DNA of 64,000 nt. It comes from Desulfoscipio gibsoniae DSM 7213. Lineage in GTDB: Bacteria > Bacillota > Desulfotomaculia > Desulfotomaculales > Desulfallaceae. The notes under the pieces were generated by a model that saw nothing but the letters and a program-made list of their open reading frames with translations, was not told the DNA's origin and ran no database searches. Made by a program: the position numbers and the translations under genes. The DNA is taken from assembly GCF_000233715.2 (NCBI RefSeq), contig NC_021184.1, positions 1,458,501-1,522,500 on the forward strand, in the 5' to 3' direction. Numbering within the stretch: the first letter of the stretch is position 1; every line of letters begins with the position of its first letter. Of the stretch, positions 1 to 64,000 are shown piece by piece.

Positions 1-2
1 TG

Positions 3-626
3 AAACCCATAATTTATAATGACGAAATACGCTCATTTATGTTTGATTTTATTGCCCGTAAAATTAATGCTCAATACCGCCAGCTGCTTGATGTGCACCC
101 TGTGCCCTTTGTGTGGGTGGATGAACCGGGGCTGGAAATACTGTTCGGGTCCTTTACGGGGTATGCAAGTGATCTGGCTAAAAGAGATTTTGCCGGTTTT
201 TTAGATACCTTGGAGGGTCCCCGCGGCGTGCACTTATGCGGCAATCCAGATTGGTCATTTCTACTGAGCGGGTTGGATTTGGATATTCTATCCGTAGACA
301 TCTATGGTAACGGGCACATATTTACCCGCTATGTTGATGAAATAAAAACTTTTTTAGAGCGTGGTGCCATAATTTCCTGGGGTATTGTGCCCACCCTCAC
401 CGAGGAATTAAATGTAGAAAGCGTGGATATGCTGGCGCGCAGGCTGGAGGAATACTGGAGTTACTTGTCAGGCCGGGGGATACCGCTGGAGGTTATTTTA
501 GACCGTGCCTGGCTGGCACCGGCCCGGTGCTGCCTGGTTAATGCCGATGGTGCTGCTACTGTGGAAAGAGCCTTTCATGCAGTTAACCAGATATCCAGGC
601 AGCTGCAGAATAAATACGGGTTGTAA
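3..626 (+). CDS. UROD/MetE-like superfamily protein, 3' part only
   Basis: The frame is open from base 3, so the gene begins before the window and only its C-terminal part of about 207 residues is seen. The visible part resembles the uroporphyrinogen decarboxylase / cobalamin-independent methionine synthase (MetE) barrel superfamily. It has an H-x-C motif (HLCGNPDW, about residue 66 counting from the Met at 39) in the place of the MetE zinc ligands, and a late Cys pair (ARCCLVN) that could supply another ligand. In this superfamily the Zn site activates a thiol for methyl transfer. No methyltransferase partner is visible downstream, so the substrate is unknown. The Met at 39 is internal, not a start. 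Family call moderate, exact role unknown. Confidence 0.6.
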   Translation, partial: KPIIYNDEIRSFMFDFIARKINAQYRQLLDVHPVPFVWVDEPGLEILFGSFTGYASDLAKRDFAGFLDTLEGPRGVHLCGNPDWSFLLSGLDLDILSVDIYGNGHIFTRYVDEIKTFLERGAIISWGIVPTLTEELNVESVDMLARRLEEYWSYLSGRGIPLEVILDRAWLAPARCCLVNADGAATVERAFHAVNQISRQLQNKYGL

Positions 627-904
627 CAGTTAAGCATACGATAAAGCATGCAATAAGGCATCGACCGGCGCGGATAAACCGTGCTAATATTGACAATATA
701 AAACGTAAGCTTTAAAGTTGAAAAAGGTGAAGGTTAAAATAATAAGATGCTATAATAAGCTGGTGTTATATTTGGTCTGGTACTTATTTGTGCCAGGGCA
801 TATATATAAGCAGTCGTGCATGCGTGCTTTTATAAGCAGGTTTGCAAACTCTTGCTCGGTAATGTCCAGGGTTGCTTATATAGAAATTTTTTATGGAGCG
901 GATT

Positions 905-1528
905 ATGAACGAAAATAAAATTATGCAAAAACTAAACAATGGAAAATTAGATTTAATGGATAAAAATAATTACCTGGTATCGGAGGTGCTTCTACCGCTG
1001 GTATATAGTACCGGTGGTCTCGAGATCCTGTTTGAGGTGCGTTCCCAACACCTTAACAGGCAGCCCGGGGAAATATGTTTTCCCGGGGGCAAAGTAGAGG
1101 AAAACGAGCTTAGTCAACCGGGTTCCGCCGCCGTGAGGGAAGCTGCTGAGGAACTGGGATTGTCCACCGGTGATATAACGACCATAGGTGCGCTGGATGT
1201 GCTGGTTACCCCTATGGGAACATTGATATACCCCTTTGTGGGACGGATATTGTCCCCCGGGAATATTGCACCCAACCGTGGCGAGGTGGCTGAAGTTTTT
1301 ACTGTGCCCTTATCCTTTTTTCAGTTCAACCCCCCGCAGGTGAGTAAAGTAGAGGTGGCCACCCGTTATAGTAAAGATTTTCCTCTGCACCGGGTGCCGG
1401 AAACATATAGGGGTGATTGGACTAAGCGCTGGTCCTACCCCACATATATATATGAATACAAAAATTATTTTATTTGGGGCATGACAGCCAATATTTTACA
1501 TCATTTTTTAAGTGCTATTATCGAGTAA
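905..1528 (+). CDS. NUDIX hydrolase, CoA pyrophosphatase-like
   Basis: About 207 residues. A NUDIX box is visible, with the GG of CFPGGKVEEN followed after a short insertion by REAAEELGL, so the catalytic REx2EE glutamates are present. The extra residues between GGK and REAAEE and the preceding FPGG are typical of the NudL/YeaB group, which hydrolyses coenzyme A to phosphopantetheine and 3',5'-ADP. An in-frame ATG lies at 893, but GGAG at 895-898 is a Shine-Dalgarno six bases ahead of the ATG at 905, so 905 is the better start. The gene stands alone; about 280 bp upstream hold no convincing gene. Substrate is inferred from family only. Confidence 0.8.
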   Translation: MNENKIMQKLNNGKLDLMDKNNYLVSEVLLPLVYSTGGLEILFEVRSQHLNRQPGEICFPGGKVEENELSQPGSAAVREAAEELGLSTGDITTIGALDVLVTPMGTLIYPFVGRILSPGNIAPNRGEVAEVFTVPLSFFQFNPPQVSKVEVATRYSKDFPLHRVPETYRGDWTKRWSYPTYIYEYKNYFIWGMTANILHHFLSAIIE

Positions 1529-1609
1529 TAGACGAAAAGTTTGTTAACAAAGCGACTTGCTGCATTTTCAACTTGAAGCACTGTAATGGGTATAGGGGCA
1601 CGATCTTCC

Positions 1610-2290
1610 TCAGATCCACGAACGTAACTTATACTTGTCCAGTATAGTTACCTGGCCTTTTTTAACGTCAATAGCCTTTTGTCTTTTAAAATCATTAATT
1701 ATGCGATTGGCGGTTTCCCGGGAAGTGCCAATTAAACTGGCCAGATCTTGATTGGTCAACGAAATGTCAATGACTATACCCCGGTCAGTTTTAGTACCCT
1801 GTTCACCGGCCAGGAAAAGCAGCATGCTGGCGGCCCGGCGGGTAGTATCCATTAAAGCCAGCTCAATCAGCTGGTTTTGAGATATGCGCAAGCGCCGGGC
1901 CATGATTTTAAGCAATCCCAGAGCCATATCGGGGTTAGTGCCAATGATTTTTTCCATATCAGCGTTTCTAATAAAGCCCACGGTGCAGTCCTCGATTACC
2001 TCAGCGGTGGCCGGATAAGTGCCATCGTCAAATAAAACCACTTCCGCGAATACTTCCCCGGGGTTGATAAAATGTAATATATGCTCTCGCCCGTCTTTGG
2101 TTTGTTTGGTTACCTTGACCCGGCCGGACTTAACAAAAAATACCGCTTCGCCCGGCTCACCCTCCATGAAAATAATTCTTCCTTTTTGGTAGTTCCGCTC
2201 TAAAATGAATTTTTCCATTTCTTTTAGCTGTTCATTTTCCAGTAAAGCAAATAATGGGATTTTTTTCAGTATTTCTATATTCTCCGCCAT
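1610..2290 (-). CDS. Crp/Fnr-family transcriptional regulator
   Basis: 226 residues in the classic Crp/Fnr layout. The N-terminal cyclic-nucleotide-binding type beta-barrel (about residues 10-125, with GEPGEAVFFVKSG) leads into a long dimerisation helix and a C-terminal winged helix (about 150-225, recognition segment SRETANRIINDFK). There is no N-terminal cysteine cluster like that of E. coli FNR, so an FNR-type Fe-S sensor is not supported. The signal is unknown. Start chosen at the ATG, with AAGGAG seven bases upstream, rather than the adjacent TTG. It is transcribed away from the Fe-S protein operon and could regulate anaerobic metabolism, but its targets cannot be read here. Confidence 0.88.
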   Translation of the reverse strand: MAENIEILKKIPLFALLENEQLKEMEKFILERNYQKGRIIFMEGEPGEAVFFVKSGRVKVTKQTKDGREHILHFINPGEVFAEVVLFDDGTYPATAEVIEDCTVGFIRNADMEKIIGTNPDMALGLLKIMARRLRISQNQLIELALMDTTRRAASMLLFLAGEQGTKTDRGIVIDISLTNQDLASLIGTSRETANRIINDFKRQKAIDVKKGQVTILDKYKLRSWI

Positions 2291-2360
2291 CAATATACTC
2301 CTTATATTAGGATCTTAATGTTAGGCATTATTATAACATGTCCAACAGTGCGGCGGTCCA

Positions 2361-2391
2361 AAAAATAAGGCCGGAGCAATTATCCGGCCTT
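2361..2391 (-). terminator. Rho-independent terminator
   Basis: A 9-bp perfect stem (2367-2375 with 2383-2391, 7-base loop) is followed on the minus strand by a T-rich run (2361-2366). It ends the small gene at 2380-2655, whose TAA stop lies inside the loop. Confidence 0.85.
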
Positions 2392-2655
2392 GACCAGGCT
2401 AAAAAATTCGTTGCCCAACTTGGTGGCGCTGCAAATTTTGCTTTTTCCTTCTGTAGAAATTTCCACCAGACCCAGTGCATACAGCTGCATGATAATATGA
2501 TCCAACACTGCCCTTTTAACCCGGGCAGACAGTGAAAGATCCTCTTTGTTCATGTTGCCTTGTTCCAACAACGCCTGCAGCACCCTTTCCGCTTCCTCGG
2601 GCAGCCTTTCATTGGCTTTGCGCAAAAAATCGGCAAGGCTTGTAGTAGATAGCAT
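2380..2655 (-). CDS. Small winged-helix-like hypothetical protein
   Basis: 91 residues, no signal peptide or membrane segment. The predicted pattern is helical with a winged-helix flavour (ERVLQALLEQGNMNKEDL, then VKRAVLDHIIMQLYALGLVEI, then a short strand pair), similar to small transcription-factor-like or archaeal-type winged-helix proteins. Start supported by GGAGG 11 bases upstream. It lies downstream of, and on the same strand as, the HdrD-like gene at 2790-3950, but a terminator at 2735-2765 separates them, so it may have its own promoter. No specific function can be assigned. Confidence 0.7.
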   Translation of the reverse strand: MLSTTSLADFLRKANERLPEEAERVLQALLEQGNMNKEDLSLSARVKRAVLDHIIMQLYALGLVEISTEGKSKICSATKLGNEFFSLVKAG

Positions 2656-2734
2656 ATTTTCCCTAACCTCCTGTTTAACTAGTTTTATTTAGATATAGTA
2701 TGTGCACTTTTTGCTTGATTAATAAGTCAAAAAA

Positions 2735-2765
2735 GCCCGGCCGAAAAAAAAATTCGACCGGACCT
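2735..2765 (-). terminator. Rho-independent terminator of the HdrD-like gene
   Basis: Stem 2737-2743 with 2755-2761 (one G-U pair) around an A/T-rich loop, followed on the minus strand by six T residues. It lies 25 bases beyond the stop of the minus-strand Fe-S protein gene. Confidence 0.8.
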
Positions 2766-2789
2766 GGAGTTAGTTCTTTTATGATTTTT

Positions 2790-3950
2790 TTATTCCATGC
2801 TGTCAGCTATTAATTCACTGAGATCCTTAACCGCCATTTTTTCGTCCTTGTCAATATTTTTCAGGCTGTCCTCCAGCATAACAATGCAGTAGGGGCAGGC
2901 AGTGACCAGGTAATCGGCTTCTTTGTCCATAGCTTCCTGGGCCTTGACATCCGAGAAGCGCATACCGGCTTCGGTTTCCATCCAAATGCGGGCTCCACCG
3001 CCACTGCAACACATACTGTCGTCTTTGATTTTATCAAATTCCATAAACTGTACATCAGGAATGGAAGTTATTATTTCCCGTGGTGCCTCGAACACTTTAC
3101 TGTGCCTGCCCAGATAGCATGGCTCATGGTAAATGACTTTTTTATCCAGCCCTTTAGCAGGCTTGATTTTGCCATCTTTAAGCAGCTGGGCATATAATTC
3201 GGTATAATGAATTACTTCAAACTCGCCGCCAAATTCGGGGTATTCGTTTTTAAATGTCCAGTAGCAGTGGGGCGAGGTAGTGATGATTTTCTTGACTCCT
3301 TTGCCGTTAAACAGTTCAATATTAGCTTCTGCCAGGTTGGTGAATTCCTCTTCGGCACCAATTTTACGTACAGCTTCACCGCAGCATTTCTCTTCATTGC
3401 CGATAATACCGAAACTGACACCCGCCTTCTGCAGGGTGGTAGCAATGGCCCTGGCAATCTTCTGGCTGCGGCCGTCAAAAGCTGATGTGCAGCAAACAAA
3501 CAGCAGATATTCTTGCTCACCGTTAAAGGTGGGAATATCCAGTCCCTGGGTCCAGGAGGTACGCTTTTCGCTGTCTTGGGACCAGGGGTTGCTGTTGCTG
3601 TTAATACTGCCCAGCACGGCTTTCAGGTTTTTGGGAATGCCACCAGTTTCACAAAGTACGGAGCGCATGGCACGAACGACATTAATAATGTTTACGCCGC
3701 GGGGGCAGCGCACTACGCATTGACCGCAGGTGGTGCAGGCAAAAAGAATATCGTCGCTTTCATAACCGTCCAGGCCCAGCCGACCCATGTAAATCATTTG
3801 GCGAATGCTGAATGGGCTCTCTTTTTCCATCCTGCCCCAGGGGCAGGAGCCGCTGCACAAGCCGCACTGTTTACATAAGGTAATATCTTGGCCGCCCATT
3901 TCCAGGACAACTTCTCTAACCTCATCAAAATAATTAACTGCTTCTGACAT
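2790..3950 (-). CDS. HdrD-like (Fe-S)-binding oxidoreductase subunit
   Basis: 386 residues. The N-terminus holds two ferredoxin-type motifs (CKQCGLCSGSCPWG near residue 26 and CTTCGQCVVRCPRG near 72) for two [4Fe-4S] clusters. Two cysteine-rich CCG domains follow: CC-x-CCGE in the first, and EPCYLGRH, MCCSGGGAR and CPYC in the second, the signature of heterodisulfide reductase subunit D and related proteins. Such proteins move electrons between membrane quinone/menaquinone modules or flavoproteins and thiol/disulfide or other acceptors, and are abundant in sulfate-reducing Firmicutes. No membrane segment is present and no HdrE-like cytochrome or flavoprotein is adjacent, so the partner is unknown. 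Start supported by GGAGGAG. Confidence 0.85.
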   Translation of the reverse strand: MSEAVNYFDEVREVVLEMGGQDITLCKQCGLCSGSCPWGRMEKESPFSIRQMIYMGRLGLDGYESDDILFACTTCGQCVVRCPRGVNIINVVRAMRSVLCETGGIPKNLKAVLGSINSNSNPWSQDSEKRTSWTQGLDIPTFNGEQEYLLFVCCTSAFDGRSQKIARAIATTLQKAGVSFGIIGNEEKCCGEAVRKIGAEEEFTNLAEANIELFNGKGVKKIITTSPHCYWTFKNEYPEFGGEFEVIHYTELYAQLLKDGKIKPAKGLDKKVIYHEPCYLGRHSKVFEAPREIITSIPDVQFMEFDKIKDDSMCCSGGGARIWMETEAGMRFSDVKAQEAMDKEADYLVTACPYCIVMLEDSLKNIDKDEKMAVKDLSELIADSME

Positions 3951-4306
3951 GATTCTCCTCCTCTTCCCTTGCAGCTTTTAAATTAGGACACATTTGTGGC
4001 CATTTATTTTACCCTAAAGCTTCGTCAGTTTTAATATAAAATCCTGCTTCTAAATTAAAAAGTTGAATATATTTCTAGCGATAGTAATTGGAAATTAATG
4101 ACAAGCCGGCTAGCCATAATATTAACAGGGAACAAGGCAAATTAATGTATAATAATTTTAAAGCTGGTTTTCGCTTTATAGCGGAGCGGGTAGTGCCGAA
4201 GAGTATTCGGCGGTGATAAACGCGCGTTACTGATTGCAACTGTTTTCTCGATAAAGGAAAAAGTGCACAAGCGCAGAAATAATATAAGGTAAGGGGGGAT
4301 AAAATA

Positions 4307-4933
4307 ATGCGGCAGAGGAAAGAAAAAACAAGAAAAATAGCCATACTGGGGGGGCCTGGCACCGGCAAAACTACGCTTTGCAAACAGCTTGACGTAGAAT
4401 ACAGCCTGGCCGGGTATATTAGCGATGTATGTCTGGAGTATGCCCGTACCTATATTGCTCGCTATGGTACACCTTTCACAATTTTTGAGCAGTTTTTGCT
4501 ATATGAGGGTCAAAAGCGCCGGGAAAATGAGTTGAGACATTGCGATATTATTTTCTGTGATAATGCTACTATTCTTAACTATGTTTACGGTTTAATGAAT
4601 TGTGATTTCAAAAGCGATAAGGAAACATATGCATTAATAAAGCTTTTTGAATGGGCCATGAAGGACCTGCCGGGATATGATGTGTTTTACATTCCCAGGG
4701 AGTTTGCCTTTGAAAAAGACGGCATTCGTTACCAGGATGATGAATATGCAGTGGTAGTTGATCAAAAAATTAAAAACTTCCTCGATATTATGAACGTGCC
4801 TTATGTGGAAATAACCGGTGACTTGCCCACCAGGGTGGAGAAAATGAAGCAAATAATTGGTTTTGAGAAAAAGAAGCAGCCGGTTGCCATTATGCATGAC
4901 ATTGATACCCAAAAGGTGTTGGATAACGATTAA
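4307..4933 (+). CDS. P-loop ATPase/kinase, AAA_28 (NadR-like) type
   Basis: 208 residues. A Walker A motif (GGPGTGKTT) begins near residue 15, and the rest of the protein resembles the compact P-loop kinase fold found in the NadR C-terminal domain and AAA_28 proteins. A likely Walker B is CDIIFCDN (about residue 80), and an R-rich lid region follows (KDLPGYDVFYIPREFAF, kept here as the visible landmark). These proteins phosphorylate small molecules or act as NTP-dependent switches; the substrate cannot be told. A strong AAGGGGGG site precedes the ATG and a terminator follows at 4956-4986, so it is monocistronic. Confidence 0.72.
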   Translation: MRQRKEKTRKIAILGGPGTGKTTLCKQLDVEYSLAGYISDVCLEYARTYIARYGTPFTIFEQFLLYEGQKRRENELRHCDIIFCDNATILNYVYGLMNCDFKSDKETYALIKLFEWAMKDLPGYDVFYIPREFAFEKDGIRYQDDEYAVVVDQKIKNFLDIMNVPYVEITGDLPTRVEKMKQIIGFEKKKQPVAIMHDIDTQKVLDND

Positions 4934-4955
4934 AAATTAGTCTTTTAGTTAGCTG

Positions 4956-4986
4956 CAACCGGAGCAAATCCGGTTGTTTATTTTTT
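4956..4986 (+). terminator. Rho-independent terminator
   Basis: 8-bp perfect stem (4956-4963 with 4969-4976), loop GCAAA, followed by a T-rich tail to 4986. It ends the P-loop ATPase gene. Confidence 0.9.
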
Positions 4987-4988
4987 AA

Positions 4989-5141
4989 GCAGTGCTTGCG
5001 GTGGGGTCGCGCTCGCTTAATGATTTGTGTGAAAGGGTGAAGGAACAGCTGCCCGAAGTCTATATGGTAGGTGATGCGGTAGCCCCGCGCAAAGCAATGC
5101 ATGCCATTTACCAGGGGTATTTAGCCGGCTCTGTTTTGTAA
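4989..5141 (+). pseudogene. 3' remnant of an FAD/NAD-dependent 2-enoate reductase-like gene
   Basis: The 50 codons after the in-frame TAA at 4986 read like the extreme C-terminus of an old-yellow-enzyme / 2,4-dienoyl-CoA reductase family flavoprotein. VYMVGDAVAPRKAMHAIYQG matches the FAD-contacting GDCxxPRxxxxAIxxG segment conserved at the end of that family's pyridine-nucleotide domain. No start codon, ribosome site or upstream part exists, and a terminator abuts its 5' edge. It is therefore a deletion relic of a protein normally of about 650 residues. The call rests on the visible motif only. Confidence 0.7.
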
Positions 5142-5165
5142 TATTTATATAAACGAATAAAAGTG

Positions 5166-5199
5166 AAAAGCCCGGGATTTTTATCCCGGGCTTTTTTTT
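5166..5199. terminator. Bidirectional Rho-independent terminator
   Basis: 9-bp perfect stem (5170-5178 with 5183-5191) with a TTTT loop, flanked by an A run on the left and a T run on the right. It can stop transcription both from the left and from the convergent acuA gene, whose stop codon it touches. Confidence 0.9.
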
Positions 5200-5881
5200 A
5201 TATGATGATAGAGTTCTGGTAGGTAAGCTCGTCAAACATTTCTATATGATTCTTGCTTACATTCTTACCTATGCGTACCATTAACATATTGGCGGAGTGT
5301 TCTAGGATTTCAGGGTCGTCAGTGTGCCGCCGCTTAAAGTTTACTGATCCAAAAATGTGCTTGAGCATACTCTGGTATTCCCACACTCCAAGACCGCTGT
5401 TTTTCAGATCCCAGTGCCAATAGAATTCTGTAGTGATTATTACATACTCTTCCAGTACGGGGTTTTTAAAGGCCTCATGCAAAATCGCCTTGGCCAGACC
5501 CCTTTTCTGCCATTCCCGGCTGACTTCAATGGCACCTAATTCCAGGATGCGGGGATGTCTGACCCACCGGCTATACTGATTAGGGTAGTGAAATAGAATA
5601 TAGCCAATTATTTCCTGTCCAGATCGGGCGATGTAAACCATTCCTTCGGGAAGGTTGGCTACCAACCCAAGCGCCTCTTTTTGCCGCTTAGCATTTCTGA
5701 AGTTGTTTAAAGCCTGGTTAATTTCCAATGTGTCCAGATATGCCTGGGAAACTGGCCCTTCAATTACTACCGGGCCTTTATCCGATATCAATTCCTTAGC
5801 CATAGCCACCACCATTTTTCGCTTAAATTTATAAAAATGCGCCCCCGGCGTTATTTTCATTTGTCTGACCCGACGGGTCAT
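5198..5881 (-). CDS. acuA: AcuA-like GNAT acetyltransferase
   Basis: 227 residues, GNAT fold. The sequence follows Bacillus subtilis AcuA closely: IEGPVS near the N-terminus, LPEGMVYIARSGQ, ELGAIEVSREWQKRGLAKAI (the acetyl-CoA-binding Q/RxxGxA-like loop), the diagnostic TTEFYWHWDLK, and DDPEILEHSANMLMVRIGKNV. AcuA acetylates the catalytic lysine of acetyl-CoA synthetase and so switches it off. It usually lies beside acuB/acuC; here those partners are absent and the gene stands alone. The upstream Shine-Dalgarno (AAGAGAG) is weak, and the Met eight codons in is an alternative start. Cytoplasmic. Confidence 0.85.
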   Translation of the reverse strand: MTRRVRQMKITPGAHFYKFKRKMVVAMAKELISDKGPVVIEGPVSQAYLDTLEINQALNNFRNAKRQKEALGLVANLPEGMVYIARSGQEIIGYILFHYPNQYSRWVRHPRILELGAIEVSREWQKRGLAKAILHEAFKNPVLEEYVIITTEFYWHWDLKNSGLGVWEYQSMLKHIFGSVNFKRRHTDDPEILEHSANMLMVRIGKNVSKNHIEMFDELTYQNSIII

Positions 5882-6016
5882 GGCTCTCTTAATTAACTTA
5901 CGTATAATAATTTATATACGTTATATTGTCAAGGGATTATTGTATAAAATATTCTGAATTGATTCAGAAAATCCTTCTAGCCGGAGTATTTTTTTATTTA
6001 TTTTAGAAAAATTATT

Positions 6017-7369
6017 TTAATTCCAGGTAACCCCGTATTTTTGTGATCGATAAAGCAATGCCGAACGGGTAATACCTAATAATTGAGCAGCCTTGGTTTG
6101 GTTACCATCACTTTTTTTCAAAGCTTTTAAAATCAGTTCCTTTTCCACTTCCTCCAGCGATATGCCATGCTCCGGAATTTCCAGCAACAAACCTGAACTT
6201 GGTTGGGGAGAAGCATAAAGCTCTCTGGGCAAATGCTCAGGATTAATAGTTGTGCCGTGGCAAATAATGGCAGCCCGCTCAATAACATTTTGCAGTTCCC
6301 TAATATTACCTGGCCAGTTGTAGTTGCATAAAAGCTCCATAGCCTGGACAGATATGTTTTCTACTTGGTACGTTATCCCATATTTATTTAAAAAATGCTT
6401 AGCAAGCAGTGGTATATCCTCTTTGCGCTCCCTGAGCGGCGGCAGGTGGATATGTATTACATTTAACCGGTAAAACAAATCTTCTCTGAATTCACCTTTG
6501 GTAATCGCTTCATTCAGCTGGCGATTGGTGGCTGCAATAAGCCGAACATCTACAGAAAGTGTTTCAGTGCCACCAACTCTCTCAAACGTTTTTTCCTGCA
6601 GTACTCTGAGCAGTTTAGCCTGCATATTTAAAGGCATTTCGGCAATCTCATCTAAAAAGATGGTTCCTTTGTCCGCAAGTTCAAAGCGCCCCAGTTTGCG
6701 TGTCATTGCGCCGGTAAAGGCACCCCGCTCATGGCCGAATAACTCACTTTCCAATAATTGTTCCGGTAGGGCTGCACAGTTGACTGCAACAAAGGGGGCA
6801 TTATGCCGCGGACTGTTATTGTGAACGGCTACAGCGGCCACTTCCTTACCTGTGCCGCTTTCGCCGGTAATTAATACACTGGCATTACTGTGGGCGACCC
6901 TTTCAATAAGGGCGATAATTTCCTGCATTATTCTGCTTTGGCCCACAATGTTATCGTATTTGCTGGTCAGCTCTGAGCGCAGGAAAGTTACCTCGGTTTC
7001 CAGCTGGCTTAATAACAAGTTTTGTTTGATCACCAGTTTCAACTCGTCTAAATCAAAAGGTTTGGTGATATAGTCGGTAGCACCCATTTTCATAGCTTCA
7101 ATGGCTGTTTCAATGGTGCCGTGGGCAGTAAGCATAATAACAGGAAGCTTTGGGTTGATAGCTTTGGCTTCCTTTAAAACTTCCATGCCATCCATGTCCG
7201 GCATGCGCAGGTCCAAAATTACCAGTGAAGGAGACTCTTCTCGAATCAGCCCTAGACCCTGTTGGCCCCGGTAGGCCACCAGGGTCTGGTAACCTTCCTG
7301 GCGCATGGCCCGGTCCAGTGCCCAACACATATGCTCTTCATCATCAACTATTAATATTTTAGGTGCCAT
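6017..7369 (-). CDS. NtrC-family sigma-54-dependent response regulator
   Basis: 450 residues with three domains. A receiver (1-120) has DD at 9-10, the phospho-acceptor D53 and K at the KPF segment. An AAA+ sigma-54 activator domain (about 140-375) has Walker A GESGTGKE and the sigma-54-contacting GAFTGA loop. A C-terminal Fis-type helix-turn-helix (NQTKAAQLLGITRSALL) completes it. It would be phosphorylated by the kinase encoded 24 bp upstream, then remodel sigma-54 holoenzyme at a -24/-12 promoter. The only such promoter I see nearby is at 9241-9256, upstream of the divergent TauE/SafE gene, which is therefore the likely target. GGGGGG precedes the ATG. Confidence 0.93.
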   Translation of the reverse strand: MAPKILIVDDEEHMCWALDRAMRQEGYQTLVAYRGQQGLGLIREESPSLVILDLRMPDMDGMEVLKEAKAINPKLPVIMLTAHGTIETAIEAMKMGATDYITKPFDLDELKLVIKQNLLLSQLETEVTFLRSELTSKYDNIVGQSRIMQEIIALIERVAHSNASVLITGESGTGKEVAAVAVHNNSPRHNAPFVAVNCAALPEQLLESELFGHERGAFTGAMTRKLGRFELADKGTIFLDEIAEMPLNMQAKLLRVLQEKTFERVGGTETLSVDVRLIAATNRQLNEAITKGEFREDLFYRLNVIHIHLPPLRERKEDIPLLAKHFLNKYGITYQVENISVQAMELLCNYNWPGNIRELQNVIERAAIICHGTTINPEHLPRELYASPQPSSGLLLEIPEHGISLEEVEKELILKALKKSDGNQTKAAQLLGITRSALLYRSQKYGVTWN

Positions 7370-7393
7370 GTTTATCCCCCCAGTTTGATGACA

Positions 7394-8950
7394 TTAATTA
7401 TAAAGATCCAATATTTCCGGCAGGGGTAATTGTACTGTAAAGGTGGTTCCTTCTTTAACATGACTTCTCACGTTGATATGGCCGCCGTGCATGCGCACTA
7501 TCTGGTGGCTGATGGATAGCCCTAGACCGGTACCGCTTTCCTTGGTGGTATAAAACGGGTCAAATATACTATCCAGTTCAGATGAATCGATACCTTGGCC
7601 GTTGTCCGTAAAATCAGTATATGCCCATTTATTGTCATGATAAGTTCTAATGGTCAATGTTCCACCATCGGGCATGGCTTGGGTGGCGTTCAGTATTAAA
7701 TTAACGAAAACCTGCTTGATTCTTTCCGCATCCACCTCTGCGGCGGGTATGCTTTCGTCCAGCTGTAACTTTAGTTGGATACGCTGCTGGCGTAGCATGG
7801 AAGAAGTAAAGGTTAATACTTTTTCCAGCAGGGCATTGATGGACGCGCTTTGGACTATCTGTTTACTGGGACGCCCGAAATCTAGTAATTCCTCAATAAC
7901 TCTATTGGAGCGGCTGATTTGCTCATTAATTACTTTTACATATTCTTTGGTTTCGCTGATGTGGGCGAAATCCTTCTCCATTAACTGCACGGTGGTTTTT
8001 ACGACACCAATTGGATTGCGCAACTCATGGGCCACACCGGTAACCAAGTGTCCCAGTGCCGCCAATCGTTCCGAGCGGCGCAACTCCTCCTCCAATTTTT
8101 CCTTTTCGGCCAGAGATTCTGCCATTTTATTAATCTCCTGGGCTATTTGGCCGATCTCACCGGGTAAGTCAGGTATAGGGTGACTGAGATCCCTTTCCAT
8201 AATGTGGAGTCCGTTTTTTATTTTAGTCACCCCGCTGGATAAATTGTGCACGACAATCAGTGCTCCAATGGGACTGATCAGCAGTGCCAGTAGGGTGAAA
8301 TAACGAGTTAGAGTACGAAAGTAGCGACTTTGGGCAAAGATGGGGTGTACCCCTTGGTCGGCCCAGGCAACGGCAACCAGTTGGTTGTCAATATAAACCG
8401 GGGACAAGTATTCAAATGTTTGGTCATTTAAGCTGCTGGCCAGACGTGCCAGCGGTTGCCCCCCGGCGGCTACGTTAATTAAACCGCTGTTGGCCTCATC
8501 CAAAATCCTTCTTTCCCTATCTCTTTGTTCCTCCGGACTTAAATCGCGGTACTGGTGCAAAAAACCCTGTACAAAGATCTGGCCTGTTTCGGGAATATAT
8601 AGCCCGAAGCGCACTCCCGGATTACTGGGTACCAGTGGTTTGGCTGCTTCGTCGAATGCTGCTTTAAGCAGTTCAGTTTTATGAGTGGTATCAAGGTTGT
8701 TGATACTTGTGTCACTACTAGTGTTAGTAATTGTTTTCTTAATGTCAGGTATTATCACTGAATTAATAATGGTGCCCAGTTTTTCCTCGCGCTCTATAAA
8801 CATGGCTTCATCGCTGCGGCTGGCAAAAAACAAGTCATATAGAATTACCAGTATTGGAATTATTAGCAGCAGCGTGATAATCAGCAAAAATTGATTACGC
8901 AAGCTTCCACCAATCAACCCGTCAAAAAAACCGGTATTTATCTTATTCAT
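7394..8950 (-). CDS. Membrane-bound sensor histidine kinase
   Basis: 518 residues. One transmembrane helix near residues 20-42 and a second near 218-240 enclose an extracytoplasmic sensor domain of about 175 residues, probably Cache-like. A HAMP linker follows, then a HisKA domain with the phospho-acceptor in GVAHELRNPIG, and a HATPase_c domain with N box (LILNATQAMPDG), G1 (DNGQGID) and G2 (GTGLGLSI). It pairs with the sigma-54 response regulator whose gene starts 24 bp downstream. By position the stimulus may be the substrate of the divergent anion exporter, but this is inference. Start supported by AAAGGT. Confidence 0.93.
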   Translation of the reverse strand: MNKINTGFFDGLIGGSLRNQFLLIITLLLIIPILVILYDLFFASRSDEAMFIEREEKLGTIINSVIIPDIKKTITNTSSDTSINNLDTTHKTELLKAAFDEAAKPLVPSNPGVRFGLYIPETGQIFVQGFLHQYRDLSPEEQRDRERRILDEANSGLINVAAGGQPLARLASSLNDQTFEYLSPVYIDNQLVAVAWADQGVHPIFAQSRYFRTLTRYFTLLALLISPIGALIVVHNLSSGVTKIKNGLHIMERDLSHPIPDLPGEIGQIAQEINKMAESLAEKEKLEEELRRSERLAALGHLVTGVAHELRNPIGVVKTTVQLMEKDFAHISETKEYVKVINEQISRSNRVIEELLDFGRPSKQIVQSASINALLEKVLTFTSSMLRQQRIQLKLQLDESIPAAEVDAERIKQVFVNLILNATQAMPDGGTLTIRTYHDNKWAYTDFTDNGQGIDSSELDSIFDPFYTTKESGTGLGLSISHQIVRMHGGHINVRSHVKEGTTFTVQLPLPEILDLYN

Positions 8951-9000
8951 GGGATTACCTTTCTGTAATAATTTGGGTGAAGCCAGGCGCTGATTAGGCT

Positions 9001-9189
9001 TTGTGCTCTTTTTAACAATTGTAATTGTTTAACGAAATAATTGCAAGCCATTATTATAAAGATTGTCTGATAACGCACAAATGACTGTCTGTTATTATGC
9101 AATAGTGCAAGCCTTTATTTTACTTGTGTCTTGGTTCACATTTGACTCGGATAAATAATTAATAAATAAAATTGTCTCTTATCAAACAA
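9001..9189. promoter_or_regulatory. Repeated TTGT-N10-ACAA dyads, candidate activator sites
   Basis: The 547-bp gap between the kinase gene and the TauE/SafE gene contains three exact TTGT-N10-ACAA dyads (9001-9018, 9063-9080, 9172-9189) and two near matches (9085-9102 and 9124-9141). Sites 9063 and 9085 are 22 bp apart, about two helical turns. All lie 50-240 bp upstream of the -24/-12 promoter, where NtrC-type enhancer sites are expected. Binding by the adjacent regulator is inferred. Confidence 0.5.
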
Positions 9190-9240
9190 TGGTAATGTTG
9201 TTGAGTGTTTAAAAATCCACAGATGATGCGATATTTATTC

Positions 9241-9256
9241 TGGCATGATATATGCA
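9241..9256 (+). promoter_or_regulatory. Sigma-54 (-24/-12) promoter
   Basis: TGGCATGATATATGCA fits the sigma-54 consensus TGGCACG-N4-TTGCA with GG and GC at the correct spacing and only two deviations. It drives the plus-strand TauE/SafE gene, leaving a leader of about 240 bases that contains an ACATTC/GAATGT inverted repeat near 9290-9309. Confidence 0.75.
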
Positions 9257-9497
9257 ACGATAAACAATCAATAAAAATAATTTTTTTCACATTCTCCGTC
9301 GGGAATGTAAAGAACGCAAATTCATTATATCACATTCTCAAATTGCAAAAAAGGAACAAAGGGGGGATGAACTGGAGAGTACCTGGTTCGCGGTTAAATG
9401 AGCCAGACGTTATAAATTTAATAATGCTATATTATTTGGTTATTAATTGTAAAGTGATTACTTTTAAAAAAAAGATTATAGTAGCGGGGGGAAAAAT

Positions 9498-10436
9498 ATG
9501 CTGGAAGGAATTTTAGCCAAGGCAAGCATGATCATGGAGCTGGCTAACAACTCCCAGGTGGCCTCGGCAGTGACCCAGGCCTCGGGAACGCCGGGGATGC
9601 CCTGGTGGGCGTGGCCTCTTATATTGCTGGTAACATGCTTTGTTATGGGCATAGTGGCTGTGATGGCGGGTGTGGGTGGCGGAGTGCTGTTTGTACCCAT
9701 CGTAGGTAGTTTCTTTCCGTTCCACCTGGATTTTGTACGGGGCGCGGGACTGATTGTCGCCTTGGCAGGTGCCCTGGCGGCAGGCCCTGGTTTACTGAAA
9801 GCCAATCTGGCTAATTTGCGACTGGCCTTGCCGGTGGCGCTTATTGCATCCACCTTCAGTATTGTGGGAGCGTTTATCGGCCTGGCGCTACCGGCAGACT
9901 TATTACAAATTTGTTTGGGTATTACCATCAGCTTGATTGCGGTACTTTTTATATTCTCGAAAAACAGTGAATTTCCCAATGTAGGGCAGCCTGATGCATT
10001 ATCTCGTTCTCTTAATATCAGTGGTTCCTATTATGAGCCCTCGGCCGGTCGTCCGGTTAAATGGATGGTCTGGCGCACTCCACAGGGATTCTTGCTTTTC
10101 GTGGCTATCGGTTTGGTTGCTGGAATGTTTGGTCTGGGCGCCGGCTGGGCCAATGTACCGGTATTGAACCTGCTTATGGGTGCACCGCTGAAAATCGCTG
10201 TGGGGTCAAGTAAGTTCCTATTATCCATTACTGATACGTCGGCAGCATGGGTTTATTTAAATCAGGGAGCGGTATTGCCTATCATAGCTGTACCGTCGGT
10301 ACTGGGTATTATGCTGGGTTCACTGGTGGGTGTTAAGCTATTGGCCGGGGCTAAACCCAAAATAGTGCGCAACATGGTTATTATCATGCTGTTATTTGCC
10401 GGAATCAGGTCCTTTCTCAAAGGATTAGGATACTAG
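9498..10436 (+). CDS. TauE/SafE-family anion (sulfite/sulfonate) exporter-like permease
   Basis: 312 residues with about eight hydrophobic helices in two halves. Each half carries the glycine-rich TauE/SafE signature (MAGVGGGVLFVP near residue 57 and FGLGAGWANVPVL near 215). The family moves sulfite, sulfoacetate, sulfolactate and other small anions across the inner membrane. A GGGGGG site lies five bases before the ATG. It is cotranscribed with the membrane protein 16 bp downstream, and its promoter is the -24/-12 element at 9241. In a sulfate-reducer-like genome a sulfur anion is a plausible substrate, but the sequence does not settle it. Confidence 0.85.
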   Translation: MLEGILAKASMIMELANNSQVASAVTQASGTPGMPWWAWPLILLVTCFVMGIVAVMAGVGGGVLFVPIVGSFFPFHLDFVRGAGLIVALAGALAAGPGLLKANLANLRLALPVALIASTFSIVGAFIGLALPADLLQICLGITISLIAVLFIFSKNSEFPNVGQPDALSRSLNISGSYYEPSAGRPVKWMVWRTPQGFLLFVAIGLVAGMFGLGAGWANVPVLNLLMGAPLKIAVGSSKFLLSITDTSAAWVYLNQGAVLPIIAVPSVLGIMLGSLVGVKLLAGAKPKIVRNMVIIMLLFAGIRSFLKGLGY

Positions 10437-10452
10437 ATGGAGGTAGAGATAT

Positions 10453-10935
10453 ATGAGTAGTCAAGTGAGAGCAGAAAAAGTGCAACAGCAGACTGCACCG
10501 GCCAAGCAAAAGGCTGCGACACCCCAGGTGGAAGTACCTGCTGAGCAAATTAAATACGCTAACTTGCTCCTGTATTGCTCCTGGACTGGAATTGGCATAC
10601 TGGTAGTCACTTTCCTTCTTTACATGAGTGGTATAATGAGCTCGTATATTCCGCCCGCGGAAATATCTCAATATTGGGGAATGAGTGTTCATGATTACCT
10701 GGCAGCCACCGGGGCCCCGCATGGTTGGGCATGGCTGGGCATGTTGGGAAACGGTGATTATCTAAACTTTATAGGTATTGCTTTTCTGGCTTTGCTTACT
10801 ATAGTGGGTTATTTAACACTTCTATTACCTGCTTACCTGCGCAAGAAAGATATTCCCTATGCCACCATTGCAGTATTGGAGATTACTGTGCTTACGTTGG
10901 CTGCCTCCGGTATTCTTAAAGTTGGCGGTCACTGA
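10453..10935 (+). CDS. Small integral membrane protein, partner of the TauE/SafE permease
   Basis: 160 residues. A charged Ala/Gln/Lys-rich N-terminus of about 35 residues precedes three hydrophobic helices (about 38-62, 98-123, 134-155). The arrangement resembles DUF1634-type proteins, which are commonly encoded next to TauE/SafE permeases. GGAGGT precedes the ATG, 16 bp after the permease stop, so both genes share the sigma-54 transcript. Probably an accessory subunit of the exporter; no catalytic motif is visible. Confidence 0.7.
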   Translation: MSSQVRAEKVQQQTAPAKQKAATPQVEVPAEQIKYANLLLYCSWTGIGILVVTFLLYMSGIMSSYIPPAEISQYWGMSVHDYLAATGAPHGWAWLGMLGNGDYLNFIGIAFLALLTIVGYLTLLLPAYLRKKDIPYATIAVLEITVLTLAASGILKVGGH

Positions 10936-10979
10936 TAATAAATCATTATAGTAGAGCAATTTTTGAATAAAAATCTGCT

Positions 10980-11023
10980 GGTTGCGGTTCGGTGTGATAC
11001 AAAATATGCTCGATCCCGCAACC
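10980..11023. repeat. Inverted repeat downstream of the exporter operon
   Basis: GGTTGCGG (10980-10987) pairs with CCGCAACC (11016-11023) around a 28-base spacer. There is no T run, so it is not a standard terminator; it may be a transcript-end hairpin or a regulator site for the next gene. Confidence 0.4.
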
Positions 11024-11114
11024 GACAGGTTCCATCTTATATGTACGGCGCTATCTCCAGATGGTCGTAGAGCACTGCGGTCCTATGCAGTTAGTTTATG
11101 GAGGGCATCTATTT

Positions 11115-11789
11115 ATGGATAGTAAATTTATGGAACAGTTTAGCAGGCATAAAAATGATTTTCTTAAGGAACTTACCAGAGGCAACATAGAAATTAACTT
11201 TAAAGCCGATAGTAATGCGGATAGTAAAAAAATGATTCTTGAACTGTTTGAACAGTGGTTGCTGAAAAAAACCGACCTGGAGCAATTGCAGCCAATCCAA
11301 ACTGTTCAGGATGATACCCAATCATTTGATGATTTTTTGGATGATGTGTTATCCCGGGCTAAAAAGATATTGAATGAACGAGGTATTAAAATTGCTTATA
11401 CCTCGTTGAGCAATAAATTTGGCATTGCCGAATCATGGAAGTGTATAAGAGTGTTCGGCAGCAACAATATATATTACAGGATCGGTAAAACCCGTCCCCG
11501 CAAAGGTCCTTATAAAGGACAGGAGTATTTAGTGATTGACCTGGTTATGGATGGTAATAAAAAACAAGTATTTGTTCCGCTTTTGAAAAAAAAGGACGCT
11601 ATAGAAAACCAGTTGGGGGTTCCTCTGGAAAGGGAGCTGCCTAAAGTTGAAGCCACCGGTAAATACCGCTTAAAGCTAATGCTGCCGTATGATGTGGTAA
11701 AGGAAAGAAACAAGCGTCTGGCGGCGAAGAAACTGGCGGATTTTGTTGAAGCCACCAAGCCCCACCTTAATGAGCTGGGTGTAATTTGA
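11115..11789 (+). CDS. Hypothetical cytoplasmic protein, DUF4268-like C-terminus
   Basis: 224 residues from the preferred start. GGAGGG at 11100-11105 sits nine bases before the ATG at 11115, whereas the frame extends upstream to 11061 without a ribosome site. There are no membrane segments. The middle region (FGIAESWKCIRVFGSNNIYYRIG) and the C-terminal charged helices (IENQLGVPLERELP, then KERNKRLAAKKLADFV) recall DUF4268-like domains seen in nuclease-associated proteins, but the resemblance is weak and no PD-(D/E)xK triad is evident. The gene is followed by a long hairpin at 11806-11860. Function unknown. Confidence 0.65.
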   Translation: MDSKFMEQFSRHKNDFLKELTRGNIEINFKADSNADSKKMILELFEQWLLKKTDLEQLQPIQTVQDDTQSFDDFLDDVLSRAKKILNERGIKIAYTSLSNKFGIAESWKCIRVFGSNNIYYRIGKTRPRKGPYKGQEYLVIDLVMDGNKKQVFVPLLKKKDAIENQLGVPLERELPKVEATGKYRLKLMLPYDVVKERNKRLAAKKLADFVEATKPHLNELGVI

Positions 11790-11805
11790 AAAATGGTAAT
11801 AAAAA

Positions 11806-11860
11806 TTTCCGGGTGTGATAAGCAGTTGCTCAACAAGCAGGGGCTTATCGTACCCGGAAA
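11806..11860. other. Long hairpin after the DUF4268-like gene
   Basis: An almost continuous 18-bp stem: 11806-11814 with 11852-11860, a GT/GT wobble step, then 11817-11823 with 11843-11849. It lies 17 bases after the stop codon. No T run follows on the plus strand; on the minus strand it is followed by TTTTTATT, so it would work better as a terminator there although no minus-strand gene feeds it. Confidence 0.55.
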
Positions 11861-11898
11861 AATAAAATATCCCTTTGGAACTGTTCCAAGGTAAACCT

Positions 11899-11939
11899 CC
11901 GTATAGGGAATCGTGATTAGATACGGTTCCATTTTTTTT
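11899..11939 (+). terminator. Probable terminator
   Basis: CCGTAT (11899-11904) pairs with ATACGG (11921-11926), followed by TTCCA and eight T residues. Modest stem, strong T tract; probably ends transcription before the CBS-domain gene. Confidence 0.5.
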
Positions 11940-12089
11940 CAATAATGCTTTTGCAAGTAGGCAGTGCCATTTAAACGGTTGAATATCCTGTGCGACCATT
12001 GCAGTACTGAGCTAATGTTTTATTTTGTTTATTGCGGCCAGTCTTAAGCTGCATGGATGAGGATTTCTCGTGTTCAGGAGGTAATTCAA

Positions 12090-12620
12090 GTGTCTGAACA
12101 ATCAGAAAAAAAAGTAAGTGATATAATGATTCCGGTGCGTAATTATAGGGTCGTATCGCATAATTGTACAGTTGCGGATGCTATTAAGGTATTGCACAGG
12201 GGTTATTACCAGCGCAATATTGGCGGGCAGGGACATAGATCGGTTATTGTAAGCGACGATTACGGCAACCCACTGGGTATGGTTACTTTCAGGTCTGTAT
12301 TACAGGCCCTTGAACCATTTTTTGCTAAAGCGGAGCATCTTTCTGTACCTACCTTTTGGGAGGGGTTATTTACCGAAAGATGTGTTTCCGAAGCTCGAAA
12401 AAGTATTAAAGATATTATGCACCCTATTAATGTTATTGCCCTGGATGCCAACGACACGTTAATTAAGGCGGTACATGCCATGATTAAACACAAACTAGGC
12501 ACCCTGCCGGTAAAGAAAAACAACCGTTTGGTTGGTATGATCAGGGTCAATGAGTTGTTTTCTGAAGTGCACGATTTGGTGGTGGGTGCACAAGGTATGG
12601 AAGGTGCACATATTGGATGA
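12090..12620 (+). CDS. CBS-domain protein
   Basis: 176 residues with two CBS motifs. The first runs from about residue 8 (VSDIMIPVRNYRVV) to VTFRSVLQALE and the second from about 105 (IKDIMHPINVIAL) to MIRVNELF. Paired CBS motifs form a Bateman module that binds adenosyl ligands and regulates partner proteins. No effector domain is attached, so it acts through an unknown partner. The frame opens at 12057, but AGGAGGT at 12076-12082 sits seven bases before the GTG at 12090, which is chosen as start. A terminator follows at 12659. Confidence 0.85.
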   Translation: MSEQSEKKVSDIMIPVRNYRVVSHNCTVADAIKVLHRGYYQRNIGGQGHRSVIVSDDYGNPLGMVTFRSVLQALEPFFAKAEHLSVPTFWEGLFTERCVSEARKSIKDIMHPINVIALDANDTLIKAVHAMIKHKLGTLPVKKNNRLVGMIRVNELFSEVHDLVVGAQGMEGAHIG

Positions 12621-12658
12621 CAACTATATTGTGCAACAAAATGATTAAGTTGACAGAT

Positions 12659-12684
12659 AAAGCCCGGTCGGGGGCTTTTTTTTT
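12659..12684 (+). terminator. Rho-independent terminator
   Basis: 7-bp stem AAAGCCC/GGGCTTT with loop GGTCGG followed by a run of nine T residues. Ends the CBS-domain gene. Confidence 0.9.
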
Positions 12685-12796
12685 AAGCAACAACTGCCAT
12701 ATAATTAATAAAATATTTCACAAAGTAATTGATTTTTTGTTGCCCGGAAATTATAATGGTATAAATGGTATATGGTGCGAAGGGAGGGGGCGGGTA

Positions 12797-13030
12797 GTGG
12801 CTGTGGTTATTAGTATGGGTAATTTAAGGGAATCTCCGGCGATTAAACAGGAAAACAAGGCGGTACGCTGGTTGGAAGATCCTTTTTTACAGGCAGAATT
12901 AGCCAGAGTGGAAATGTGCCGTGCGGACCATCCTAGCCATGTCAATGAGGGTATTATTAATTATATTTTTGCCTGTGCAATAAGCTATGTGGGGGTAAGT
13001 GCATACTGGCTTGTGAAATATATTATATGA
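12797..13030 (+). CDS. Small single-helix membrane protein
   Basis: 77 residues from the GTG at 12797, which has GGGAGGGGG six bases upstream. The frame is open back to 12617, but that part contains the terminator at 12659-12684 and is unlikely to be translated. A soluble N-terminal part with an acidic/aromatic stretch (VRWLEDPFLQAELARVEM) is followed by one hydrophobic helix at the end (YIFACAISYVGVSAYWLVKY), giving a tail-anchored layout. Bounded by terminators on both sides, so monocistronic. Not recognised. Confidence 0.55.
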   Translation: MAVVISMGNLRESPAIKQENKAVRWLEDPFLQAELARVEMCRADHPSHVNEGIINYIFACAISYVGVSAYWLVKYII

Positions 13031-13057
13031 ATGAGTGTGAATTATGGTGCAATTAAG

Positions 13058-13095
13058 AACGTTCAGCAGAGCATTTGCTTGCTGAACGTTTTAAA
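13058..13095. terminator. Bidirectional-looking terminator
   Basis: 10-bp perfect stem (13058-13067 with 13081-13090), inner loop with a further AGC/GCT pair, followed by TTTTAAATTTT. It lies between the small membrane protein gene and the convergent LarA-like gene. Confidence 0.75.
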
Positions 13096-13146
13096 TTTTA
13101 ATCTAAGTTTTACGTTGCGATTATGTGCAACCGGTGGAAGTGAATA

Positions 13147-14400
13147 TCAGGGCAGGCGCAATAGGTTGTTATAACCATCAAATTGCATAGTTATGGATGG
13201 ACCGGTAGTTTCCACCAGCGGGTTGTCGCGCAACTCGGGCAACAGGTTTTCTGACACGCGCATGATGTTCAGGTGTAGGGTGTTTTTTATTTGCATCACC
13301 CGCGCGCTGGCAGGTGGTATATTACCGATACTATTCAAAGCTATGCTTATAGCCGCACGGTCATCGGGCAGGGTGATGGGAAGCATGGCTCTCTGGATGA
13401 AGGTACTGGTCATCACATTTAATATAGTAGACTCCATATTAATCTTACCAACCAGTCTTTGGGTGGTAAAATCCGCTAGGCCGATACCCGTAGCATTACC
13501 TCCGGATTCCTTTGAGATATCCAGGGCTACGATACGCTGAATATCCGGGTTGGTGGGTTCTGGAACTCCGTGAATGCGCATCCTGCCAATAATGTTGGTA
13601 TCCATACCGGTACCGCTAAAGTTTTTGCCTATATATTCTACAATTAGTAAATCCAGGTGGTCGATAGTAAGGCAGGGCATAATTGACCGTGCTTTGGAGA
13701 GCAACTGCTGTTCTCCGCTAACAAACCGATCGGGCTTTAGTGCAACTATCTGCATGGTATCCTCATGGGCGTCTTCTAAGATGGCCAGGCCCATAACCAC
13801 AGGCAATTTTTGCATGATTATCCGCGCTGCTGAGGGGATAAGCCGGGGCAGCAAACGTGCGCCAAAGCTATGTATCGCTTTAGCACCCCGAGGCCCGCCC
13901 AAACCTATTGCTAGCATTTTCTGCAAACCGCTTTCGGCCGGGCCGTGAAAAGAGGTGTGAGGCTTTATACGGTTTATTACAATAATGGCATCACATTGAC
14001 AGGCGATTTCGGTAGCATACAATGGGACGCTGTCTTCTAAACTGCCTACAGGCCGGCAAGCAGATCCGGTATATACTGGCGCACCAATAGCAGCCGGGGT
14101 AATGCCCAGGGAGCTTAGTATGGCTTTTTGACCATCGGCCGTACCCCCGCCATGGCTGCCCATGGCAGCAATGATCAACGGTTCTGCGGACAGTTCTTTG
14201 ATATAGGTGATAACTTCCTTTAAAATAGTGACAATGTTATTGATGCCTCTGCTGCCTGCTGTTATACCAACGCGCTGTCCGGGGACTAGACAATCTTTTA
14301 AGTTGCTATGCATCAGCTGCTCTCTTACCGCTCTAGCCACATCGGGCAGGGCGTGATGGGGAAAAGTCAATTTGATATCTTGCATTGTTGGAAATTGCAT
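13147..14400 (-). CDS. LarA-family (DUF2088) lactate racemase-like protein
   Basis: 417 residues, close to the 424 of characterised LarA. The N-terminal half has the DUF2088 glycine-rich loops (GITAGSRGINN near residue 48 and the metal/cofactor-region MGSHGGGTADGQ near 101), followed by INRIKPHTSFHG with His and Lys residues in the expected catalytic zone. True lactate racemase uses a nickel-pincer nucleotide made by LarB/C/E; none of those genes is near, and the GSHGGG loop differs from the GTHRP form. It may be a racemase or epimerase for another hydroxyacid. GGGAG precedes the ATG. Confidence 0.75.
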   Translation of the reverse strand: MQFPTMQDIKLTFPHHALPDVARAVREQLMHSNLKDCLVPGQRVGITAGSRGINNIVTILKEVITYIKELSAEPLIIAAMGSHGGGTADGQKAILSSLGITPAAIGAPVYTGSACRPVGSLEDSVPLYATEIACQCDAIIVINRIKPHTSFHGPAESGLQKMLAIGLGGPRGAKAIHSFGARLLPRLIPSAARIIMQKLPVVMGLAILEDAHEDTMQIVALKPDRFVSGEQQLLSKARSIMPCLTIDHLDLLIVEYIGKNFSGTGMDTNIIGRMRIHGVPEPTNPDIQRIVALDISKESGGNATGIGLADFTTQRLVGKINMESTILNVMTSTFIQRAMLPITLPDDRAAISIALNSIGNIPPASARVMQIKNTLHLNIMRVSENLLPELRDNPLVETTGPSITMQFDGYNNLLRLP

Positions 14401-14578
14401 GCTTTTATCTCCCTGTGCAAAGTATTATACGTATTATAGCGCAAACCATGGCACACGGATGTGATATTTTCAATAAATAATTGAGCTGGCCAGCAATGTG
14501 GATTGTTTTGAATCCCGATATTGGCATGTGGTATGATATAGAAAAATGCCCTGTTAGGGTAGTGGGAGGCGTTTTAAG

Positions 14579-15103
14579 TTGTCCGGTATTATGCAAACGG
14601 TAGCCGGGCTTATGGCGGTGGCCGCCAGGACTGCGCCCAAAAGTTTGGGACAAGATTATTTGGACATACAGGTACTGGCTGGTGATGATCTGCGCAGGCT
14701 GGCCGATGAGATGGATAAATTCGGACGGGAAACCGGAAAGATTAATTTTGACCGGGATGCGGAGAACATCCGGCATTCTGATGCAGTATTGTTTGTGTCT
14801 TTGAGAGAAAATCAGCCATTGGGTCTTGATTGCGGTGCCTGCGGACAGGATAAATGCGCCCAATTGGAAAGCCGGCAGGGGCCGGATTTTGAGGGGCCGC
14901 TTTGTGCCTGGAGGGTGATGGATCTGGGTATTGCCATTGGATCGGCGGCGAAAACGGCGGGCATATTAAATGTTGATAACCGGGTCATGTACCGGCCGGC
15001 GGCGGTGGCTAAAAAAATGGGGCTGGTCAAGGGTGCCATTGTCTGTGCCATTCCCATATCCGCCACTAGTAAAAATATTTATTTTGACAGGCCGGTAAAA
15101 TAG
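14579..15103 (+). CDS. DUF2148 ferredoxin-domain protein
   Basis: 174 residues. The central Cys cluster CGACGQDKC (about residue 85) with the later GPLC gives four cysteines in the DUF2148 arrangement, taken to bind an Fe-S cluster. The rest is an alpha/beta region with small-residue-rich helices (DLGIAIGSAAKTAG). The family is widespread in anaerobes and of unknown role. A TTG start is chosen because GGGAGG lies eight bases upstream; the ATG at 14591 is the alternative. It precedes fni by 31 bp and may be cotranscribed. Confidence 0.8.
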   Translation: MSGIMQTVAGLMAVAARTAPKSLGQDYLDIQVLAGDDLRRLADEMDKFGRETGKINFDRDAENIRHSDAVLFVSLRENQPLGLDCGACGQDKCAQLESRQGPDFEGPLCAWRVMDLGIAIGSAAKTAGILNVDNRVMYRPAAVAKKMGLVKGAIVCAIPISATSKNIYFDRPVK

Positions 15104-15134
15104 CTGTTGGGGGGCGCTGGTTATTACCAGACAG

Positions 15135-16172
15135 ATGAGGAAACTCGAACATATTAAATATGCGATGGAATTGCCGGAGGTATTGGACCAATCCGGGTTT
15201 GCAGATCTTTTGCTGGTGCATAATGCGCTGCCTGAACTTGATTGGGACAAGACTAACACTTCCTGTAGCTTCATGGGCAAACAATTAAGTGCTCCGTTGA
15301 TGATTAATGCCATTACCGGCGGGCATGCCGGTGTGCTGGAAATCAATCGGGGGCTGGCCAAAGCGGCCGCCGCTACGGGAATTGCCATGGCTGTGGGGTC
15401 GCAGAGGGCGGCGCTGGATGACCCGGCGGTGCGCAATACTTTTTGCGTGGCCAGGGAGGAAAATCCCCGGGGGTTGTTGCTTGCTAACTTGAGTGCTTTT
15501 TGTACCCTGGAAGAGGCGCTGGAAGCCGTAAACATGATTGAAGCTGACGGTATTCAGCTGTATCTCAATGTAAACCAAGAACTGGTGATGCGTGAGGGAG
15601 AAGTTAATTTCAGTGGTGCCCTGGAAAATATCAGAAACCTTGTTCTGAATTTGCCGGTACCAGTGCTGGTCAAAGAAGTAGGCTGTGGAATGGCGAGGAA
15701 GACAGTGCTGGCTCTGGCTAATGCCGGGGTGCATTATATAGATGTCAGTGGTTTTGGCGGCACCAACTTTGCAGCCATTGAAGGGATGCGCGGTGGTAAA
15801 AACTGCGCTTCATTGGAGCATTGGGGGATACCAACGGCCGTTAGCCTGCTGGAGGCGCTAAGTGTAGGTAAGGGCATATCTGTGGTGGCTTCGGGGGGTG
15901 TGCGTACCGCTGAGGACATGGCCAAGGCACTGGCTGCCGGAGCCTCATTGGTGGCAATGGCGGGGCCATTTTTGCGGGTGTTGAAGCGAGAGGGGCCGGA
16001 AAGGTTAATTATATTTATTAATGAATTAATAACGAACCTGCGCCGAATAATGATGCTTACTGGTGCTCAACATACGACTGCACTGGCCCAACAACCCCTG
16101 GTGATTACTGGACTTGTTGGGGAATGGCTAAAGCGGCGCGGCATTGATATCAATAAATACGCCGTGCGATAA
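15135..16172 (+). CDS. fni: Type 2 isopentenyl-diphosphate delta-isomerase
   Basis: 345 residues, FMN-dependent IDI-2 TIM barrel that interconverts IPP and DMAPP for isoprenoid (menaquinone, undecaprenol) synthesis. Visible family landmarks are RKLEHI at the N-terminus, PLMINAITGG, AVGSQRAA, the LYLNVNQELVMREG segment with the conserved Asn/Gln-Glu, KEVGCGM, and DVSGFGGTNFAAIE for FMN/phosphate binding. The ATG at 15135 is 20 bases from GGGGGG (15109-15114). An in-frame ATT at 15123, eight bases from that site and giving ITRQMRKLEHI, is an alternative, as the family often begins with a TRxxRKxEHI-like stretch. Confidence 0.92.
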   Translation: MRKLEHIKYAMELPEVLDQSGFADLLLVHNALPELDWDKTNTSCSFMGKQLSAPLMINAITGGHAGVLEINRGLAKAAAATGIAMAVGSQRAALDDPAVRNTFCVAREENPRGLLLANLSAFCTLEEALEAVNMIEADGIQLYLNVNQELVMREGEVNFSGALENIRNLVLNLPVPVLVKEVGCGMARKTVLALANAGVHYIDVSGFGGTNFAAIEGMRGGKNCASLEHWGIPTAVSLLEALSVGKGISVVASGGVRTAEDMAKALAAGASLVAMAGPFLRVLKREGPERLIIFINELITNLRRIMMLTGAQHTTALAQQPLVITGLVGEWLKRRGIDINKYAVR

Positions 16173-16304
16173 AAAAATTATTTATTAAGTTAAAAAGCAG
16201 GAATGTTTTAACTGGCGTTGAATTATTTATCAAAAGGTGTTGGGTTGACTGCTCACATAGCCGACAGGGTAATCATAATAACAACTTTTTTAAAGTAAAT
16301 AATC

Positions 16305-16461
16305 AGCAGGTGCCCCCTTGATGGGGGAGAATAGGGAACCGGGTGTAATTCCCGGGCGGTCCCGCCACTGTAACCGGGTAGCCTGCGCCACAAGGCCACT
16401 GATGATACCATCGGGAAGGCGGCGATTGAGGTGTTGATCCGGAAGCCAGGAGACCTGCCTG
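16305..16461 (+). ncRNA. Cobalamin riboswitch
   Basis: Canonical AdoCbl/B12 element: AGGTGCC near 16308, AATAGGGAA (16331-16339), the conserved CCGCCACTGTAACC core (about 16362-16375), and the B12 box GAAGCCAGGAGACCTGCC (16442-16459). The GCAGGTGCC start pairs with GACCTGCC at the end to form P1. It is followed by a terminator hairpin (16509-16544), so B12 binding is expected to shut off cobT by termination. Confidence 0.95.
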
Positions 16462-16508
16462 CTGTGCGGTAGACTCTTATGTTGGAGAGTATATCGGTGG
16501 ATGATGGC

Positions 16509-16544
16509 AAAGTTCACGGTCGTTAAGACTGTGAACTTTTTTAT
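16509..16544 (+). terminator. Riboswitch-controlled terminator
   Basis: Stem 16510-16521 with 16527-16538 (loop GTTAA), then seven T residues. It lies between the cobalamin riboswitch and cobT, in the position of a switch-controlled attenuator. Confidence 0.9.
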
Positions 16545-16570
16545 TTAAATACAAGCACGGGAGGTTAAAA

Positions 16571-17644
16571 ATGTTGTTAACAGAAACCGTCAATAAAATT
16601 GGAGTACTGGATCAACAGGCGATGGCCAAAGCAAAGGAACGTTTAGATAACTTAATTAAGCCTCCGGGCAGCCTTGGTCAGCTAGAGCGGGTGGCAGTCA
16701 GGCTAGCGGGTATATCCGGTCAGCCACGTCCCCATATTGGTAAGCGTGTTGTTATAGTGATGGCCGGTGACCACGGCGTAGTAGATGAAGGGGTAAGTGC
16801 GGCACCCCGGGATGTTACCTGGCAAATGCTGCCTACATTTATTAAAGGAGTGGCCGGTATTGGCGTACTGGCCCGGCATGCCGGTGCTTCCATAACGGTG
16901 GTAGATGTAGGTGTTGCGGCGGATGTGGATATACCGGGAGTGCTAAAACGCCGGGTAAGGGCAGGTACAGGTAATATAGCCGCCGGACCGGCTATGACCC
17001 GGGAGGAAGCTGTGGCGGCGTTGGAAGTGGGTATTGATGTAGCGTTGGCTGAGATAGCGGGGGGTGCCACGTTGTTGGCCCTGGGTGATATGGGTATAGG
17101 CAATACCACACCCAGCAGTGCTATTTTGGCGGTGCTGGGGGGATACTCCGCCGGTGAGGTAACCGGCCGGGGCACTATGATCAATGATGAAGTGCTGGAG
17201 AAAAAACGCCAGGCCGTAGCCAGGGCTCTGGAAATTAACCGCCCCAACCCGTTTGATGGGGTAGATGTTCTGGCCAAAGTTGGTGGCCTGGAAATCGCCG
17301 GCCTGGCCGGTGTGGTGCTGGGGTGTGCCTCGAAACGGGTGCCGGTGCTGGTGGACGGTTTTATTACCGCTGCTGCCGCGTTGATTGCCGCTGCTATTAA
17401 GCCCGAGGCCAAAAACTATATGCTGGCGTCCCACCTATCAGGGGAACACGGGCACGGGTTAATGCTGGAATTATTGGGATTAACACCCATGCTGCATATG
17501 GGTATGCGTTTGGGTGAGGGTACAGGCGCTGCCCTGGCTATGCATATTATAGACGCCGCCTGCCGGGTGCTGGATGAAATGGTTACTTTCGAGGAGGCAG
17601 GCGTTATGGACATGGAGGAAGAAATGTTGCATAAAGAAGATTAG
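16571..17644 (+). CDS. cobT: Nicotinate-nucleotide--dimethylbenzimidazole phosphoribosyltransferase
   Basis: 357 residues, the usual CobT length. It makes alpha-ribazole phosphate from nicotinate mononucleotide and a lower-ligand base for the B12 nucleotide loop. Visible marks are IKPPGSLGQLE, AGDHGVVDEGVS, LGDMGIGNTTPS, LSGEHGHGLML and RLGEGTGAAL, the last containing the catalytic glutamate. GGGAGG precedes the ATG by six bases. Controlled by the cobalamin riboswitch and terminator directly upstream. No other cob gene is in the window. Confidence 0.96.
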   Translation: MLLTETVNKIGVLDQQAMAKAKERLDNLIKPPGSLGQLERVAVRLAGISGQPRPHIGKRVVIVMAGDHGVVDEGVSAAPRDVTWQMLPTFIKGVAGIGVLARHAGASITVVDVGVAADVDIPGVLKRRVRAGTGNIAAGPAMTREEAVAALEVGIDVALAEIAGGATLLALGDMGIGNTTPSSAILAVLGGYSAGEVTGRGTMINDEVLEKKRQAVARALEINRPNPFDGVDVLAKVGGLEIAGLAGVVLGCASKRVPVLVDGFITAAAALIAAAIKPEAKNYMLASHLSGEHGHGLMLELLGLTPMLHMGMRLGEGTGAALAMHIIDAACRVLDEMVTFEEAGVMDMEEEMLHKED

Positions 17645-17762
17645 TAATTTGTCGTATGTAGATATCATTTTCACTAAGGCGTAATTTTTAAATTGATAAA
17701 AAAATAGATACCAATCGATGTGGGCACTGAGCATTACGATTGGATATCCATTTTCATTCCAA

Positions 17763-18308
17763 TTAGATTTCCCTGGGTTTGCAGATAATTTCCTTGACTT
17801 TAGTGTCAAAAAAATGGTTGGAATGGGCTGGTGCAATGACCATAGCGGTATCGGCACCTTTGCCCGAGCCGCCGATGGCTATTATCTCCTCCCCATGGGG
17901 GATTAGCCCGGCATCCAATGCCATACCGCTGATCTCCACGCATACCTTGACCCCCTGGCCAAGCATACGCAGGGTCTGGGCCATGATTTCGGCCGGGTAA
18001 ACGCCACCGAATTTGTTGCGTATGGCTCGATCTACGCCGGCCAGCAGGTGGGTGGTAAATAATACCCGGATACCTTTTTGATTAAGCTCAGCAAGGGTAT
18101 CATCGCTCATGCGCCTGCTGCCCGGGCCGTCAAAACCCACGTGGTAGCTGACACATACTACCCGGCGACCAGATTCAACCAGTTTGCGGGCAGTGTCCCC
18201 GCTGCTTGAGGCCACTACGATATGTTGAATATTTAGTTCCTCAGCCTTGACCAGTGCTGCCTTAATTGTTGAATCTGTGTTATCAGGGCCTTTCTTTTTC
18301 CAGTACAT
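17763..18308 (-). CDS. Pyruvate kinase C-terminal (alpha/beta) domain-like protein
   Basis: 181 residues. A Rossmann-like alpha/beta fold resembling the stand-alone pyruvate-kinase C-terminal domain: HIVVASSSGDTARKLVE near residue 34, VCVSYHVGFDGPG, and VCVEISGMALDAGLIPHGEEII followed by the glycine loop AIGGSGKGADTA. No pyruvate kinase catalytic barrel is present. Such free PK_C domains are common in Clostridia and Desulfotomaculum-type genomes and may bind a nucleotide or phosphorylated effector; their role is not known. GGGAGG precedes the ATG. Confidence 0.75.
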   Translation of the reverse strand: MYWKKKGPDNTDSTIKAALVKAEELNIQHIVVASSSGDTARKLVESGRRVVCVSYHVGFDGPGSRRMSDDTLAELNQKGIRVLFTTHLLAGVDRAIRNKFGGVYPAEIMAQTLRMLGQGVKVCVEISGMALDAGLIPHGEEIIAIGGSGKGADTAMVIAPAHSNHFFDTKVKEIICKPREI

Positions 18309-18611
18309 AAAAAACCTCCCGGCATTTTCCTTCCATTTTAGCCCAGGATGGAGAATTTGACAAGGTTATGGTCCCGGGGCAAAAAAATAACGCTCCTTCT
18401 TAAGGAACGTTGGAAGAGGAGTATCATTTAAAATTTTGGGAGTATCTTGACTATTTAATTATATGTTTAACATTAGTTTATTTCTGTCAAACAAGTGACA
18501 AAGGAGGGTATTTTAACCGACAGGTTTGACGGCACTTTAAAATACTTCAACTTGCTGATGGCAATATAGGGCAGGTGATATAGTTTTTTAAATGTGTTAA
18601 TATGAATATAT
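18309..18611. other. Gene-free stretch with two hairpins
   Basis: No convincing gene. It holds an AACGCTCCTT / AAGGAACGTT-type hairpin near 18390-18415 and a longer dyad near 18510-18555, in which GTATTTTAA pairs with TTAAAATAC. Neither has a clear T run, so their roles are unclear. Confidence 0.4.
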
Positions 18612-18633
18612 AAAAAAAGGCCTAACGGCCTTT
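18612..18633 (-). terminator. tRNA-Ala terminator
   Basis: AAGGCC-GTTA-GGCCTT hairpin on the minus strand followed by a run of T residues, directly after the CCA end of the tRNA. Confidence 0.85.
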
Positions 18634-18708
18634 TGGTGGACGAGAGGGGATTCGAACCCCCGACCCCTGCGTTGCGAACGCAATGCTCTCCCGCTGAGCT
18701 ACACGCCC
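18634..18708 (-). tRNA. tRNA-Ala (anticodon CGC)
   Basis: A full cloverleaf on the minus strand with encoded CCA. The anticodon loop TTCGCAA gives anticodon CGC (codon GCG). The acceptor stem carries the G3-U70 pair that is the alanine identity element. There is one U-U mismatch at 6-67. The T loop GTTCGAATC is normal. Confidence 0.95.
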
Positions 18709-18734
18709 TTATATATTTTTAATGAACAAAAATT

Positions 18735-18763
18735 ATAATAGCATAAAATTTAAACATAATCAA
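18735..18763 (-). promoter_or_regulatory. Promoter of tRNA-Ala
   Basis: On the minus strand TTGATT (18758-18763) and TATTAT (18735-18740) are separated by 17 bases, about 27 bases before the tRNA 5' end. Confidence 0.55.
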
Positions 18764-18857
18764 CCTCTATATAAATTGCAATTTAACCATGTTTACACTT
18801 CAGCAGCACTCTGCTAAGTTTTTAGTAAACATCTTGTGCGTTGAATTAAAAACTATG

Positions 18858-19709
18858 TCAGACCGATCCTTTGACTTGGAAACGGTACACCAGTTTAGAA
18901 AGGTGATGAATAACTGCTAGTGCCTCACCATAACCAGGTGTATCTTTACAGGTTACCACCAGTATATAGGGCTGTTCCGGGTGAGCGACGTACGCGACGT
19001 CATTATAGGTATTGGTTGGCGGCCAAGTGCCTATTTTGTTGGCAACTTTGATATCCGGTGGCAGGGGCGCGGGAATACGGTCTTTAAGTTTATTATCAAA
19101 TAGATTATTGAGTAGTTTTTCCCCTGCCGGTTGTCCAGCAAAATGCAAAGCCTGTCGCATATACAAAGCCAAATCATAGGGGCAGGTGATATTTTGTTCA
19201 TTATCCACTACCTGTCCACCCATGGATCGCATGAATTCTTTCACGTTTTCCTTGCCCAGGCGGTCCAATAATATATTGGTGGCTACATTGTCACTGTATA
19301 ATATTGAGTAATCGGCCAGCTGGGCTACGGCATAGCTTTCACCTGGTGATTTATTTTGCAATATGCCGGTGCCTCCCTCCAGGTGTTTGTCCGTAAAAAG
19401 CAGTTGCTCTGCAAGGTTTATTTGACCGTGATCCGCTGCCAGGTAAAGATAAAGGTTCATGGGCAGCTTGAATGTGCTGGCAGCATGAAATACCGTATGA
19501 GAGTTATAGCCAAATTCCTGGCCTGACTTTACATCAATAAAATAAAGCCCATAAATACCCGGTTGTTTGTCCAAATAGCCGGTGATTTGATTTTGCAGCA
19601 GCGAGTAATCGGTTGCCGTTTGAATATTTTTTTTTAGTGGTTCACTGATACCCGCAGCGCTGGTTAACAGAAAAACAGTTAATAGGGCATAGATAGCAAT
19701 TTTTTTCAA
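18858..19709 (-). CDS. Secreted class A beta-lactamase-like serine hydrolase
   Basis: 283 residues. An N-terminal signal peptide (Lys-rich start, hydrophobic core to about residue 20, no lipobox Cys) is followed by the class A fold. The SxxK motif STFK (about residue 80) carries the nucleophile, SDN (YSDNVAT, about 140) is present, and the KTG box appears as KIG in ANKIGTW. The variant KIG box and the weakly matching omega loop suggest it may be a beta-lactamase-related peptidase or carboxypeptidase rather than a true resistance enzyme. Extracytoplasmic. Monocistronic. Confidence 0.85.
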   Translation of the reverse strand: MKKIAIYALLTVFLLTSAAGISEPLKKNIQTATDYSLLQNQITGYLDKQPGIYGLYFIDVKSGQEFGYNSHTVFHAASTFKLPMNLYLYLAADHGQINLAEQLLFTDKHLEGGTGILQNKSPGESYAVAQLADYSILYSDNVATNILLDRLGKENVKEFMRSMGGQVVDNEQNITCPYDLALYMRQALHFAGQPAGEKLLNNLFDNKLKDRIPAPLPPDIKVANKIGTWPPTNTYNDVAYVAHPEQPYILVVTCKDTPGYGEALAVIHHLSKLVYRFQVKGSV

Positions 19710-20029
19710 GTACTGAAGACCTCCTAACAGCCATGATCATTTAATTACAACCATCATAAAAACGGATTTTCATCACAATGCTCCGTGACTGCCAATCACC
19801 GACGAGGGGTAACTATTTTCTGGTCCAAGTAAATGGCTTGACATTAACAAATTACCATAAAATGTAAAATATGTCCAGCAGCTGGTAATGGGCGATAAAT
19901 ATCATGTAATATATAAATGTATTGGTTTTGCTTCGGCAATTGGAGAACTAAAATACATTTAAAATGTTCTATTATAAAGTATGGTGTGCAAAATATGATT
20001 TTAATCCATATAAAGAATGGTGCTAAAAT
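19710..20029. other. Intergenic region between divergent genes
   Basis: AT-rich 320-bp region carrying the start signals of the beta-lactamase-like gene (minus) and the EcsC-like gene (plus). A TTGACA lies at 19838-19843, but no -10 box is correctly spaced from it. No gene or structured element recognised. Confidence 0.4.
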
Positions 20030-20656
20030 ATGATGTTTAATCCATTTACCCTGGTGAATAAAGAAGAAGTGCGTCGTAATGTTGAAAAACTGCGCAAGCG
20101 GCACCCGGATTTAACCAACCGGCAGCTGTGTGAGCTGATTATTGCCCGGAGAAGCAGACTTTGTGCTGCCAGTGGCGCAGTTACAGCTTTGCCTGCCGCG
20201 ATACCCGTTATCGGTACCCTGGCTACATTGGTGGGAGGTACGGCCCTTGACGTGGCAGCAGTGGGGTACTTTACGGCGGAAATGGTTTTGGAGATGTCCG
20301 CTGTTTATGGTCGAGACTTATATTTGCCGGGAGTTTCCCGGGAGGCGTTATGGGTGATGGCTTCCGCTGTGGGCGCAGATGCGGCTGGCAAGACCATTGG
20401 CAAGACGGCGGTGCAGCAAATGCAGAACCAGGTTTTTACAAACCTGGTTCGCGAGGTGCTACTAGCCCTTGGTATTCGAACCACCCAGCGGTCAGTCCTA
20501 AAAGTGATACCTTTGTTGGGGGCGGTTATCTCGGGTGTGGTTAATTATTTTGTATGTCGTAAGATTGGGCATATGGCTGCGGACTATTATGAAAAAAACA
20601 ATTATGAAAATTGGGTGGGTGATACCATAGACGTGGAAGGTCAAGTAATAGAGTAA
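20030..20656 (+). CDS. EcsC-like hypothetical protein
   Basis: 208 residues. A charged N-terminal helix (NVEKLRKRHPDLTNRQLCELIIARR) is followed by a hydrophobic, glycine-rich region (PAAIPVIGTLATLVGG, residues about 52-75) and a second one near the C-terminus (PLLGAVISGVVNYFVCRKIG). This resembles the EcsC family, peripheral or membrane-inserted proteins of unknown function. Two adjacent ATG codons begin the frame and the Shine-Dalgarno is weak. A terminator follows at 20663. Confidence 0.6.
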   Translation: MMFNPFTLVNKEEVRRNVEKLRKRHPDLTNRQLCELIIARRSRLCAASGAVTALPAAIPVIGTLATLVGGTALDVAAVGYFTAEMVLEMSAVYGRDLYLPGVSREALWVMASAVGADAAGKTIGKTAVQQMQNQVFTNLVREVLLALGIRTTQRSVLKVIPLLGAVISGVVNYFVCRKIGHMAADYYEKNNYENWVGDTIDVEGQVIE

Positions 20657-20662
20657 AAATAA

Positions 20663-20690
20663 AAGCCCTGGTTTAACAACCGGGCTTATA
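20663..20690. terminator. Convergent terminator
   Basis: AAGCCC-T-GGTT pairs with AACC-GGGCTT around a TAAC loop, between the convergent EcsC-like gene and murI. A short T-rich stretch lies on each side. Confidence 0.7.
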
Positions 20691-21486
20691 GTTTTATGTA
20701 TGCTACTGTTAAATTGGGTCTTTCCCATAAATGCCTGATAACCTGACTAACCAGGTCCGGGTTGCCACTGGTATAAAAAGTTTCCGTACCGCTTCGGAAG
20801 TCGGTATCCGCCAGCAGGTCCTTCGACTGCAGAACCTGGTACACTCTTTTGGCCACTGCGCAACCGGAATCAATTACATTCACCTCGGGGCCCATGATGG
20901 ACTCTACCAGGGGGCGCAGGAAGGGATAATGAGTACAGCCCAGTACCACGGTATCCACTCCGCTCAGCATGAGTGGGTTCAAGAACTTGCGCAGCAGTGC
21001 AGCAGTCTCCGGTGAGTCCAGTTGGCCCATCTCCACTTGCTCCACCAGACCCGGGCAGGGTACATTAATGACCTCAATGCCATTGGCAAAGCGCGTCAAA
21101 AGGGAATTAAAACGCTCCCCGTTAATGGTAACACCTGTGGCCAATACGCCTACTCTACCATTGCGAGTGATTTCGGCGGCTGGTTTTATGGCGGGTTCCA
21201 TCCCCACAATGGGTATTTGAAACTGCTGACGCAGGTCATCCAAACCAGCTATAGACGCGGTATTGCATGCGGCCACTATTAATTTGGCTTTGGTGCTAAT
21301 TAAAAACTGAGTAATTTTACTCGCCCGCCGGCGTATGTTTTCCGGTGGTTTTATTCCATATGGACAATGGGCGGAATCGGCATAGTAAAGAAGGTCTTCA
21401 CCCGGCATCAGGCGGCGGATTTCCTTCAATACCGATAAACCTCCCACACCCGAATCAAATATCCCTATGGGATTCGGGTTGGGCAA
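20686..21486 (-). CDS. murI: Glutamate racemase
   Basis: 266 residues; cofactor-independent racemase supplying D-glutamate for peptidoglycan. Both catalytic cysteines are in their motifs (AACNTAS near residue 74 and GCTHYPF near 186), and the N-terminal FDSGVGGLSVL and YADSAHCPYG are family hallmarks. The start appears to be TTG with a GGTGAG ribosome site, as no ATG is suitably placed. It is followed downstream by a terminator shared with the EcsC-like gene. Confidence 0.96.
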   Translation of the reverse strand: MPNPNPIGIFDSGVGGLSVLKEIRRLMPGEDLLYYADSAHCPYGIKPPENIRRRASKITQFLISTKAKLIVAACNTASIAGLDDLRQQFQIPIVGMEPAIKPAAEITRNGRVGVLATGVTINGERFNSLLTRFANGIEVINVPCPGLVEQVEMGQLDSPETAALLRKFLNPLMLSGVDTVVLGCTHYPFLRPLVESIMGPEVNVIDSGCAVAKRVYQVLQSKDLLADTDFRSGTETFYTSGNPDLVSQVIRHLWERPNLTVAYIKL

Positions 21487-21569
21487 GGGTGCCTCACCTC
21501 TATTCCTATAATGTTCCCTAACAGGATATCATTTTAACCTGTGATGTGCAATATTTAGAAAGTTTTTGA

Positions 21570-21752
21570 TTATTTTCTACCCATATTGCCGTGATATAAC
21601 TGGTGGGAGGCGGCAAGTGCCGCTACCAGAGTTAGAAGGCCTGCAATCAAATGATATTTATATGCGCCCGTAACTCCTACATAGGCAGCCAGCCCCAGCA
21701 CAGTAGTGATAATGGTGATGATGACTGTAAGGACAGCCAATAATTTATGCAT
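21570..21752 (-). CDS. Small two-helix membrane protein
   Basis: 60 residues with two hydrophobic helices (about 5-27 and 34-50) and a polar tail (HQLYHGNMGRK). AAGGAG lies nine bases before the ATG, which supports real translation. It sits 83 bp upstream of murI on the same strand and may be cotranscribed. Not recognised. Confidence 0.65.
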   Translation of the reverse strand: MHKLLAVLTVIITIITTVLGLAAYVGVTGAYKYHLIAGLLTLVAALAASHQLYHGNMGRK

Positions 21753-21860
21753 ACGGGTTCACTCCTTTTATTGATATTTATATTAAACATCCGGTGATGA
21801 CTTTCCTTCCGGGGTATTTTTTCTTTGGACAAAAAGACATGTTGTGGGGTAATGTTCTAA

Positions 21861-21889
21861 TTGACATCCGGTTAGATATAAAATATAAT
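21861..21889 (+). promoter_or_regulatory. Promoter of tRNA-Leu
   Basis: Consensus TTGACA (21861-21866) and TATAAT (21884-21889) with a 17-base spacer, 20 bases before the tRNA. Confidence 0.88.
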
Positions 21890-21909
21890 TATATATGCTT
21901 CAATGAGTT

Positions 21910-21998
21910 GCCGGAGTGGCGGAACTGGCAGACGCAAGGGACTTAAAATCCCTCGATCAGCAATGATCGTACCGGTTCGATTCCGGTCTCCGGCACCA
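21910..21998 (+). tRNA. tRNA-Leu (anticodon TAA)
   Basis: 89-base class II tRNA with a long variable arm and encoded CCA. The anticodon loop CTTAAAA gives TAA (codon TTA). The acceptor stem GCCGGAG/CTCCGGC is perfect. The 3' part (from 21957) also encodes, on the other strand, the last residues of the serine recombinase, so this tRNA is the probable integration site of the element to the right. Confidence 0.97.
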
Positions 21999-23021
21999 AC
22001 CCATTTCATAACTCCCCGGACCCTCGTCAGAGGCTCCGGGGTTGTTCTTTTTTATGAGTTTTAGCCGCTCTTGATCCTGGCTGAACGGGTCTGGCCAAAA
22101 TATTACATTAACAATTCCTTCAATTGGATCTAGTTCTAGCCGGCGGACAAACCTTCGAACAATTTCCCTTTTTTCTTTGTTTGAACCTTCATTCATTACA
22201 ATATCGAGGTTATCAATTAACTGAAGTATAATTTTCTTATCTATTTTCCCATCGGGCTTATCTTTTTTAAGTTGCGCTAAATCATTTTCCAACTCTAGTT
22301 TTTCTTGCTCGATGTTTTCAAGTTGTTTGGTAAGTGTTTCTATGGCACGAGGATTTTCAACTTTCGTAAGCGCGTTAATTATATTTTGTATAGCCTTTTC
22401 TTTTTCTGTAAGTGATTTTTCGAGATGCTTAATAGCCATTAATTGATCTGAATTTTCTTCATCTATTGCATTGTTCATAGCTTTTACAAGTATATCAATA
22501 TATTTTGGGTTAAACCGGCTTTTTATGGCATTAATAACTTTATCCTCCAACCATTCTTTAGGTACGAAACACTTTGCATTACATTTAGCATCGCCCTGGT
22601 TTATATTACCTGAGCATATATAGTAATTATAAATTCTTTTCGATTGGCCACTTGCCATGTTTGAATTACAATTTAGACACTCAAACATTATTTCACCGAT
22701 GGCATTATATCCTGTAAACAGCCATCGGCTGGATTCAATTTTGGAAGGTCCACGTGATTTTTGGGTTCTTATTTTTTTAATTTGCTTCAATTTTCCCCAC
22801 TCTTCCAGTGTGATTATAGATGGATGCGCGTTTTGGACCATTTTCCATTCATCAGGGTCTTTCCATTTAACACCTATGCCTCTTAGGTCCCTGCCTGTAC
22901 GATTCCAAAAATAAATTCCACTGTAAACTTTAATTAAGTAGCTTTTAAAAATAATATTGTTTTTAACGATAAAGGAGAAGCATTTGCTATTTTCCGTTTG
23001 CGTGCCAGGCCGTATAACCAC
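21957..23021 (-). pseudogene. 5'-truncated large serine recombinase
   Basis: The convincing homology starts near 22925 (IYFWNRTGRDLRG, then the KDPDEW and NAHPSII segments of the recombinase domain). It continues through the zinc ribbon (CLNCN, later CSG and CNAKC) and a coiled coil (about residues 200-260) to a tail that reads through the 3' half of tRNA-Leu (RRPESNRYDHC). The N-terminal resolvase domain with the catalytic serine is absent, and the first 30 or so codons of the frame are unrelated to the family. It is therefore a non-catalytic remnant of the integrase that put an element into this tRNA. The break lies next to the truncated topB. Confidence 0.82.
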
Positions 23022-24665
23022 TTATTAAAATCAGAGCGGGAAATGGTCATAAGACAATTTGAACAAGTTCTTTGGGGGGTAGAGGAAAAAGAGGTAGCAG
23101 AGCTCCTGCCGCTTTTGTTTAACCTTAACGACCTTCAAAAAGAAGCCAATAAAAAATACGGCCTGGCGGCAGCCAAGACATTGGAACTTGCGCAGTCCCT
23201 GTACGAGGCCAGGAAGTTATTGACTTACCCCCGCACGGACAGCCACCACCTAACAAGGGAACTAGCTAAAACCATTCCCGGCCGCCTGTCTGCATTAGCC
23301 AGCGTTACCGAATATGAGCCATATACTATCACAGCCAGGGCGGCCAACAGCCCGGGTAAGCGTTACGTAGATGACGGTAAAGTGAGCGACCATACAGCGC
23401 TTATATCTACGAATATCAAGCCGGTTTTGGATAACCTACCACCGAACGAACGTAAAATATATGACCTGGTGGCACGTCGGTTTCTGGCTATCTTTTTCCC
23501 ACCAGCCAGGTATAAGCAAACTAAAGTGATAACTGAAACCACTGGTGAAACGTTTCTTACCACCGGTAAAATGGAACTGGACAAGGGCTGGAAGACGGTA
23601 TACGAAAGCGTAAAAAATGACCTCGATGAAGGTGAAGATACCGGTGTAATACCTGAACTAACCCGGGGTGAACAAGTCCAAACCACCAAAACAGAAATCA
23701 GGGAAAAAGAAACCAGACCTCCCAAACGTTATACTGAAGCCAGTCTGCTGGCATTCATGGAAGGAGCCGGTCGGCTATTGGAAGACCGAGAACTGAAAGC
23801 GGCCATGAAGGAGCACGGCCTGGGTACCCCGGCTACCAGAGCGGCTATTATTGAGTGCCTGCTCAAGGTGGGTTACATTGAGCGCCACAAGAAAACTTTA
23901 GTTCCCACCGCAAAAGGTGAAACACTAATCGACCTGGTACCGGAAATAATCAAAAACCCGGAACTTACCGGCCAATGGGAAAAAACACTCGCCGATATAG
24001 AAGCCGGAACGGCTGAACCCGGGGAATTTATGAACGGCATTAAACAGTTAACAGCTAATATAGTTGAATTAGCCCGCAGCCAGATAGCCAGCAATCAGGT
24101 CCAAACAAGGCGTGAAGCGTTAGGCAGCTGTCTTCTTTGTGGCAAGGCAGTGATAGAGGGCAAAAAAGGCTACTGCTGCAGCGGTTACAAAGAAGGCTGT
24201 AAGTTTATTATCTGGAAAGAAATCGCCGGTAAAAGTATCACCCAAAGTCAGGCTAAAACTCTACTGAAGAAAGGTAAAACCGGTGTCATAAAGGGTTTCA
24301 CTTCAAAAGCCGGCAAAAAGTTTGATGCTGCATTGAAGATTAATAACGGCAAAGTGGAATTCTTGTTCACCGACAACAATAGCGGTAAAAAAGTCAGCCT
24401 GGGCCAGTGCCCGCTATGCGGCAAAGAAGTTACCGAAACACCTAAAAGTTACAGCTGCACCGGCTACAAGGAAGGCTGTAAATTCGTTATCTGGAAAGAG
24501 ATAGCCGGCAAGCGCATTAGTGTTCAGCAGGCCCAGAGATTATTAACAAGAGGTAAAACCGCTTTAATCAAGGGTTTTAAATCAAAAGCCGGTAAAAGTT
24601 TTGATGCCGTTTTAGCGCTTGGGCAGGACGGGAAAATAAAGTTTCAATTCATATCAAAGGAGTAG
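22998..24665 (+). CDS. topB: N-terminally truncated type IA DNA topoisomerase III
   Basis: 555 residues containing domains II-IV of a type IA topoisomerase. The catalytic tyrosine is in YPRTDSHHL (about residue 77), with HGLGTPATRAAIIE further on. Two tandem C-terminal zinc-binding repeats follow, each with CxxCG, GYKEGCKF-IWKEIAGK and a GKTxxIKGF-SKAGK segment. The N-terminal Toprim domain with the metal-binding acidic residues is missing, so it cannot nick DNA. Topo III genes of this type are common on conjugative elements. The TTG start is formal only; homology begins near LLPLLFNLNDLQ. Treat as a degraded gene. Confidence 0.85.
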   Translation: MRARPYNHLLKSEREMVIRQFEQVLWGVEEKEVAELLPLLFNLNDLQKEANKKYGLAAAKTLELAQSLYEARKLLTYPRTDSHHLTRELAKTIPGRLSALASVTEYEPYTITARAANSPGKRYVDDGKVSDHTALISTNIKPVLDNLPPNERKIYDLVARRFLAIFFPPARYKQTKVITETTGETFLTTGKMELDKGWKTVYESVKNDLDEGEDTGVIPELTRGEQVQTTKTEIREKETRPPKRYTEASLLAFMEGAGRLLEDRELKAAMKEHGLGTPATRAAIIECLLKVGYIERHKKTLVPTAKGETLIDLVPEIIKNPELTGQWEKTLADIEAGTAEPGEFMNGIKQLTANIVELARSQIASNQVQTRREALGSCLLCGKAVIEGKKGYCCSGYKEGCKFIIWKEIAGKSITQSQAKTLLKKGKTGVIKGFTSKAGKKFDAALKINNGKVEFLFTDNNSGKKVSLGQCPLCGKEVTETPKSYSCTGYKEGCKFVIWKEIAGKRISVQQAQRLLTRGKTALIKGFKSKAGKSFDAVLALGQDGKIKFQFISKE

Positions 24666-24688
24666 AAAAATGCCAAGAAAAAATACAA
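24456..24688 (+). repeat. Direct repeat copy A (topB 3' end plus following gene start)
   Basis: 233 bases covering the last zinc repeat of topB, its stop codon and the ATG plus first codons of an AbrB-like gene. Closely similar to copy B at 25861-26093. The AbrB-like frame breaks off at once here (15 codons). Confidence 0.85.
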
Positions 24689-24726
24689 GGGGGTTATGTA
24701 GTATAATATTATAGTATATTATGGTA

Positions 24727-24783
24727 AAATATAATCATGTAAATGGTCATTATGATAATATTAAATACAACATGATTATATTT
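24727..24783. repeat. 14-bp perfect inverted repeat upstream of fic
   Basis: 24727-24740 (AAATATAATCATGT) and 24770-24783 are exact reverse complements with a 29-base spacer, ending 17 bases before the fic start. Position fits an operator or leader hairpin controlling fic. Confidence 0.7.
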
Positions 24784-24800
24784 AAACGGGGTGATGGGCT

Positions 24801-25832
24801 TTGCGCTCAATAGGAAAATTAGGTCAAATACCCATGCGGATAATCAAGACCATTGCCAAAATAAATGAATACAAAGGCAGACAGGAACTGCACCGGAAAC
24901 AATCTCCGGAAGTTTTAGAAACATTACAGGAAATTGCAGCTATACAAAGTACGGAGTCTTCCAATCGCATCGAAGGCATAAAGGTATCAAACGAGCAGCT
25001 TAAAGAAATAATGAGCCAAAAAACTACCCCACGGGATAGAAGTGCAGCCGAAATATCAGGCTACCGGGATGTACTGGCCACAATACATACATCAGCTCCC
25101 CATATACCCGTCAAGCCACAAACTATTTTGCAGCTACACCGGGATATGTATAGATACCTGCCCCGGTCAGGCGGGAGATGGAAGGCTGCTGATAACATAA
25201 TTGAACAAACCATGCCTGACGGTACCAAGCAGGTCAGGTTTACGCCAGTTAAAGCTTTTCTAGTTCCCCAAGCTATGGAGGAACTTTGCTTTGGCTTTAA
25301 TACATATCGCAACAGCGAAGAAGTAGATGACCTGTTGCTGATTTTTGCCTTTATACTGGACTTTCTGTGTATTCATCCGTTCACTGACGGCAATGGCCGC
25401 ATGTCCCGACTGTTGACTTTATTACTTTTATATCAGGCCGGTTTTGAAGTTGGCAGATTTGTCTCATTGGAGCGAATTACCGAAGTTAGTAAAGAAACTT
25501 ATTATGAAGCGCTATATAAATCCTCCCAAAACTGGCATGACGGTGAACATGATCCCATGCCCTGGATGGAGTACTCATTGGGAGTTTTGCTAGCAGCGTA
25601 TAAGGAATTTGAAGAACGGGTAAATCTGGCTGAAAACCAGCGGGGGACTAAAACTAACCTGGTCATGGAAACTATCCTGCGTTTTCAAGGAGAATTCTCC
25701 ATACAAGATATAGAAGCAGCCTGTCCAAACGTAAGCCGGCCGACCATTCACAGGGTACTGGCCGTGTTAAAAAATGAAGGTATGATTGACTGTATAGTGC
25801 CCGGCCGACATGCCCGGTGGGTGAGGAAGTAG
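24801..25832 (+). CDS. Fic-family AMP-transferase-like protein, class II
   Basis: 343 residues. The Fic core motif HPFTDGNGRMSR (about residue 197) is complete, with the catalytic His and the phosphate-binding GNGR. An N-terminal helix carries SNRIEG (about residue 55), matching the (S/T)xxxE(G/N) inhibitory motif of class II Fic proteins, in which Glu blocks ATP binding. A winged-helix at the C-terminus (about 280-340, SRPTIHRVLAVLKNEGMI) suggests DNA binding or autoregulation. Such proteins AMPylate or otherwise modify target proteins. Start is TTG after GGGGTGATGGG; ATG at 24834 is possible. The gene sits between two copies of the topB 3' end. Confidence 0.88.
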   Translation: MRSIGKLGQIPMRIIKTIAKINEYKGRQELHRKQSPEVLETLQEIAAIQSTESSNRIEGIKVSNEQLKEIMSQKTTPRDRSAAEISGYRDVLATIHTSAPHIPVKPQTILQLHRDMYRYLPRSGGRWKAADNIIEQTMPDGTKQVRFTPVKAFLVPQAMEELCFGFNTYRNSEEVDDLLLIFAFILDFLCIHPFTDGNGRMSRLLTLLLLYQAGFEVGRFVSLERITEVSKETYYEALYKSSQNWHDGEHDPMPWMEYSLGVLLAAYKEFEERVNLAENQRGTKTNLVMETILRFQGEFSIQDIEAACPNVSRPTIHRVLAVLKNEGMIDCIVPGRHARWVRK

Positions 25833-25860
25833 CAGTTGGCTGTGATAATTTGGCATAAGT

Positions 25861-26093
25861 TGCAGCGGCTACAAGGAAGGCTGCAAAGTAGTTATCTGGA
25901 AAGAGATAGCCGGTAAACGCATTAGCGTTAAGCAGGCTCAACAATTATTAACCAGTGGTAAAACCGCTTTAATTAAGGGTTTTAAATCAAAAGCCGGTAA
26001 AAGTTTTAATGCAGTTTTAACGCTTGGCAAGACGGAAAAGTAGAGTTTCAATTCACAGTAAAGGAGTAATCAATATGCCGAGAAAAAATACAA
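25861..26093 (+). repeat. Direct repeat copy B (topB 3'-end remnant)
   Basis: Translates as the final topB zinc repeat (CSGYKEGCK, WKEIAGKRIS, IKGFKSKAGKSF) with one frameshift near 26030, a stop, and then the real AbrB-like gene start. Same length as copy A, with scattered differences, so the duplication is not recent or the two copies came from related elements. Confidence 0.82.
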
Positions 26094-26458
26094 TGGAGTT
26101 TATCATGCGTTTATTTAAAACAACAAAACGTAAAGTTTGCTTTAGAGACAATATGGACCGCATTGGCAAGCTGTACCTGCCCCTTTCACTACTGGACAAA
26201 ATGAACATTAGCGATGAAATAATCGTACAGCTGGCACCGAAAAAAAGTGATTTTTCGACCGGCGGGTATGCAACCAGATTTGTATACGAAAAGGAGACAA
26301 CTAAAAAAATCCGTTTTACCGAGGATATTACGGAAATAGGGGAGCTGGGTATAATCTATATCAGCAAAAGCATCCTGGAAATTATGGGTTTGCAGGATGA
26401 AATAGCTGTACGGGTCGTGTCGACAAAAGGGATAGGGGGTGCTGCGGTTGGGTGTTAA
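26075..26458 (+). CDS. Tandem AbrB/SpoVT-like swapped-hairpin protein
   Basis: 127 residues with two similar halves. Each contains the pattern of an AbrB-type beta hairpin: MDRIGKLYLPLSLLDKMNISDEI (about 24-46) and ITEIGELGIIYISKSILEIMGLQDEI (about 84-109). AbrB-like domains bind DNA as swapped dimers; a tandem copy could form the DNA-binding unit within one chain. AAGGAG lies eight bases before the ATG at 26075; the frame extends upstream to 26024 only through the topB remnant. Possible regulator of the element. Confidence 0.7.
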   Translation: MPRKNTMEFIMRLFKTTKRKVCFRDNMDRIGKLYLPLSLLDKMNISDEIIVQLAPKKSDFSTGGYATRFVYEKETTKKIRFTEDITEIGELGIIYISKSILEIMGLQDEIAVRVVSTKGIGGAAVGC

Positions 26459-26756
26459 CCAGATGCGCGGGCCAACTGGCCTCAAATTGCCATTAAACCA
26501 TAATCGCATAAAAGACTCAATACTCAAATGGGTCAAAAACCATAAAAAAGCTGCGCTATTGCTGGGGAGTTTACCGGTAACAGTGCCGCTTTTTTATTTT
26601 GCCGATGTTTGGGCTATAGGCAGCCTGGCCGCCGTGATCCATGACTTACAGGTAACAATACCCGCTTTCAGCCTGTGTAAATATGCTTGTGCACCATTGC
26701 TTTGCACTATTGTTTTAAATGACCCTGCTGATACTCGCATGCAGCTTGCTATATAA
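26439..26756 (+). CDS. Small hypothetical membrane protein
   Basis: 105 residues. It starts at a GTG that overlaps the end of the AbrB-like gene by 20 bases, with an AGGGATAGGGG ribosome site. After a basic N-terminus (HNRIKDSILKWVKNHKKAA) there are two hydrophobic stretches (about 40-65 and 75-95). The overlap suggests translational coupling. No family recognised; it may be a small element-borne membrane protein or a chance frame. Confidence 0.4.
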   Translation: MLRLGVNQMRGPTGLKLPLNHNRIKDSILKWVKNHKKAALLLGSLPVTVPLFYFADVWAIGSLAAVIHDLQVTIPAFSLCKYACAPLLCTIVLNDPADTRMQLAI

Positions 26757-26774
26757 CTGTTAAATCTTTATAAG

Positions 26775-26957
26775 GTGCCAGAAGAGTATTATAGTACTTT
26801 ATTTCATGAGCTGGTACACAGCACCGGTCATAAAAAGCGGCTCAATCGTTCAAGCTTTGCAAAAGTGCAAAAGTTTGGCAACAGAGAGGAATTAATTGCG
26901 GAGTTTGGGGGATCGAAAAATCTCATTAGCAAGTGTTCTTGTATCTGTTTTAGGTAA
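26775..26957 (+). pseudogene. C-terminal remnant of an ArdC-like antirestriction/zincin gene
   Basis: The readable part begins LYKVPEEYYSTLFHELVHSTGHKKRLNR and ends REELIAEFGG. This is the zincin metal motif HExxHxxGH plus the following REEL(V/I)AE segment of ArdC-type antirestriction proteins from plasmids. No upstream DNA-binding domain is present, and homology stops abruptly at about 26915, where radC begins. It is a fragment joined to another gene rather than a functional protein. Confidence 0.72.
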
Positions 26958-27504
26958 TGTGCCCAATGAAACCTTAGAGTACCTTTTAGGGCAGGGGATT
27001 CGAACACTGGCAGGCATGACAATTGAAGAATATATGAACTTACCGGGGATCGGCAGGGATAAGGCGATACGTTTAGCCGCTGCATTTGAACTGGCTCGCC
27101 GCCTGGCTCGGTTTGTGCCAGGGGATAGGCCATGTATAAAATCACCGGAAAACGCTGCTGCACTGGTAATGGAAGAAATGCGGCATCTGGACAGGGAGCA
27201 CTTTTGTGCTTTACTACTCAACACTAAAAACCAAGTCCTGGCCAAGGAAACGATTTCTATTGGCACGTTAAATTCCTCGCCTATCCACCCGCGAGAGCTG
27301 TTTAAAGCGGCTATTCGGCGTAGCGCCGCCGGGGTTATACTTGTACACTGTCACCCCAGCGGTGATTCCACGCCCAGCCGTCAGGATATAGAGGTAACCA
27401 AGAGATTGGTTGAAGCAGGTGAAATTGTCGGGATTCAGGTGTTGGATCATTTAGTAATCGGAGATAACAAATTTGTAAGCTTTAAAGCTAGAGGTTTGAT
27501 GTAA
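26896..27504 (+). CDS. RadC-like JAB/MPN-domain protein, slightly N-truncated
   Basis: 202 residues. An N-terminal helix-hairpin-helix (LPGIGRDKAIRLAAAFELARR, about 55-75) is followed by the JAB domain with the JAMM metal motif HCHPSGDSTPS (about 152) and an upstream Glu. RadC proteins are frequent on plasmids, phages and ICEs; their role in DNA repair is doubtful and they may be element-specific metalloproteins. The usual N-terminal segment (about 20 residues) is missing because the start (TTG 26896) lies inside the ArdC remnant. The core looks intact. Confidence 0.82.
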   Translation: MRSLGDRKISLASVLVSVLGNVPNETLEYLLGQGIRTLAGMTIEEYMNLPGIGRDKAIRLAAAFELARRLARFVPGDRPCIKSPENAAALVMEEMRHLDREHFCALLLNTKNQVLAKETISIGTLNSSPIHPRELFKAAIRRSAAGVILVHCHPSGDSTPSRQDIEVTKRLVEAGEIVGIQVLDHLVIGDNKFVSFKARGLM

Positions 27505-27519
27505 GGAGGGGGTTATGAT

Positions 27520-27807
27520 GTGTTTCATGTAAACGAGAAAATTGCATTTATTGATGTAGATATAACCGTAAGAGTACGGGTGCCCTTCAATGGGGCACCA
27601 GACGAAGAAACAGTTTTGAAAGATATTACCGCTGCGGAATGCTCTGATTGCGACGGTGTGGAAATCTACCGTAGAGATTACGATAGGGAATACGGTTTAG
27701 AAATAAGCGGAGTAACCGAGTATATGGAATGCCTTGGTATTAAGAATGCGACCGTTGTGGGACGTGGGAAAATAACTATCAATGATATGGGGGTTTGTGT
27801 TAAATGA
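27520..27807 (+). CDS. Hypothetical element-borne protein
   Basis: 95 residues, predicted beta-rich N-terminal half (IAFIDVDITVRVRVPF) followed by an acidic region with two cysteines (ECSDCDGVEIYRRDYD). GTG start with a strong AAGGAGGGGG ribosome site. It lies 15 bp after radC and its TAA overlaps the ATG of the next frame (TAAATG), so the three genes are probably one transcription unit. Not recognised. Confidence 0.6.
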   Translation: MFHVNEKIAFIDVDITVRVRVPFNGAPDEETVLKDITAAECSDCDGVEIYRRDYDREYGLEISGVTEYMECLGIKNATVVGRGKITINDMGVCVK

Positions 27808-28165
27808 CATTAAAAGAAGCTGAAAGCTTTATTAAAGCAGTTTTAGGCAACAGCAACTAAACCGCGAAGCACATGGGGATACAGAAGCAGACGACCAGCG
27901 CGAACCGCTAGATTGGGGCATCATAGCCGCCGAGCATATGGGGCACCTTCTTGGTGCCCTACGTACCGGCGACGAGCAGGTTATCGAAAAGGAAATTCTA
28001 CATGTGGCTGGGCCTCTTTTGGAATGCTGGAATGCCGTCAAAACAAGTGTTAAAGATGTCCGAGTTTATAAGTGTACGCGCTGCGAGGCAACATTCACAC
28101 TTGCGGCTTCAAATCGCCCTATGGTATGTCCGCTGTGTGAGGCTGAGCTTGAAATGCTTAATTAG
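27804..28165 (+). pseudogene. Frameshifted zinc-finger protein gene
   Basis: The ATG at 27804 starts a frame (MTLKEAESFIKAVLG) that stops after 18 codons at 27860. The adjacent frame is open from the same point and continues without a start codon (QQLNREAHGDTEAD, LDWGIIAAEHMGHLLGALRTGDE) to a two-CxxC zinc ribbon (KCTRCEATFTL, CPLCEAE). Joining the two frames near 27845-27855 gives a protein of about 119 residues, so a single-base indel is the simplest explanation. Possible DNA-binding or structural role on the element; no family named. Confidence 0.6.
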
Positions 28166-28232
28166 TTTGTAAACAGTATGTTTACATGCTTGCATGGGTA
28201 AACGTTAGTAAGTTTAAGGGGGTAATGTTTAC

Positions 28233-29099
28233 ATGGCGGCGGATGCTACTTTTTCTGTGCGGGTGGATATTGAGACCAAAGATAAGCTGGCTGAGCTAGT
28301 TGAACAGTCCAGATTAACAGCCAAGGAATTTTTAAGTAGACTGGTTACTACCTATGAAACTACCCTGGCCCGGGAAAGCATGGCTGAATCAAAGGAGCTT
28401 GAAAACCTGCGCCATCACCTGGCCAGGATAGAGGAAATATATATTTCTATCGTTAAGGGTGCCCAGGATCGCCAGGAGGCGGATGCCATTCGGATTAAGC
28501 AGGCTTTAGATGATGCCCAGCAGGCCAAGGCTTAGGCCTTAGATGCCCAAGCGCAAGCAGAAAAGGTTAGCCAGGAGGCTAATGAACGAGTAAATAATGT
28601 AGAGACCGAAGCTGCACTGGCCCGTGAAAATGCACAAAAAGAAATACAGTCTATGCGCGAAGCTTTGGCTCGGGCGCAGGAGGCTCAGGAGCAATCAACA
28701 AAGCTGGCAGTAATTGCGGAAAAAGCTGCTGCCGCAGCGGAAGAACGTGTAAAGGAATTAGAGCAACTGGCTGGTCAGGTACATGAATACCGGCAGCAAT
28801 CAGAAAAAATGTTAAGTAAGGAAAAAGAGGACCTGATTTATCAATTACGCCAAGCCAAGCAGGAAACTGAAAGAATACAGAAACAGTTAAACGATGATCT
28901 AGCCCGTGCAAATGAGAAAGCGGAACTTGCTAAAGAGCGGGCGGTTTTACAAGCACAACGAGAATATATGGATGAAGTAGCCCGGCTCCTCGAAACTATG
29001 GCAAAAACCCGTGAGGAATTAGCACAGGTAAGGGAAGAAAAGGCACGATTGGAGATGTTATTAGAAAAAACACAAGTAGTAACGGAGCTTGACGTTTAG
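28233..29099 (+). pseudogene. Ribbon-helix-helix/coiled-coil protein gene with in-frame TAG
   Basis: The first 100 codons encode a probable ribbon-helix-helix or similar DNA-binding N-terminus (FSVRVDIETKDKLAELVEQS) and the start of a coiled coil. A TAG at 28533-28535 interrupts the frame, but the same frame continues open for a further 187 codons of uninterrupted Ala/Glu/Gln-rich coiled coil to the TAG-type stop at 29097. One CAG-to-TAG change in the run QAKA-stop-ALDAQAQ explains it. The whole resembles KfrA-like plasmid proteins (DNA-binding head plus long coiled coil). A shorter product restarting at the ATG at 28653 is possible. Confidence 0.6.
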
Positions 29100-29114
29100 G
29101 TTTAGGAGGCTGTT

Positions 29115-29700
29115 GCATTGGCCTGGCTCATGCCGGGCCACCCCTTCAAGGGGAGTGAACCACCGACCATTGGGTCAACGGAGCTATCTTTCACTGTAAC
29201 AATTAAGAAATGCTTACCTGGTATTTAAGTTACCTGGTCTAAGATTGGCCAGGCATCCCTGCAATGGGCAGGATTCACAGGGCAACGGAGTTGCCATCTT
29301 AATGACTCGTAATCACGGAGTGGTTGGTCTTTTAAATAAGGATTAGAGTCATACAAGCAGGCTATGTCCGACGTTTTACGGACGCCCGTATATGCGGGTG
29401 CAGCCTGTCGCCACTGACCAACCCGGTAGGGTTGGTTGCCTTCCAGGGGAAGGTTACGTGGCTTAGGGTGCTTAACGAAAGCGAACCTTGACAATACCTT
29501 CTGTTTTACCACGACGTGCTTTATCAGGCATGCCGTGGTAGTGCAGAAGGACCGTCGTAAGACGATAATGTTTAACGCCGCTGGCGGCGTATGGATACGG
29601 GGCTTGCCCCGTCACAACATGCCTGATAAGGCAGGTTGTGACGGGGTCGGGTTTCGACCACGTTTGGTTTGATTTTCGCGGGTTACCGCGTTTGGTCTCA
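29115..29700 (+). ncRNA. Candidate large structured RNA, about 580 nt, upstream of the recombinase pair
   Basis: No credible gene, but about twenty hairpins follow one another almost without gaps. Examples are 29120-29127/29132-29139, 29281-29286/29290-29295, 29418-29424/29429-29435, 29439-29444/29448-29453, 29497-29503/29544-29550 with inner 29507-29513/29534-29540, 29575-29580/29585-29590 and 29677-29681/29686-29690. Longer pairings enclose others (29302-29308 with 29346-29352; 29358-29363 with 29402-29407 around two hairpins, giving a three-way junction). The loops GTAA, GAAA and CTTG read on the plus strand are stable tetraloop types, which suggests transcription towards the recombinases. 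I do not recognise the family. It could also act as single-stranded DNA. Confidence 0.55.
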
Positions 29701-29761
29701 GTACAAAAAAGGTGTGATGATACTTGAGGCTAGCATTGCTATTGCGAAAAGGGGTGTTCGA

Positions 29762-30145
29762 ATGGGTTTTCCGGCCAGGGCCGGTATTAATATGACCGGT
29801 AATGATAAAGTTGATAAGTTAATTAAGCAGTTGGAAAGTATTTTTCATTCCAGCAATGCAGGTTGGAAAAAGTCCCGGAGGGTTAGATTTCATCAATTTA
29901 AGTTGTTCTTAAAGTTCGTCGGCACAAAATTTAAATTGGATGATATTGGTTTCATTCGCCCTACACAAGTTAGGGCTTTTGTTGAATGGCGGAGGGAAAA
30001 TAGAATCAGGGAAAATACAATTCTAACAGATATCTCCACGATTAGATTTTGGCATAAGCAAATACCGCTTAGGCGATACAATTTGCCTTCAAATGAATTA
30101 ATCCTGGGGGATGGTGATTTACGTGACCGCACATGGAAAAGGTAA
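29762..30145 (+). CDS. Stand-alone core-binding (SAM-like) domain of a tyrosine recombinase
   Basis: 127 residues from the ATG at 29762, which has AAAGGGGTG upstream (ATG 29717 is an alternative). It consists only of the N-terminal core-binding domain of a tyrosine recombinase: KLIKQLESIF, FHQFKLFLKFVG, PTQVRAFVEWRREN and TILTDISTIRFWHKQI. No catalytic R/K/H-x-x-R/Y residues follow. The next gene begins inside it (35-base overlap) and has a paralogous N-terminal domain, so the two look like a duplicated pair, perhaps with the first as an accessory DNA-binding subunit. Confidence 0.7.
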   Translation: MGFPARAGINMTGNDKVDKLIKQLESIFHSSNAGWKKSRRVRFHQFKLFLKFVGTKFKLDDIGFIRPTQVRAFVEWRRENRIRENTILTDISTIRFWHKQIPLRRYNLPSNELILGDGDLRDRTWKR

Positions 30146-31051
30146 TGAAAAACATGATGCCGTTCCGGCCGCTTTTAAACCTCTTTGGCAGCAGTTTGAA
30201 AAGATATTTAAAAGTGCTATGAAGGATTGTTATTGTTCCAAGGATACGTTATTTAAAAACCGCAGCAGAATGAGGCAGTTTACTGTTTTCTGTGCTAAGG
30301 AATATAAGATGAGGAATCTGCGAAATATCAGCGATAAACATATTGATGCATTTGTTAACTATCGACGGCAGTCTGGCAGGACGGAAAAGGTGATAAAAAA
30401 TGACTTGTCTGCTATCAGGATATTCCATAAGTATATTCCCAACGCCCGGCACCGGATTTCCGGTAATGAAAAGTTTCAGTCTACACCGGATGGGCGATTG
30501 GATAGGGCTTGGGAGGAACATGAGTACCGGGCGATGCTGGATAAAGCACAGCAACTGGGACGAACTGATGTTGAAATGGTAATGCGATTGGCCAGGAATA
30601 GCGGCCTGCGAATTCACGAATGTTTGCGGATTAATAAAAAGATGGCACAGAAGTTTATTGATTCAGGGGTTATTACTATTAAAGGGAAGGGTGGCAGGGT
30701 AAGAGATGTGCCACTACGGGAGGAAGCAAAGCAGGTTTTAATAAACACAATTGCGAATGTTAAAAAAGACACTGACAAGCTGTTTGTTCCCAGGGGAAAG
30801 CGACTGATCTTGTTAAAGATTCAATTGAAAATTTTATCAGGGACCATAGGGGTAAATGTCAGGTGTCGGGCGCAAGGGAAAAGGGAACAAATATAACGTT
30901 CCATGGGTTAAGGCATACTTACGCCAGAGAAGAATATCGTAAAAGGTTAGAGCATGGAATTTCTAAGATAAAAGCGCAGAAGGAAGTGGCGCTGGTTTTG
31001 GGACATGGAAGGCCAAGGGTGGTTAAAATATATCTTGGGTCGGAAACTTGA
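30111..31051 (+). pseudogene. Frameshifted tyrosine recombinase (integrase)
   Basis: The first frame (30111-30896) gives the core-binding domain and the first half of the catalytic domain with Arg I (NSGLRIHECLR) and the beta-strand Lys (IKGKGGRVRDVPL). At about 30795, in AGGGGAAAGC, the continuation moves to another frame (TDLVKDSIENFI) that carries HGLRHTYA and LGHGRPRVVKIYL to 31051, that is HxxR, the second His and the nucleophilic Tyr. One base gained or lost in the G/A run accounts for the break. The reconstructed protein of about 313 residues would be a complete recombinase. Confidence 0.8.
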
Positions 31052-31182
31052 TTTCGATATTATTTTAAAAGTGGGGGCGGAGGTTTAGAAACTGTCGCAA
31101 AAGTTTATTTATGGGCAATTATGCCAAGTTTTCTGTAAATAAGAGTATAAAACAAGATAAATATTTAATGTTCGAAATTAAG

Positions 31183-31215
31183 GTTATAAACCCTTGTGTG
31201 ACAGGGGTTTATAAC
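31183..31215. repeat. 11-bp perfect inverted repeat
   Basis: GTTATAAACCC (31183-31193) and GGGTTTATAAC (31205-31215) around an 11-base spacer. It lies 132 bp after the recombinase and 8 bp before the CRISPR-type repeat. It may be a recombinase site or a transcript-end hairpin. Confidence 0.6.
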
Positions 31216-31222
31216 GGAAGCG

Positions 31223-31252
31223 GTCCCCCCGCACGGGGGCGTGGATTGAAAG
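31223..31252 (+). CRISPR. Solitary CRISPR-type repeat
   Basis: A 30-base sequence with the form of a type I-C repeat: GTC at the 5' end, a CCCCCGCACGGGGG hairpin, and the 3' tag GTGGATTGAAAG. I see only one copy, no second repeat within a spacer length, and no cas genes in the window, so it is an orphan unit or array relic. Confidence 0.5.
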
Positions 31253-31812
31253 AGAAACGGGCGAGGTATATACGTTACGTGATGCTAGATAGATTTTTTA
31301 TTTTATAAAAGGAGAATTGGGACCATTTGGTGAATTAAAGCATTAGCAACTAGGGTATGTCCATATCCTTGTGTAATTGGATTATTTTGATATGATTTTG
31401 GTAGGCTTAATATTAGCTCTTACCTTCAAGGAGGATAGGGCAATGCTGGGGAGCAACCCGAGCGCCATGCAGGGTTCTGCCGGAGATGGCTGTGGATATT
31501 ATTCCCGGCTTTCTTCTTTTTATTGCTAAAAATGCATAAGGGTAACAGCGTTCGGCGTGATAGATCAGATGACGCTTATGATGATTTAAATGTATTAGAA
31601 TAAGAAGTAATAGATATATTAAATGGTTTTATGTATTGGAATATGCTCATTTACATGGTATGGTTCTAAATTGGTTACTTTATTGCGTGGTTCTGTACTT
31701 AGCGGCGGAATGCCACGGTGGTAAAACAAATTTGACGGTGCTACGATATTGGCTTTTCCACTATAGATATAAACTGCTGTTTGAAATACCTCGGACAGTA
31801 ATAAAATTATTT
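31253..31812. other. Gene-poor stretch
   Basis: No supported gene. A small nested hairpin (GCCAT...ATGGC around GCAG/CTGC) lies near 31462-31495, 15-50 bases after a ribosome-site-like AAGGAGGATAGGG, but the frame starting there (29 codons) resembles nothing I know. The rest is AT-rich. Confidence 0.35.
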
Positions 31813-32045
31813 CTGCTCCTCTTTGATTACCAAAGGATACGGGCAAGCAAACACCCGTACCAGTTCTTGACAGGTTTTAAGGTTTAACTACATGTTGACG
31901 GCTACGCCGGCTACAACGGTCTATCGGATGTTACTCTGATTAGCTGCTGGGCACATGCACGATGTTAGTATGATGAAGCAATTAAAGCGCTGCCTAATCG
32001 CTATGTGCCGGTGGCAGTAAAAGAAGGGATAGATTTTTGTATGTA
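31813..32045 (+). pseudogene. IS66-family transposase fragment
   Basis: One frame, interrupted by two stop codons, reads LFDYQRIRASKHPYQFLTGFK, then LHVDGYAGYNGL, then CWAHAR, then YDEAIKALP and VAVKEGIDF. This order (DYQ-R, HP-FL-GFKG, LHTDGYAGY, CWAHARRKF) is the DDE core of IS66 transposases. Only about 75 codons remain; no flanking ends are recognisable. Confidence 0.75.
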
Positions 32046-32074
32046 ACTGTCTTTTGGTCTAAGAAATAAGTACG

Positions 32075-32281
32075 GTGGACTATATTACAGCTCGAGAAGA
32101 TGTCGATAGGTGGGGTATCACGAGGAGACGGGTACATATATTATGTGTTCAAGATAGAATTGAAGGTGCACAAAGACTGGGAAATATGTGGGCTATACTT
32201 AAAAATGCAGAAAAACCAGTTGACAGGCGAACGCTGAGATATAAAAAGATTTGGAATGGGGTCGGGAGGAACAAGGTATGA
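32075..32281 (+). CDS. Excisionase-like helix-turn-helix protein
   Basis: 68 residues resembling small MerR/excisionase-type DNA-binding proteins of Firmicutes: YITAREDVDRWGITRRRVHILCVQDRIEG (winged HTH) followed by LGNMWAILKNAEKPVDRR. Proteins of this kind often precede restriction-modification or defense gene clusters. GTG start. The stop overlaps the ATG of the helicase gene (ATGA at 32278), so it is the first gene of the restriction cassette and a likely regulator. Confidence 0.68.
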   Translation: MDYITAREDVDRWGITRRRVHILCVQDRIEGAQRLGNMWAILKNAEKPVDRRTLRYKKIWNGVGRNKV

Positions 32282-35200
32282 ATGAGGTCATAAGCTCTAA
32301 TGAACAGCTTATTGCCAAAATTAACGAAGTTTTAAAAGAAAAAAACGACAGAAATATCGATATCATTAACGATAAATTAACTTTGTCCGTGTTTGGAGAA
32401 CTTTCCAAAAGCCTCAAGAATGTCAAACGCATCAACTTTATTATTCGCAATATGGCGTATGTCCCCACCGGGCATGAACTCCCCCGCGAATTTGAGATTG
32501 AAAACAATTCGACTACTGACCTCTTATTCAATTCCTACGATATTGTTCAGAAAAACAAGCTAAAACATTTTTCCAGAGCCAAATCCATGCATGATTTTAT
32601 CAAGCAGCATGTCAATGTAAGGAAAGTAAAAGAATCGGACAAGGTTACCGGCAATATCATAATGATTGATGATGAGATTGCGATCCAAGGGACTTCATCA
32701 CTCGAAATATCAAGAAAGACCAAACGGGGCGAATTGGCACCAATTCATTTTAATTCTCCTGTGACCGAGAAAGTACAGCTTGAACATTTCAAGCGGTTGT
32801 TTAACATTATCTGGAACAATAACGATTATACAGAGGATTTCAAAGAACAATTGCTGGAAAGCCTAAGTTATGTGTATAAAGACTATTCCCCTGAATTTAT
32901 TTATTACTTTACCTTAAAAGAGATTTTTGGCAGTCAGTTGGATAGCGGTGTGGAACGCTTCGAGAAGGATAAAACTGGCTTTAAAAAGTCGGTAATTTGG
33001 AATAGCCTGTATGACTTTCAGAAGGACGCTGTCGCTTCCGCCATCCAGAAAATCAATAAGTATAATGGTTGTATCATTGCCGATAGCGTAGGCTTGGGGA
33101 AAACATTTGAAGCGTTAGGTGTTATCAAATACTTCGAACTTCGGGAAGATAATGTATTGGTTCTATGTCCTGCCAAGCTCTATGACAATTGGGATTCCTT
33201 TAAAAACCCTTATGTCGATAATGCTTTTGTTAAGGATAATTTTAATTATAAAATTCTCTGCCATACGGATTTGACCAGGACAAAGGGGTACTCTCGAAGC
33301 GGGATTGACTTGTCCCGGGTAAATTGGAGCAACTTTGACTTGGTAGTTATTGACGAGTCCCATAACTTCCGCAACCGTAACGAAGATCTGGATCATATGA
33401 GTCGTTACACAAAATTGATGGACGATATTATTAAAAAAGGACATGGTACCAAGGTCTTGATGTTATCGGCGACGCCCGTTAATAATTCCTTAACGGATCT
33501 AAAAAATCAAATCAGTATAATTACGGTCGATCGGGATTTTGCCTTTGAAGAAGTAAATATACCCAGTATTTCAAGCTTGTTGAGAAGGGCACAAAAGGAA
33601 ATCAATGCTTGGGTGGGCACCGAAGAACGCAATAAGAATGATCTTTTGGACAAGCTTCCCGCCGATTTTTATAAGCTCCTGGAGATGCTGACGATTTCGC
33701 GCAGCAGGAAGCATATCACAGGTTACTATGGTAATAGCAACTTTAGTAAATTCCCGGAAAAGTTGCCTCCTGAGACGTATTATCCTGAAATAGATACCGA
33801 AGAACGACTACTAAAATTTGATGAAACCAATGAGATATTGGAGTCCTTAAAACTGGCCGTATACTCTCCAATGAAATACATTAAGTCGGAGTATAAGGAA
33901 TATTACCGCAAAAAATTCCAGACTATCTATGGTGACAGGGTGGTATTTTATCACGAAAATCGTGAACTGATTGCCGCTCGCCTGCATCGCTTTAATTTAT
34001 TTAAACGTCTGGAAAGCTCAGTTTTTGCTTTCAAAGAAACCATTCGTAGGCTTATTGACCGGATAGATAGTTATATCAATACAATTTCACAGTGTAAATC
34101 AGGGGAAGTTGAACTTGAAGGGGAGGAATACATTGAAGACGATACGACGTTGGATTATAAATATGAAATTAAAGTGGAACATCTGATCGCCGGCGATTTT
34201 TTAGAAGATTTATATTACGATAAGGAAATTTTAGATACCTTATACAAGAATGTTTTGGAGGTACTTGACGGGAAAAGAGATGCCAAACTAAAGAAGTTAG
34301 AAGATATTATCATCGAGAAGATCACCCGGGCCCCTTACAATGCGGGAAATCGTAAAATGCTAATTTTCTCAGCGTTTACCGATACAGCGAATTACTTATA
34401 CGACTGCATTGGCAAAGAGCTGGCCCAGAATGGGATAAACATAGCATGTATAACCGGGTCGGGTGAGCCCAGAACCACTATGAAGAATGTAAGGTGTGAA
34501 TATAATACCATACTGCGGCATTTTTCACCGCTTTCTAAAATTGGCGAAGAGCTTCCCAGACAGGAGCAGATTGATGTCGTGATTGCCACAGACTGTATTT
34601 CAGAGGGACAAAACTTACAGGATTGCGATACCGTGATCAACTATGACATCCAATGGAATCCAGTTGTCCTTATCCAGCGGTTTGGTCGAATTGATCGTAT
34701 AGGTAGTAAAAATGAACGGATTGCCATGATTAACTTTTTCCCCAATTTGGCACTTAACGACTATTTACAGCTGGAACAGAGAGTCAAAGGCAAAATGACA
34801 GCTGTCAATCTAACGGCAACCGGTGAGGAAGATTTCCTTTCACCCGAGATGAACGATTTTATGTTTCGTAAAAAGCAGCTTGAACGCCTGCAAAATGAGG
34901 TTGTAGAAATTGAAGAGTTAAATGATAATATCTCTCTGACAGACCTAAATATGAACGATTATATATATGAGCTATCCTCATATATCAAGGAAAACCCTGA
35001 AATTATGCGAATTCCCCGGGGTGTTCACTCGGTTGCCGGTGGGGAAAAGAAAGGCTGCTTATTCTGTTTCAAGCACCAGAATGAAGATGCCAAACCGGCC
35101 AGCGAAAGCTCACTTTACCCCTATTACGTTATGTATATCAGTAATAAGGGTGAGATTTATTATGGTAATGCGAATGCCCGTGAAGCTCTTAAGGAATTCA

Positions 35201-35445
35201 GAAAAATTGCGTATGGCAAGTCAAACCCTGACCCGCAATTGGTTAAGAAGTTTAATAAGAAGACCAAGAATGCCGATGATATGTCTTTTTATTCCCAGCT
35301 GCTGAATAAAGCGATAGCGGTCATTCAGGGAGATGAAGATAAAAAAGCAGAACAATCGATATTTGATTTTGGCGGTTATAATAACGACTTTGCCAATTCC
35401 AGCACTGATGATTTTGAGCTGATATCTTTCCTGGTTGTGGAATAG
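32278..35445 (+). CDS. SNF2-type helicase of a type III restriction cassette
   Basis: 1055 residues. An N-terminal region of about 220 residues precedes the helicase core. Motif I is ADSVGLGKTFEALG, motif II DESH (VVIDESHNFRN), motif III LSATPVNN and motif VI QRFGRIDRIG, as in SNF2-family translocases. A long charged insertion lies between the two RecA lobes. A C-terminal region has CLFCFKHQN and a bound-substrate-like domain. GGGAGG lies eight bases before the ATG at 32278. Followed after 10 bp by DUF4391, mod and res; the helicase is probably a translocase that cooperates with the restriction complex. Confidence 0.88.
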   Translation: MNEVISSNEQLIAKINEVLKEKNDRNIDIINDKLTLSVFGELSKSLKNVKRINFIIRNMAYVPTGHELPREFEIENNSTTDLLFNSYDIVQKNKLKHFSRAKSMHDFIKQHVNVRKVKESDKVTGNIIMIDDEIAIQGTSSLEISRKTKRGELAPIHFNSPVTEKVQLEHFKRLFNIIWNNNDYTEDFKEQLLESLSYVYKDYSPEFIYYFTLKEIFGSQLDSGVERFEKDKTGFKKSVIWNSLYDFQKDAVASAIQKINKYNGCIIADSVGLGKTFEALGVIKYFELREDNVLVLCPAKLYDNWDSFKNPYVDNAFVKDNFNYKILCHTDLTRTKGYSRSGIDLSRVNWSNFDLVVIDESHNFRNRNEDLDHMSRYTKLMDDIIKKGHGTKVLMLSATPVNNSLTDLKNQISIITVDRDFAFEEVNIPSISSLLRRAQKEINAWVGTEERNKNDLLDKLPADFYKLLEMLTISRSRKHITGYYGNSNFSKFPEKLPPETYYPEIDTEERLLKFDETNEILESLKLAVYSPMKYIKSEYKEYYRKKFQTIYGDRVVFYHENRELIAARLHRFNLFKRLESSVFAFKETIRRLIDRIDSYINTISQCKSGEVELEGEEYIEDDTTLDYKYEIKVEHLIAGDFLEDLYYDKEILDTLYKNVLEVLDGKRDAKLKKLEDIIIEKITRAPYNAGNRKMLIFSAFTDTANYLYDCIGKELAQNGINIACITGSGEPRTTMKNVRCEYNTILRHFSPLSKIGEELPRQEQIDVVIATDCISEGQNLQDCDTVINYDIQWNPVVLIQRFGRIDRIGSKNERIAMINFFPNLALNDYLQLEQRVKGKMTAVNLTATGEEDFLSPEMNDFMFRKKQLERLQNEVVEIEELNDNISLTDLNMNDYIYELSSYIKENPEIMRIPRGVHSVAGGEKKGCLFCFKHQNEDAKPASESSLYPYYVMYISNKGEIYYGNANAREALKEFRKIAYGKSNPDPQLVKKFNKKTKNADDMSFYSQLLNKAIAVIQGDEDKKAEQSIFDFGGYNNDFANSSTDDFELISFLVVE

Positions 35446-35455
35446 GGGGATTACG

Positions 35456-36184
35456 ATGCTATCCATACCAGGCAAATACGAAATAAACAAGGAATTTGCG
35501 CTGAAAACCTTTATCTCTGCTGACTTGACACCAAAAGAGAAAAAACGATTCAGGGAAGTTGTGGAAGCAGTGCAGCTTTCTTATCAAATCGCCGGCGAGG
35601 ATATTCCCTCTCTGGTAAATGAAGAGTATGACTGCCAGGTCATCTTGTTTTTCAGTGTGCAGTTAACGGTGCTCAAAAATGCGATTTTCATTGGCAATAT
35701 TATACAAAGGCTTGTTAAGCCCTTATGCCTAATTCGGTTTTATGATTATACCAATCATGAAATCTATTGCTTTTGTCATAAACGCTTAAACCTGCAAGAC
35801 AGAACCCAGATAGTCATAGAAGATACGGTGTATTCTGCACCTGCATCAATGCAGTTTAGAGATGAAATAAATACCTTGATACATGAATACATAGAATTTG
35901 ACAGAATTCAAAACAGAGGCAACAAACTGGATTTTTACCTTGAAATGATGATCAAAACTTATATCACATCTAATTTAAATTTATGGTCCGGGGTAAGACA
36001 ATTACTTGTCTCCAGGGTGTGGTATAATCGCCCTGATATGTTAAAACTCTATTCTCAGCTAAAGAGGGTAGCACAGTTAAAAAAAGAACAAAAGTCTGCC
36101 AGGACAGTGGCCCAAAACGCACAGATAAATGGGGAATTAAAACGGCTGTATAGTGAGTTTGCCAAATATATTGAGTGCGTTTAG
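35456..36184 (+). CDS. DUF4391-type protein of the restriction cassette
   Basis: 242 residues from the ATG at 35456 (GGGGGA upstream; the frame opens earlier inside the helicase end). A mixed alpha/beta protein with a basic C-terminal helix (LYSQLKRVAQLKKEQKSARTVAQ). It matches the DUF4391 group, which is repeatedly found between a helicase and a type III methyltransferase gene. Biochemical role unknown; an adaptor or DNA-binding subunit is a reasonable guess. Tightly spaced with both neighbours. Confidence 0.75.
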   Translation: MLSIPGKYEINKEFALKTFISADLTPKEKKRFREVVEAVQLSYQIAGEDIPSLVNEEYDCQVILFFSVQLTVLKNAIFIGNIIQRLVKPLCLIRFYDYTNHEIYCFCHKRLNLQDRTQIVIEDTVYSAPASMQFRDEINTLIHEYIEFDRIQNRGNKLDFYLEMMIKTYITSNLNLWSGVRQLLVSRVWYNRPDMLKLYSQLKRVAQLKKEQKSARTVAQNAQINGELKRLYSEFAKYIECV

Positions 36185-36197
36185 GAGGATGAAGGTA

Positions 36198-36526
36198 ATG
36201 GAGTTCAAGAAAATACAAAAGGGGATATTTGACCCGGTAAGTGAAAATGTAAAAAAGCTGGCCGACTTATTTCCGTCCGTTGTTAAAGATGGACAAGTCG
36301 ATTTTGAGGCTTTAAAAAATGAATTGGGCGAATTCGAAACGGTTAGTGATAAATTATCTGAACGCTATGAGCTTGGGTGGGCTGGGAAAGAGGATGCCAA
36401 ACGTCTTACTACTGCAGATGTTGTAGGTAGGACGCTTAAATATGTTCCGGAGGATAGTAAAAGTGCAGATATTACCGAGAATCTATATATCGAGGGGGAT
36501 AATCTTGAAGTTTTGAAGCTATTTCG
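36198..36526 (+). pseudogene. mod: Type III methyltransferase (mod), 5' fragment
   Basis: Starts at the ATG at 36198 with AGGAGG upstream. About 110 codons encode the N-terminal part of a type III Mod protein: KLADLFPSVVKDGQVDFEALK, ERYELGWAGKEDA and LYIEGDNLEVLKLF. The frame then enters the insertion sequence at 36527 and stops nine bases later. The next residues of the protein (RNSYYSKIKMIYIDPPYNTG) continue at 38187, after the IS, in the same phase once one 8-bp target copy is removed. Confidence 0.93.
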
Positions 36527-38186
36527 GGCTTGCTGAACCGAACTTATTTTAATTAAAACAGTATAATAACGGTTCTTGAAAACCCAGATTATACCGAAAC
36601 AGACGCCGCATAAAAAAGAACAAAAGAACACGGAGCCTACGTTCCAAATTCATTACTAGGAACTGCAGGCAGATCACGCTTTCGGCGGTCTCTTTTAGAC
36701 GTGCCATAATACGTGCCAATCCATAGCGACGCTTGCCTTCTCCGAATTTCGCTTCTACAGCATTGCGTTCGCTGGCATCTTGCCGTTCTATGCGTCTCTG
36801 TTCTCTCTGTAGTACTTTATCAATCAGTGGTCTTCCTAGCCGTGGTCCACTGAGCCGTATGTTATATCTATCGCAGAAGCGCAGGTTTTCCCTATTCCGG
36901 TATATTTTGTCTGCCTGAACGGCTTCAGGGTAGTACCCGTACTTTTGGCGGTAATATTCCACCGATTCTTGCAAGGTTACTCCTTCATTGAAGGCATCCC
37001 AACTCAGCGTTTCCACGAAGGCGTAGCCATCTACCATACTGATAGCGACTTTCGCGCCGAACTCGACATCAGCCGTGGCCTTACCTCGGACAATGGGACG
37101 CACATGCGGCTGGCTGATGCTTACAATGCGATCATTTATCTTGTGTTTGCGGTAGGTATACATATGGAGTTGTTGTTCATAGACCATACGTATGGTGCGC
37201 AATGTATCCTGTTGTTTCTGACTCAGACCATGACTATCACCGGCCATAGCTAGTAGGCGGTCTACAGCACTTAGGTTGCGCCTCACATAGCGCAGCTGCT
37301 TGCCGATGGCTTTTCGGATAGCTTTTTTACCAGGCTTTCTGTTGTGAACAATGTTAAGGTAGGCTTTACGAGCTATTTGACGATAAGTACGTGGTCTTCT
37401 ACCTGGCTTACCAAGAGTCTTGTGCACGAGATCGATAATGTTATCCAACTTCTCCCTAGCTTCGTTAAGCAAGGATAAGTCAGTGGGGTAGCGTATGTCT
37501 GCCGGGGCGCAGGTGGCATCCAAGATGAGTTTGCCTTTGTTTGCCGGATATACCTCAAAAGAAGAGGCTTTGCTTTTTGGGCTATTTGGTTCTTTCGCGT
37601 GCGTTTTTTTGCCACCTGAAGGTGGTTTAGGCTTGTTGTCATCGTCCTTCTTTTGCTCTTCCGCTTTCTTGGCGGCACGACAGATTTCTTCGTTGATATC
37701 TTTTAGGGTTTCAGAGCCAAAACGCTTACGAAAGTGGACCATTAGTGAAGAATCAAATGGTGGCCGATCATGGTATTCCCTTAGACCGATGAAGTATTGT
37801 AAGTACGGATTCTCAGTGATCTGCTCCACTGTTTCACGGTCACTATAGCCACATTTCTCTTTAATGATTAAGGCACCAAGGGCCATTCTGACGGGTTTAG
37901 CCAACTGTCCACGGTTGCTGGGAAAAAGATTGGCATAGCGTTCTTCGATGCTTTCCCAGGGGATAATTTTAGCTAGTTTTACCCAGCGGTTATCAGCTCT
38001 TAATTTGCCTTCAAAAGGCAATATAAATTCTTCAAGATAATATTGGTTTTCCACTTTACGGAACATATTTTTTGCCTCCAGGTGCACGGTTTTTGCAATC
38101 TTTACCGCATTTTCCATGCATCTTATTTCGACAAATATGCTCCTAAATCCTTGATTTTATTGGGTTTTTGTTTGGTTCAGCAAGTC
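36527..38186. mobile_element. IS element (IS5/IS1182-like) inserted in mod
   Basis: 1660-bp element with imperfect terminal inverted repeats (GGCTTGCTGAACC at the left, GACTTGCTGAACC read inward from the right, 12 of 13 identical). It is flanked by the 8-bp direct repeat CTATTTCG (36519-36526 and 38187-38194). It carries one minus-strand transposase. Removing it with one repeat restores the mod reading frame exactly, which proves the ends. Confidence 0.93.
36549..38117 (-). CDS. DDE transposase of the mod-inserted IS
   Basis: 522 residues. The N-terminal region (NRGQLAKPVRMALGALIIKE, ENPYLQYFIGL) is the DUF772-type domain of IS5/IS1182-group transposases. The DDE core follows: LILDATCAPADIRYPTD, then EAVQADKIYRNRENL, then RNAVEAKFGEGKRRYGL. 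A Lys/Pro-rich linker (about residues 150-190) separates them. The frame is uninterrupted, so the element may still be active. The exact IS subgroup needs an IS database comparison. Confidence 0.9.
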   Translation of the reverse strand: MENAVKIAKTVHLEAKNMFRKVENQYYLEEFILPFEGKLRADNRWVKLAKIIPWESIEERYANLFPSNRGQLAKPVRMALGALIIKEKCGYSDRETVEQITENPYLQYFIGLREYHDRPPFDSSLMVHFRKRFGSETLKDINEEICRAAKKAEEQKKDDDNKPKPPSGGKKTHAKEPNSPKSKASSFEVYPANKGKLILDATCAPADIRYPTDLSLLNEAREKLDNIIDLVHKTLGKPGRRPRTYRQIARKAYLNIVHNRKPGKKAIRKAIGKQLRYVRRNLSAVDRLLAMAGDSHGLSQKQQDTLRTIRMVYEQQLHMYTYRKHKINDRIVSISQPHVRPIVRGKATADVEFGAKVAISMVDGYAFVETLSWDAFNEGVTLQESVEYYRQKYGYYPEAVQADKIYRNRENLRFCDRYNIRLSGPRLGRPLIDKVLQREQRRIERQDASERNAVEAKFGEGKRRYGLARIMARLKETAESVICLQFLVMNLERRLRVLLFFFMRRLFRYNLGFQEPLLYCFN

Positions 38187-39842
38187 CTATTTCGGAATAG
38201 CTACTATAGCAAAATTAAGATGATATATATTGATCCTCCATATAATACAGGTAATGATTTTATATATAAGGACAATTTTTCAATTAGCCAAGAGGAAAAT
38301 GCTGTTTTAGAAGGTGACTTAAATCAAGCTGGGGATAGACTGATAGTTAACCAAAAGAGTAATGGTAGGTATCACTCTAATTGGCTTTCAATGATGTATC
38401 CAAGGTTAAAAGTTGCAAAAGATTTACTAAGGGAAGATGGAGTTATTTTTATAAGTACTGATGATAATGAAGTAAACAATTTAAGAAAATTATGTGATGA
38501 AATTTTTGGACAGGAGAATTTTATAGGCTTATTTATTATTAATTCTTCTCCAAGTGCAATTGATTATGGTCACATAGCCAAGATGCATGATTATGCTCTT
38601 TTTTATGCTAAAAATATGCAGGAAACTACAACACAACAGCTACCTGATGAAAATAAGAATTTTAAATACGTTGATGAAATAGGGCCTTTTAATCTCTACC
38701 CTCTTTATCATGGCAATGTCGCTTTCAATCCTAAAACTAGACCAAATTTGTTTTATCCATTTTATTTAAATCCTTTTAACAAGGATGATAATGGTTTTTA
38801 TGAAATAGGCCTTGAAAAAAAAGATGGTTGGGTTGATGTCTATCCTGTTGTTTCAAAAAAAGACAATATTCAGCATGTTTGGAGATGGAGTAAAATTAAA
38901 GCTATCCCGGAGCTGAATCGTGAAATCGTTGGTTATAAAACAGCAGAAGGTGAATTTAGAATAGTACAAAAAACGAGGCTTACAGGAAAGGTTATACGTT
39001 CCCTGCAAATTGACAAGGAGGTTTCCAGTAGAAGAGGAACTGCAGAAGTTGAAAAGATTTTTGGAAAGAAGTTATTTCCATTTCCAAAACCGATTGAGTT
39101 GATTGAGAGATTTATCAGCATTGGCATGGAAGATAATGATATAATTCTTGACTTTTTCGCTGGTTCGGCAACCACAGCTCATGCCGTTATGCAATTAAAT
39201 GCTAAAGATGGTGGTAACCGCAAGTTTATCATGGTACAACTTCCTGAACCATGTGAAGAAAAAAGCGAAGCGTTTAAAGGTGGTTTTAAAAACATATCTG
39301 AAATTGGAAAAGAACGCATTCGCAAGGCTGGTGAAAAAATAAAAAAAGAAAACAAAGATAAAGTAGATAAAGAAAGCATAGAAAACCTTGATGTAGGCTT
39401 CAAAGTGTTTAGAACGGCTGATACAAACATCCGCTGGTTTAGCGAAGCCATAAAGTCTGATATATTTGATTATGATCAGACCATGTCAGAAAAAGACAAA
39501 CTAGATTTTAACCCAGGCTATACCGATATTGATGTAGTTTATGAGATCCTGTTAAGGCATAGAGATATCCCCCTTTCAACAAATGTCGAGAAGCTATCTT
39601 CAATCGGAGAACGAACCTACATTTTTGCCGATACGGTTGTCGTATGTCTAGAAGAGAACGTCACAGAAACCATTATTGATAAAATTGCGGCCATTGAACC
39701 AATGCCTACAAAGGTTATCTTCCGTGATAGTGCCTTTGAAGATAATATCTCCCTCAAAACCAACAGTATGCTGCGACTTGAAGCCCAGATGAAAAAGAAC
39801 AGTGGGATTGAGAAGAAAGCCTACAGAGTTGAGTTTATTTAA
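38187..39842 (+). pseudogene. mod: Type III methyltransferase (mod), 3' fragment
   Basis: Continues the mod gene after the IS. The catalytic motif DPPYNTG (N6-adenine methyltransferase motif IV) lies at about 38232, and the SAM-binding DFFAGSATTAHAV (motif I) comes later, which is the beta-class order of type III Mod proteins. The C-terminal part (to 39842) carries the domain that recognises Res and DNA. The frame is open throughout; a start inside the fragment would lack the N-terminal region but keep both catalytic motifs. Confidence 0.92.
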
Positions 39843-39856
39843 GGGGGGGTGAAGCT

Positions 39857-42800
39857 ATGTCAAATCGGATTACTTTTCAATTTGATGATAAACTGGATTA
39901 TCAAGAGAAAGCAATTAACTCGGTTGTCGACCTTTTTAAAGGGGTTAGCCGTCAGGATGAGGGGACAATCTACCGGAATATACATCGGATTAAAATGCTC
40001 CATGAAGGTGATCCTGTTCGCAACCCCCAAATTATAAAGGAAGCTAGGCTCTTAAACAACTTGCGTGATGTTCAACTTAAGAATAAGCTCATGCTGGATA
40101 ATGAACTGAAGGATAGAAATTTTACCATTGAAATGGAAACAGGTACAGGGAAAACTTATGTGTATTTGCGTACCATCCTTGAACTAAATAAGATTTATGG
40201 CTTTATAAAGTTTATGATAGTTGTGCCCAGTATTGCAATCAGAAAAGGTGTAGAAAAAAGCATTGATATGTTACAAGAGCATTTCAAGTCTCTTTATGAT
40301 GGACTTGATATTAAGAATCACGCTTTTGTGTATGATTCAAGCACCCCCAAAAAGATCAGCAGCAGTTTCGTAGAAACCAGAGATTTAAGTATTGTGGTCA
40401 TGAATATTCAGGCTTTTAACAAAGACACGAACAAAATTCGTCAATCGGATGAATACGGGCAAATTCTCTGGGAGGATATTAAATATATTAGCCCTATCGT
40501 AATTATCGACGAACCGCAAAAGATTGAAGGATCGGCCAAGAAAAAAAGTGCATCGCTGGAAGCCATTGAAATGATCAAACCGCTATTTATACTGCGTTAT
40601 TCGGCAACACATAAACGGCTATTTAACCAGGTGTATAAGTTGGATTCTTATGATGCTTACCAAAATGATTTGGTTAAAAAGATCGAAGTGAAAACTGTTC
40701 ATGGCACCATACCCAAGGACTACCCTTATGTCCGCTATGTAGAATTTACCAGGGACTTGTATGCCAGGATCGAGATTTTCCACGTAGAGCAGGGTGGGGT
40801 TATCCGTTTACGGCAGTTTAAAGTTCGTGGCGGTGATTCCCTATATGAATGCTCAGGTAATCTTGGGCAATACAAAAATATGATTGTGCAGGAAGATCCG
40901 CATAAACTGAAAAAACTTAAAATCAGTAATTGGGATGAAATACTGGAACTAACGGTTGGCGAAAGCAATATTAATTTTGGGGAAGAAGAAACAATAAGAA
41001 TCCAGATTAGACTTGCCATTAAAAACCACCTGGAGAAACAATATAATATACTCAAAAAAGGCTATAAAATTAAGGTATTAACCCTTTTCTTTATCAATGC
41101 TGTAAATAAATACCGGGATAGCGGGGCTGCCGATGGACGTGGAGAATATTTAAAGATTTTCGATGAGGAGTACACTAAAATTATTGCTGATCCCAAATGG
41201 AATAAAGTATTTAATGAATATCCGGAACTATTTAAACAATACCAGGATGTTCAAAAAGTGCGCGAGGGTTATTTTGCTATAGACAAGCATAAAAAAGCCG
41301 TTGAGATTGAAAACTGGGATAGCATTATGGATGAACAGAAGCTCAAAGCCAAATCACAAGAGGATATAGATAGGGGAATTGAACTGATATTGGAGAAAAA
41401 GGACGAACTGATCTCCTTTGATGAACCATTGACCTTTATCTTCTCTCATTCCGCCCTTCGTGAAGGTTGGGATAACCCCAATGTATTTACAATGTGTACC
41501 CTGAAGAAAAGCGGTTCCGACATTGCTAAAAAACAAGAGATCGGTAGAGGCTTACGCCTTCCTGTTGATATTAACGGGAACCGGATTAAAGACAGTGAAG
41601 TTGCCGAATTGACCATTGTCGCCAATGATCATTATGACCATTTTGCGGCGGCGCTGCAGCAGGACTTTAATGATCATTCGGGATTTAATAAAGATGAAGT
41701 TACGATTGACGTAATTTATAGCACCCTCACAGAAGCCGGGGTTCCAGAGAATAAGGTGATGGAGGTTGCTGAAGTCTTTAGAAATGAGCTAATTCAATGT
41801 AAGATAACCAATAAAGAAGGCCTCTTGACGAAAGAAGCCAAGCAAATCGAGAACATCAACTTTAACAATGAGACGCTTCAAGAGCACAGTAAGATGATTA
41901 AAGCAAAGTTTATAGATGCCATGCGCAAGAAAGGCACCAAGAAAATCCCAATTAAAAATGGGGATGAAGAACCTGTTGTAAACGGTAAGAACAGCTATAT
42001 TTCGGAAGAATACTTTAAAAAACTCTTAAAAGAATTAAGCGCAAGAATGTCCAAACGTACTATGTACCAAGTGAATATTGATAGTGCTGCATTTATAAAA
42101 GCGTGTGTTCTTGAGCTAAATGAAAAACTCAAATACAGGAACATTAAGCATGAGTATGTAATTGAGTCGGGTAAAGCCGATTTTGACGAATTAAGGAAGT
42201 TCAAAATGTCTGAGGCCTCGGCACAAAAAATGTTTGAAGAACTGGAGGGTATGGATACCCGGAAGAGTGAATTCGAGATTATCAATTACATCATGTACCA
42301 CACCATGCTGCCCCGCCTGGCTATTTATAAGATTATTTCAGGTCTCGAGAAAAAGAATTTGCTTCAAAACCAGGATATCCTTGACCAGGTGACTCAAGGA
42401 ATAAAAGCCAAACATACAGAATTTATGGCTGACGGCGATATTAAATATGAAGTTATTGATGGTTATGTTTTTGAAGAATCAACCATATTTGAAACAGAAC
42501 AGATTGACAGGGCAATGCTTGATGATGTATCAAATCTCGTCTTTAAAACTAATGCTAACAATCGTAGGGCAGTTAATATGTATTATAAGTTTGATAGCAA
42601 AGGTGAACTGGAGTTTGCTAAGAGGCTTGAGTCTGACGAGGAGGTACTTCTTTATACCAAACTCAAAAAAGGCGGATTTGTCATAGATACACCCTACGGA
42701 GCATATTCCCCTGACTGGGCAGTAATTCGCAAGGGAAGCGAAGGTATCGCCAGACTATTCTTCATTGTTGAAACAAAGATCGACAAGGACGAAAAGGATC

Positions 42801-42925
42801 TAAGCGGAGTCGAAAAAACAAAGATAAAATGTGGAAAGCTTCATTTTAAAGCAGTTGCTGATGACGTAGAATTTAAGCAGGCGAGAAACTACGATGATTT
42901 TTTAGAGAAAATTGGGGCTAAATAA
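39857..42925 (+). CDS. res: Type III restriction enzyme Res subunit
   Basis: 1022 residues. The superfamily 2 helicase core begins with Walker A ETGTGKT (about residue 96). It continues with DEP (IVIIDEPQKIEG) as motif II, RYSATH as motif III and QEIGRGLRLP as motif VI. The C-terminus carries a PD-(D/E)xK nuclease (YSPDWAVIR followed by IVETK). Type III Res translocates or diffuses on DNA and cuts 25-27 bp from the site, but only together with Mod. GGGGGG lies seven bases before the ATG, 15 bp after mod. Intact. Confidence 0.93.
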   Translation: MSNRITFQFDDKLDYQEKAINSVVDLFKGVSRQDEGTIYRNIHRIKMLHEGDPVRNPQIIKEARLLNNLRDVQLKNKLMLDNELKDRNFTIEMETGTGKTYVYLRTILELNKIYGFIKFMIVVPSIAIRKGVEKSIDMLQEHFKSLYDGLDIKNHAFVYDSSTPKKISSSFVETRDLSIVVMNIQAFNKDTNKIRQSDEYGQILWEDIKYISPIVIIDEPQKIEGSAKKKSASLEAIEMIKPLFILRYSATHKRLFNQVYKLDSYDAYQNDLVKKIEVKTVHGTIPKDYPYVRYVEFTRDLYARIEIFHVEQGGVIRLRQFKVRGGDSLYECSGNLGQYKNMIVQEDPHKLKKLKISNWDEILELTVGESNINFGEEETIRIQIRLAIKNHLEKQYNILKKGYKIKVLTLFFINAVNKYRDSGAADGRGEYLKIFDEEYTKIIADPKWNKVFNEYPELFKQYQDVQKVREGYFAIDKHKKAVEIENWDSIMDEQKLKAKSQEDIDRGIELILEKKDELISFDEPLTFIFSHSALREGWDNPNVFTMCTLKKSGSDIAKKQEIGRGLRLPVDINGNRIKDSEVAELTIVANDHYDHFAAALQQDFNDHSGFNKDEVTIDVIYSTLTEAGVPENKVMEVAEVFRNELIQCKITNKEGLLTKEAKQIENINFNNETLQEHSKMIKAKFIDAMRKKGTKKIPIKNGDEEPVVNGKNSYISEEYFKKLLKELSARMSKRTMYQVNIDSAAFIKACVLELNEKLKYRNIKHEYVIESGKADFDELRKFKMSEASAQKMFEELEGMDTRKSEFEIINYIMYHTMLPRLAIYKIISGLEKKNLLQNQDILDQVTQGIKAKHTEFMADGDIKYEVIDGYVFEESTIFETEQIDRAMLDDVSNLVFKTNANNRRAVNMYYKFDSKGELEFAKRLESDEEVLLYTKLKKGGFVIDTPYGAYSPDWAVIRKGSEGIARLFFIVETKIDKDEKDLSGVEKTKIKCGKLHFKAVADDVEFKQARNYDDFLEKIGAK

Positions 42926-43157
42926 CATAGCACCGCCGCTAGTGTTTGCAATACGTTTTAATCTAGGACGTGTTGAAACGGGTTTTATTTCTCTCAATAG
43001 CCCCGTGGCACACTTTTATAAGCAACCCATTCCTCTTTAGGTGCTCTTACTACTTTACTAACTCCACTAGCTGCAAAAGATTTGGAATACGATGTGTCCC
43101 AATAGATTAAAAATTGTAAACCCTTAACCATGTGGAGATGTTACAGGAGAGTGAAAA

Positions 43158-44099
43158 TTGAAGCTAAAAGATTATTCAATTGGACAATTGTTTAGTGGTT
43201 ACCTTGCCGTTAAGCTATGTAATATTCGCCAAACAAATCAAAACCCACCAAAAGATTATCTCGACTTACGCCTGACTGATGGTGACACCGAAATTGTAGC
43301 CCGGGTTTGGGATCACTCTGGACAAGCTCCAACTGAAAATTCGGTCATATTTGTATCTGCTAATCTAACCCAATTTAGGGGTGAGAATCAACTTAATATA
43401 TCTGAGTGGCGTCAGGTCAGCCAGGAGGAATATAATCCACGTGATTTTCTTCCGGTATGCCCATATGACACTAATATCCTTATGAGGCAGTTGGAAAACT
43501 ATATCCTGCAAGTGAAAGATATTGGCCTTGCCCAAATGATAAGGTCAATTTTTTCTAAGTACTATAATAAATTTATTGAAGCCCCTGCTGCGATAAGTCA
43601 CCATCATGCTTATATTGGTGGGCTAATTGAACACACCTGTGGTGTAGCCGACCAGTGTCTACGCTTGGCCACGCCCGGAACAGATAAGGACATACTGTTG
43701 ACTGGAGCCATTCTTCACGACGTTGCAAAAATCTTTGATTATGATTGGTCAGGTTGTGTTATGACCATGACTGATACCGGCCAGTTGCTTGGGCATATTA
43801 CTCAGGGTATGATGCTTATAAAAAGTCATGCACCCAACTGCCCGGATATATCAACTAAAAAGCTAAATCACCTACTTCACTTGATCGCATCTCATCACGG
43901 CAAATTGGAATGGGGCAGTCCTGTTGAACCGTGCACATTGGAAGCGGTTTTATTGCATAACGCTGACGTGCTGGATGTACAACTGTGGAAACTTAATCAT
44001 GCACGGGATCAGGTCTCAGAAGGGGAGAAGTGGACAGCTATTATTAAAGGGTTAAATAGGCGGTTTTGGGTTGGGTCAGGTGAAAGTGATGCAAAATAA
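43158..44099 (+). CDS. OB-fold/HD-domain 3'-5' exoribonuclease, YhaM-like
   Basis: 313 residues. An N-terminal OB-fold nucleic-acid-binding domain (about 1-100, with LDLRLTDGDTEIVARVW) is followed by an HD phosphohydrolase domain (about 150-290) with HHHAYIGGLIEHT, ILHDVAKI (HD), HITQG and SHHGKLEWG. This is the YhaM layout, a Mn-dependent 3'-5' exonuclease acting on RNA and DNA. TTG start after CAGGAGAG. It lies between the type III cassette and Gabija, about 160 bp from each transcription unit; no sign that it belongs to either. Confidence 0.85.
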   Translation: MKLKDYSIGQLFSGYLAVKLCNIRQTNQNPPKDYLDLRLTDGDTEIVARVWDHSGQAPTENSVIFVSANLTQFRGENQLNISEWRQVSQEEYNPRDFLPVCPYDTNILMRQLENYILQVKDIGLAQMIRSIFSKYYNKFIEAPAAISHHHAYIGGLIEHTCGVADQCLRLATPGTDKDILLTGAILHDVAKIFDYDWSGCVMTMTDTGQLLGHITQGMMLIKSHAPNCPDISTKKLNHLLHLIASHHGKLEWGSPVEPCTLEAVLLHNADVLDVQLWKLNHARDQVSEGEKWTAIIKGLNRRFWVGSGESDAK

Positions 44100-44259
44100 T
44101 AAGCCATTCGAGATTTAAGATAATATGAACATGACCATATATAATAATGAATTGCTCTTATTATTATCGCTTATAACGGGTAACACAGGTAAGAATAGGT
44201 AGTTTTTGTTCGTACAAAAATAAAAGAAATTGCTTATATTTTAAAGGATGTGAGAAAAA

Positions 44260-46077
44260 ATTAAAATCAACCGGGTTCAAATAAAGAATTTCCGTAATTT
44301 TAAAAATCTTGACGTTACACTTGGAGAACATGCAGTTATTGTTGGAGAAAATACCATCGGTAAAAGCAATTTCTTATATGCATTGCGGTTAGTTCTTGAC
44401 CCATCGTTGCCTGATACTGCACGTCATCTGCAGGAATCGGATTTTTGGGATGGCCTTCCTCGTCCTTTGAAAAAAACTGCTATGATTAGCATATCAATTG
44501 ACCTGGTAGACTTTGAAGATAATGAAGATTTAATGGCTATATTGGCGGAGCACCTCGTAGACCCGGAACCTATGACTGCACGTTTTACCTATGTATTTCA
44601 GCCTTTAGCGACACTTTCAGGTTCGCCAAGCTCTGACGCAGATTATGAATTTATTATTTATGGCGGCGATCGAGCTGAAAACAGGGTTGGTTACGATGTC
44701 AGGCGTAGGATTCCAGTAAATGTTCTTTCTGCTCTCCGTGACGCTGAGGGAGATCTGTCAAGCTGGAGACGTTCACCTTTAAGACCTTTACTGGATGAGG
44801 CGGCCAGGGAAATAGACCGTGAAGAACTTAATAACATTGCCTCGGAAGTGGCTGATGCTTCAGCAGAATTACTGAAGAATAATGAAATCAGTGAGTTGGC
44901 AGAACAAATAAATAATAGACTTTCAGATATGGTTGGTAAGTTCAACAGTTTAAACACCATACTTGGTTTTACTGCAACGGATCCTTATAGACTTATAAGG
45001 GAAATACGCCTTTTTATTGATGGAGGGAAAAGGGGCGTCGGTGAGGCTAGTCTTGGTTCGTCAAATTTGCTTTACCTAGCTCTTAAGTCACTGGAACTGG
45101 AACAACTCGTTGAACAGGGAAGTAGGGATCATACATTCCTTGGCATTGAGGAGCCCGAGGCCCATTTGCACCCCCACTTACAAAGGCTTGTTTACCGCGA
45201 TTTTTTGAGACCTCGAAGCCACCGAGAAGGAGAGGACGGTCGCTCTGAAATCAAGCACAAACACCAAACCATACTCTTAACTACCCATTCACCTCACATT
45301 GTTAGTGTATCCCCACTGCATTCAATTATCCTCCTTCGCCGGTCATCATCCGAAAATACTACAGAGGCAGTATCTACTACTCAAGTAATCCTTGACGAGA
45401 AGGAAATAGCAGATCTTGAACGCTATATTGATGTAACACGAGGTGAAATGCTTTTTGCTAAAGGTGTAATTCTTGTTGAGGGAGATGCGGAAGAATATCT
45501 TGTTCCAGTTTTGGGTAAACGTCTTGGCTATAACTTTGACGAACTGGGGATAACGGTTTGCTCAGTATCCGGCACCAATTTTGCCCCCTACGTTAAATTA
45601 CTTGGGGAAAGCGGCTTGAGAATACCCTTTGCCGTGTTAACCGACCTTGACCCACAATCAGATGGCAGATACCTTGGTCATTCCCGGGTAACAAGTTTGC
45701 TAAAAGAAATTATGGACGAAGGGGAATACCAAAAAGCGGAAGATGAGGGTAAATTACTTGATTTGGCTCCTAATTACGGTATTTTTCTTAACAACTATAC
45801 GTTGGAGATAGACCTGTTTAAATATAAGCGCCATAAAAGTATGTGCAGTACTTTAATTGAACTAACAGAAAATAATGCGGCCAAAGAACGGGCAAGAGTT
45901 TGGAGAGAAGCCCCTGAAAAACTTGATGAAACCAAGTTTTTAAAAGATATAGGTGCAATAGGTAAAGGCCGGTTTGCCCAACGTCTGGCCACAAAAATTG
46001 CCAATTACAAAGCAACCATATGTCCGCCGTACATTAAGGAGGCCATTAAGTATGTCGCCGGCAAATGTTCTAAATAA
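44260..46077 (+). CDS. gajA: Gabija nuclease GajA (OLD-family ATPase-Toprim)
   Basis: 605 residues. The ABC-type ATPase domain has Walker A GENTIGKSN (about residue 29), an ABC-signature-like region (LGSSNLLYLALKS), Walker B GIEEPEAHLHP and an H-loop TTHSPH. It is followed by a Toprim nuclease domain (LVEGDAEEYLVPVL and TDLDPQSDG). GajA cuts DNA at specific sequences when nucleotide levels fall and works with GajB. An in-frame TGA at 44251 and the lack of ATG/GTG/TTG before the Walker A make ATT at 44260 the only sensible start (KINRVQIKNFRNF follows). The next TTG (44383) would delete the P-loop. Confidence 0.93.
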   Translation: MKINRVQIKNFRNFKNLDVTLGEHAVIVGENTIGKSNFLYALRLVLDPSLPDTARHLQESDFWDGLPRPLKKTAMISISIDLVDFEDNEDLMAILAEHLVDPEPMTARFTYVFQPLATLSGSPSSDADYEFIIYGGDRAENRVGYDVRRRIPVNVLSALRDAEGDLSSWRRSPLRPLLDEAAREIDREELNNIASEVADASAELLKNNEISELAEQINNRLSDMVGKFNSLNTILGFTATDPYRLIREIRLFIDGGKRGVGEASLGSSNLLYLALKSLELEQLVEQGSRDHTFLGIEEPEAHLHPHLQRLVYRDFLRPRSHREGEDGRSEIKHKHQTILLTTHSPHIVSVSPLHSIILLRRSSSENTTEAVSTTQVILDEKEIADLERYIDVTRGEMLFAKGVILVEGDAEEYLVPVLGKRLGYNFDELGITVCSVSGTNFAPYVKLLGESGLRIPFAVLTDLDPQSDGRYLGHSRVTSLLKEIMDEGEYQKAEDEGKLLDLAPNYGIFLNNYTLEIDLFKYKRHKSMCSTLIELTENNAAKERARVWREAPEKLDETKFLKDIGAIGKGRFAQRLATKIANYKATICPPYIKEAIKYVAGKCSK

Positions 46078-47929
46078 ACCAACATACTTGGTTGTAGCCG
46101 AAGATTTGAGAGGGAATCCCGGCCAGAGAAAAGCTTACGAATCTCAAAAAAATTGTGTAATACTTGCCGGTCCCGGGAGTGGTAAAACAAAAATTATAAC
46201 AATTAAAGTAGCTAGGATTTTAAACGAGGACATTCGCCTGCCCCGTGGTATTGCATGCATTACATATAATGCAGAATGTGCTAGAGAGTTAAAACGCCGG
46301 CTTGATGAGTTAGGAGTTGTCGAGAATTCACATATTTTTATCGGCACAGTACATTCCTTTTGTTTAAAAAATATTATCCTGCCTTACGGAAAAATTGCTG
46401 GTTTGGAATTACCCGAACCTCTGTCCGTAGCTATTCCAAAAGAACAAGACCGTCTAATGGAAATGGCACTTTTACAGGAAAAGGGTGATGAAGAGCTTAG
46501 GCGTTGGAAAATCCGTTTAGCTCGCTACAGGCGTACTTATCTTGACCGTGACTCCCTGGAATGGAAAAATACCGATGAAGATGCTGCCCAGGTAATTGAA
46601 GCATATGAAGCTAAATTACGAAAAAATGGTTTTATAGATTTTGATGATATGATGCTTTTGGGACTTCAATTAGTGGAAAAGCATGAATGGATAAGAAAAC
46701 TAATTAAAGCTCGATTTCCTGTTCTAGTTGTAGACGAATATCAGGATCTCGGAGTCCCTCTTCATAGGATGGTTCTTAGTCTATGTTTTAAGGCCGGAGT
46801 CAGGCTGATTGCTGTTGGTGACCCTGATCAGTCAATATACGGGTTTACGGGAGCAAAACCGGAGTTGCTTGAAAAACTGGCTGAAATGGAAGGGATAGAA
46901 CAAGTAAGGCTTAGACTTAATTACCGTTGTGGGGAGACTATAGTTAAGGCTTCTCAGATTACGCTTGGTGAAAAAAGGGGTTATGATGCTCGCCCTGGGG
47001 CTCATAAAGGCACTATTGATATTCATGAATGTCCGGGGGGCCTTGAGCACCAGGCAGAAACAATATGCAATAAAATTATACCCAATGTTATAAAAAGAAG
47101 ACGTTGCAACCTCGGTGACATAGCTGTGTTATATTTAGATAAAAACATGGGAGACGTGATAGCAGAGAAGGTAAATGCAGCTGGCTTGCCCTTTATTAGG
47201 ATAGATCAAAATGCCCCCTATCAAAAAACCCCCTTAATTCGGTGGCTGGAAGATTGTGCGTTATGGTGTAGCGGTGGGTGGAAAGAAGGTAAGCCGCGTC
47301 TTTCTGCCCTTATACAGACATGGCTTGCGTTTAACAGAAACGACTGTGATAATGATATGTTATTAACGTATAAGCGAGGACTTATACGGTTTTTGTGGGC
47401 TAACCGACGTCCGGAGATGATGTTGCATAATTGGCTCTCGGCTTTTCAATCGTCCTGCTTAAAAGAAATGTTCAGCCAACAGAAAATAATGAGGGACGAA
47501 AAAGAAGCTTTTGAACGTTTAATCGGTGCTTGTGCCAAGGGCGGTAGAATCGAAAATTTCATAGTTGCTGCGTTTGCAGGGCAAGGAGGGTCGCCGGAAC
47601 ACCTAAATCTTCTCACTCTACACAGTTCGAAGGGCTCAGAATTTGACGTTGTAGTGATTATGGGAATGGACCAAGGCCTGATACCAAGGTATGGATCTGG
47701 GGAGGGAGAAAAAAGAGAACAAAGACGCCTGTTTTACGTTGGGCTGACCCGATCTCGGAATGAGGTTCATTTAACATACTCTGGATGGACAAAAAATAAG
47801 TACGGGCGAAAATTTAATAATGGTCCTTCGGAATTTTTAATTGAACTCCGGGATAGTGTTTTAAATGATGACGAGGGCTGTTCTATGGCAAAAAGTACAT
47901 CTAATGCCATTTTAGGGGGCGTTCTGTAA
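46052..47929 (+). CDS. gajB: Gabija UvrD-like helicase GajB
   Basis: 625 residues from the ATG at 46052, which has AAGGAGG upstream; the frame overlaps the end of gajA by 26 bases, indicating translational coupling. SF1A helicase motifs are present: motif I AGPGSGKTKI, motif II VDEYQD, motif III GDPDQSIYGFTGA, motif V LHSSKGSEFDVV and motif VI FYVGLTRSRNEVHL. In Gabija, GajB senses DNA ends and activates with GajA to degrade DNA and nucleotides during phage infection. Both partners look intact. Confidence 0.94.
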   Translation: MSPANVLNKPTYLVVAEDLRGNPGQRKAYESQKNCVILAGPGSGKTKIITIKVARILNEDIRLPRGIACITYNAECARELKRRLDELGVVENSHIFIGTVHSFCLKNIILPYGKIAGLELPEPLSVAIPKEQDRLMEMALLQEKGDEELRRWKIRLARYRRTYLDRDSLEWKNTDEDAAQVIEAYEAKLRKNGFIDFDDMMLLGLQLVEKHEWIRKLIKARFPVLVVDEYQDLGVPLHRMVLSLCFKAGVRLIAVGDPDQSIYGFTGAKPELLEKLAEMEGIEQVRLRLNYRCGETIVKASQITLGEKRGYDARPGAHKGTIDIHECPGGLEHQAETICNKIIPNVIKRRRCNLGDIAVLYLDKNMGDVIAEKVNAAGLPFIRIDQNAPYQKTPLIRWLEDCALWCSGGWKEGKPRLSALIQTWLAFNRNDCDNDMLLTYKRGLIRFLWANRRPEMMLHNWLSAFQSSCLKEMFSQQKIMRDEKEAFERLIGACAKGGRIENFIVAAFAGQGGSPEHLNLLTLHSSKGSEFDVVVIMGMDQGLIPRYGSGEGEKREQRRLFYVGLTRSRNEVHLTYSGWTKNKYGRKFNNGPSEFLIELRDSVLNDDEGCSMAKSTSNAILGGVL

Positions 47930-48042
47930 AAATCAAGTGCCATATTTGTAATTATGCATAATACATAAAGTCATTTAGATAATTTTACGTTTTTACTTCT
48001 TGGTAGCTGGGGGTAAAAAGAACAGAATTGCCTTCGGACGAT

Positions 48043-48092
48043 TAAAAAATAAACCGGGGATGGAAGATTTGTTTTATCTATCCCCGGTTTTT
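48043..48092. terminator. Bidirectional terminator between gajB and herA
   Basis: 10-bp perfect stem (48052-48061 with 48080-48089), followed by a T run on the plus strand and by TATTTTTT on the minus strand. It ends both the Gabija and the HerA transcripts. Confidence 0.85.
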
Positions 48093-48235
48093 CCTGTATA
48101 AGACAAATTACCACACCACATTCTGGACAGATAGTTTCAGGCATTATCCCCGGTCCTTCATCCATGCAAATTCATCAATTACCCAACTAGAATCCAGTTC
48201 AGTATGCTCGACAACGATATTTGTGATGATTTGAT

Positions 48236-48352
48236 TGACAGAATTGACTTTTAGCTTGCGAAAGGGACTTTTGCTCTGCCTACTTTTTCTTTCTTTTCGT
48301 TGTGGTAATACCCAGCATCAGCTGCAGTGTGAAGTACCATCAGATTACATAC
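48236..48352 (-). pseudogene. Small transposase-like fragment
   Basis: A minus-strand frame reads HTAADAGYYHNEKKEK, similar to the DAGYxxxEN segment around a catalytic Asp of IS1182/IS5-type transposases. About 35 codons only; no ends visible. Low confidence. Confidence 0.35.
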
Positions 48353-48373
48353 GGCTGTCAGGTCTAAGGTGCA

Positions 48374-50119
48374 TCACACATCCCTTTTCTGAAGACGCCA
48401 TCTCTTACCCACCTTTGTCAGGTGTTCATTGGTTATGGGGCTGCTTTGCCAGCCCGTATCGAAATTTATATCCTGAGATCGTGGCAATTGTTTACCTTCT
48501 TTAACGAGATCACGAATCATTATACGTGAAGGTAGGACAGCAGCCTGTCCCACAAAAATAGCTTCCCGGCGACGAAGCCCGGAAAGCACCTTAGTCAAAC
48601 CCGCCAGTGAATCTGGTAGTATTCCTTGGACATGGCTACGATCCGAGTCGTTCGTGATGCGCAAGACTATCCATGAATTGCACTGGGAAAGCACTGTAGC
48701 CTCTACCTCACTAGGTCGTTGCGAAACTAGCATTAGGCCAATGCCGTACTTGCGCCCTTCTTTGGCAAGACGTCGGATTGCATCCTGGGCGGCTTCATAT
48801 AGTGCTTCACCACGATTTGGAACATAGCGATGCGCTTCCTCGCAAACAAGTAGAACCGGGTTACTTTCACGCTCACCGCGTGTCTGCCAAATTTTTATGG
48901 AAAAGAGCATTCGAGCAATCGCAGAACTTGCCGTACCTGCCACTTCGTTTGGGACACCAGATAGGTCTACGATTCGTATAGGATTGCTGTCTCCAAGGAA
49001 CTGCTTCACAACCTCCGGCAAAAGATCGGTAGTGCCATCCCAACCTTGCATCATAAATTTTAAACGACCATCTCTACAAAGAGAGTCAACTTTACGGAGA
49101 ACCTTATTAAATCCCTCATGGTCTTTGCGATTCTGGTTATTGGGACGCTGTTTATTAACTGCTCCAACGAATCCGATTTCGTCCAAAACCCCATTTCGTT
49201 TTCCAAAATCGTCGAGACCAGATAGATTTCCCAAAACGTATGGGATTGGTGAATCCACAGTAATGTCCTGAGACGATAGGTTAATTTTACTGGCACCATC
49301 TTGTCGAGCAGTGAGAAGCGCATTCTTTATGATGTTTGTCTGAGATGTTGCGGCTTCTTCAGTTTTACCGACAAACAGGGAAACAGTTTCTTCCATATTC
49401 AAAAGCCAGTATGGAAGCACAAGCGAATCTTCATCGGTACATAGGCGAACGTGATTAGGGAAGGCTGCACCGTATTCATTATGCGGATCAAGAATGACAA
49501 TTTGAGGATGCCAATTCTGATGTCCAGCGTCGCTTCCTCTATCAAGAATTGCATGCAGGAGTGCGGCAACTGTTCCCGATTTTCCAGCTCCTGTGGATCC
49601 TAATATCGCCGTGTGCTTACCAAGAAGCTCATTCATTTCGGCATAGCAAGGAGTTCCGCCTGACCCAACGTGTTCACCGAGGAGAATCACAGGCCCGGTT
49701 CCTTCGCCATAGATGAAGCCGAGTTCAGCTTGTGGTGTTAGATAAACTTTCTGCTGGGGCAAAGGAAAGGTGGTCACGCCACGCTCAAAATCCAACCTCC
49801 ACTTGTCGTTGTCGAAAACCCATTCGCCCTCACCAAATAGGTCAGCCTCGATAATGCGTGCGTTTTCGTTTGATTCCAGGGCAAGTCCCTTTTCGCGTTC
49901 GTAATCGGACTTCATACGGAGACGCCCCACATAACCGAATATCAGCCTTGCACCATAATGTATCTTGATGATCGAGCCGAATTGACCAATTGGGTAGATA
50001 ATCCCACCGTAAACGCGGGTGAGTTCTGTAACCTTCGGATCCAACTGGGCTATGATATGCGTTCCATCAACCTCAATCACTGCGCCAATTTCCAGATTAG
50101 AGATTGGTGTGAATGTCAA
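48374..50119 (-). CDS. herA: HerA-like translocase of a SIR2-HerA defense system
   Basis: 581 residues as now encoded. The N-terminal HAS-barrel (about 1-130) is followed by the FtsK/HerA ATPase with Walker A GSTGAGKSGT (about 173), Walker B LLVCEEAH and the SQRPSEV sensor region. HerA forms hexamers that assemble with SIR2 to deplete NAD or degrade DNA during phage infection. The IS21 element removed the original start. Excising it gives ATG AAG GCG ... CCA ATC TCT with the ATG overlapping the SIR2 stop (ATGA). The present frame begins with a TTG inside the IS end, so about 11 native residues are replaced by five others. Confidence 0.9.
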   Translation of the reverse strand: MTFTPISNLEIGAVIEVDGTHIIAQLDPKVTELTRVYGGIIYPIGQFGSIIKIHYGARLIFGYVGRLRMKSDYEREKGLALESNENARIIEADLFGEGEWVFDNDKWRLDFERGVTTFPLPQQKVYLTPQAELGFIYGEGTGPVILLGEHVGSGGTPCYAEMNELLGKHTAILGSTGAGKSGTVAALLHAILDRGSDAGHQNWHPQIVILDPHNEYGAAFPNHVRLCTDEDSLVLPYWLLNMEETVSLFVGKTEEAATSQTNIIKNALLTARQDGASKINLSSQDITVDSPIPYVLGNLSGLDDFGKRNGVLDEIGFVGAVNKQRPNNQNRKDHEGFNKVLRKVDSLCRDGRLKFMMQGWDGTTDLLPEVVKQFLGDSNPIRIVDLSGVPNEVAGTASSAIARMLFSIKIWQTRGERESNPVLLVCEEAHRYVPNRGEALYEAAQDAIRRLAKEGRKYGIGLMLVSQRPSEVEATVLSQCNSWIVLRITNDSDRSHVQGILPDSLAGLTKVLSGLRRREAIFVGQAAVLPSRIMIRDLVKEGKQLPRSQDINFDTGWQSSPITNEHLTKVGKRWRLQKRDV

Positions 50120-50194
50120 ATAATTTTTTACAGTTTTCGATAAATAATTTTTTACACCTATAATCTGACAAATATGGAAACGGGGTTTCTTAAT

Positions 50195-51277
50195 TCTCTC
50201 CCCCTAGGGGGAGAGAGGGAACACATGTTTTGTAAAGCTGATTTTTTGTGAGGCTAATGACACAAAAATTATACCTAACATAGCAAGGGCAGGTTTTGAA
50301 AGCTAGGTTAGATTTACAGAGCCATATGTAGTTATTTATACCCTCTTGGTCAGACCCGTTTTGCCGGCGCCAATAGCAAATGACGTTCGCGTAGGTGCCC
50401 GGCACAAGTAGTCTTTCGTTGTGCCCGGCAGAATTTTATAACTTTCCAGCCTTTCGTCAATTGGAAGGTCTCGTAGCCTTAAATCACAATTTGACGAGTA
50501 CCGGGTAAGCCGTTGTTTATATATATTTCCCGATAGACTCCTCCTTTGATTAGGATGCCTCCAATTAAGGCATCCGGCCCGCTAGTCCAGGAGGCTAAAT
50601 AACTGCCGGTGGCCTGTCCGTCATCGACAAGCCGACCTGACAAGAAACTGCCTTTTACCCCGGTCTGCAGGATAGATTATATCAACTAACTCTTTCATGT
50701 ATTATCTGTTCATTCCCACTCCTTTCAATTTAGCCCGGAAAACGAGCCTGACCAAGAGGGCTAAAAATACCATGGCTATTCATACCTTGACTTAACCCCA
50801 TATTTTTCATCCTGCCCGGTTAAGTCGTGGCTTACTTAATCTTTATCCTTATACTTATTTAACTATCTTTTTTTAATACTTTCTTTAAACCCGATAGCTC
50901 TCACCATTTATAAGGAGAATGTGGCAGCGGTGCGTTAACCGGTCAAATAAAGCTGCTGTATGCCTGTATTCACTAAAAAACTATGCCCATTTCGCAAATT
51001 CAAGATTGGATATGATCATAATGAACTCCCGTTAGTAACGGGAAGCTGTAAACCTACTTTTTATGTTACTCGCCTACAGCACTACTGACTTGCTTCGGGC
51101 CGGATTAGCAGCGCTTGCATATGCAGCTTTGACACTGGATTTGCGCTGCTATCCGGTTAACCTCGCTTCGTCTGGTACTGTTACCGGCGGTTCGCAATGT
51201 CGTTCACTTTGGACAACATAATACTCAAAATGTCACAAAAAATTGCGATGTAGTATTAACTTTATGATAATTATGTT
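50195..51277. other. Hairpin-rich non-coding part of the IS21 element
   Basis: No gene supported over about 1.08 kb. It contains a perfect 22-bp palindrome (50195-50216), a GTGCCCGGCAC-type repeat pair near 50394-50431, a GGATGCCT/AGGCATCC hairpin near 50547-50572, a CCCGTT/AACGGG hairpin near 51027-51042, and a 14-bp stem near 51098-51160 (CCGGAT-AGCAGCGC with GCGCTGCT-ATCCGG, one bulged T). It lies 3' of the IS genes and could be a structured RNA or remnants of several insertions. Confidence 0.5.
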
Positions 51278-51610
51278 TTAAACAAGGTTCTGCTTTATTG
51301 GATAAAAAGCACTTACCGTTTCATTCATATCATTTGACTCCATTTGTGTTCCACAGTGAGGACATGGAAACGGGGCACTTGACAAGAACCTGGTTGATTC
51401 AAAAGAATCCATTATTTCTCCACAGTCAGCACAATGTATTTCAAGCATGTGTTCAAGTATTTCTTCTTCTACCATCCCCCAAAGGATATCCTCTACAGCC
51501 TCTATCGGGCACTGTAGCAGCTGAGTTATCTTTGTGGGATAGATTATGGTTACATTGTTATTAATTAAGATTTTAATAATACTCCGAATATCACGTTTAA
51601 GTTTATTCAT
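51278..51610 (-). CDS. IS21 passenger: winged-helix/zinc-ribbon protein
   Basis: 110 residues from the ATG at 51610 (GGGAAG seven bases upstream; an adjacent TTG is less likely). The N-terminal half is a winged-helix-like region (KRDIRSIIKILINNNVTIIYPTK cut here at its landmarks, then QCPIEAVEDILWGMVEEEIL). The C-terminal half has two CxxC pairs (HCADCGE and PCPHCGTQ) forming a zinc ribbon. It starts 18 bp after the istB stop, so it is read with istA-istB and lies within the IS ends. Not a usual IS21 gene; function unknown, perhaps a regulator or target-selection factor. Confidence 0.7.
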   Translation of the reverse strand: MNKLKRDIRSIIKILINNNVTIIYPTKITQLLQCPIEAVEDILWGMVEEEILEHMLEIHCADCGEIMDSFESTRFLSSAPFPCPHCGTQMESNDMNETVSAFYPIKQNLV

Positions 51611-51628
51611 CAAACTTCTTCCCTTTAT

Positions 51629-52385
51629 TTAATTTGTAAATATCCGTTGTCTATGTTTCATGCGATAGCTGTCTTTGTCATGAATATTGATGATTTCGCA
51701 TTTATGCACAAGCCTGTCCAATATTGCTGTTGTAATGGGCTGGGTCCCCAAGAAGCTCTCCCCAGTCTTCCGGTCCTTTGTTTGACGTGATTATTATAGA
51801 GGTTTGTCCGTAGAGCTTGTTCACTAATTGAAAAAAGAGGTTGGCTTCATTTTTTTCCATCGCCATAAACATCAGATCGTCAATGATAACCAAGTCAGAA
51901 CTAACTATCCGTTTGATGCTGTTTCGGGATGCAGTTGTGATTTCTTGGGTTTTTAGCGTGTGTATTAAATCTGCCATGGTTATAAATCTTACTTTATAAC
52001 CAGTGTTTATGGCTTCTATTCCTAAACCGACCGAAATATGCGACTTCCCGACACCGGGAGCCCCTAAAAATATTAGGTTAAAGCCTTTTTCCAGCCAGGA
52101 TAGCTCTTTGAGCTGATTAAATTGCTGCCGGCTGAGTGTCTGCTGTTCTTCCAGGTTAAATTCATCTAATGTTTTATATTCCGGGAAACAAGCTTGTTTC
52201 AGCCTTTTTTCAAGTTTCCTATTTTCACGGCCTTGAATTTCTTTTAGCAGTATTTGTTCCAGAAATTTTTCGCGCGTTTGGGATTGTTCAATGGATTGTT
52301 CGATTAGTTCATTTAAGGCTTGTGCAGCATGATGCAGGTTAACTGTTTTCAACAGACTCATTGTATTTTCTATATAACTGTCCAA
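51629..52385 (-). pseudogene. istB: IS21 helper ATPase IstB, frameshifted near its end
   Basis: The open frame (51702-52385) holds the AAA+ core: Walker A GAPGVGKSHI (about residue 107), Walker B LVIIDDLMF and the sensor [17 protein letters not shown]. Just after GDP an extra C (GCCC, about 51740) shifts the frame, and the usual IstB tail ([20 protein letters not shown], then SYRMKHR) is readable in the next frame to a stop at 51629. The current product of 227 residues ends with unrelated residues and lacks the last 30 or so, so activity is doubtful. Follows istA by 4 bp. Confidence 0.88.
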
Positions 52386-52389
52386 CTTA

Positions 52390-53961
52390 TTATCCTCCGT
52401 GGTTTTCGCTCATTATCTTGACGTATTCCGATATATCCCGTATCCTGGGCTTTATCCCTATTTTGACTGAAGCCGTCTCGGTCAGTCCCGTAATTGGGGG
52501 TTGTGAAGTATTCTTTTCTTGGGTCAGGATAGCGTAGTGTTTGACTGCATCCCGAAAATCCACCGCGCTGTTTAGTCGATAACTCACACAAAAATCCAGC
52601 GCTTTATCAATGGCAATCCGGTCTGCAGATTCTAGCGAGGCTTCAATAAGCTTAAGTTGATCACGGATATACCGGGGTTTTTCTTTATGAATTTCTTCCA
52701 AAAAAGCCTGTGCCTTCTGACTATCTAAAAACTTTTCGGCAACTTTTTTCATTAAGGTGTTGATCTTTTGGCTTTTATCCCGTGAGTGATTGTTATTTCT
52801 GACCAGGTTTCCTTTGGTATCCGGTATTTCGAATTTGGCCAGTTCTTTTTCGGTTTCTAAATCAAAAATGATAAGGTGTTTATTCCCGATCTTTGTCACA
52901 CCCACATAGGTGTTGGGACCCTTGTATGTGCCCCGTGGCACGGTATACCGGTTCCCTTGAATAGGAACGGTATTGTCTTTTCTAACCTGATACGTTATAC
53001 TGAGCGTACGAGATTTGGAATTTATTTTTTCTGTGACCAGCTGTAAGTATTTTTTCTCTTTAAAAAATACTTCGGCCGGTATTTTTCTTGTTGTCGCATG
53101 TACTTTGCCATTTCCCCTCCTTTTTAGCCATTTTATGCAGTCTTCGTTCCAGCGGTCTATTCCATGGAATACTCTGTGACTGGCAAAATTATTTTTAACG
53201 AAATCTACCACCTTTTCGACCCGCCCTTTACTTTCAGGATCTGCTTTACGGCACATGTAAACTGAAAACTTCCGCTTTTGCAGATACGAAGCAAATTCTC
53301 TGGTATAAATTAACTCACCGTGGTTTTCACTGACAAGTATAAGGTGATCTTGATCATACACAGCTTCTTGGGGATATCCACCGAAATAGTCAAATGCATT
53401 TTCATGAATCTCTATGATATCTTTTGTATTAAACGGACGGCCCTGCCATTGGCAGTATTTATACCTGGAGTGGGAGAGGACGAAACACATTACGTACAGT
53501 GTAACAATGTTCCCTTCGGTGTTTATGACTTTCTTTTCTCCAAAATCTACTTGCATTTGCTTGCCCGGGGGAGGATCTTCGACTGCTTCATATTGCCTAC
53601 GAACGGGCACTTTGGGTATGTCGTATTCTTCCCTGATTGAACGGACGTAATTTCGTAAGGTGGCTTCGTTAAATGCTATCTTTTGGTATCTTTCTTCCAG
53701 CCAATCGAATATCTGAGCAGCTGTCATATCAGGGTTTTGTTGGATCCAGGTTATGATTTTTTCTCGGTAAATATCCGGTTTTTTCGTTCGTTGTCGCTTA
53801 GATAGCATTTCTTTCTCAAATTCTTTTGCACTCATTTTTAGATATTTTATGACTGTGGGTCTGCTGATTCCGAGCATCTTTGCAATTTTTGTTTTGCTGA
53901 ATCCCTGTTGTTTTAATCGATGAATATCAATATACATTCCCCAACCTTCTTCAGTTTTCAA
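52390..53961 (-). CDS. istA: IS21-family transposase IstA
   Basis: 523 residues. An N-terminal helix-turn-helix (GFSKTKIAKMLGISRPTVIKYL) is followed by an rve-type catalytic core with Asp (MQVDFGEKK), Asp (AVYDQDHLI) and Glu (ESKGRVEKVVDF), then the IS21 C-terminal domain (RYTVPRGTY-type segment). Intact. It binds the multiple terminal repeats and joins ends with help from IstB. Located at the right end of the element with its promoter presumably in the terminal 200 bp. Confidence 0.93.
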   Translation of the reverse strand: MKTEEGWGMYIDIHRLKQQGFSKTKIAKMLGISRPTVIKYLKMSAKEFEKEMLSKRQRTKKPDIYREKIITWIQQNPDMTAAQIFDWLEERYQKIAFNEATLRNYVRSIREEYDIPKVPVRRQYEAVEDPPPGKQMQVDFGEKKVINTEGNIVTLYVMCFVLSHSRYKYCQWQGRPFNTKDIIEIHENAFDYFGGYPQEAVYDQDHLILVSENHGELIYTREFASYLQKRKFSVYMCRKADPESKGRVEKVVDFVKNNFASHRVFHGIDRWNEDCIKWLKRRGNGKVHATTRKIPAEVFFKEKKYLQLVTEKINSKSRTLSITYQVRKDNTVPIQGNRYTVPRGTYKGPNTYVGVTKIGNKHLIIFDLETEKELAKFEIPDTKGNLVRNNNHSRDKSQKINTLMKKVAEKFLDSQKAQAFLEEIHKEKPRYIRDQLKLIEASLESADRIAIDKALDFCVSYRLNSAVDFRDAVKHYAILTQEKNTSQPPITGLTETASVKIGIKPRIRDISEYVKIMSENHGG

Positions 53962-54197
53962 TGATCAATCCCCCTTTTGTTTATCTTTTCAGATTATACA
54001 AAAGGGCTTTTGCTTTTTTGTAGTCTTTTTTTTAATTCTGCCGGATGGCTAAAAGTCCCCTTCAATCTAAAATGAATTTCCAGCTGTTTTATTGCTTTTT
54101 TACATTAATTAGGCGAAAAGTGTAAAATCTTATTTATCGTTTTCTGTCAAATTTATTTTATCATCTACAATTGGCTCGTTTGGATTTGTTTTCGCCT

Positions 54198-55340
54198 TCA
54201 TCGTTCCCCTCCCAATAGCCTTGCCAGTATCTCGAATTTCCACCAAGGGGTATCATTATCCAACTTAAGAGTCTTATCACCATGAAAAAAACCCTTGTTG
54301 GCGTAAACCCGAATCTGTTCTGAAATAGCGGAATCGCCTAGCCAGTTGCTTAATTTCCCTTCCGGCTCATCCGTACTCATAAAAGCCGCTACTGTGAGGC
54401 GACCATCTGATTTGTACAAGGCGTTTTCAATTTCCAGGTCAATATGTGGGTCACCAAAACTGTATCCGCAAATTGCCAGAACCCTTTCCTTTCCTTCGCT
54501 AGGGCAAAGACTTTGACGCATATGGTGAAGCATTTGAGCGAACGGATCACGCTGTGTTTCCTGATATTTTGTCGCGGCGGGGTAAATTAGAATATGATTT
54601 TTGGCGGATTCAGTCTTGATTCCTGAGCGAATACGTCTCGGTAGGGTATCACCTTCTAGCAAACACCAGTCAATAGATCCATGAATTTTGAACACTCGTG
54701 TAACTTTTACGTGAGGCTTAATGTTAAACGTGCTCGGTTCCCACCAACCGGTTGCTGCACCAGAAAAGCCATCGAAATAGTTAACTCGTTCAAGGCCAAG
54801 CGCGTCTTCAATTAATGTGTCATAGTTGAGGATAAAGTAATCGATACCTCTACCAGCCTTACCCGCCTGTAGTGAAGTATGGATTGCTCTGACGAATTGT
54901 TGATGCGTTGTAACATCAACTTCCTTATCACCAATAGCAGATGATACCGCTTGTTTTATTTCATCAAGCGCATTCTGAAGTTCAATTGCGTCTTTCTCTT
55001 GCCCCCCTACGGAGACCTTGGACTGCGTAGCTCCACGCCGCGATCTTCTCTCAGCAATTGATAGGAGATCAACGATCTCACTCATATAGTCTTCGATTGT
55101 AGCGTTTTCTGCTCCAGAAAATAACTCACGAACTTTATCGAGGAGCTTTTTAGTTACCACACCAATCTTGTCATGTCTTAGAACTTCATCTGTGAGTTGG
55201 GGCATTAGCGGAAGCCCGGCCTTCTTGCTGCATCCTGCTCCCAACAAAAACGCTAGATGACTCTGCGAGAGTAAGTCTCTCATGTCTTGAACTATATCCT
55301 TTAATTCAGGCGAAGAGAATAATGTTAGATCGCTACTCAT
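54198..55340 (-). CDS. SIR2-domain NADase of a SIR2-HerA defense system
   Basis: 380 residues. SIR2_2-type domain with the NAD-binding FLLGAGCSKKAGLP (about residue 31), NYDTLIEDA (about 176), catalytic His in FKIHGSIDW (about 217) and GYSFGDPHID near the C-terminus. It has an inserted helical region (about 85-150). It pairs with HerA: its TGA stop overlaps the original ATG of herA (ATGA), showing they were a coupled operon before the IS21 element landed eleven codons into herA. The SIR2 coding sequence itself is intact. Confidence 0.9.
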   Translation of the reverse strand: MSSDLTLFSSPELKDIVQDMRDLLSQSHLAFLLGAGCSKKAGLPLMPQLTDEVLRHDKIGVVTKKLLDKVRELFSGAENATIEDYMSEIVDLLSIAERRSRRGATQSKVSVGGQEKDAIELQNALDEIKQAVSSAIGDKEVDVTTHQQFVRAIHTSLQAGKAGRGIDYFILNYDTLIEDALGLERVNYFDGFSGAATGWWEPSTFNIKPHVKVTRVFKIHGSIDWCLLEGDTLPRRIRSGIKTESAKNHILIYPAATKYQETQRDPFAQMLHHMRQSLCPSEGKERVLAICGYSFGDPHIDLEIENALYKSDGRLTVAAFMSTDEPEGKLSNWLGDSAISEQIRVYANKGFFHGDKTLKLDNDTPWWKFEILARLLGGER

Positions 55341-55802
55341 ATTTTCCTCCCTTCAACTTACGTTTGGTATTTAAAAATTCTTATAAAAGACTCCAAGCCT
55401 GATAATGCATAGGTAAGTTTAAATTACAAAAATTATGTAATAACTTCCACAGGGAATGGCCTTTTCCTTTCTTTGATGTAAAATTTACCACATTATTGTC
55501 ATGTTAATAGCGTTTCGATGTAATAAGAAAATCTAGAATTAAAAGATGTCTTGATACAGGTAGCAGATGATTTACTGACTGAGTATCAAGATGGCCAGGA
55601 GTGGTGGGAGCGCTATCCTGGTTATTAGGGGTTAAAATACAATATCTTTTGTTTTTTGAGTAACGTTTATATCACCACTTCGACTGTGGAAGCCAGTATG
55701 TCAGCCATGATTATCAGCAAGCCTTGAAGGATTACCAAAAATGTTATAAGCATGAGCCGCAAAGGTAAATGTTATGGAGACGCCTGATGCTAATTGGTTT
55801 AA
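55341..55802. other. Gene-poor stretch upstream of the SIR2 gene
   Basis: Contains short decayed coding pieces (for example VADDLLTEYQDGQEWWERYPGY near 55560-55629, shown here only as a landmark of 20-odd codons without start) that I cannot place in a family. No gene or structured element supported. Confidence 0.35.
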
Positions 55803-55909
55803 GCAACACAAAATCATTTGTGTTGCATAAATCACCCAAAAGCGGTATAATATACCCACCTTATGCAACATAATTTATTAATTTTATATGATTTTGCAAT
55901 GCAACACAA
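55803..55909 (+). promoter_or_regulatory. Promoter and palindromic sites of the tyrosine recombinase
   Basis: A 24-bp palindrome (arms GCAACACAAA/TTTGTGTTGC at 55803-55812 and 55817-55826) overlaps the -35 box TTGCAT (55823-55828) of a promoter whose -10 TATAAT is at 55846-55851 with a 17-base spacer. Two more TGCAACA copies lie at 55864-55870 and 55900-55906. This is the layout of an autoregulated integrase promoter or of an attachment site with recombinase-binding repeats. Confidence 0.65.
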
Positions 55910-55942
55910 TTATTTAAGCGACTAATTGGATGGTGAATTCGT

Positions 55943-56806
55943 TTGGATAAGCTAAAAGGCTTTGCCAAATATTTGCAAGAGCAGGGTAAAAGTCAAAATA
56001 CAATAAATGGATATGTTTTAGATATGCGGCAATATCTAAAGTGGTTCGCGGAATCGTTTGGCAAAGAATGTAGCGAGTTGTACCGTCAAAATGTTTTGGA
56101 GTATAAAAGTTTCCTATTAAATATACGAAATCAGAACGCTAAAACCATTAACCATAAACTCAGTAGTCTTTCAAAATATAACCAATATCTTATTGCTAAA
56201 AATATTCAGCAGAGTTTAGTAATAACTAAAGACGATATGGTCAGTGTGCAGCTAGAGTATGCATCACCAACAAAAGTAGCTGAAATTGATGTGCGGAGAT
56301 TCATTCAAACCATTTTGGAAGCTAAAAATAAGAGGGACTATGCTATTGTGGTACTTCTGGCCTATGCAGGTCTACGTATATCCGAGGCCCTCGCGGTCAA
56401 GATGGCTGATCTGAATTTGCGGTTTGGGGAACTGCTCATTAAAAATGGCAAAGGGGAAAAGCAGAGGACTGTTATTTTAAACAGTAAAATTATAAATGCT
56501 GTTAAGGAATATCTCAATGAACGTGATAATTATAAAACTGCTGTCTATTCATCCTATTTGTTTGTTAGTAAAAAGCGAGGTCAGCTTGACCGGACAGTGG
56601 TAAATAGGATATTTAAAAAACACAATTTGGGTCAAAATGAAATTACGCCTCACCAGTTGCGTCACTTTTTCTGTACCAATGCGATTGAGAAGGGCTTTTC
56701 CATCCATGAGTTAACCAGCCAGGTCGGCCATTCTTCTGTTAACACTACCTTACTATATACAAATCCTGATAAATTAAAATTGAAGAACAAAATGGAGTTA
56801 CTATGA
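55943..56806 (+). CDS. Tyrosine recombinase, XerC/D-like integrase
   Basis: 287 residues. Core-binding domain (about 1-95) and catalytic domain with Arg I (GLRISEALAV), Lys (NGKGEKQRTV), HxxR (TPHQLRHFF), His (VGHSSVNTT) and Tyr (LLYTNP): all catalytic residues are present. TTG start with GGATGGTG upstream. Its ATGA stop overlaps a short frame. It is separate from the recombinases at 29762-31051. It could mobilise a nearby element or resolve dimers. Probably active. Confidence 0.9.
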   Translation: MDKLKGFAKYLQEQGKSQNTINGYVLDMRQYLKWFAESFGKECSELYRQNVLEYKSFLLNIRNQNAKTINHKLSSLSKYNQYLIAKNIQQSLVITKDDMVSVQLEYASPTKVAEIDVRRFIQTILEAKNKRDYAIVVLLAYAGLRISEALAVKMADLNLRFGELLIKNGKGEKQRTVILNSKIINAVKEYLNERDNYKTAVYSSYLFVSKKRGQLDRTVVNRIFKKHNLGQNEITPHQLRHFFCTNAIEKGFSIHELTSQVGHSSVNTTLLYTNPDKLKLKNKMELL

Positions 56807-56946
56807 GAATTACGATTAATCAGGATCTGCTTGGCAATAACGCGTCAAGGAGATAAGAGATGTAGTCGAGCCAAAAAAACCATTGACAATAAGAAAGCTG
56901 AACAAGCAGTTTGGGAGGAAATAAATGCAAAAAAAGGATGATAAAT

Positions 56947-57105
56947 ATGGGTAAATTGCACCATCTCAATGTCGGATGTGCAGATGCAAGTTTAATCAAG
57001 ACATCTTACCAAACCTTTTTAATCGATTGCTATAATGTGTCATTACTAGAATATCGTATAAGTTTGCCCCCTCGTTATTTTAAGTTTATCTCTTTTAGGG
57101 GATAA
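56947..57105 (+). pseudogene. N-terminal remnant of an MBL-fold hydrolase
   Basis: After a Shine-Dalgarno-like AAAAAAGGATG, the ATG at 56947 starts GKLHHLNVGCADASLIKTS then FLIDCYNV. This is the first two strands of ComEC/Rec2-type metallo-beta-lactamase folds (xxHxLNVGxGDSxLI...LIDCG). The homology then stops; the HxHxDH metal motif is absent. 53 codons in all. Confidence 0.5.
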
Positions 57106-57469
57106 GACTCAAATCTCTTTTGAGGGCTAAATAGATTTGACTAACTCGATAAGGTGTCCGGATGTGGCCGAAAAATGCACCATATGCGAGATATCTAATG
57201 GCCTAGTTACACGTGCCATTTTTTACCTAGCCGCTAGCCCTTGCGGGATACCTTGTTGCGGCTTTTATGTATTCAGATGCTATCGAACGCGAGTATATGA
57301 TTATCGGAATAAACTAATGCCTGGAACTTATTACACAAGATTAAATATCCTGTTACAAAAGACCCTGGTCTCCTTCAAATGGGGGCAGAGTCCTATTGGT
57401 GATGGGTGTGTGTTATAATTAGCTCAATATTTTTCGCCCACTCAATACCGGTTTTAAATTAATATTAAA
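57106..57469. other. Gene-free stretch at the island border
   Basis: No gene supported. A fragment near 57155-57190 (AAGGTGTCCGG...) resembles end-proximal sequence of insertion elements but is not decisive. Convergent with the alcohol dehydrogenase gene; no clear terminator hairpin found. Confidence 0.35.
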
Positions 57470-58642
57470 TTACATAGCCGCTTTAAAAATATTCATAATA
57501 TCTTCAACTGTCCCCTGTCGTGGATTGACTAAAACAATTATATCTTTTAATGCATTCTGAGAGAGCTGTTCAATATCGTCCTCCTGTACTCCCATTTCTT
57601 TTAAACCGCTTGGCGTTTCAAGATCAGAAAATAATTTTTTTAATGCAGTCATAATTTTATCAACACATTGAGATTTGCTTCTTGCTTGTATATCCATTGC
57701 TTCAGCTATTTTGAATATCCTTTCTTCAGGTACCGAAACGGCATTAAACTCCAGTACATACGGCAGCAAATTAGCATTATAATTACCATGATAGCCATTA
57801 TAGAATCCGCCTAACTGATGGGACAGCGCATGGACATATCCCAGACCGGCATTATTTAAGGTCATCCCTGCCATCATATTAGCGAACATCATCTTTTCTC
57901 GTGCTTCCATATCATTACCGTTCTCATATGCTCGGGGAAGATATTTCCAAGCAACTTTTAAAGCTTTAAGTGCTAAGGCATCGGTTATGGGAGAAGCTTC
58001 GGTGCATATATAAGATTCAATGGCCTGTGTGATAACGTCGATTCCGGTACCGGCAGTTAATTCTTTGGGCATGGTGATCATAAATAAAGGATCATTAACA
58101 GATATGGAAGGCAACATCATAGGTGATCCGATGGTCATTTTCACTTTTCTGGTATTATCTTTTATGATCGCAAACATTGTTACTTCAGCGCCTGATCCTC
58201 CGGTAGTATTAATGCATATTGTTGGAAGCATAGTTTTGGTGACCTTATTCCATCCTTCGTAGTCTTCGATTGCACCACCGTTAGTAACAACAGTGGCTAT
58301 CGCTTTTGCGCAGTCATGATTTGTTCCGCCGCCAATAGAGATCAGAAAATCATAGTCTCTTTTAAGTATATTCAGTTTATTGGGGAAGTACTTTAATCCG
58401 TCCTCTACAAAAGAAACTGTGGGGTTTGTATGCATAACTCCATCAAATATGTCATATGAAATAAACAAAGCTTTTAAAATTTTCTCTACGTTTTCAACAT
58501 AGCCCAAACTTATCATATTTTTATCAGTAACAATTAATGCTTTGTTGAGTTTCAAGGGCATTAACTCGTTTGGCAGATCTTTTATTGCGCCAACTCCCGC
58601 AAGATTAGTATTTGGCATATAAAAATTATGAGTGTTTTCCAA
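57470..58642 (-). CDS. Iron-type (group III) alcohol dehydrogenase with a changed metal ligand
   Basis: 390 residues, typical for the Fe-ADH family. The NAD-binding GGGTNHDCAKAI and the TTGGSGAEVT segment are present. Of the four metal ligands seen in FucO (D, H, H, H), the Asp (GTGIDVI) and the two later His (YVHALSHQLGG and YHG) are kept. The second ligand, in DALTHAIE-type sequences, is Gln here (DVITQAIES; codon CAG). TTG start, with GGAGGA seven bases upstream. It lies 27 bp behind gerC on the same strand, so it may be expressed with the germination operon. Confidence 0.88.
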   Translation of the reverse strand: MENTHNFYMPNTNLAGVGAIKDLPNELMPLKLNKALIVTDKNMISLGYVENVEKILKALFISYDIFDGVMHTNPTVSFVEDGLKYFPNKLNILKRDYDFLISIGGGTNHDCAKAIATVVTNGGAIEDYEGWNKVTKTMLPTICINTTGGSGAEVTMFAIIKDNTRKVKMTIGSPMMLPSISVNDPLFMITMPKELTAGTGIDVITQAIESYICTEASPITDALALKALKVAWKYLPRAYENGNDMEAREKMMFANMMAGMTLNNAGLGYVHALSHQLGGFYNGYHGNYNANLLPYVLEFNAVSVPEERIFKIAEAMDIQARSKSQCVDKIMTALKKLFSDLETPSGLKEMGVQEDDIEQLSQNALKDIIVLVNPRQGTVEDIMNIFKAAM

Positions 58643-58669
58643 GTTTCATTCCTCCATTTTTATTTTTAC

Positions 58670-59902
58670 CTATTTTAAATTTAATTTTCTAATGTTTGTA
58701 CCTGTATTAATTACTTTTGTATCAACATTTATGTAAACTTGTGTATATGGAAAAACATCATCCCACTTTTTCGCATATTCAGTTTGCCATAATTTCGGAT
58801 TCTTTCTGAACAAAGCAAATCCGAAGCCGAATATATCAGACTTAAATTCTTCCTGACATTTCACTAGTGCAGCCTCGATATCGGAACGTATACTTTCTGA
58901 TAATTTATTTTCTATGAGCTCTACTTCTTCAGGAGATAAAAATTCCGAACCTTTAGTGCTATAATATTTCCTCAAATCAGCAACTATTTTGACATCCACT
59001 TCAAATAACGGCTCATTTTTTTCCATTATAACTTTAATTTTACTTCTTGACTTACTCACATGATAATAAAATATGTTTTTCGTATCAGTTTCGTCTGATG
59101 TTTCAGAGGTTTTGAAAGTATTAATCTTCTTTCCGGTAATCCATCCATAGCCAAGAGTTTCTTGATCATTTAGCCATCCCGCCAATTTATCTCCTTTAAA
59201 AACAGCCATCCCGGCAACTCGATGAGCCCCTTCACGTTCCTCAACAAACCTGGTATTCCCCTGGATGCCACCTTTAGCTTCGGGTTCTGTTTTTTTAGAT
59301 ACCGTAATTACCCTCGGTGCCACAGCTTCTATTCCACCAACAGCCAGCATCTGTGTAAAGTCCAGTATTGAAACTGGAAATGCTGAACCTATGGCCCGTG
59401 ATACAGTGAGCAAATTGTCGATTTCTTCACCGGAGGATGATATGTGAGAAGCGTTAAACGTACTTAATGTATCCTCCGCCTTGCCTGGTGTAACTACAAT
59501 CTGAGCAGTGCTGCGTAGGGAAGGTACGCGATCTGAAAGTTCGATTATGTCCACCATGTTGTATTTGGCTGCATCTTCACCAACAATGACAACTTTTAAA
59601 TAACCAAAAAACACTCTTTTTAAAGTTACTTGCTCTATCTTTGTCAATGCTTCGTACAACGTTTTATCTGTTGCAGAATAGACAGTACCCACCTGAGATC
59701 TGGAATCTCCCTGGGCGCCGCCTTTCCCCTGTTTTGTCGTCGGTAGATACTGCACGGTTACTGTTGTTTCATGGGATTGTTTGTTGAAGTCAATAGCTAA
59801 AGCATAAACCTGGACCAAATCTTCATATTCTTCGTAATCCCAGCATCCTGAAAGGACAAGGGCAAAGAGTAATAAAGCCGGCAAAAGAATTCTTTTCATC
59901 AT
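58670..59902 (-). CDS. gerC: Spore germination lipoprotein GerC
   Basis: 410 residues. A signal peptide ends in the lipobox LSGC with Cys at residue 20, so it is anchored to the outer face of the inner spore membrane. The Ger(x)C domain follows with DYEEYEDLVQVYALAIDF near the N-terminus and the C-terminal domain (about 220-390). It is the C subunit of a GerA-type nutrient receptor. Its ATG overlaps the gerB stop (ATGA). Confidence 0.93.
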   Translation of the reverse strand: MMKRILLPALLLFALVLSGCWDYEEYEDLVQVYALAIDFNKQSHETTVTVQYLPTTKQGKGGAQGDSRSQVGTVYSATDKTLYEALTKIEQVTLKRVFFGYLKVVIVGEDAAKYNMVDIIELSDRVPSLRSTAQIVVTPGKAEDTLSTFNASHISSSGEEIDNLLTVSRAIGSAFPVSILDFTQMLAVGGIEAVAPRVITVSKKTEPEAKGGIQGNTRFVEEREGAHRVAGMAVFKGDKLAGWLNDQETLGYGWITGKKINTFKTSETSDETDTKNIFYYHVSKSRSKIKVIMEKNEPLFEVDVKIVADLRKYYSTKGSEFLSPEEVELIENKLSESIRSDIEAALVKCQEEFKSDIFGFGFALFRKNPKLWQTEYAKKWDDVFPYTQVYINVDTKVINTGTNIRKLNLK

Positions 59903-61008
59903 TTTGTAGCACTTCCAGCCCTTTTATTTGTTATCAGAACGCTAACAGAAGCAAGCAGTAAGGTCAATACGGAAAAGGGCAAGATAATATAACTTGCCAA
60001 AAATACGGCCAGAAAATATGCCTTATTATATGACATTAGCCAGATTGAAGGTATCAATATCATCAGGGCTATGATAATCAACTGTAATAAGGGTTTTTTG
60101 TTAAATATTTTTTTTACAGATGTCCATGCACAATACATGCTCACAGTAATCTTGCCAATGGCAATAATTTGGTAAGTCCCAAAAATGAATATTTCTAAAC
60201 CTTGTAGAAATTTTCCTACCTGGATAAGCTTGGCTGCATTAACTCCCCCAAATGCGATCCGTTTGGCAAGCTCAGGACTCATTATCCCTATAATAATCAT
60301 TATGGCAAAAGAAAAGATAATCGAACTTAATGCTATTCCCTTGACAACCCACATATAATGCTTGCCCGAGTCTGGTATGTTACGCACTATGACCATAAAA
60401 ATCAGCAATACTTCGGCCGCCCCTCCTAACATGAATATGGTTCCCTTGATAAATCCGGTTAATGATGTATTAAAGACAGGAATCACATATTCAATATGAA
60501 ATAATTTAGGAGCAAAGATGAACGCGGCAAAATAATTGACAATACCGAATGCAGCCAGTATCTCAACCAATCTTCCAAAGACCTTGATTTCGCCATATGC
60601 AAACATTACACAAATCAATATTAAAATCAACATAATAATCCAGGGCGGCGTAGCACGCAAAAAGAATGCGTTAATCATTTGCGTAAACATGTTTAAATGT
60701 GCAACAGCAATTGTAATATTTAATAGAATGAATATTACAATAATAGCCATGTTTGGAAATTTACCCAGACCTCTTTCTAATATATCAAAAACCGTGCTTT
60801 GCGGTTGAAACTTCCCTAAGTAAAAAATCCACACCGCAAAAGGTATTACGAATAAAATTCCTAATAAGCCTGCGACCCAAGCAGCTCTATCTGTGTAGTC
60901 ATCAATCCATGTATGAATATATACTATATTTCCTATAGCACCGAGAAAAGACAAAAAGATAACTTGCTCCCTGGTGAGCTGGATATTTTGTGGCATAAAT
61001 TTGATCAC
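59899..61008 (-). CDS. gerB: Spore germination permease-like protein GerB
   Basis: 369 residues with about ten transmembrane helices. Spore permease (GerAB/APC superfamily) that binds germinant in the receptor complex; landmarks are QLTREQVIFLSFLGAIG at the N-terminus and an amphipathic loop LAKRIAFGGVNAAKL. Start within a typical operon spacing of 13 bp after gerA; coupled to gerC by overlapping stop and start. Confidence 0.93.
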   Translation of the reverse strand: MIKFMPQNIQLTREQVIFLSFLGAIGNIVYIHTWIDDYTDRAAWVAGLLGILFVIPFAVWIFYLGKFQPQSTVFDILERGLGKFPNMAIIVIFILLNITIAVAHLNMFTQMINAFFLRATPPWIIMLILILICVMFAYGEIKVFGRLVEILAAFGIVNYFAAFIFAPKLFHIEYVIPVFNTSLTGFIKGTIFMLGGAAEVLLIFMVIVRNIPDSGKHYMWVVKGIALSSIIFSFAIMIIIGIMSPELAKRIAFGGVNAAKLIQVGKFLQGLEIFIFGTYQIIAIGKITVSMYCAWTSVKKIFNKKPLLQLIIIALMILIPSIWLMSYNKAYFLAVFLASYIILPFSVLTLLLASVSVLITNKRAGSATK

Positions 61009-61021
61009 TCTCTTTTTTGGG

Positions 61022-62551
61022 CTAGCATCTGATCAATTTTTTACAACGTTTTTTTAAGACGCTGTATGGGGCACGAATAAAAGTATCTTTCATTCCTTCA
61101 AGGTCAAAGGGTACAAAAGGATAAAGGTAAGGAACCCCAAAAGATTCCAGAGATGCCAGATGCCAGAAAATAATCACAGTGCCGTTTATTACTCCGAACA
61201 ATCCAAATCCGCCGGCCAGTAGAATTAGAAAATAATTAATAAGCCTTGCCGGGTAGATTAGTGTGGTGGTGGAAATGGCAAAGGATGATATTGCTGCAAT
61301 AGCTGCCACGATAATAACAGATGCGCTTACATAACCTGCATCAACAGCCGCTGTTCCAATGACTATAGCTGACAGCACCCCGATAAAGAAACCTACCGAC
61401 CCCGAAACACGCATTGACGCTTCGCGGATCAGAGTTATTGCAAAGGTCAAGATAAGCAGCTCCACAACAGACGGAAAGGGTACGCCCTCTCTTCCATTTG
61501 CTATGTTCAAGGCCAGGGGTGGAGGTACAATAGAATGATTATAGGCTACGAAGGCCAGATATACAGGGGCAATTTGGATCGATAATATAAAAGCTATAAA
61601 ACGTGCCATTCTTAAAAAAGAAGAAACAAGGGATCTTTCTACGTAATCATCCATAGTTTTAAAATGATCCCAAAATGATATTGGCGCTGCAAGCGCAAAG
61701 GGACTGTTGCTGCATAATATGGCAAATTGCCCGTCAATCAAGCTTTTGGCTATGATATCAGGACGCTGAGACTGTCTGTATTTGGGGAATACAGACCATG
61801 GAGCATCTTCGATCAGCTCGGCTAAAGCGCCTATTCCATATACAGTATCTATATCTATATTTTTAATCCGCCGTCTGGCTTCCTCAACTGCTTTTGTATT
61901 TGCCAGGCCTTCAAACCATAACAATTTTACTTTTGTATGTGAAAGTACGCCTACAGTAAAAGTTTCGATGTGCAAATCCGGCGTTGGAAGTCTTCTAATG
62001 ATCATAGTGCAATTTGTTTCCAGGTCTTCGATAAAGGAATCTTTACTTGCAAAAACTGTAACTTCATTTTCAGGTTTTTCTATGGCGCGTTTTTCTACCT
62101 TACGGGTTCCAATAATAAGAGCAGTATCCAGATGATCAATAAAAAGCACTGTGTTTCCATTTAAAAGACTATCTACAACCTGCTCCATTTGATCGGTTCT
62201 CTTTATATTGGGTATAGATATAAATTTTGACTGCATCAGCAAAAGGATGCCATCAAAACCGATCTTTGCATCAATCTTTCCCTTAAGAAGAGGTTCAATT
62301 ACCTGATTGCTGATCAGTTTTATGTCAGTAATACCTTCTATATAAGCTACTCCGACCTGTGCTTGACCCTCTAAAACATCATATTTTCCTTCAACCAGAC
62401 CTAACCCGTCCCCTAGAATGCTATGTAAAAATCCGAAGTTTTCATCAATGGTGGAAAAAATATTCCTCTTTTGGGCTTGAGAAGGCAGTTGTGTTGAATG
62501 GTTCTTTTTTTTATTTGCTATGTTTTTTGCGTATCTATTATATCTTTTCAT
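61022..62551 (-). CDS. gerA: Spore germination protein GerA
   Basis: 509 residues. A long cytoplasmic N-terminal region (about 1-290, including GVAYIEGITD, RRIKNIDIDTVYGIG and YRQSQRPDIIAKSLIDGQ) is followed by about five to six transmembrane helices (from about 300) with the conserved segment LREASMRVSGSVG. It forms the nutrient-gated channel subunit of the receptor with GerB and GerC. First gene of the operon. A forespore sigma-G promoter is expected upstream but I could not identify one with confidence. Confidence 0.94.
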   Translation of the reverse strand: MKRYNRYAKNIANKKKNHSTQLPSQAQKRNIFSTIDENFGFLHSILGDGLGLVEGKYDVLEGQAQVGVAYIEGITDIKLISNQVIEPLLKGKIDAKIGFDGILLLMQSKFISIPNIKRTDQMEQVVDSLLNGNTVLFIDHLDTALIIGTRKVEKRAIEKPENEVTVFASKDSFIEDLETNCTMIIRRLPTPDLHIETFTVGVLSHTKVKLLWFEGLANTKAVEEARRRIKNIDIDTVYGIGALAELIEDAPWSVFPKYRQSQRPDIIAKSLIDGQFAILCSNSPFALAAPISFWDHFKTMDDYVERSLVSSFLRMARFIAFILSIQIAPVYLAFVAYNHSIVPPPLALNIANGREGVPFPSVVELLILTFAITLIREASMRVSGSVGFFIGVLSAIVIGTAAVDAGYVSASVIIVAAIAAISSFAISTTTLIYPARLINYFLILLAGGFGLFGVINGTVIIFWHLASLESFGVPYLYPFVPFDLEGMKDTFIRAPYSVLKKRCKKLIRC

Positions 62552-62670
62552 AATTTACCTGCCGATAACACTAAAAGATAGTAATAGTTTTACATAAGTA
62601 AGTAAAATCTATACTAAATACTAAACTTTCCCTTGTCGCTATCGGACGAATTTAGAACCCGCCGCAGGTT

Positions 62671-62733
62671 ACCGGGCTTTAGCCCGAATAAAAAGGCGGT
62701 TTTTTCGCCAGGCTGCTGAAAAAGTCCTCTTAA
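62671..62733. other. Hairpin and solo insertion-sequence end
   Basis: A CGGGC-TTTA-GCCCG hairpin (62672-62685), then GGCTGCTGAAAAAGTCC near 62711-62727. The latter is the common outer end of IS1182/IS4-like elements. No partner end or transposase is nearby, so it is a relic. Confidence 0.4.
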
Positions 62734-62739
62734 CGTAAA

Positions 62740-62782
62740 AAAGGTATAATCCTTCATTTGTGAGGAGATTATACCTTTTTTT
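62740..62782. terminator. Strong bidirectional terminator
   Basis: 12-bp perfect stem (62740-62751 with 62767-62778) with flanking A and T runs. It lies between the DUF3231 gene stop and the gerA start and can end the DUF3231 transcript. Confidence 0.85.
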
Positions 62783-62833
62783 CTGTATAATTAAGGGTAT
62801 CTATTTTTTTCAGGTGGGTGACACATGAGTATC

Positions 62834-63889
62834 TTAATGTTTTGAATTAATTAAATCCTCTCTATCAATAACTCTTGGCGGCTCTTCAAGCCAACCGTTT
62901 TCTATCATTATATTTACGCCATCTTCAGTATGATCCGCAGTATCCATCATAGTACGGGTATAACCGGGAAGTAAATCGTGTCTTAAATTTGTTGATATTG
63001 CTGTGCCACAGTTGGCTATTACAACTGCACTCATATAAAGTGATTTAGCCATCATTAATTTGTCCGAAAACGGAGAAACTGTTGAATCGGTGACAGACGT
63101 ATCCCAACTCATCGGCACAGGGATATCCTCTTGACTTAAAATTGGGATATACATATTCAAAAACCTGTTTGCTAAATCTATCCCTTTGTCCATATAATGG
63201 CGTACTTTTTTTGATTCCGCTACTTGTCTAAAACCAATCAAAACTTCTTTGCCTAAGCTGATCATGATTATTCCATGGAAAAGCGATGATATCTCCACTG
63301 CCAGTAAAGGTCTTTTTTCATGCACCAAATACCCTGCCAGAAAATTTTTTTTCTTGACAAAATCGGTGGTTTTAGGCGTTGTAATATAAGGAGGGCGTAT
63401 ATAAAGCCCTTTGGAGAGCAATAAGTCCACTGTTTTTTGATATAATTCTATTATTGAAGAACAACAACGGGTGTAAAACTCCCTTACATCAGGACGTACT
63501 GAGGTAGTTAGAGCCAAACCTTGTGTAGCAATTCCCGCCTTAGTTTTATGGTTAAGGAAATACAGGTAAAACGGGTCTGAATAGAGACGGGGAGCTTTTG
63601 TATTAATATCTTCAGTCGTATACCCAATAGGAATTGAAAGCCCTTCTTTATTGAAGGTTTCTATTATCCAAGAAACCATTTTATTTGTTACATCCACAGC
63701 AGATTCCAATAATAAACGAATATCCTTATCCTGTACGTTGCTTAAAAAATGCTTGAACATGCAGCTATATATACTAGATTCCATATAAGTGTTCCAAAGG
63801 ACTCCAATTTCAGATGCGTTAAGCCTCGTATCATTAACAATTTCCCTGCTGATACCAATTGTTTCTTTTAATTCTGTGCTAGTTGCCAA
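62834..63889 (-). CDS. DUF3231-family protein
   Basis: 351 residues from the TTG at 63889, which has AGGAGGT eight bases upstream; the open frame begins earlier at 63916 but reads through that ribosome site. Two similar halves of about 170 residues (each with a WNxY-x-Y-like helix, for example EIGVLWNTYMESS and PMSWDTSVTDSTVSPFSDKL) give the four-helix ferritin-like repeat of DUF3231. The family is found in sporulating Firmicutes and is often near germination or spore coat genes; the metal ligands and substrate are not known. Lies upstream of the ger operon on the same strand. Confidence 0.82.
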   Translation of the reverse strand: MATSTELKETIGISREIVNDTRLNASEIGVLWNTYMESSIYSCMFKHFLSNVQDKDIRLLLESAVDVTNKMVSWIIETFNKEGLSIPIGYTTEDINTKAPRLYSDPFYLYFLNHKTKAGIATQGLALTTSVRPDVREFYTRCCSSIIELYQKTVDLLLSKGLYIRPPYITTPKTTDFVKKKNFLAGYLVHEKRPLLAVEISSLFHGIIMISLGKEVLIGFRQVAESKKVRHYMDKGIDLANRFLNMYIPILSQEDIPVPMSWDTSVTDSTVSPFSDKLMMAKSLYMSAVVIANCGTAISTNLRHDLLPGYTRTMMDTADHTEDGVNIMIENGWLEEPPRVIDREDLINSKH

Positions 63890-64000
63890 TTTATTGCACC
63901 TCCTAAAATTACCCAAACTATTACTTCCACATTAAGTATATTTTCTGAAGTTACGAGCGGTTTTTTAGTAATGGTATTTCATATTGTTTAAAAACATTAT

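Follow-up and report, generated by a model that had tools for sequence, protein, structure and literature searches.

The closest described system is the xerDC RNA (Rfam RF03062), a motif of 126 nt that Rfam classes as a cis-regulatory RNA, an assignment that is comparative only. Its consensus consists of a hairpin, two tandem three-way junctions, and then the tail AuCgUACUgACC. The literature searched contained no paper on xerDC RNA, and none that links a structured RNA of this type to tyrosine recombinases. Integron attC, which serves IntI, and the attP of CTX phage, which serves XerCD, are folded single-stranded DNA sites. In attC the length of the terminal structure varies (PMC2727003); the attP of CTX phage folds from ~150 bases of ssDNA (PMC5357621). 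A structured RNA at an Xer plasmid-resolution locus is represented by the Rcd RNA of ColE1 cer, and the RNAs GOLLD, ROOL, OLE, and HEARO are large, hairpin-dense, and located on mobile DNA.

Anatomy and neighbourhood of the element

The window, that is, the whole 64-kb stretch of DNA that was analysed, contains a hairpin-dense element that starts 3' of a coiled-coil protein gene (28233-29099, + strand) and stops ~18 nt short of the start codon with which the first recombinase gene begins. Its parts and the two genes that follow are:

29106-29699 (+): whole hairpin-dense element, ~590 nt, RNA or folded single strand (MFE z -10.7; equivalent regions in relatives)
29106-29111/29694-29699 (+): enclosing helix of the element (MFE)
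29112-29352 (+): 5' variable hairpin domain, ~ten hairpins and a further junction at 29302-29352 (MFE helices)
29357-29408 (+): three-way junction A, stem 29357-29363/29402-29408, hairpins 29366-29383 and 29384-29399 (MFE)
29410-29462 (+): three-way junction B, the conserved core, stem 29410-29414/29458-29462, hairpins 29416-29437 and 29438-29454
29463-29476 (+): linker and conserved tail, TTAGGG-TGCTTAAC, family motif TRCTNAAC, the tail itself at 29469-29476
29497-29550 (+): long interrupted hairpin, 20 nt past the tail; relatives have a 15-27 bp inverted repeat at the same place
29598-29656 (+): long hairpin with arms CCCCGTCACAAC/GTTGTGACGGGG at 29607-29618/29635-29646
29717-30145 (+): small protein with the N-terminal SAM-like (core-binding) recombinase domain only, without the catalytic domain
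30111-31048 (+): Xer-type tyrosine recombinase, frameshifted near 30790-30830

The hairpin-dense stretch is a real, conserved folded element. The MFE of 29100-29710 is -277.6 kcal/mol on the + strand, compared with -207.3 +/- 6.6 kcal/mol for 20 dinucleotide shuffles (z -10.7), none of which (0/20) matches it; the - strand also shows an energy excess over shuffles (-234.2 kcal/mol, z -10.2). The + strand structure has 20 hairpin loops and leaves 195 of 611 bases unpaired, which agrees with the roughly twenty dense hairpins of a preliminary description of this DNA, and the three-way junction that had been placed there at 29358-29407 is present in the MFE as 29357-29408. Adjoining it is a second junction (29410-29462), not named in that description, which is the most conserved part. 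The region was rightly said to hold no credible gene: the longest ORF inside it is 95 aa, on the - strand, and the ORF list contains no likely gene there. The argument from tetraloops carries little weight, GNRA loops numbering 8 on the + strand versus 3 on the - strand in 27 regions. In relatives the 5' variable domain has a different set of hairpins, and it gives no alignment between families.

Rfam returned no match for the element in the window at gathering or at lax threshold (E up to 5), and the GOLLD, ROOL, HEARO, OLE, and group I/II intron models were all without match; an intron identity was dropped for want of an Rfam match. Nucleotide BLAST of the element against plasmids and phages gave no match, and BLAST within its own genome (a 4.86 Mb single-contig chromosome, of which the window is bases 1458501-1522500) recovered nothing beyond the query, the inverted repeat inside it, and a chance match of 17 bases. 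REP-like repeats were also dropped, as there is a single copy per element.

The two genes 3' of the element had been described as two recombinase genes. This is correct for the second, a full Xer-type tyrosine recombinase, though its first frame runs to 30896 and the C-terminal catalytic HxxR...Y part lies in another frame, to 31048; the first encodes the SAM-like domain only, as judged from its relatives, of which the one in L035 matches Phage_int_SAM models. Because the recombinase is frameshifted, the copy of the element in the window may be in decay. In profile searches the recombinase is nearest to XerC, XerD, and XerA, with integron integrases weaker and all matches far below curated cut-offs. 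Several other features were recorded in the surrounding DNA. The coiled-coil gene is open over 289 codons except for an in-frame TAG at 28533-28535, with which mutation, error, and amber read-through are all compatible. A defence island lies 3' of the cassette at 32251-47929 (+) and includes an HKD+Snf2 helicase with DUF4391, a type III restriction-modification pair (38043-42925), and Gabija GajA/GajB (44383-47929). The lone CRISPR-repeat-like sequence GTCCCCCCGCACGGGGGCGTGGATTGAAA at 31223-31251 (+) has no second copy in the window, and Rfam identifies a cobalamin riboswitch at 16291-16476 (+) with 133 bits. No convincing attachment-site repeats were found against the two tRNA genes in the window.

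Compared with the known systems, the element is most similar to xerDC RNA. Both have two tandem three-way junctions with two adjacent hairpins each (29357-29408 and 29410-29462 in the window), and both lie directly 5' of an XerC/XerD-like recombinase gene on the same strand. In xerDC RNA a short single-stranded tail, UACUgACC, comes after the junctions, and TGCTTAAC at 29469-29476 is its probable counterpart in the window. They differ in the second-hairpin loop of junction A, which is conserved as AgUUCAG in xerDC RNA and reads ATAT at 29390-29393 in the window, and in size, the 126 nt of xerDC RNA standing against ~590 nt with many extra hairpins and long inverted repeats; unlike xerDC RNA, the window element is also accompanied by an additional recombinase gene that encodes one domain only. 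Integron attC and CTX attP share with it a hairpin with conserved arms and a variable interior beside a tyrosine recombinase, whereas the window element is single-copy, has a tandem junction core and no cassette array, and resides in a Bacillota host. Rcd is likewise a structured RNA at an Xer locus, but it is ~70 nt long, has its own promoter, and acts on tryptophanase (PMC5357621). The large RNAs GOLLD, ROOL, OLE, and HEARO resemble the element in size, hairpin density, and location on mobile DNA, but have no tandem-junction core linked to a tyrosine recombinase.

The conserved core and its occurrence in relatives

Relatives were located by recombinase protein homology. They have a hairpin-dense non-coding region of ~400 to 690 nt directly 5' of the recombinase gene pair, and the same kind of leader precedes homologous recombinases in 13 conjugative-element loci; one locus (G033) was also recovered by DNA similarity alone (74% over 108 nt). 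Records of Moorella and Desulfovirgula retain the gene pair, as do related genomes. The surroundings of the pair in relatives include ArdC-like, RadC, and DUF3854 genes on the 5' side and, in several, a TraG-type coupling protein on the 3' side, and the cassettes of the relatives therefore probably sit in integrative conjugative elements. Distant relatives of the recombinase were found on circular plasmids of Brevibacillus, Paenibacillus, Sutcliffiella, Heyndrickxia, Alicyclobacillus, Vallitalea, Sporosarcina, and Natranaerobius, with an unannotated gap of ~0.5-1.5 kb 5' of the recombinase that is hairpin-dense in most; the leader was recorded on plasmids of Brevibacillus, Paenibacillus, Sutcliffiella, Alicyclobacillus, Vallitalea, and Natranaerobius. 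On the Vallitalea pronyensis plasmid (L172, ~2000-2500) a tandem array of near-identical hairpin-rich units is present 5' of the core.

Comparison by eye showed that the core common to relatives consists of two tandem three-way junctions followed by TRCTNAAC, a motif directly 3' of junction B that is the probable counterpart of the xerDC tail. Junction A has its counterparts in the tandem first junction of the relatives and of the xerDC consensus, with partial model matches in L041, L042, and L163. A descriptor made of the second junction and the tail matched the window, over its whole length and both strands, only at 29410-29476. Control loci totalling 0.95 Mb yielded 10 matches, only 2 of them with the strict tail, and in loci outside its design set it matched 6 of 16, all on the + strand and 128-363 nt 5' of the recombinase; the same 16 loci gave 0 matches on the - strand, and 100 shuffled sets likewise gave 0. 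The hairpins were misaligned in a MAFFT alignment of 13 cores, which was kept out of the covariance models. The first model (R1), built from three Moorella-type sequences, recovers the core in other conjugative elements. The second (R2), built from seven loci without the window, plasmids, or any xerDC sequence, was searched against two sets: plasmid, gut, and viral loci (94.6 kb), where the best 11 matches are all on the + strand and just 5' of the recombinase, and control recombinase loci (96.8 kb), where there are 4 scattered matches, the best at 13.0 bits. The third (R3) was built from 16 loci, again without the window. In 113 whole genomes it has 11 matches with E < 1e-5; each of them precedes this recombinase on the 5' side, and no cassette has more than one. 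In the plasmid records a fast search gave one match each in 5 of 8, the remaining three having weak local matches. Model searches that excluded the window from training thus place the core 5' of the recombinase in gut Firmicutes, in conjugative elements, and on plasmids of Bacilli.

The copy in the window matches these models weakly: 8.3 bits and E 5.2 with R2, and 12.5 bits and E 0.69 with R3, for which 29410-29476 is nevertheless the best site of the 64 kb on both strands. Because of this R3 E value we count the copy as divergent and assign it from the combination of its position, its anatomy, and its tail. Junction B itself is identified by the sole descriptor match, the best R3 site, and the covariation in relatives. 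In the 16-sequence alignment 94.6% of cells are paired, 17 of the 18 core pairs have changes on both sides, and the covariation score is 0.721 versus 0.153 +/- 0.026 for shuffled alignments and <=0.120 with slid partners, figures that are flattered by the fitting of this alignment to the structure; the 7-sequence set gave the same picture. The covariation among homologues that the preliminary description asked for was thus found.

The recombinase tree contains a supported clade (100/99) of 48 rows; the core is present in 35 of these and in none of the 7 tree rows outside the clade (0/7). The window recombinase is placed beside G033 and G034, within a subclade of 17 rows that have the core without exception, and the 13 clade rows without a detected core may represent missed divergent copies. 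At the level of sequence comparison, the element is shown to occur as a single copy, in the same orientation, before one recombinase clade on Bacillota plasmids and conjugative elements. The reverse strand of L209 (G066) carries a G063-type core without a tyrosine recombinase, with a serine recombinase gene ~0.9 kb further on, and this orphan core is read as a remnant; in L164 (G470) the core is absent 5' of an otherwise Moorella-type recombinase, the alignment showing unrelated sequence there.

The connection with xerDC RNA comes from L048, an Oscillospiraceae record with a homologous recombinase, in which Rfam identifies xerDC RNA at 1775-1897 (86.7 bits), the only useful match that the relatives gave at gathering or lax thresholds. 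R2 marks 1844-1897 in this record, which is the xerDC second junction with the tail, although the match is weak taken alone (8.9 bits, E 5.9), and the R3 run did not report the L048 core. Since R2 and Rfam coincide in L048 and the anatomy is the same, we call the window element xerDC-type, and we conclude from these sequence comparisons that it is most probably a divergent, enlarged relative of xerDC RNA. The xerDC gathering score is not reached in the window, where there is no match even at E up to 5, and 100 related genomes gave no xerDC match over the cut-off; the xerDC matches that related genomes gave at lax settings are not near a recombinase of this type and were taken as chance.

Possible roles as leader RNA or as folded single-stranded DNA

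In most loci the tail is followed by a long inverted repeat, perfect over most of its length, with a loop of 3-85 nt. GTCTC/GAGAC inverted pairs occur in 15 of 31 loci versus 1.9 expected from shuffles; the relatives of the hairpin at 29598-29656 have arms CCCGTCTCAG/CTGAGACGGG or longer GTCTC/GAGAC arms, and the comparable arms in the window read GTCAC/GTGAC. A stem conserved in sequence, as opposed to the freely varying junction stems, suggests recognition by a protein, which would most simply be the recombinase. As for the nature of the strand, G-U and A-C changes number 321 versus 324 overall and 31 versus 21 in the conserved helices (p 0.21; 11 versus 8 in an earlier small count), and since G-U does not significantly exceed A-C, these counts do not favour RNA over folded DNA. 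An apparent G-U excess in the RNAalifold table was rejected as biased, since the program permits G-U. Strict hairpin loops on the + strand contain A over T beyond the prediction from composition (p 0.005). No sigma-70-like promoter was found in 28900-29800.

On balance we favour, as first choice, a structured leader RNA of an Xer-type recombinase cassette carried on plasmids and integrative elements, divergent from xerDC RNA and enlarged. The fixed 5' position, the A-rich loops of the + strand, and the Rfam reading of xerDC speak for it. The element would form a long 5' leader on the transcript of the recombinase genes, and its junction core and GTCTC/GAGAC stem would be bound by the recombinase or by the domain-only partner protein. 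Such binding might couple the synthesis or activity of the recombinase to the state of its DNA site, possibly as autoregulation in plasmid multimer resolution or element excision.

The main rival, which we consider possible although less probable, is that the folded + strand, exposed as ssDNA in conjugation or rolling-circle replication, is a structured recombination site for the neighbouring recombinase, like attC or CTX attP. This reading draws on those two precedents, on a partner that is a tyrosine recombinase with profile kinship to XerC and a weaker one to integron integrases, and on the lack of asymmetry between G-U and A-C. The variable-loop inverted repeat after the core, with its sequence-conserved GTCTC/GAGAC, would also suit such a site, and the carriers can pass through single strands, with a T4SS coupling protein near the cassette and a rep gene on the P. 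polymyxa plasmid; in addition, the gene cassettes directly 3' of the recombinase differ among near-identical elements. However, integron attC forms arrays of multiple sites, whereas here there is exactly one core per recombinase in the 113 genomes and in each plasmid record, and an integron-like cassette array was dropped on account of these single copies. The conserved tandem junctions exceed what attC needs, no site-like repeat was seen at the cassette boundaries, and the Rfam classification of xerDC, comparative as it is, is that of an RNA.

The differing cassettes were observed in the near-identical elements of L041, L042, L161-L163, L032-L034, and L043, which carry different toxin-antitoxin-like genes directly 3' of the recombinase stop codon and past which identity resumes. 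Their contents, with gene names read from the sequences by eye, are HigB-HigA-like in L041/G451, a DUF4160-like gene in L042/G318/G208, BrnT/CopG-like in G342, an antitoxin with PIN in G063a and L043, a nucleotidyltransferase in G062, and 6.9 kb of other DNA in G063b.

Beyond the favoured leader RNA and the folded site, we tentatively propose, while thinking it rather unlikely, that the element serves the Xer-type recombinase as an integral nucleic-acid cofactor or as a folded substrate, which would be a type of tyrosine recombinase system so far undescribed. Recombination on the carrier plasmids and conjugative elements would then proceed via a ribonucleoprotein or a branched ssDNA site, bound by the catalytic recombinase together with its domain-only partner.

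A trans-acting plasmid-maintenance RNA that signals unresolved multimers to the cell, as Rcd of ColE1 does, appears improbable. There is precedent at cer (PMC5357621) and some carrier plasmids have ParA genes near the recombinase, but Rcd is short and made in dimers from a promoter of its own, while the present element invariably adjoins the recombinase on its 5' side, and the search of 28900-29800 recognised no promoter of the element's own. Even less probable is a palindrome-rich region acting as duplex DNA, with sites for the recombinase and an accessory protein and no single-strand function. Recombination sites are commonly 5' of resolvase genes and one conserved sequence segment does lie within palindromes, but junctions kept by compensatory changes with free sequence are needless for duplex binding, and loop composition is asymmetric. 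A free-standing ornate RNA of the GOLLD/ROOL/OLE sort, with an incidental linkage to the recombinase, is the least probable of all, for despite the similar size and hairpin density and the occurrence of such RNAs on phages and plasmids, the Rfam matches are absent and the linkage to one recombinase clade is one-to-one and in fixed orientation.

Reach of a proposed xerDC-type family

The proposal of the preliminary description, an undescribed large RNA, stands in so far as this is a large structured element of mobile DNA, tied to recombinase genes, with no Rfam match of its own; it does not stand for the core, which has a precedent in the anatomy of xerDC RNA and is not of the GOLLD/ROOL/HEARO kind. 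The alternative in that description, single-stranded DNA as the substrate of a recombinase, is less probable but possible. The xerDC kind is already known though uncharacterised, and what is new is its reach and size. As far as the searched literature goes, xerDC RNA is a motif without any experiment. The present comparison points to a far wider family, associated with one recombinase clade, of which xerDC RNA would be the narrow section seen in gut Firmicutes. At one end of its range are conjugative elements in the chromosomes of related and Moorella-like bacteria, and at the other are small Paenibacillus and Brevibacillus plasmids. Whether the element acts as RNA or as ssDNA decides between a leader that regulates a recombinase and a new kind of folded recombination site, and with this wider family the orphan xerDC motif becomes a testable system on cultivable plasmids.
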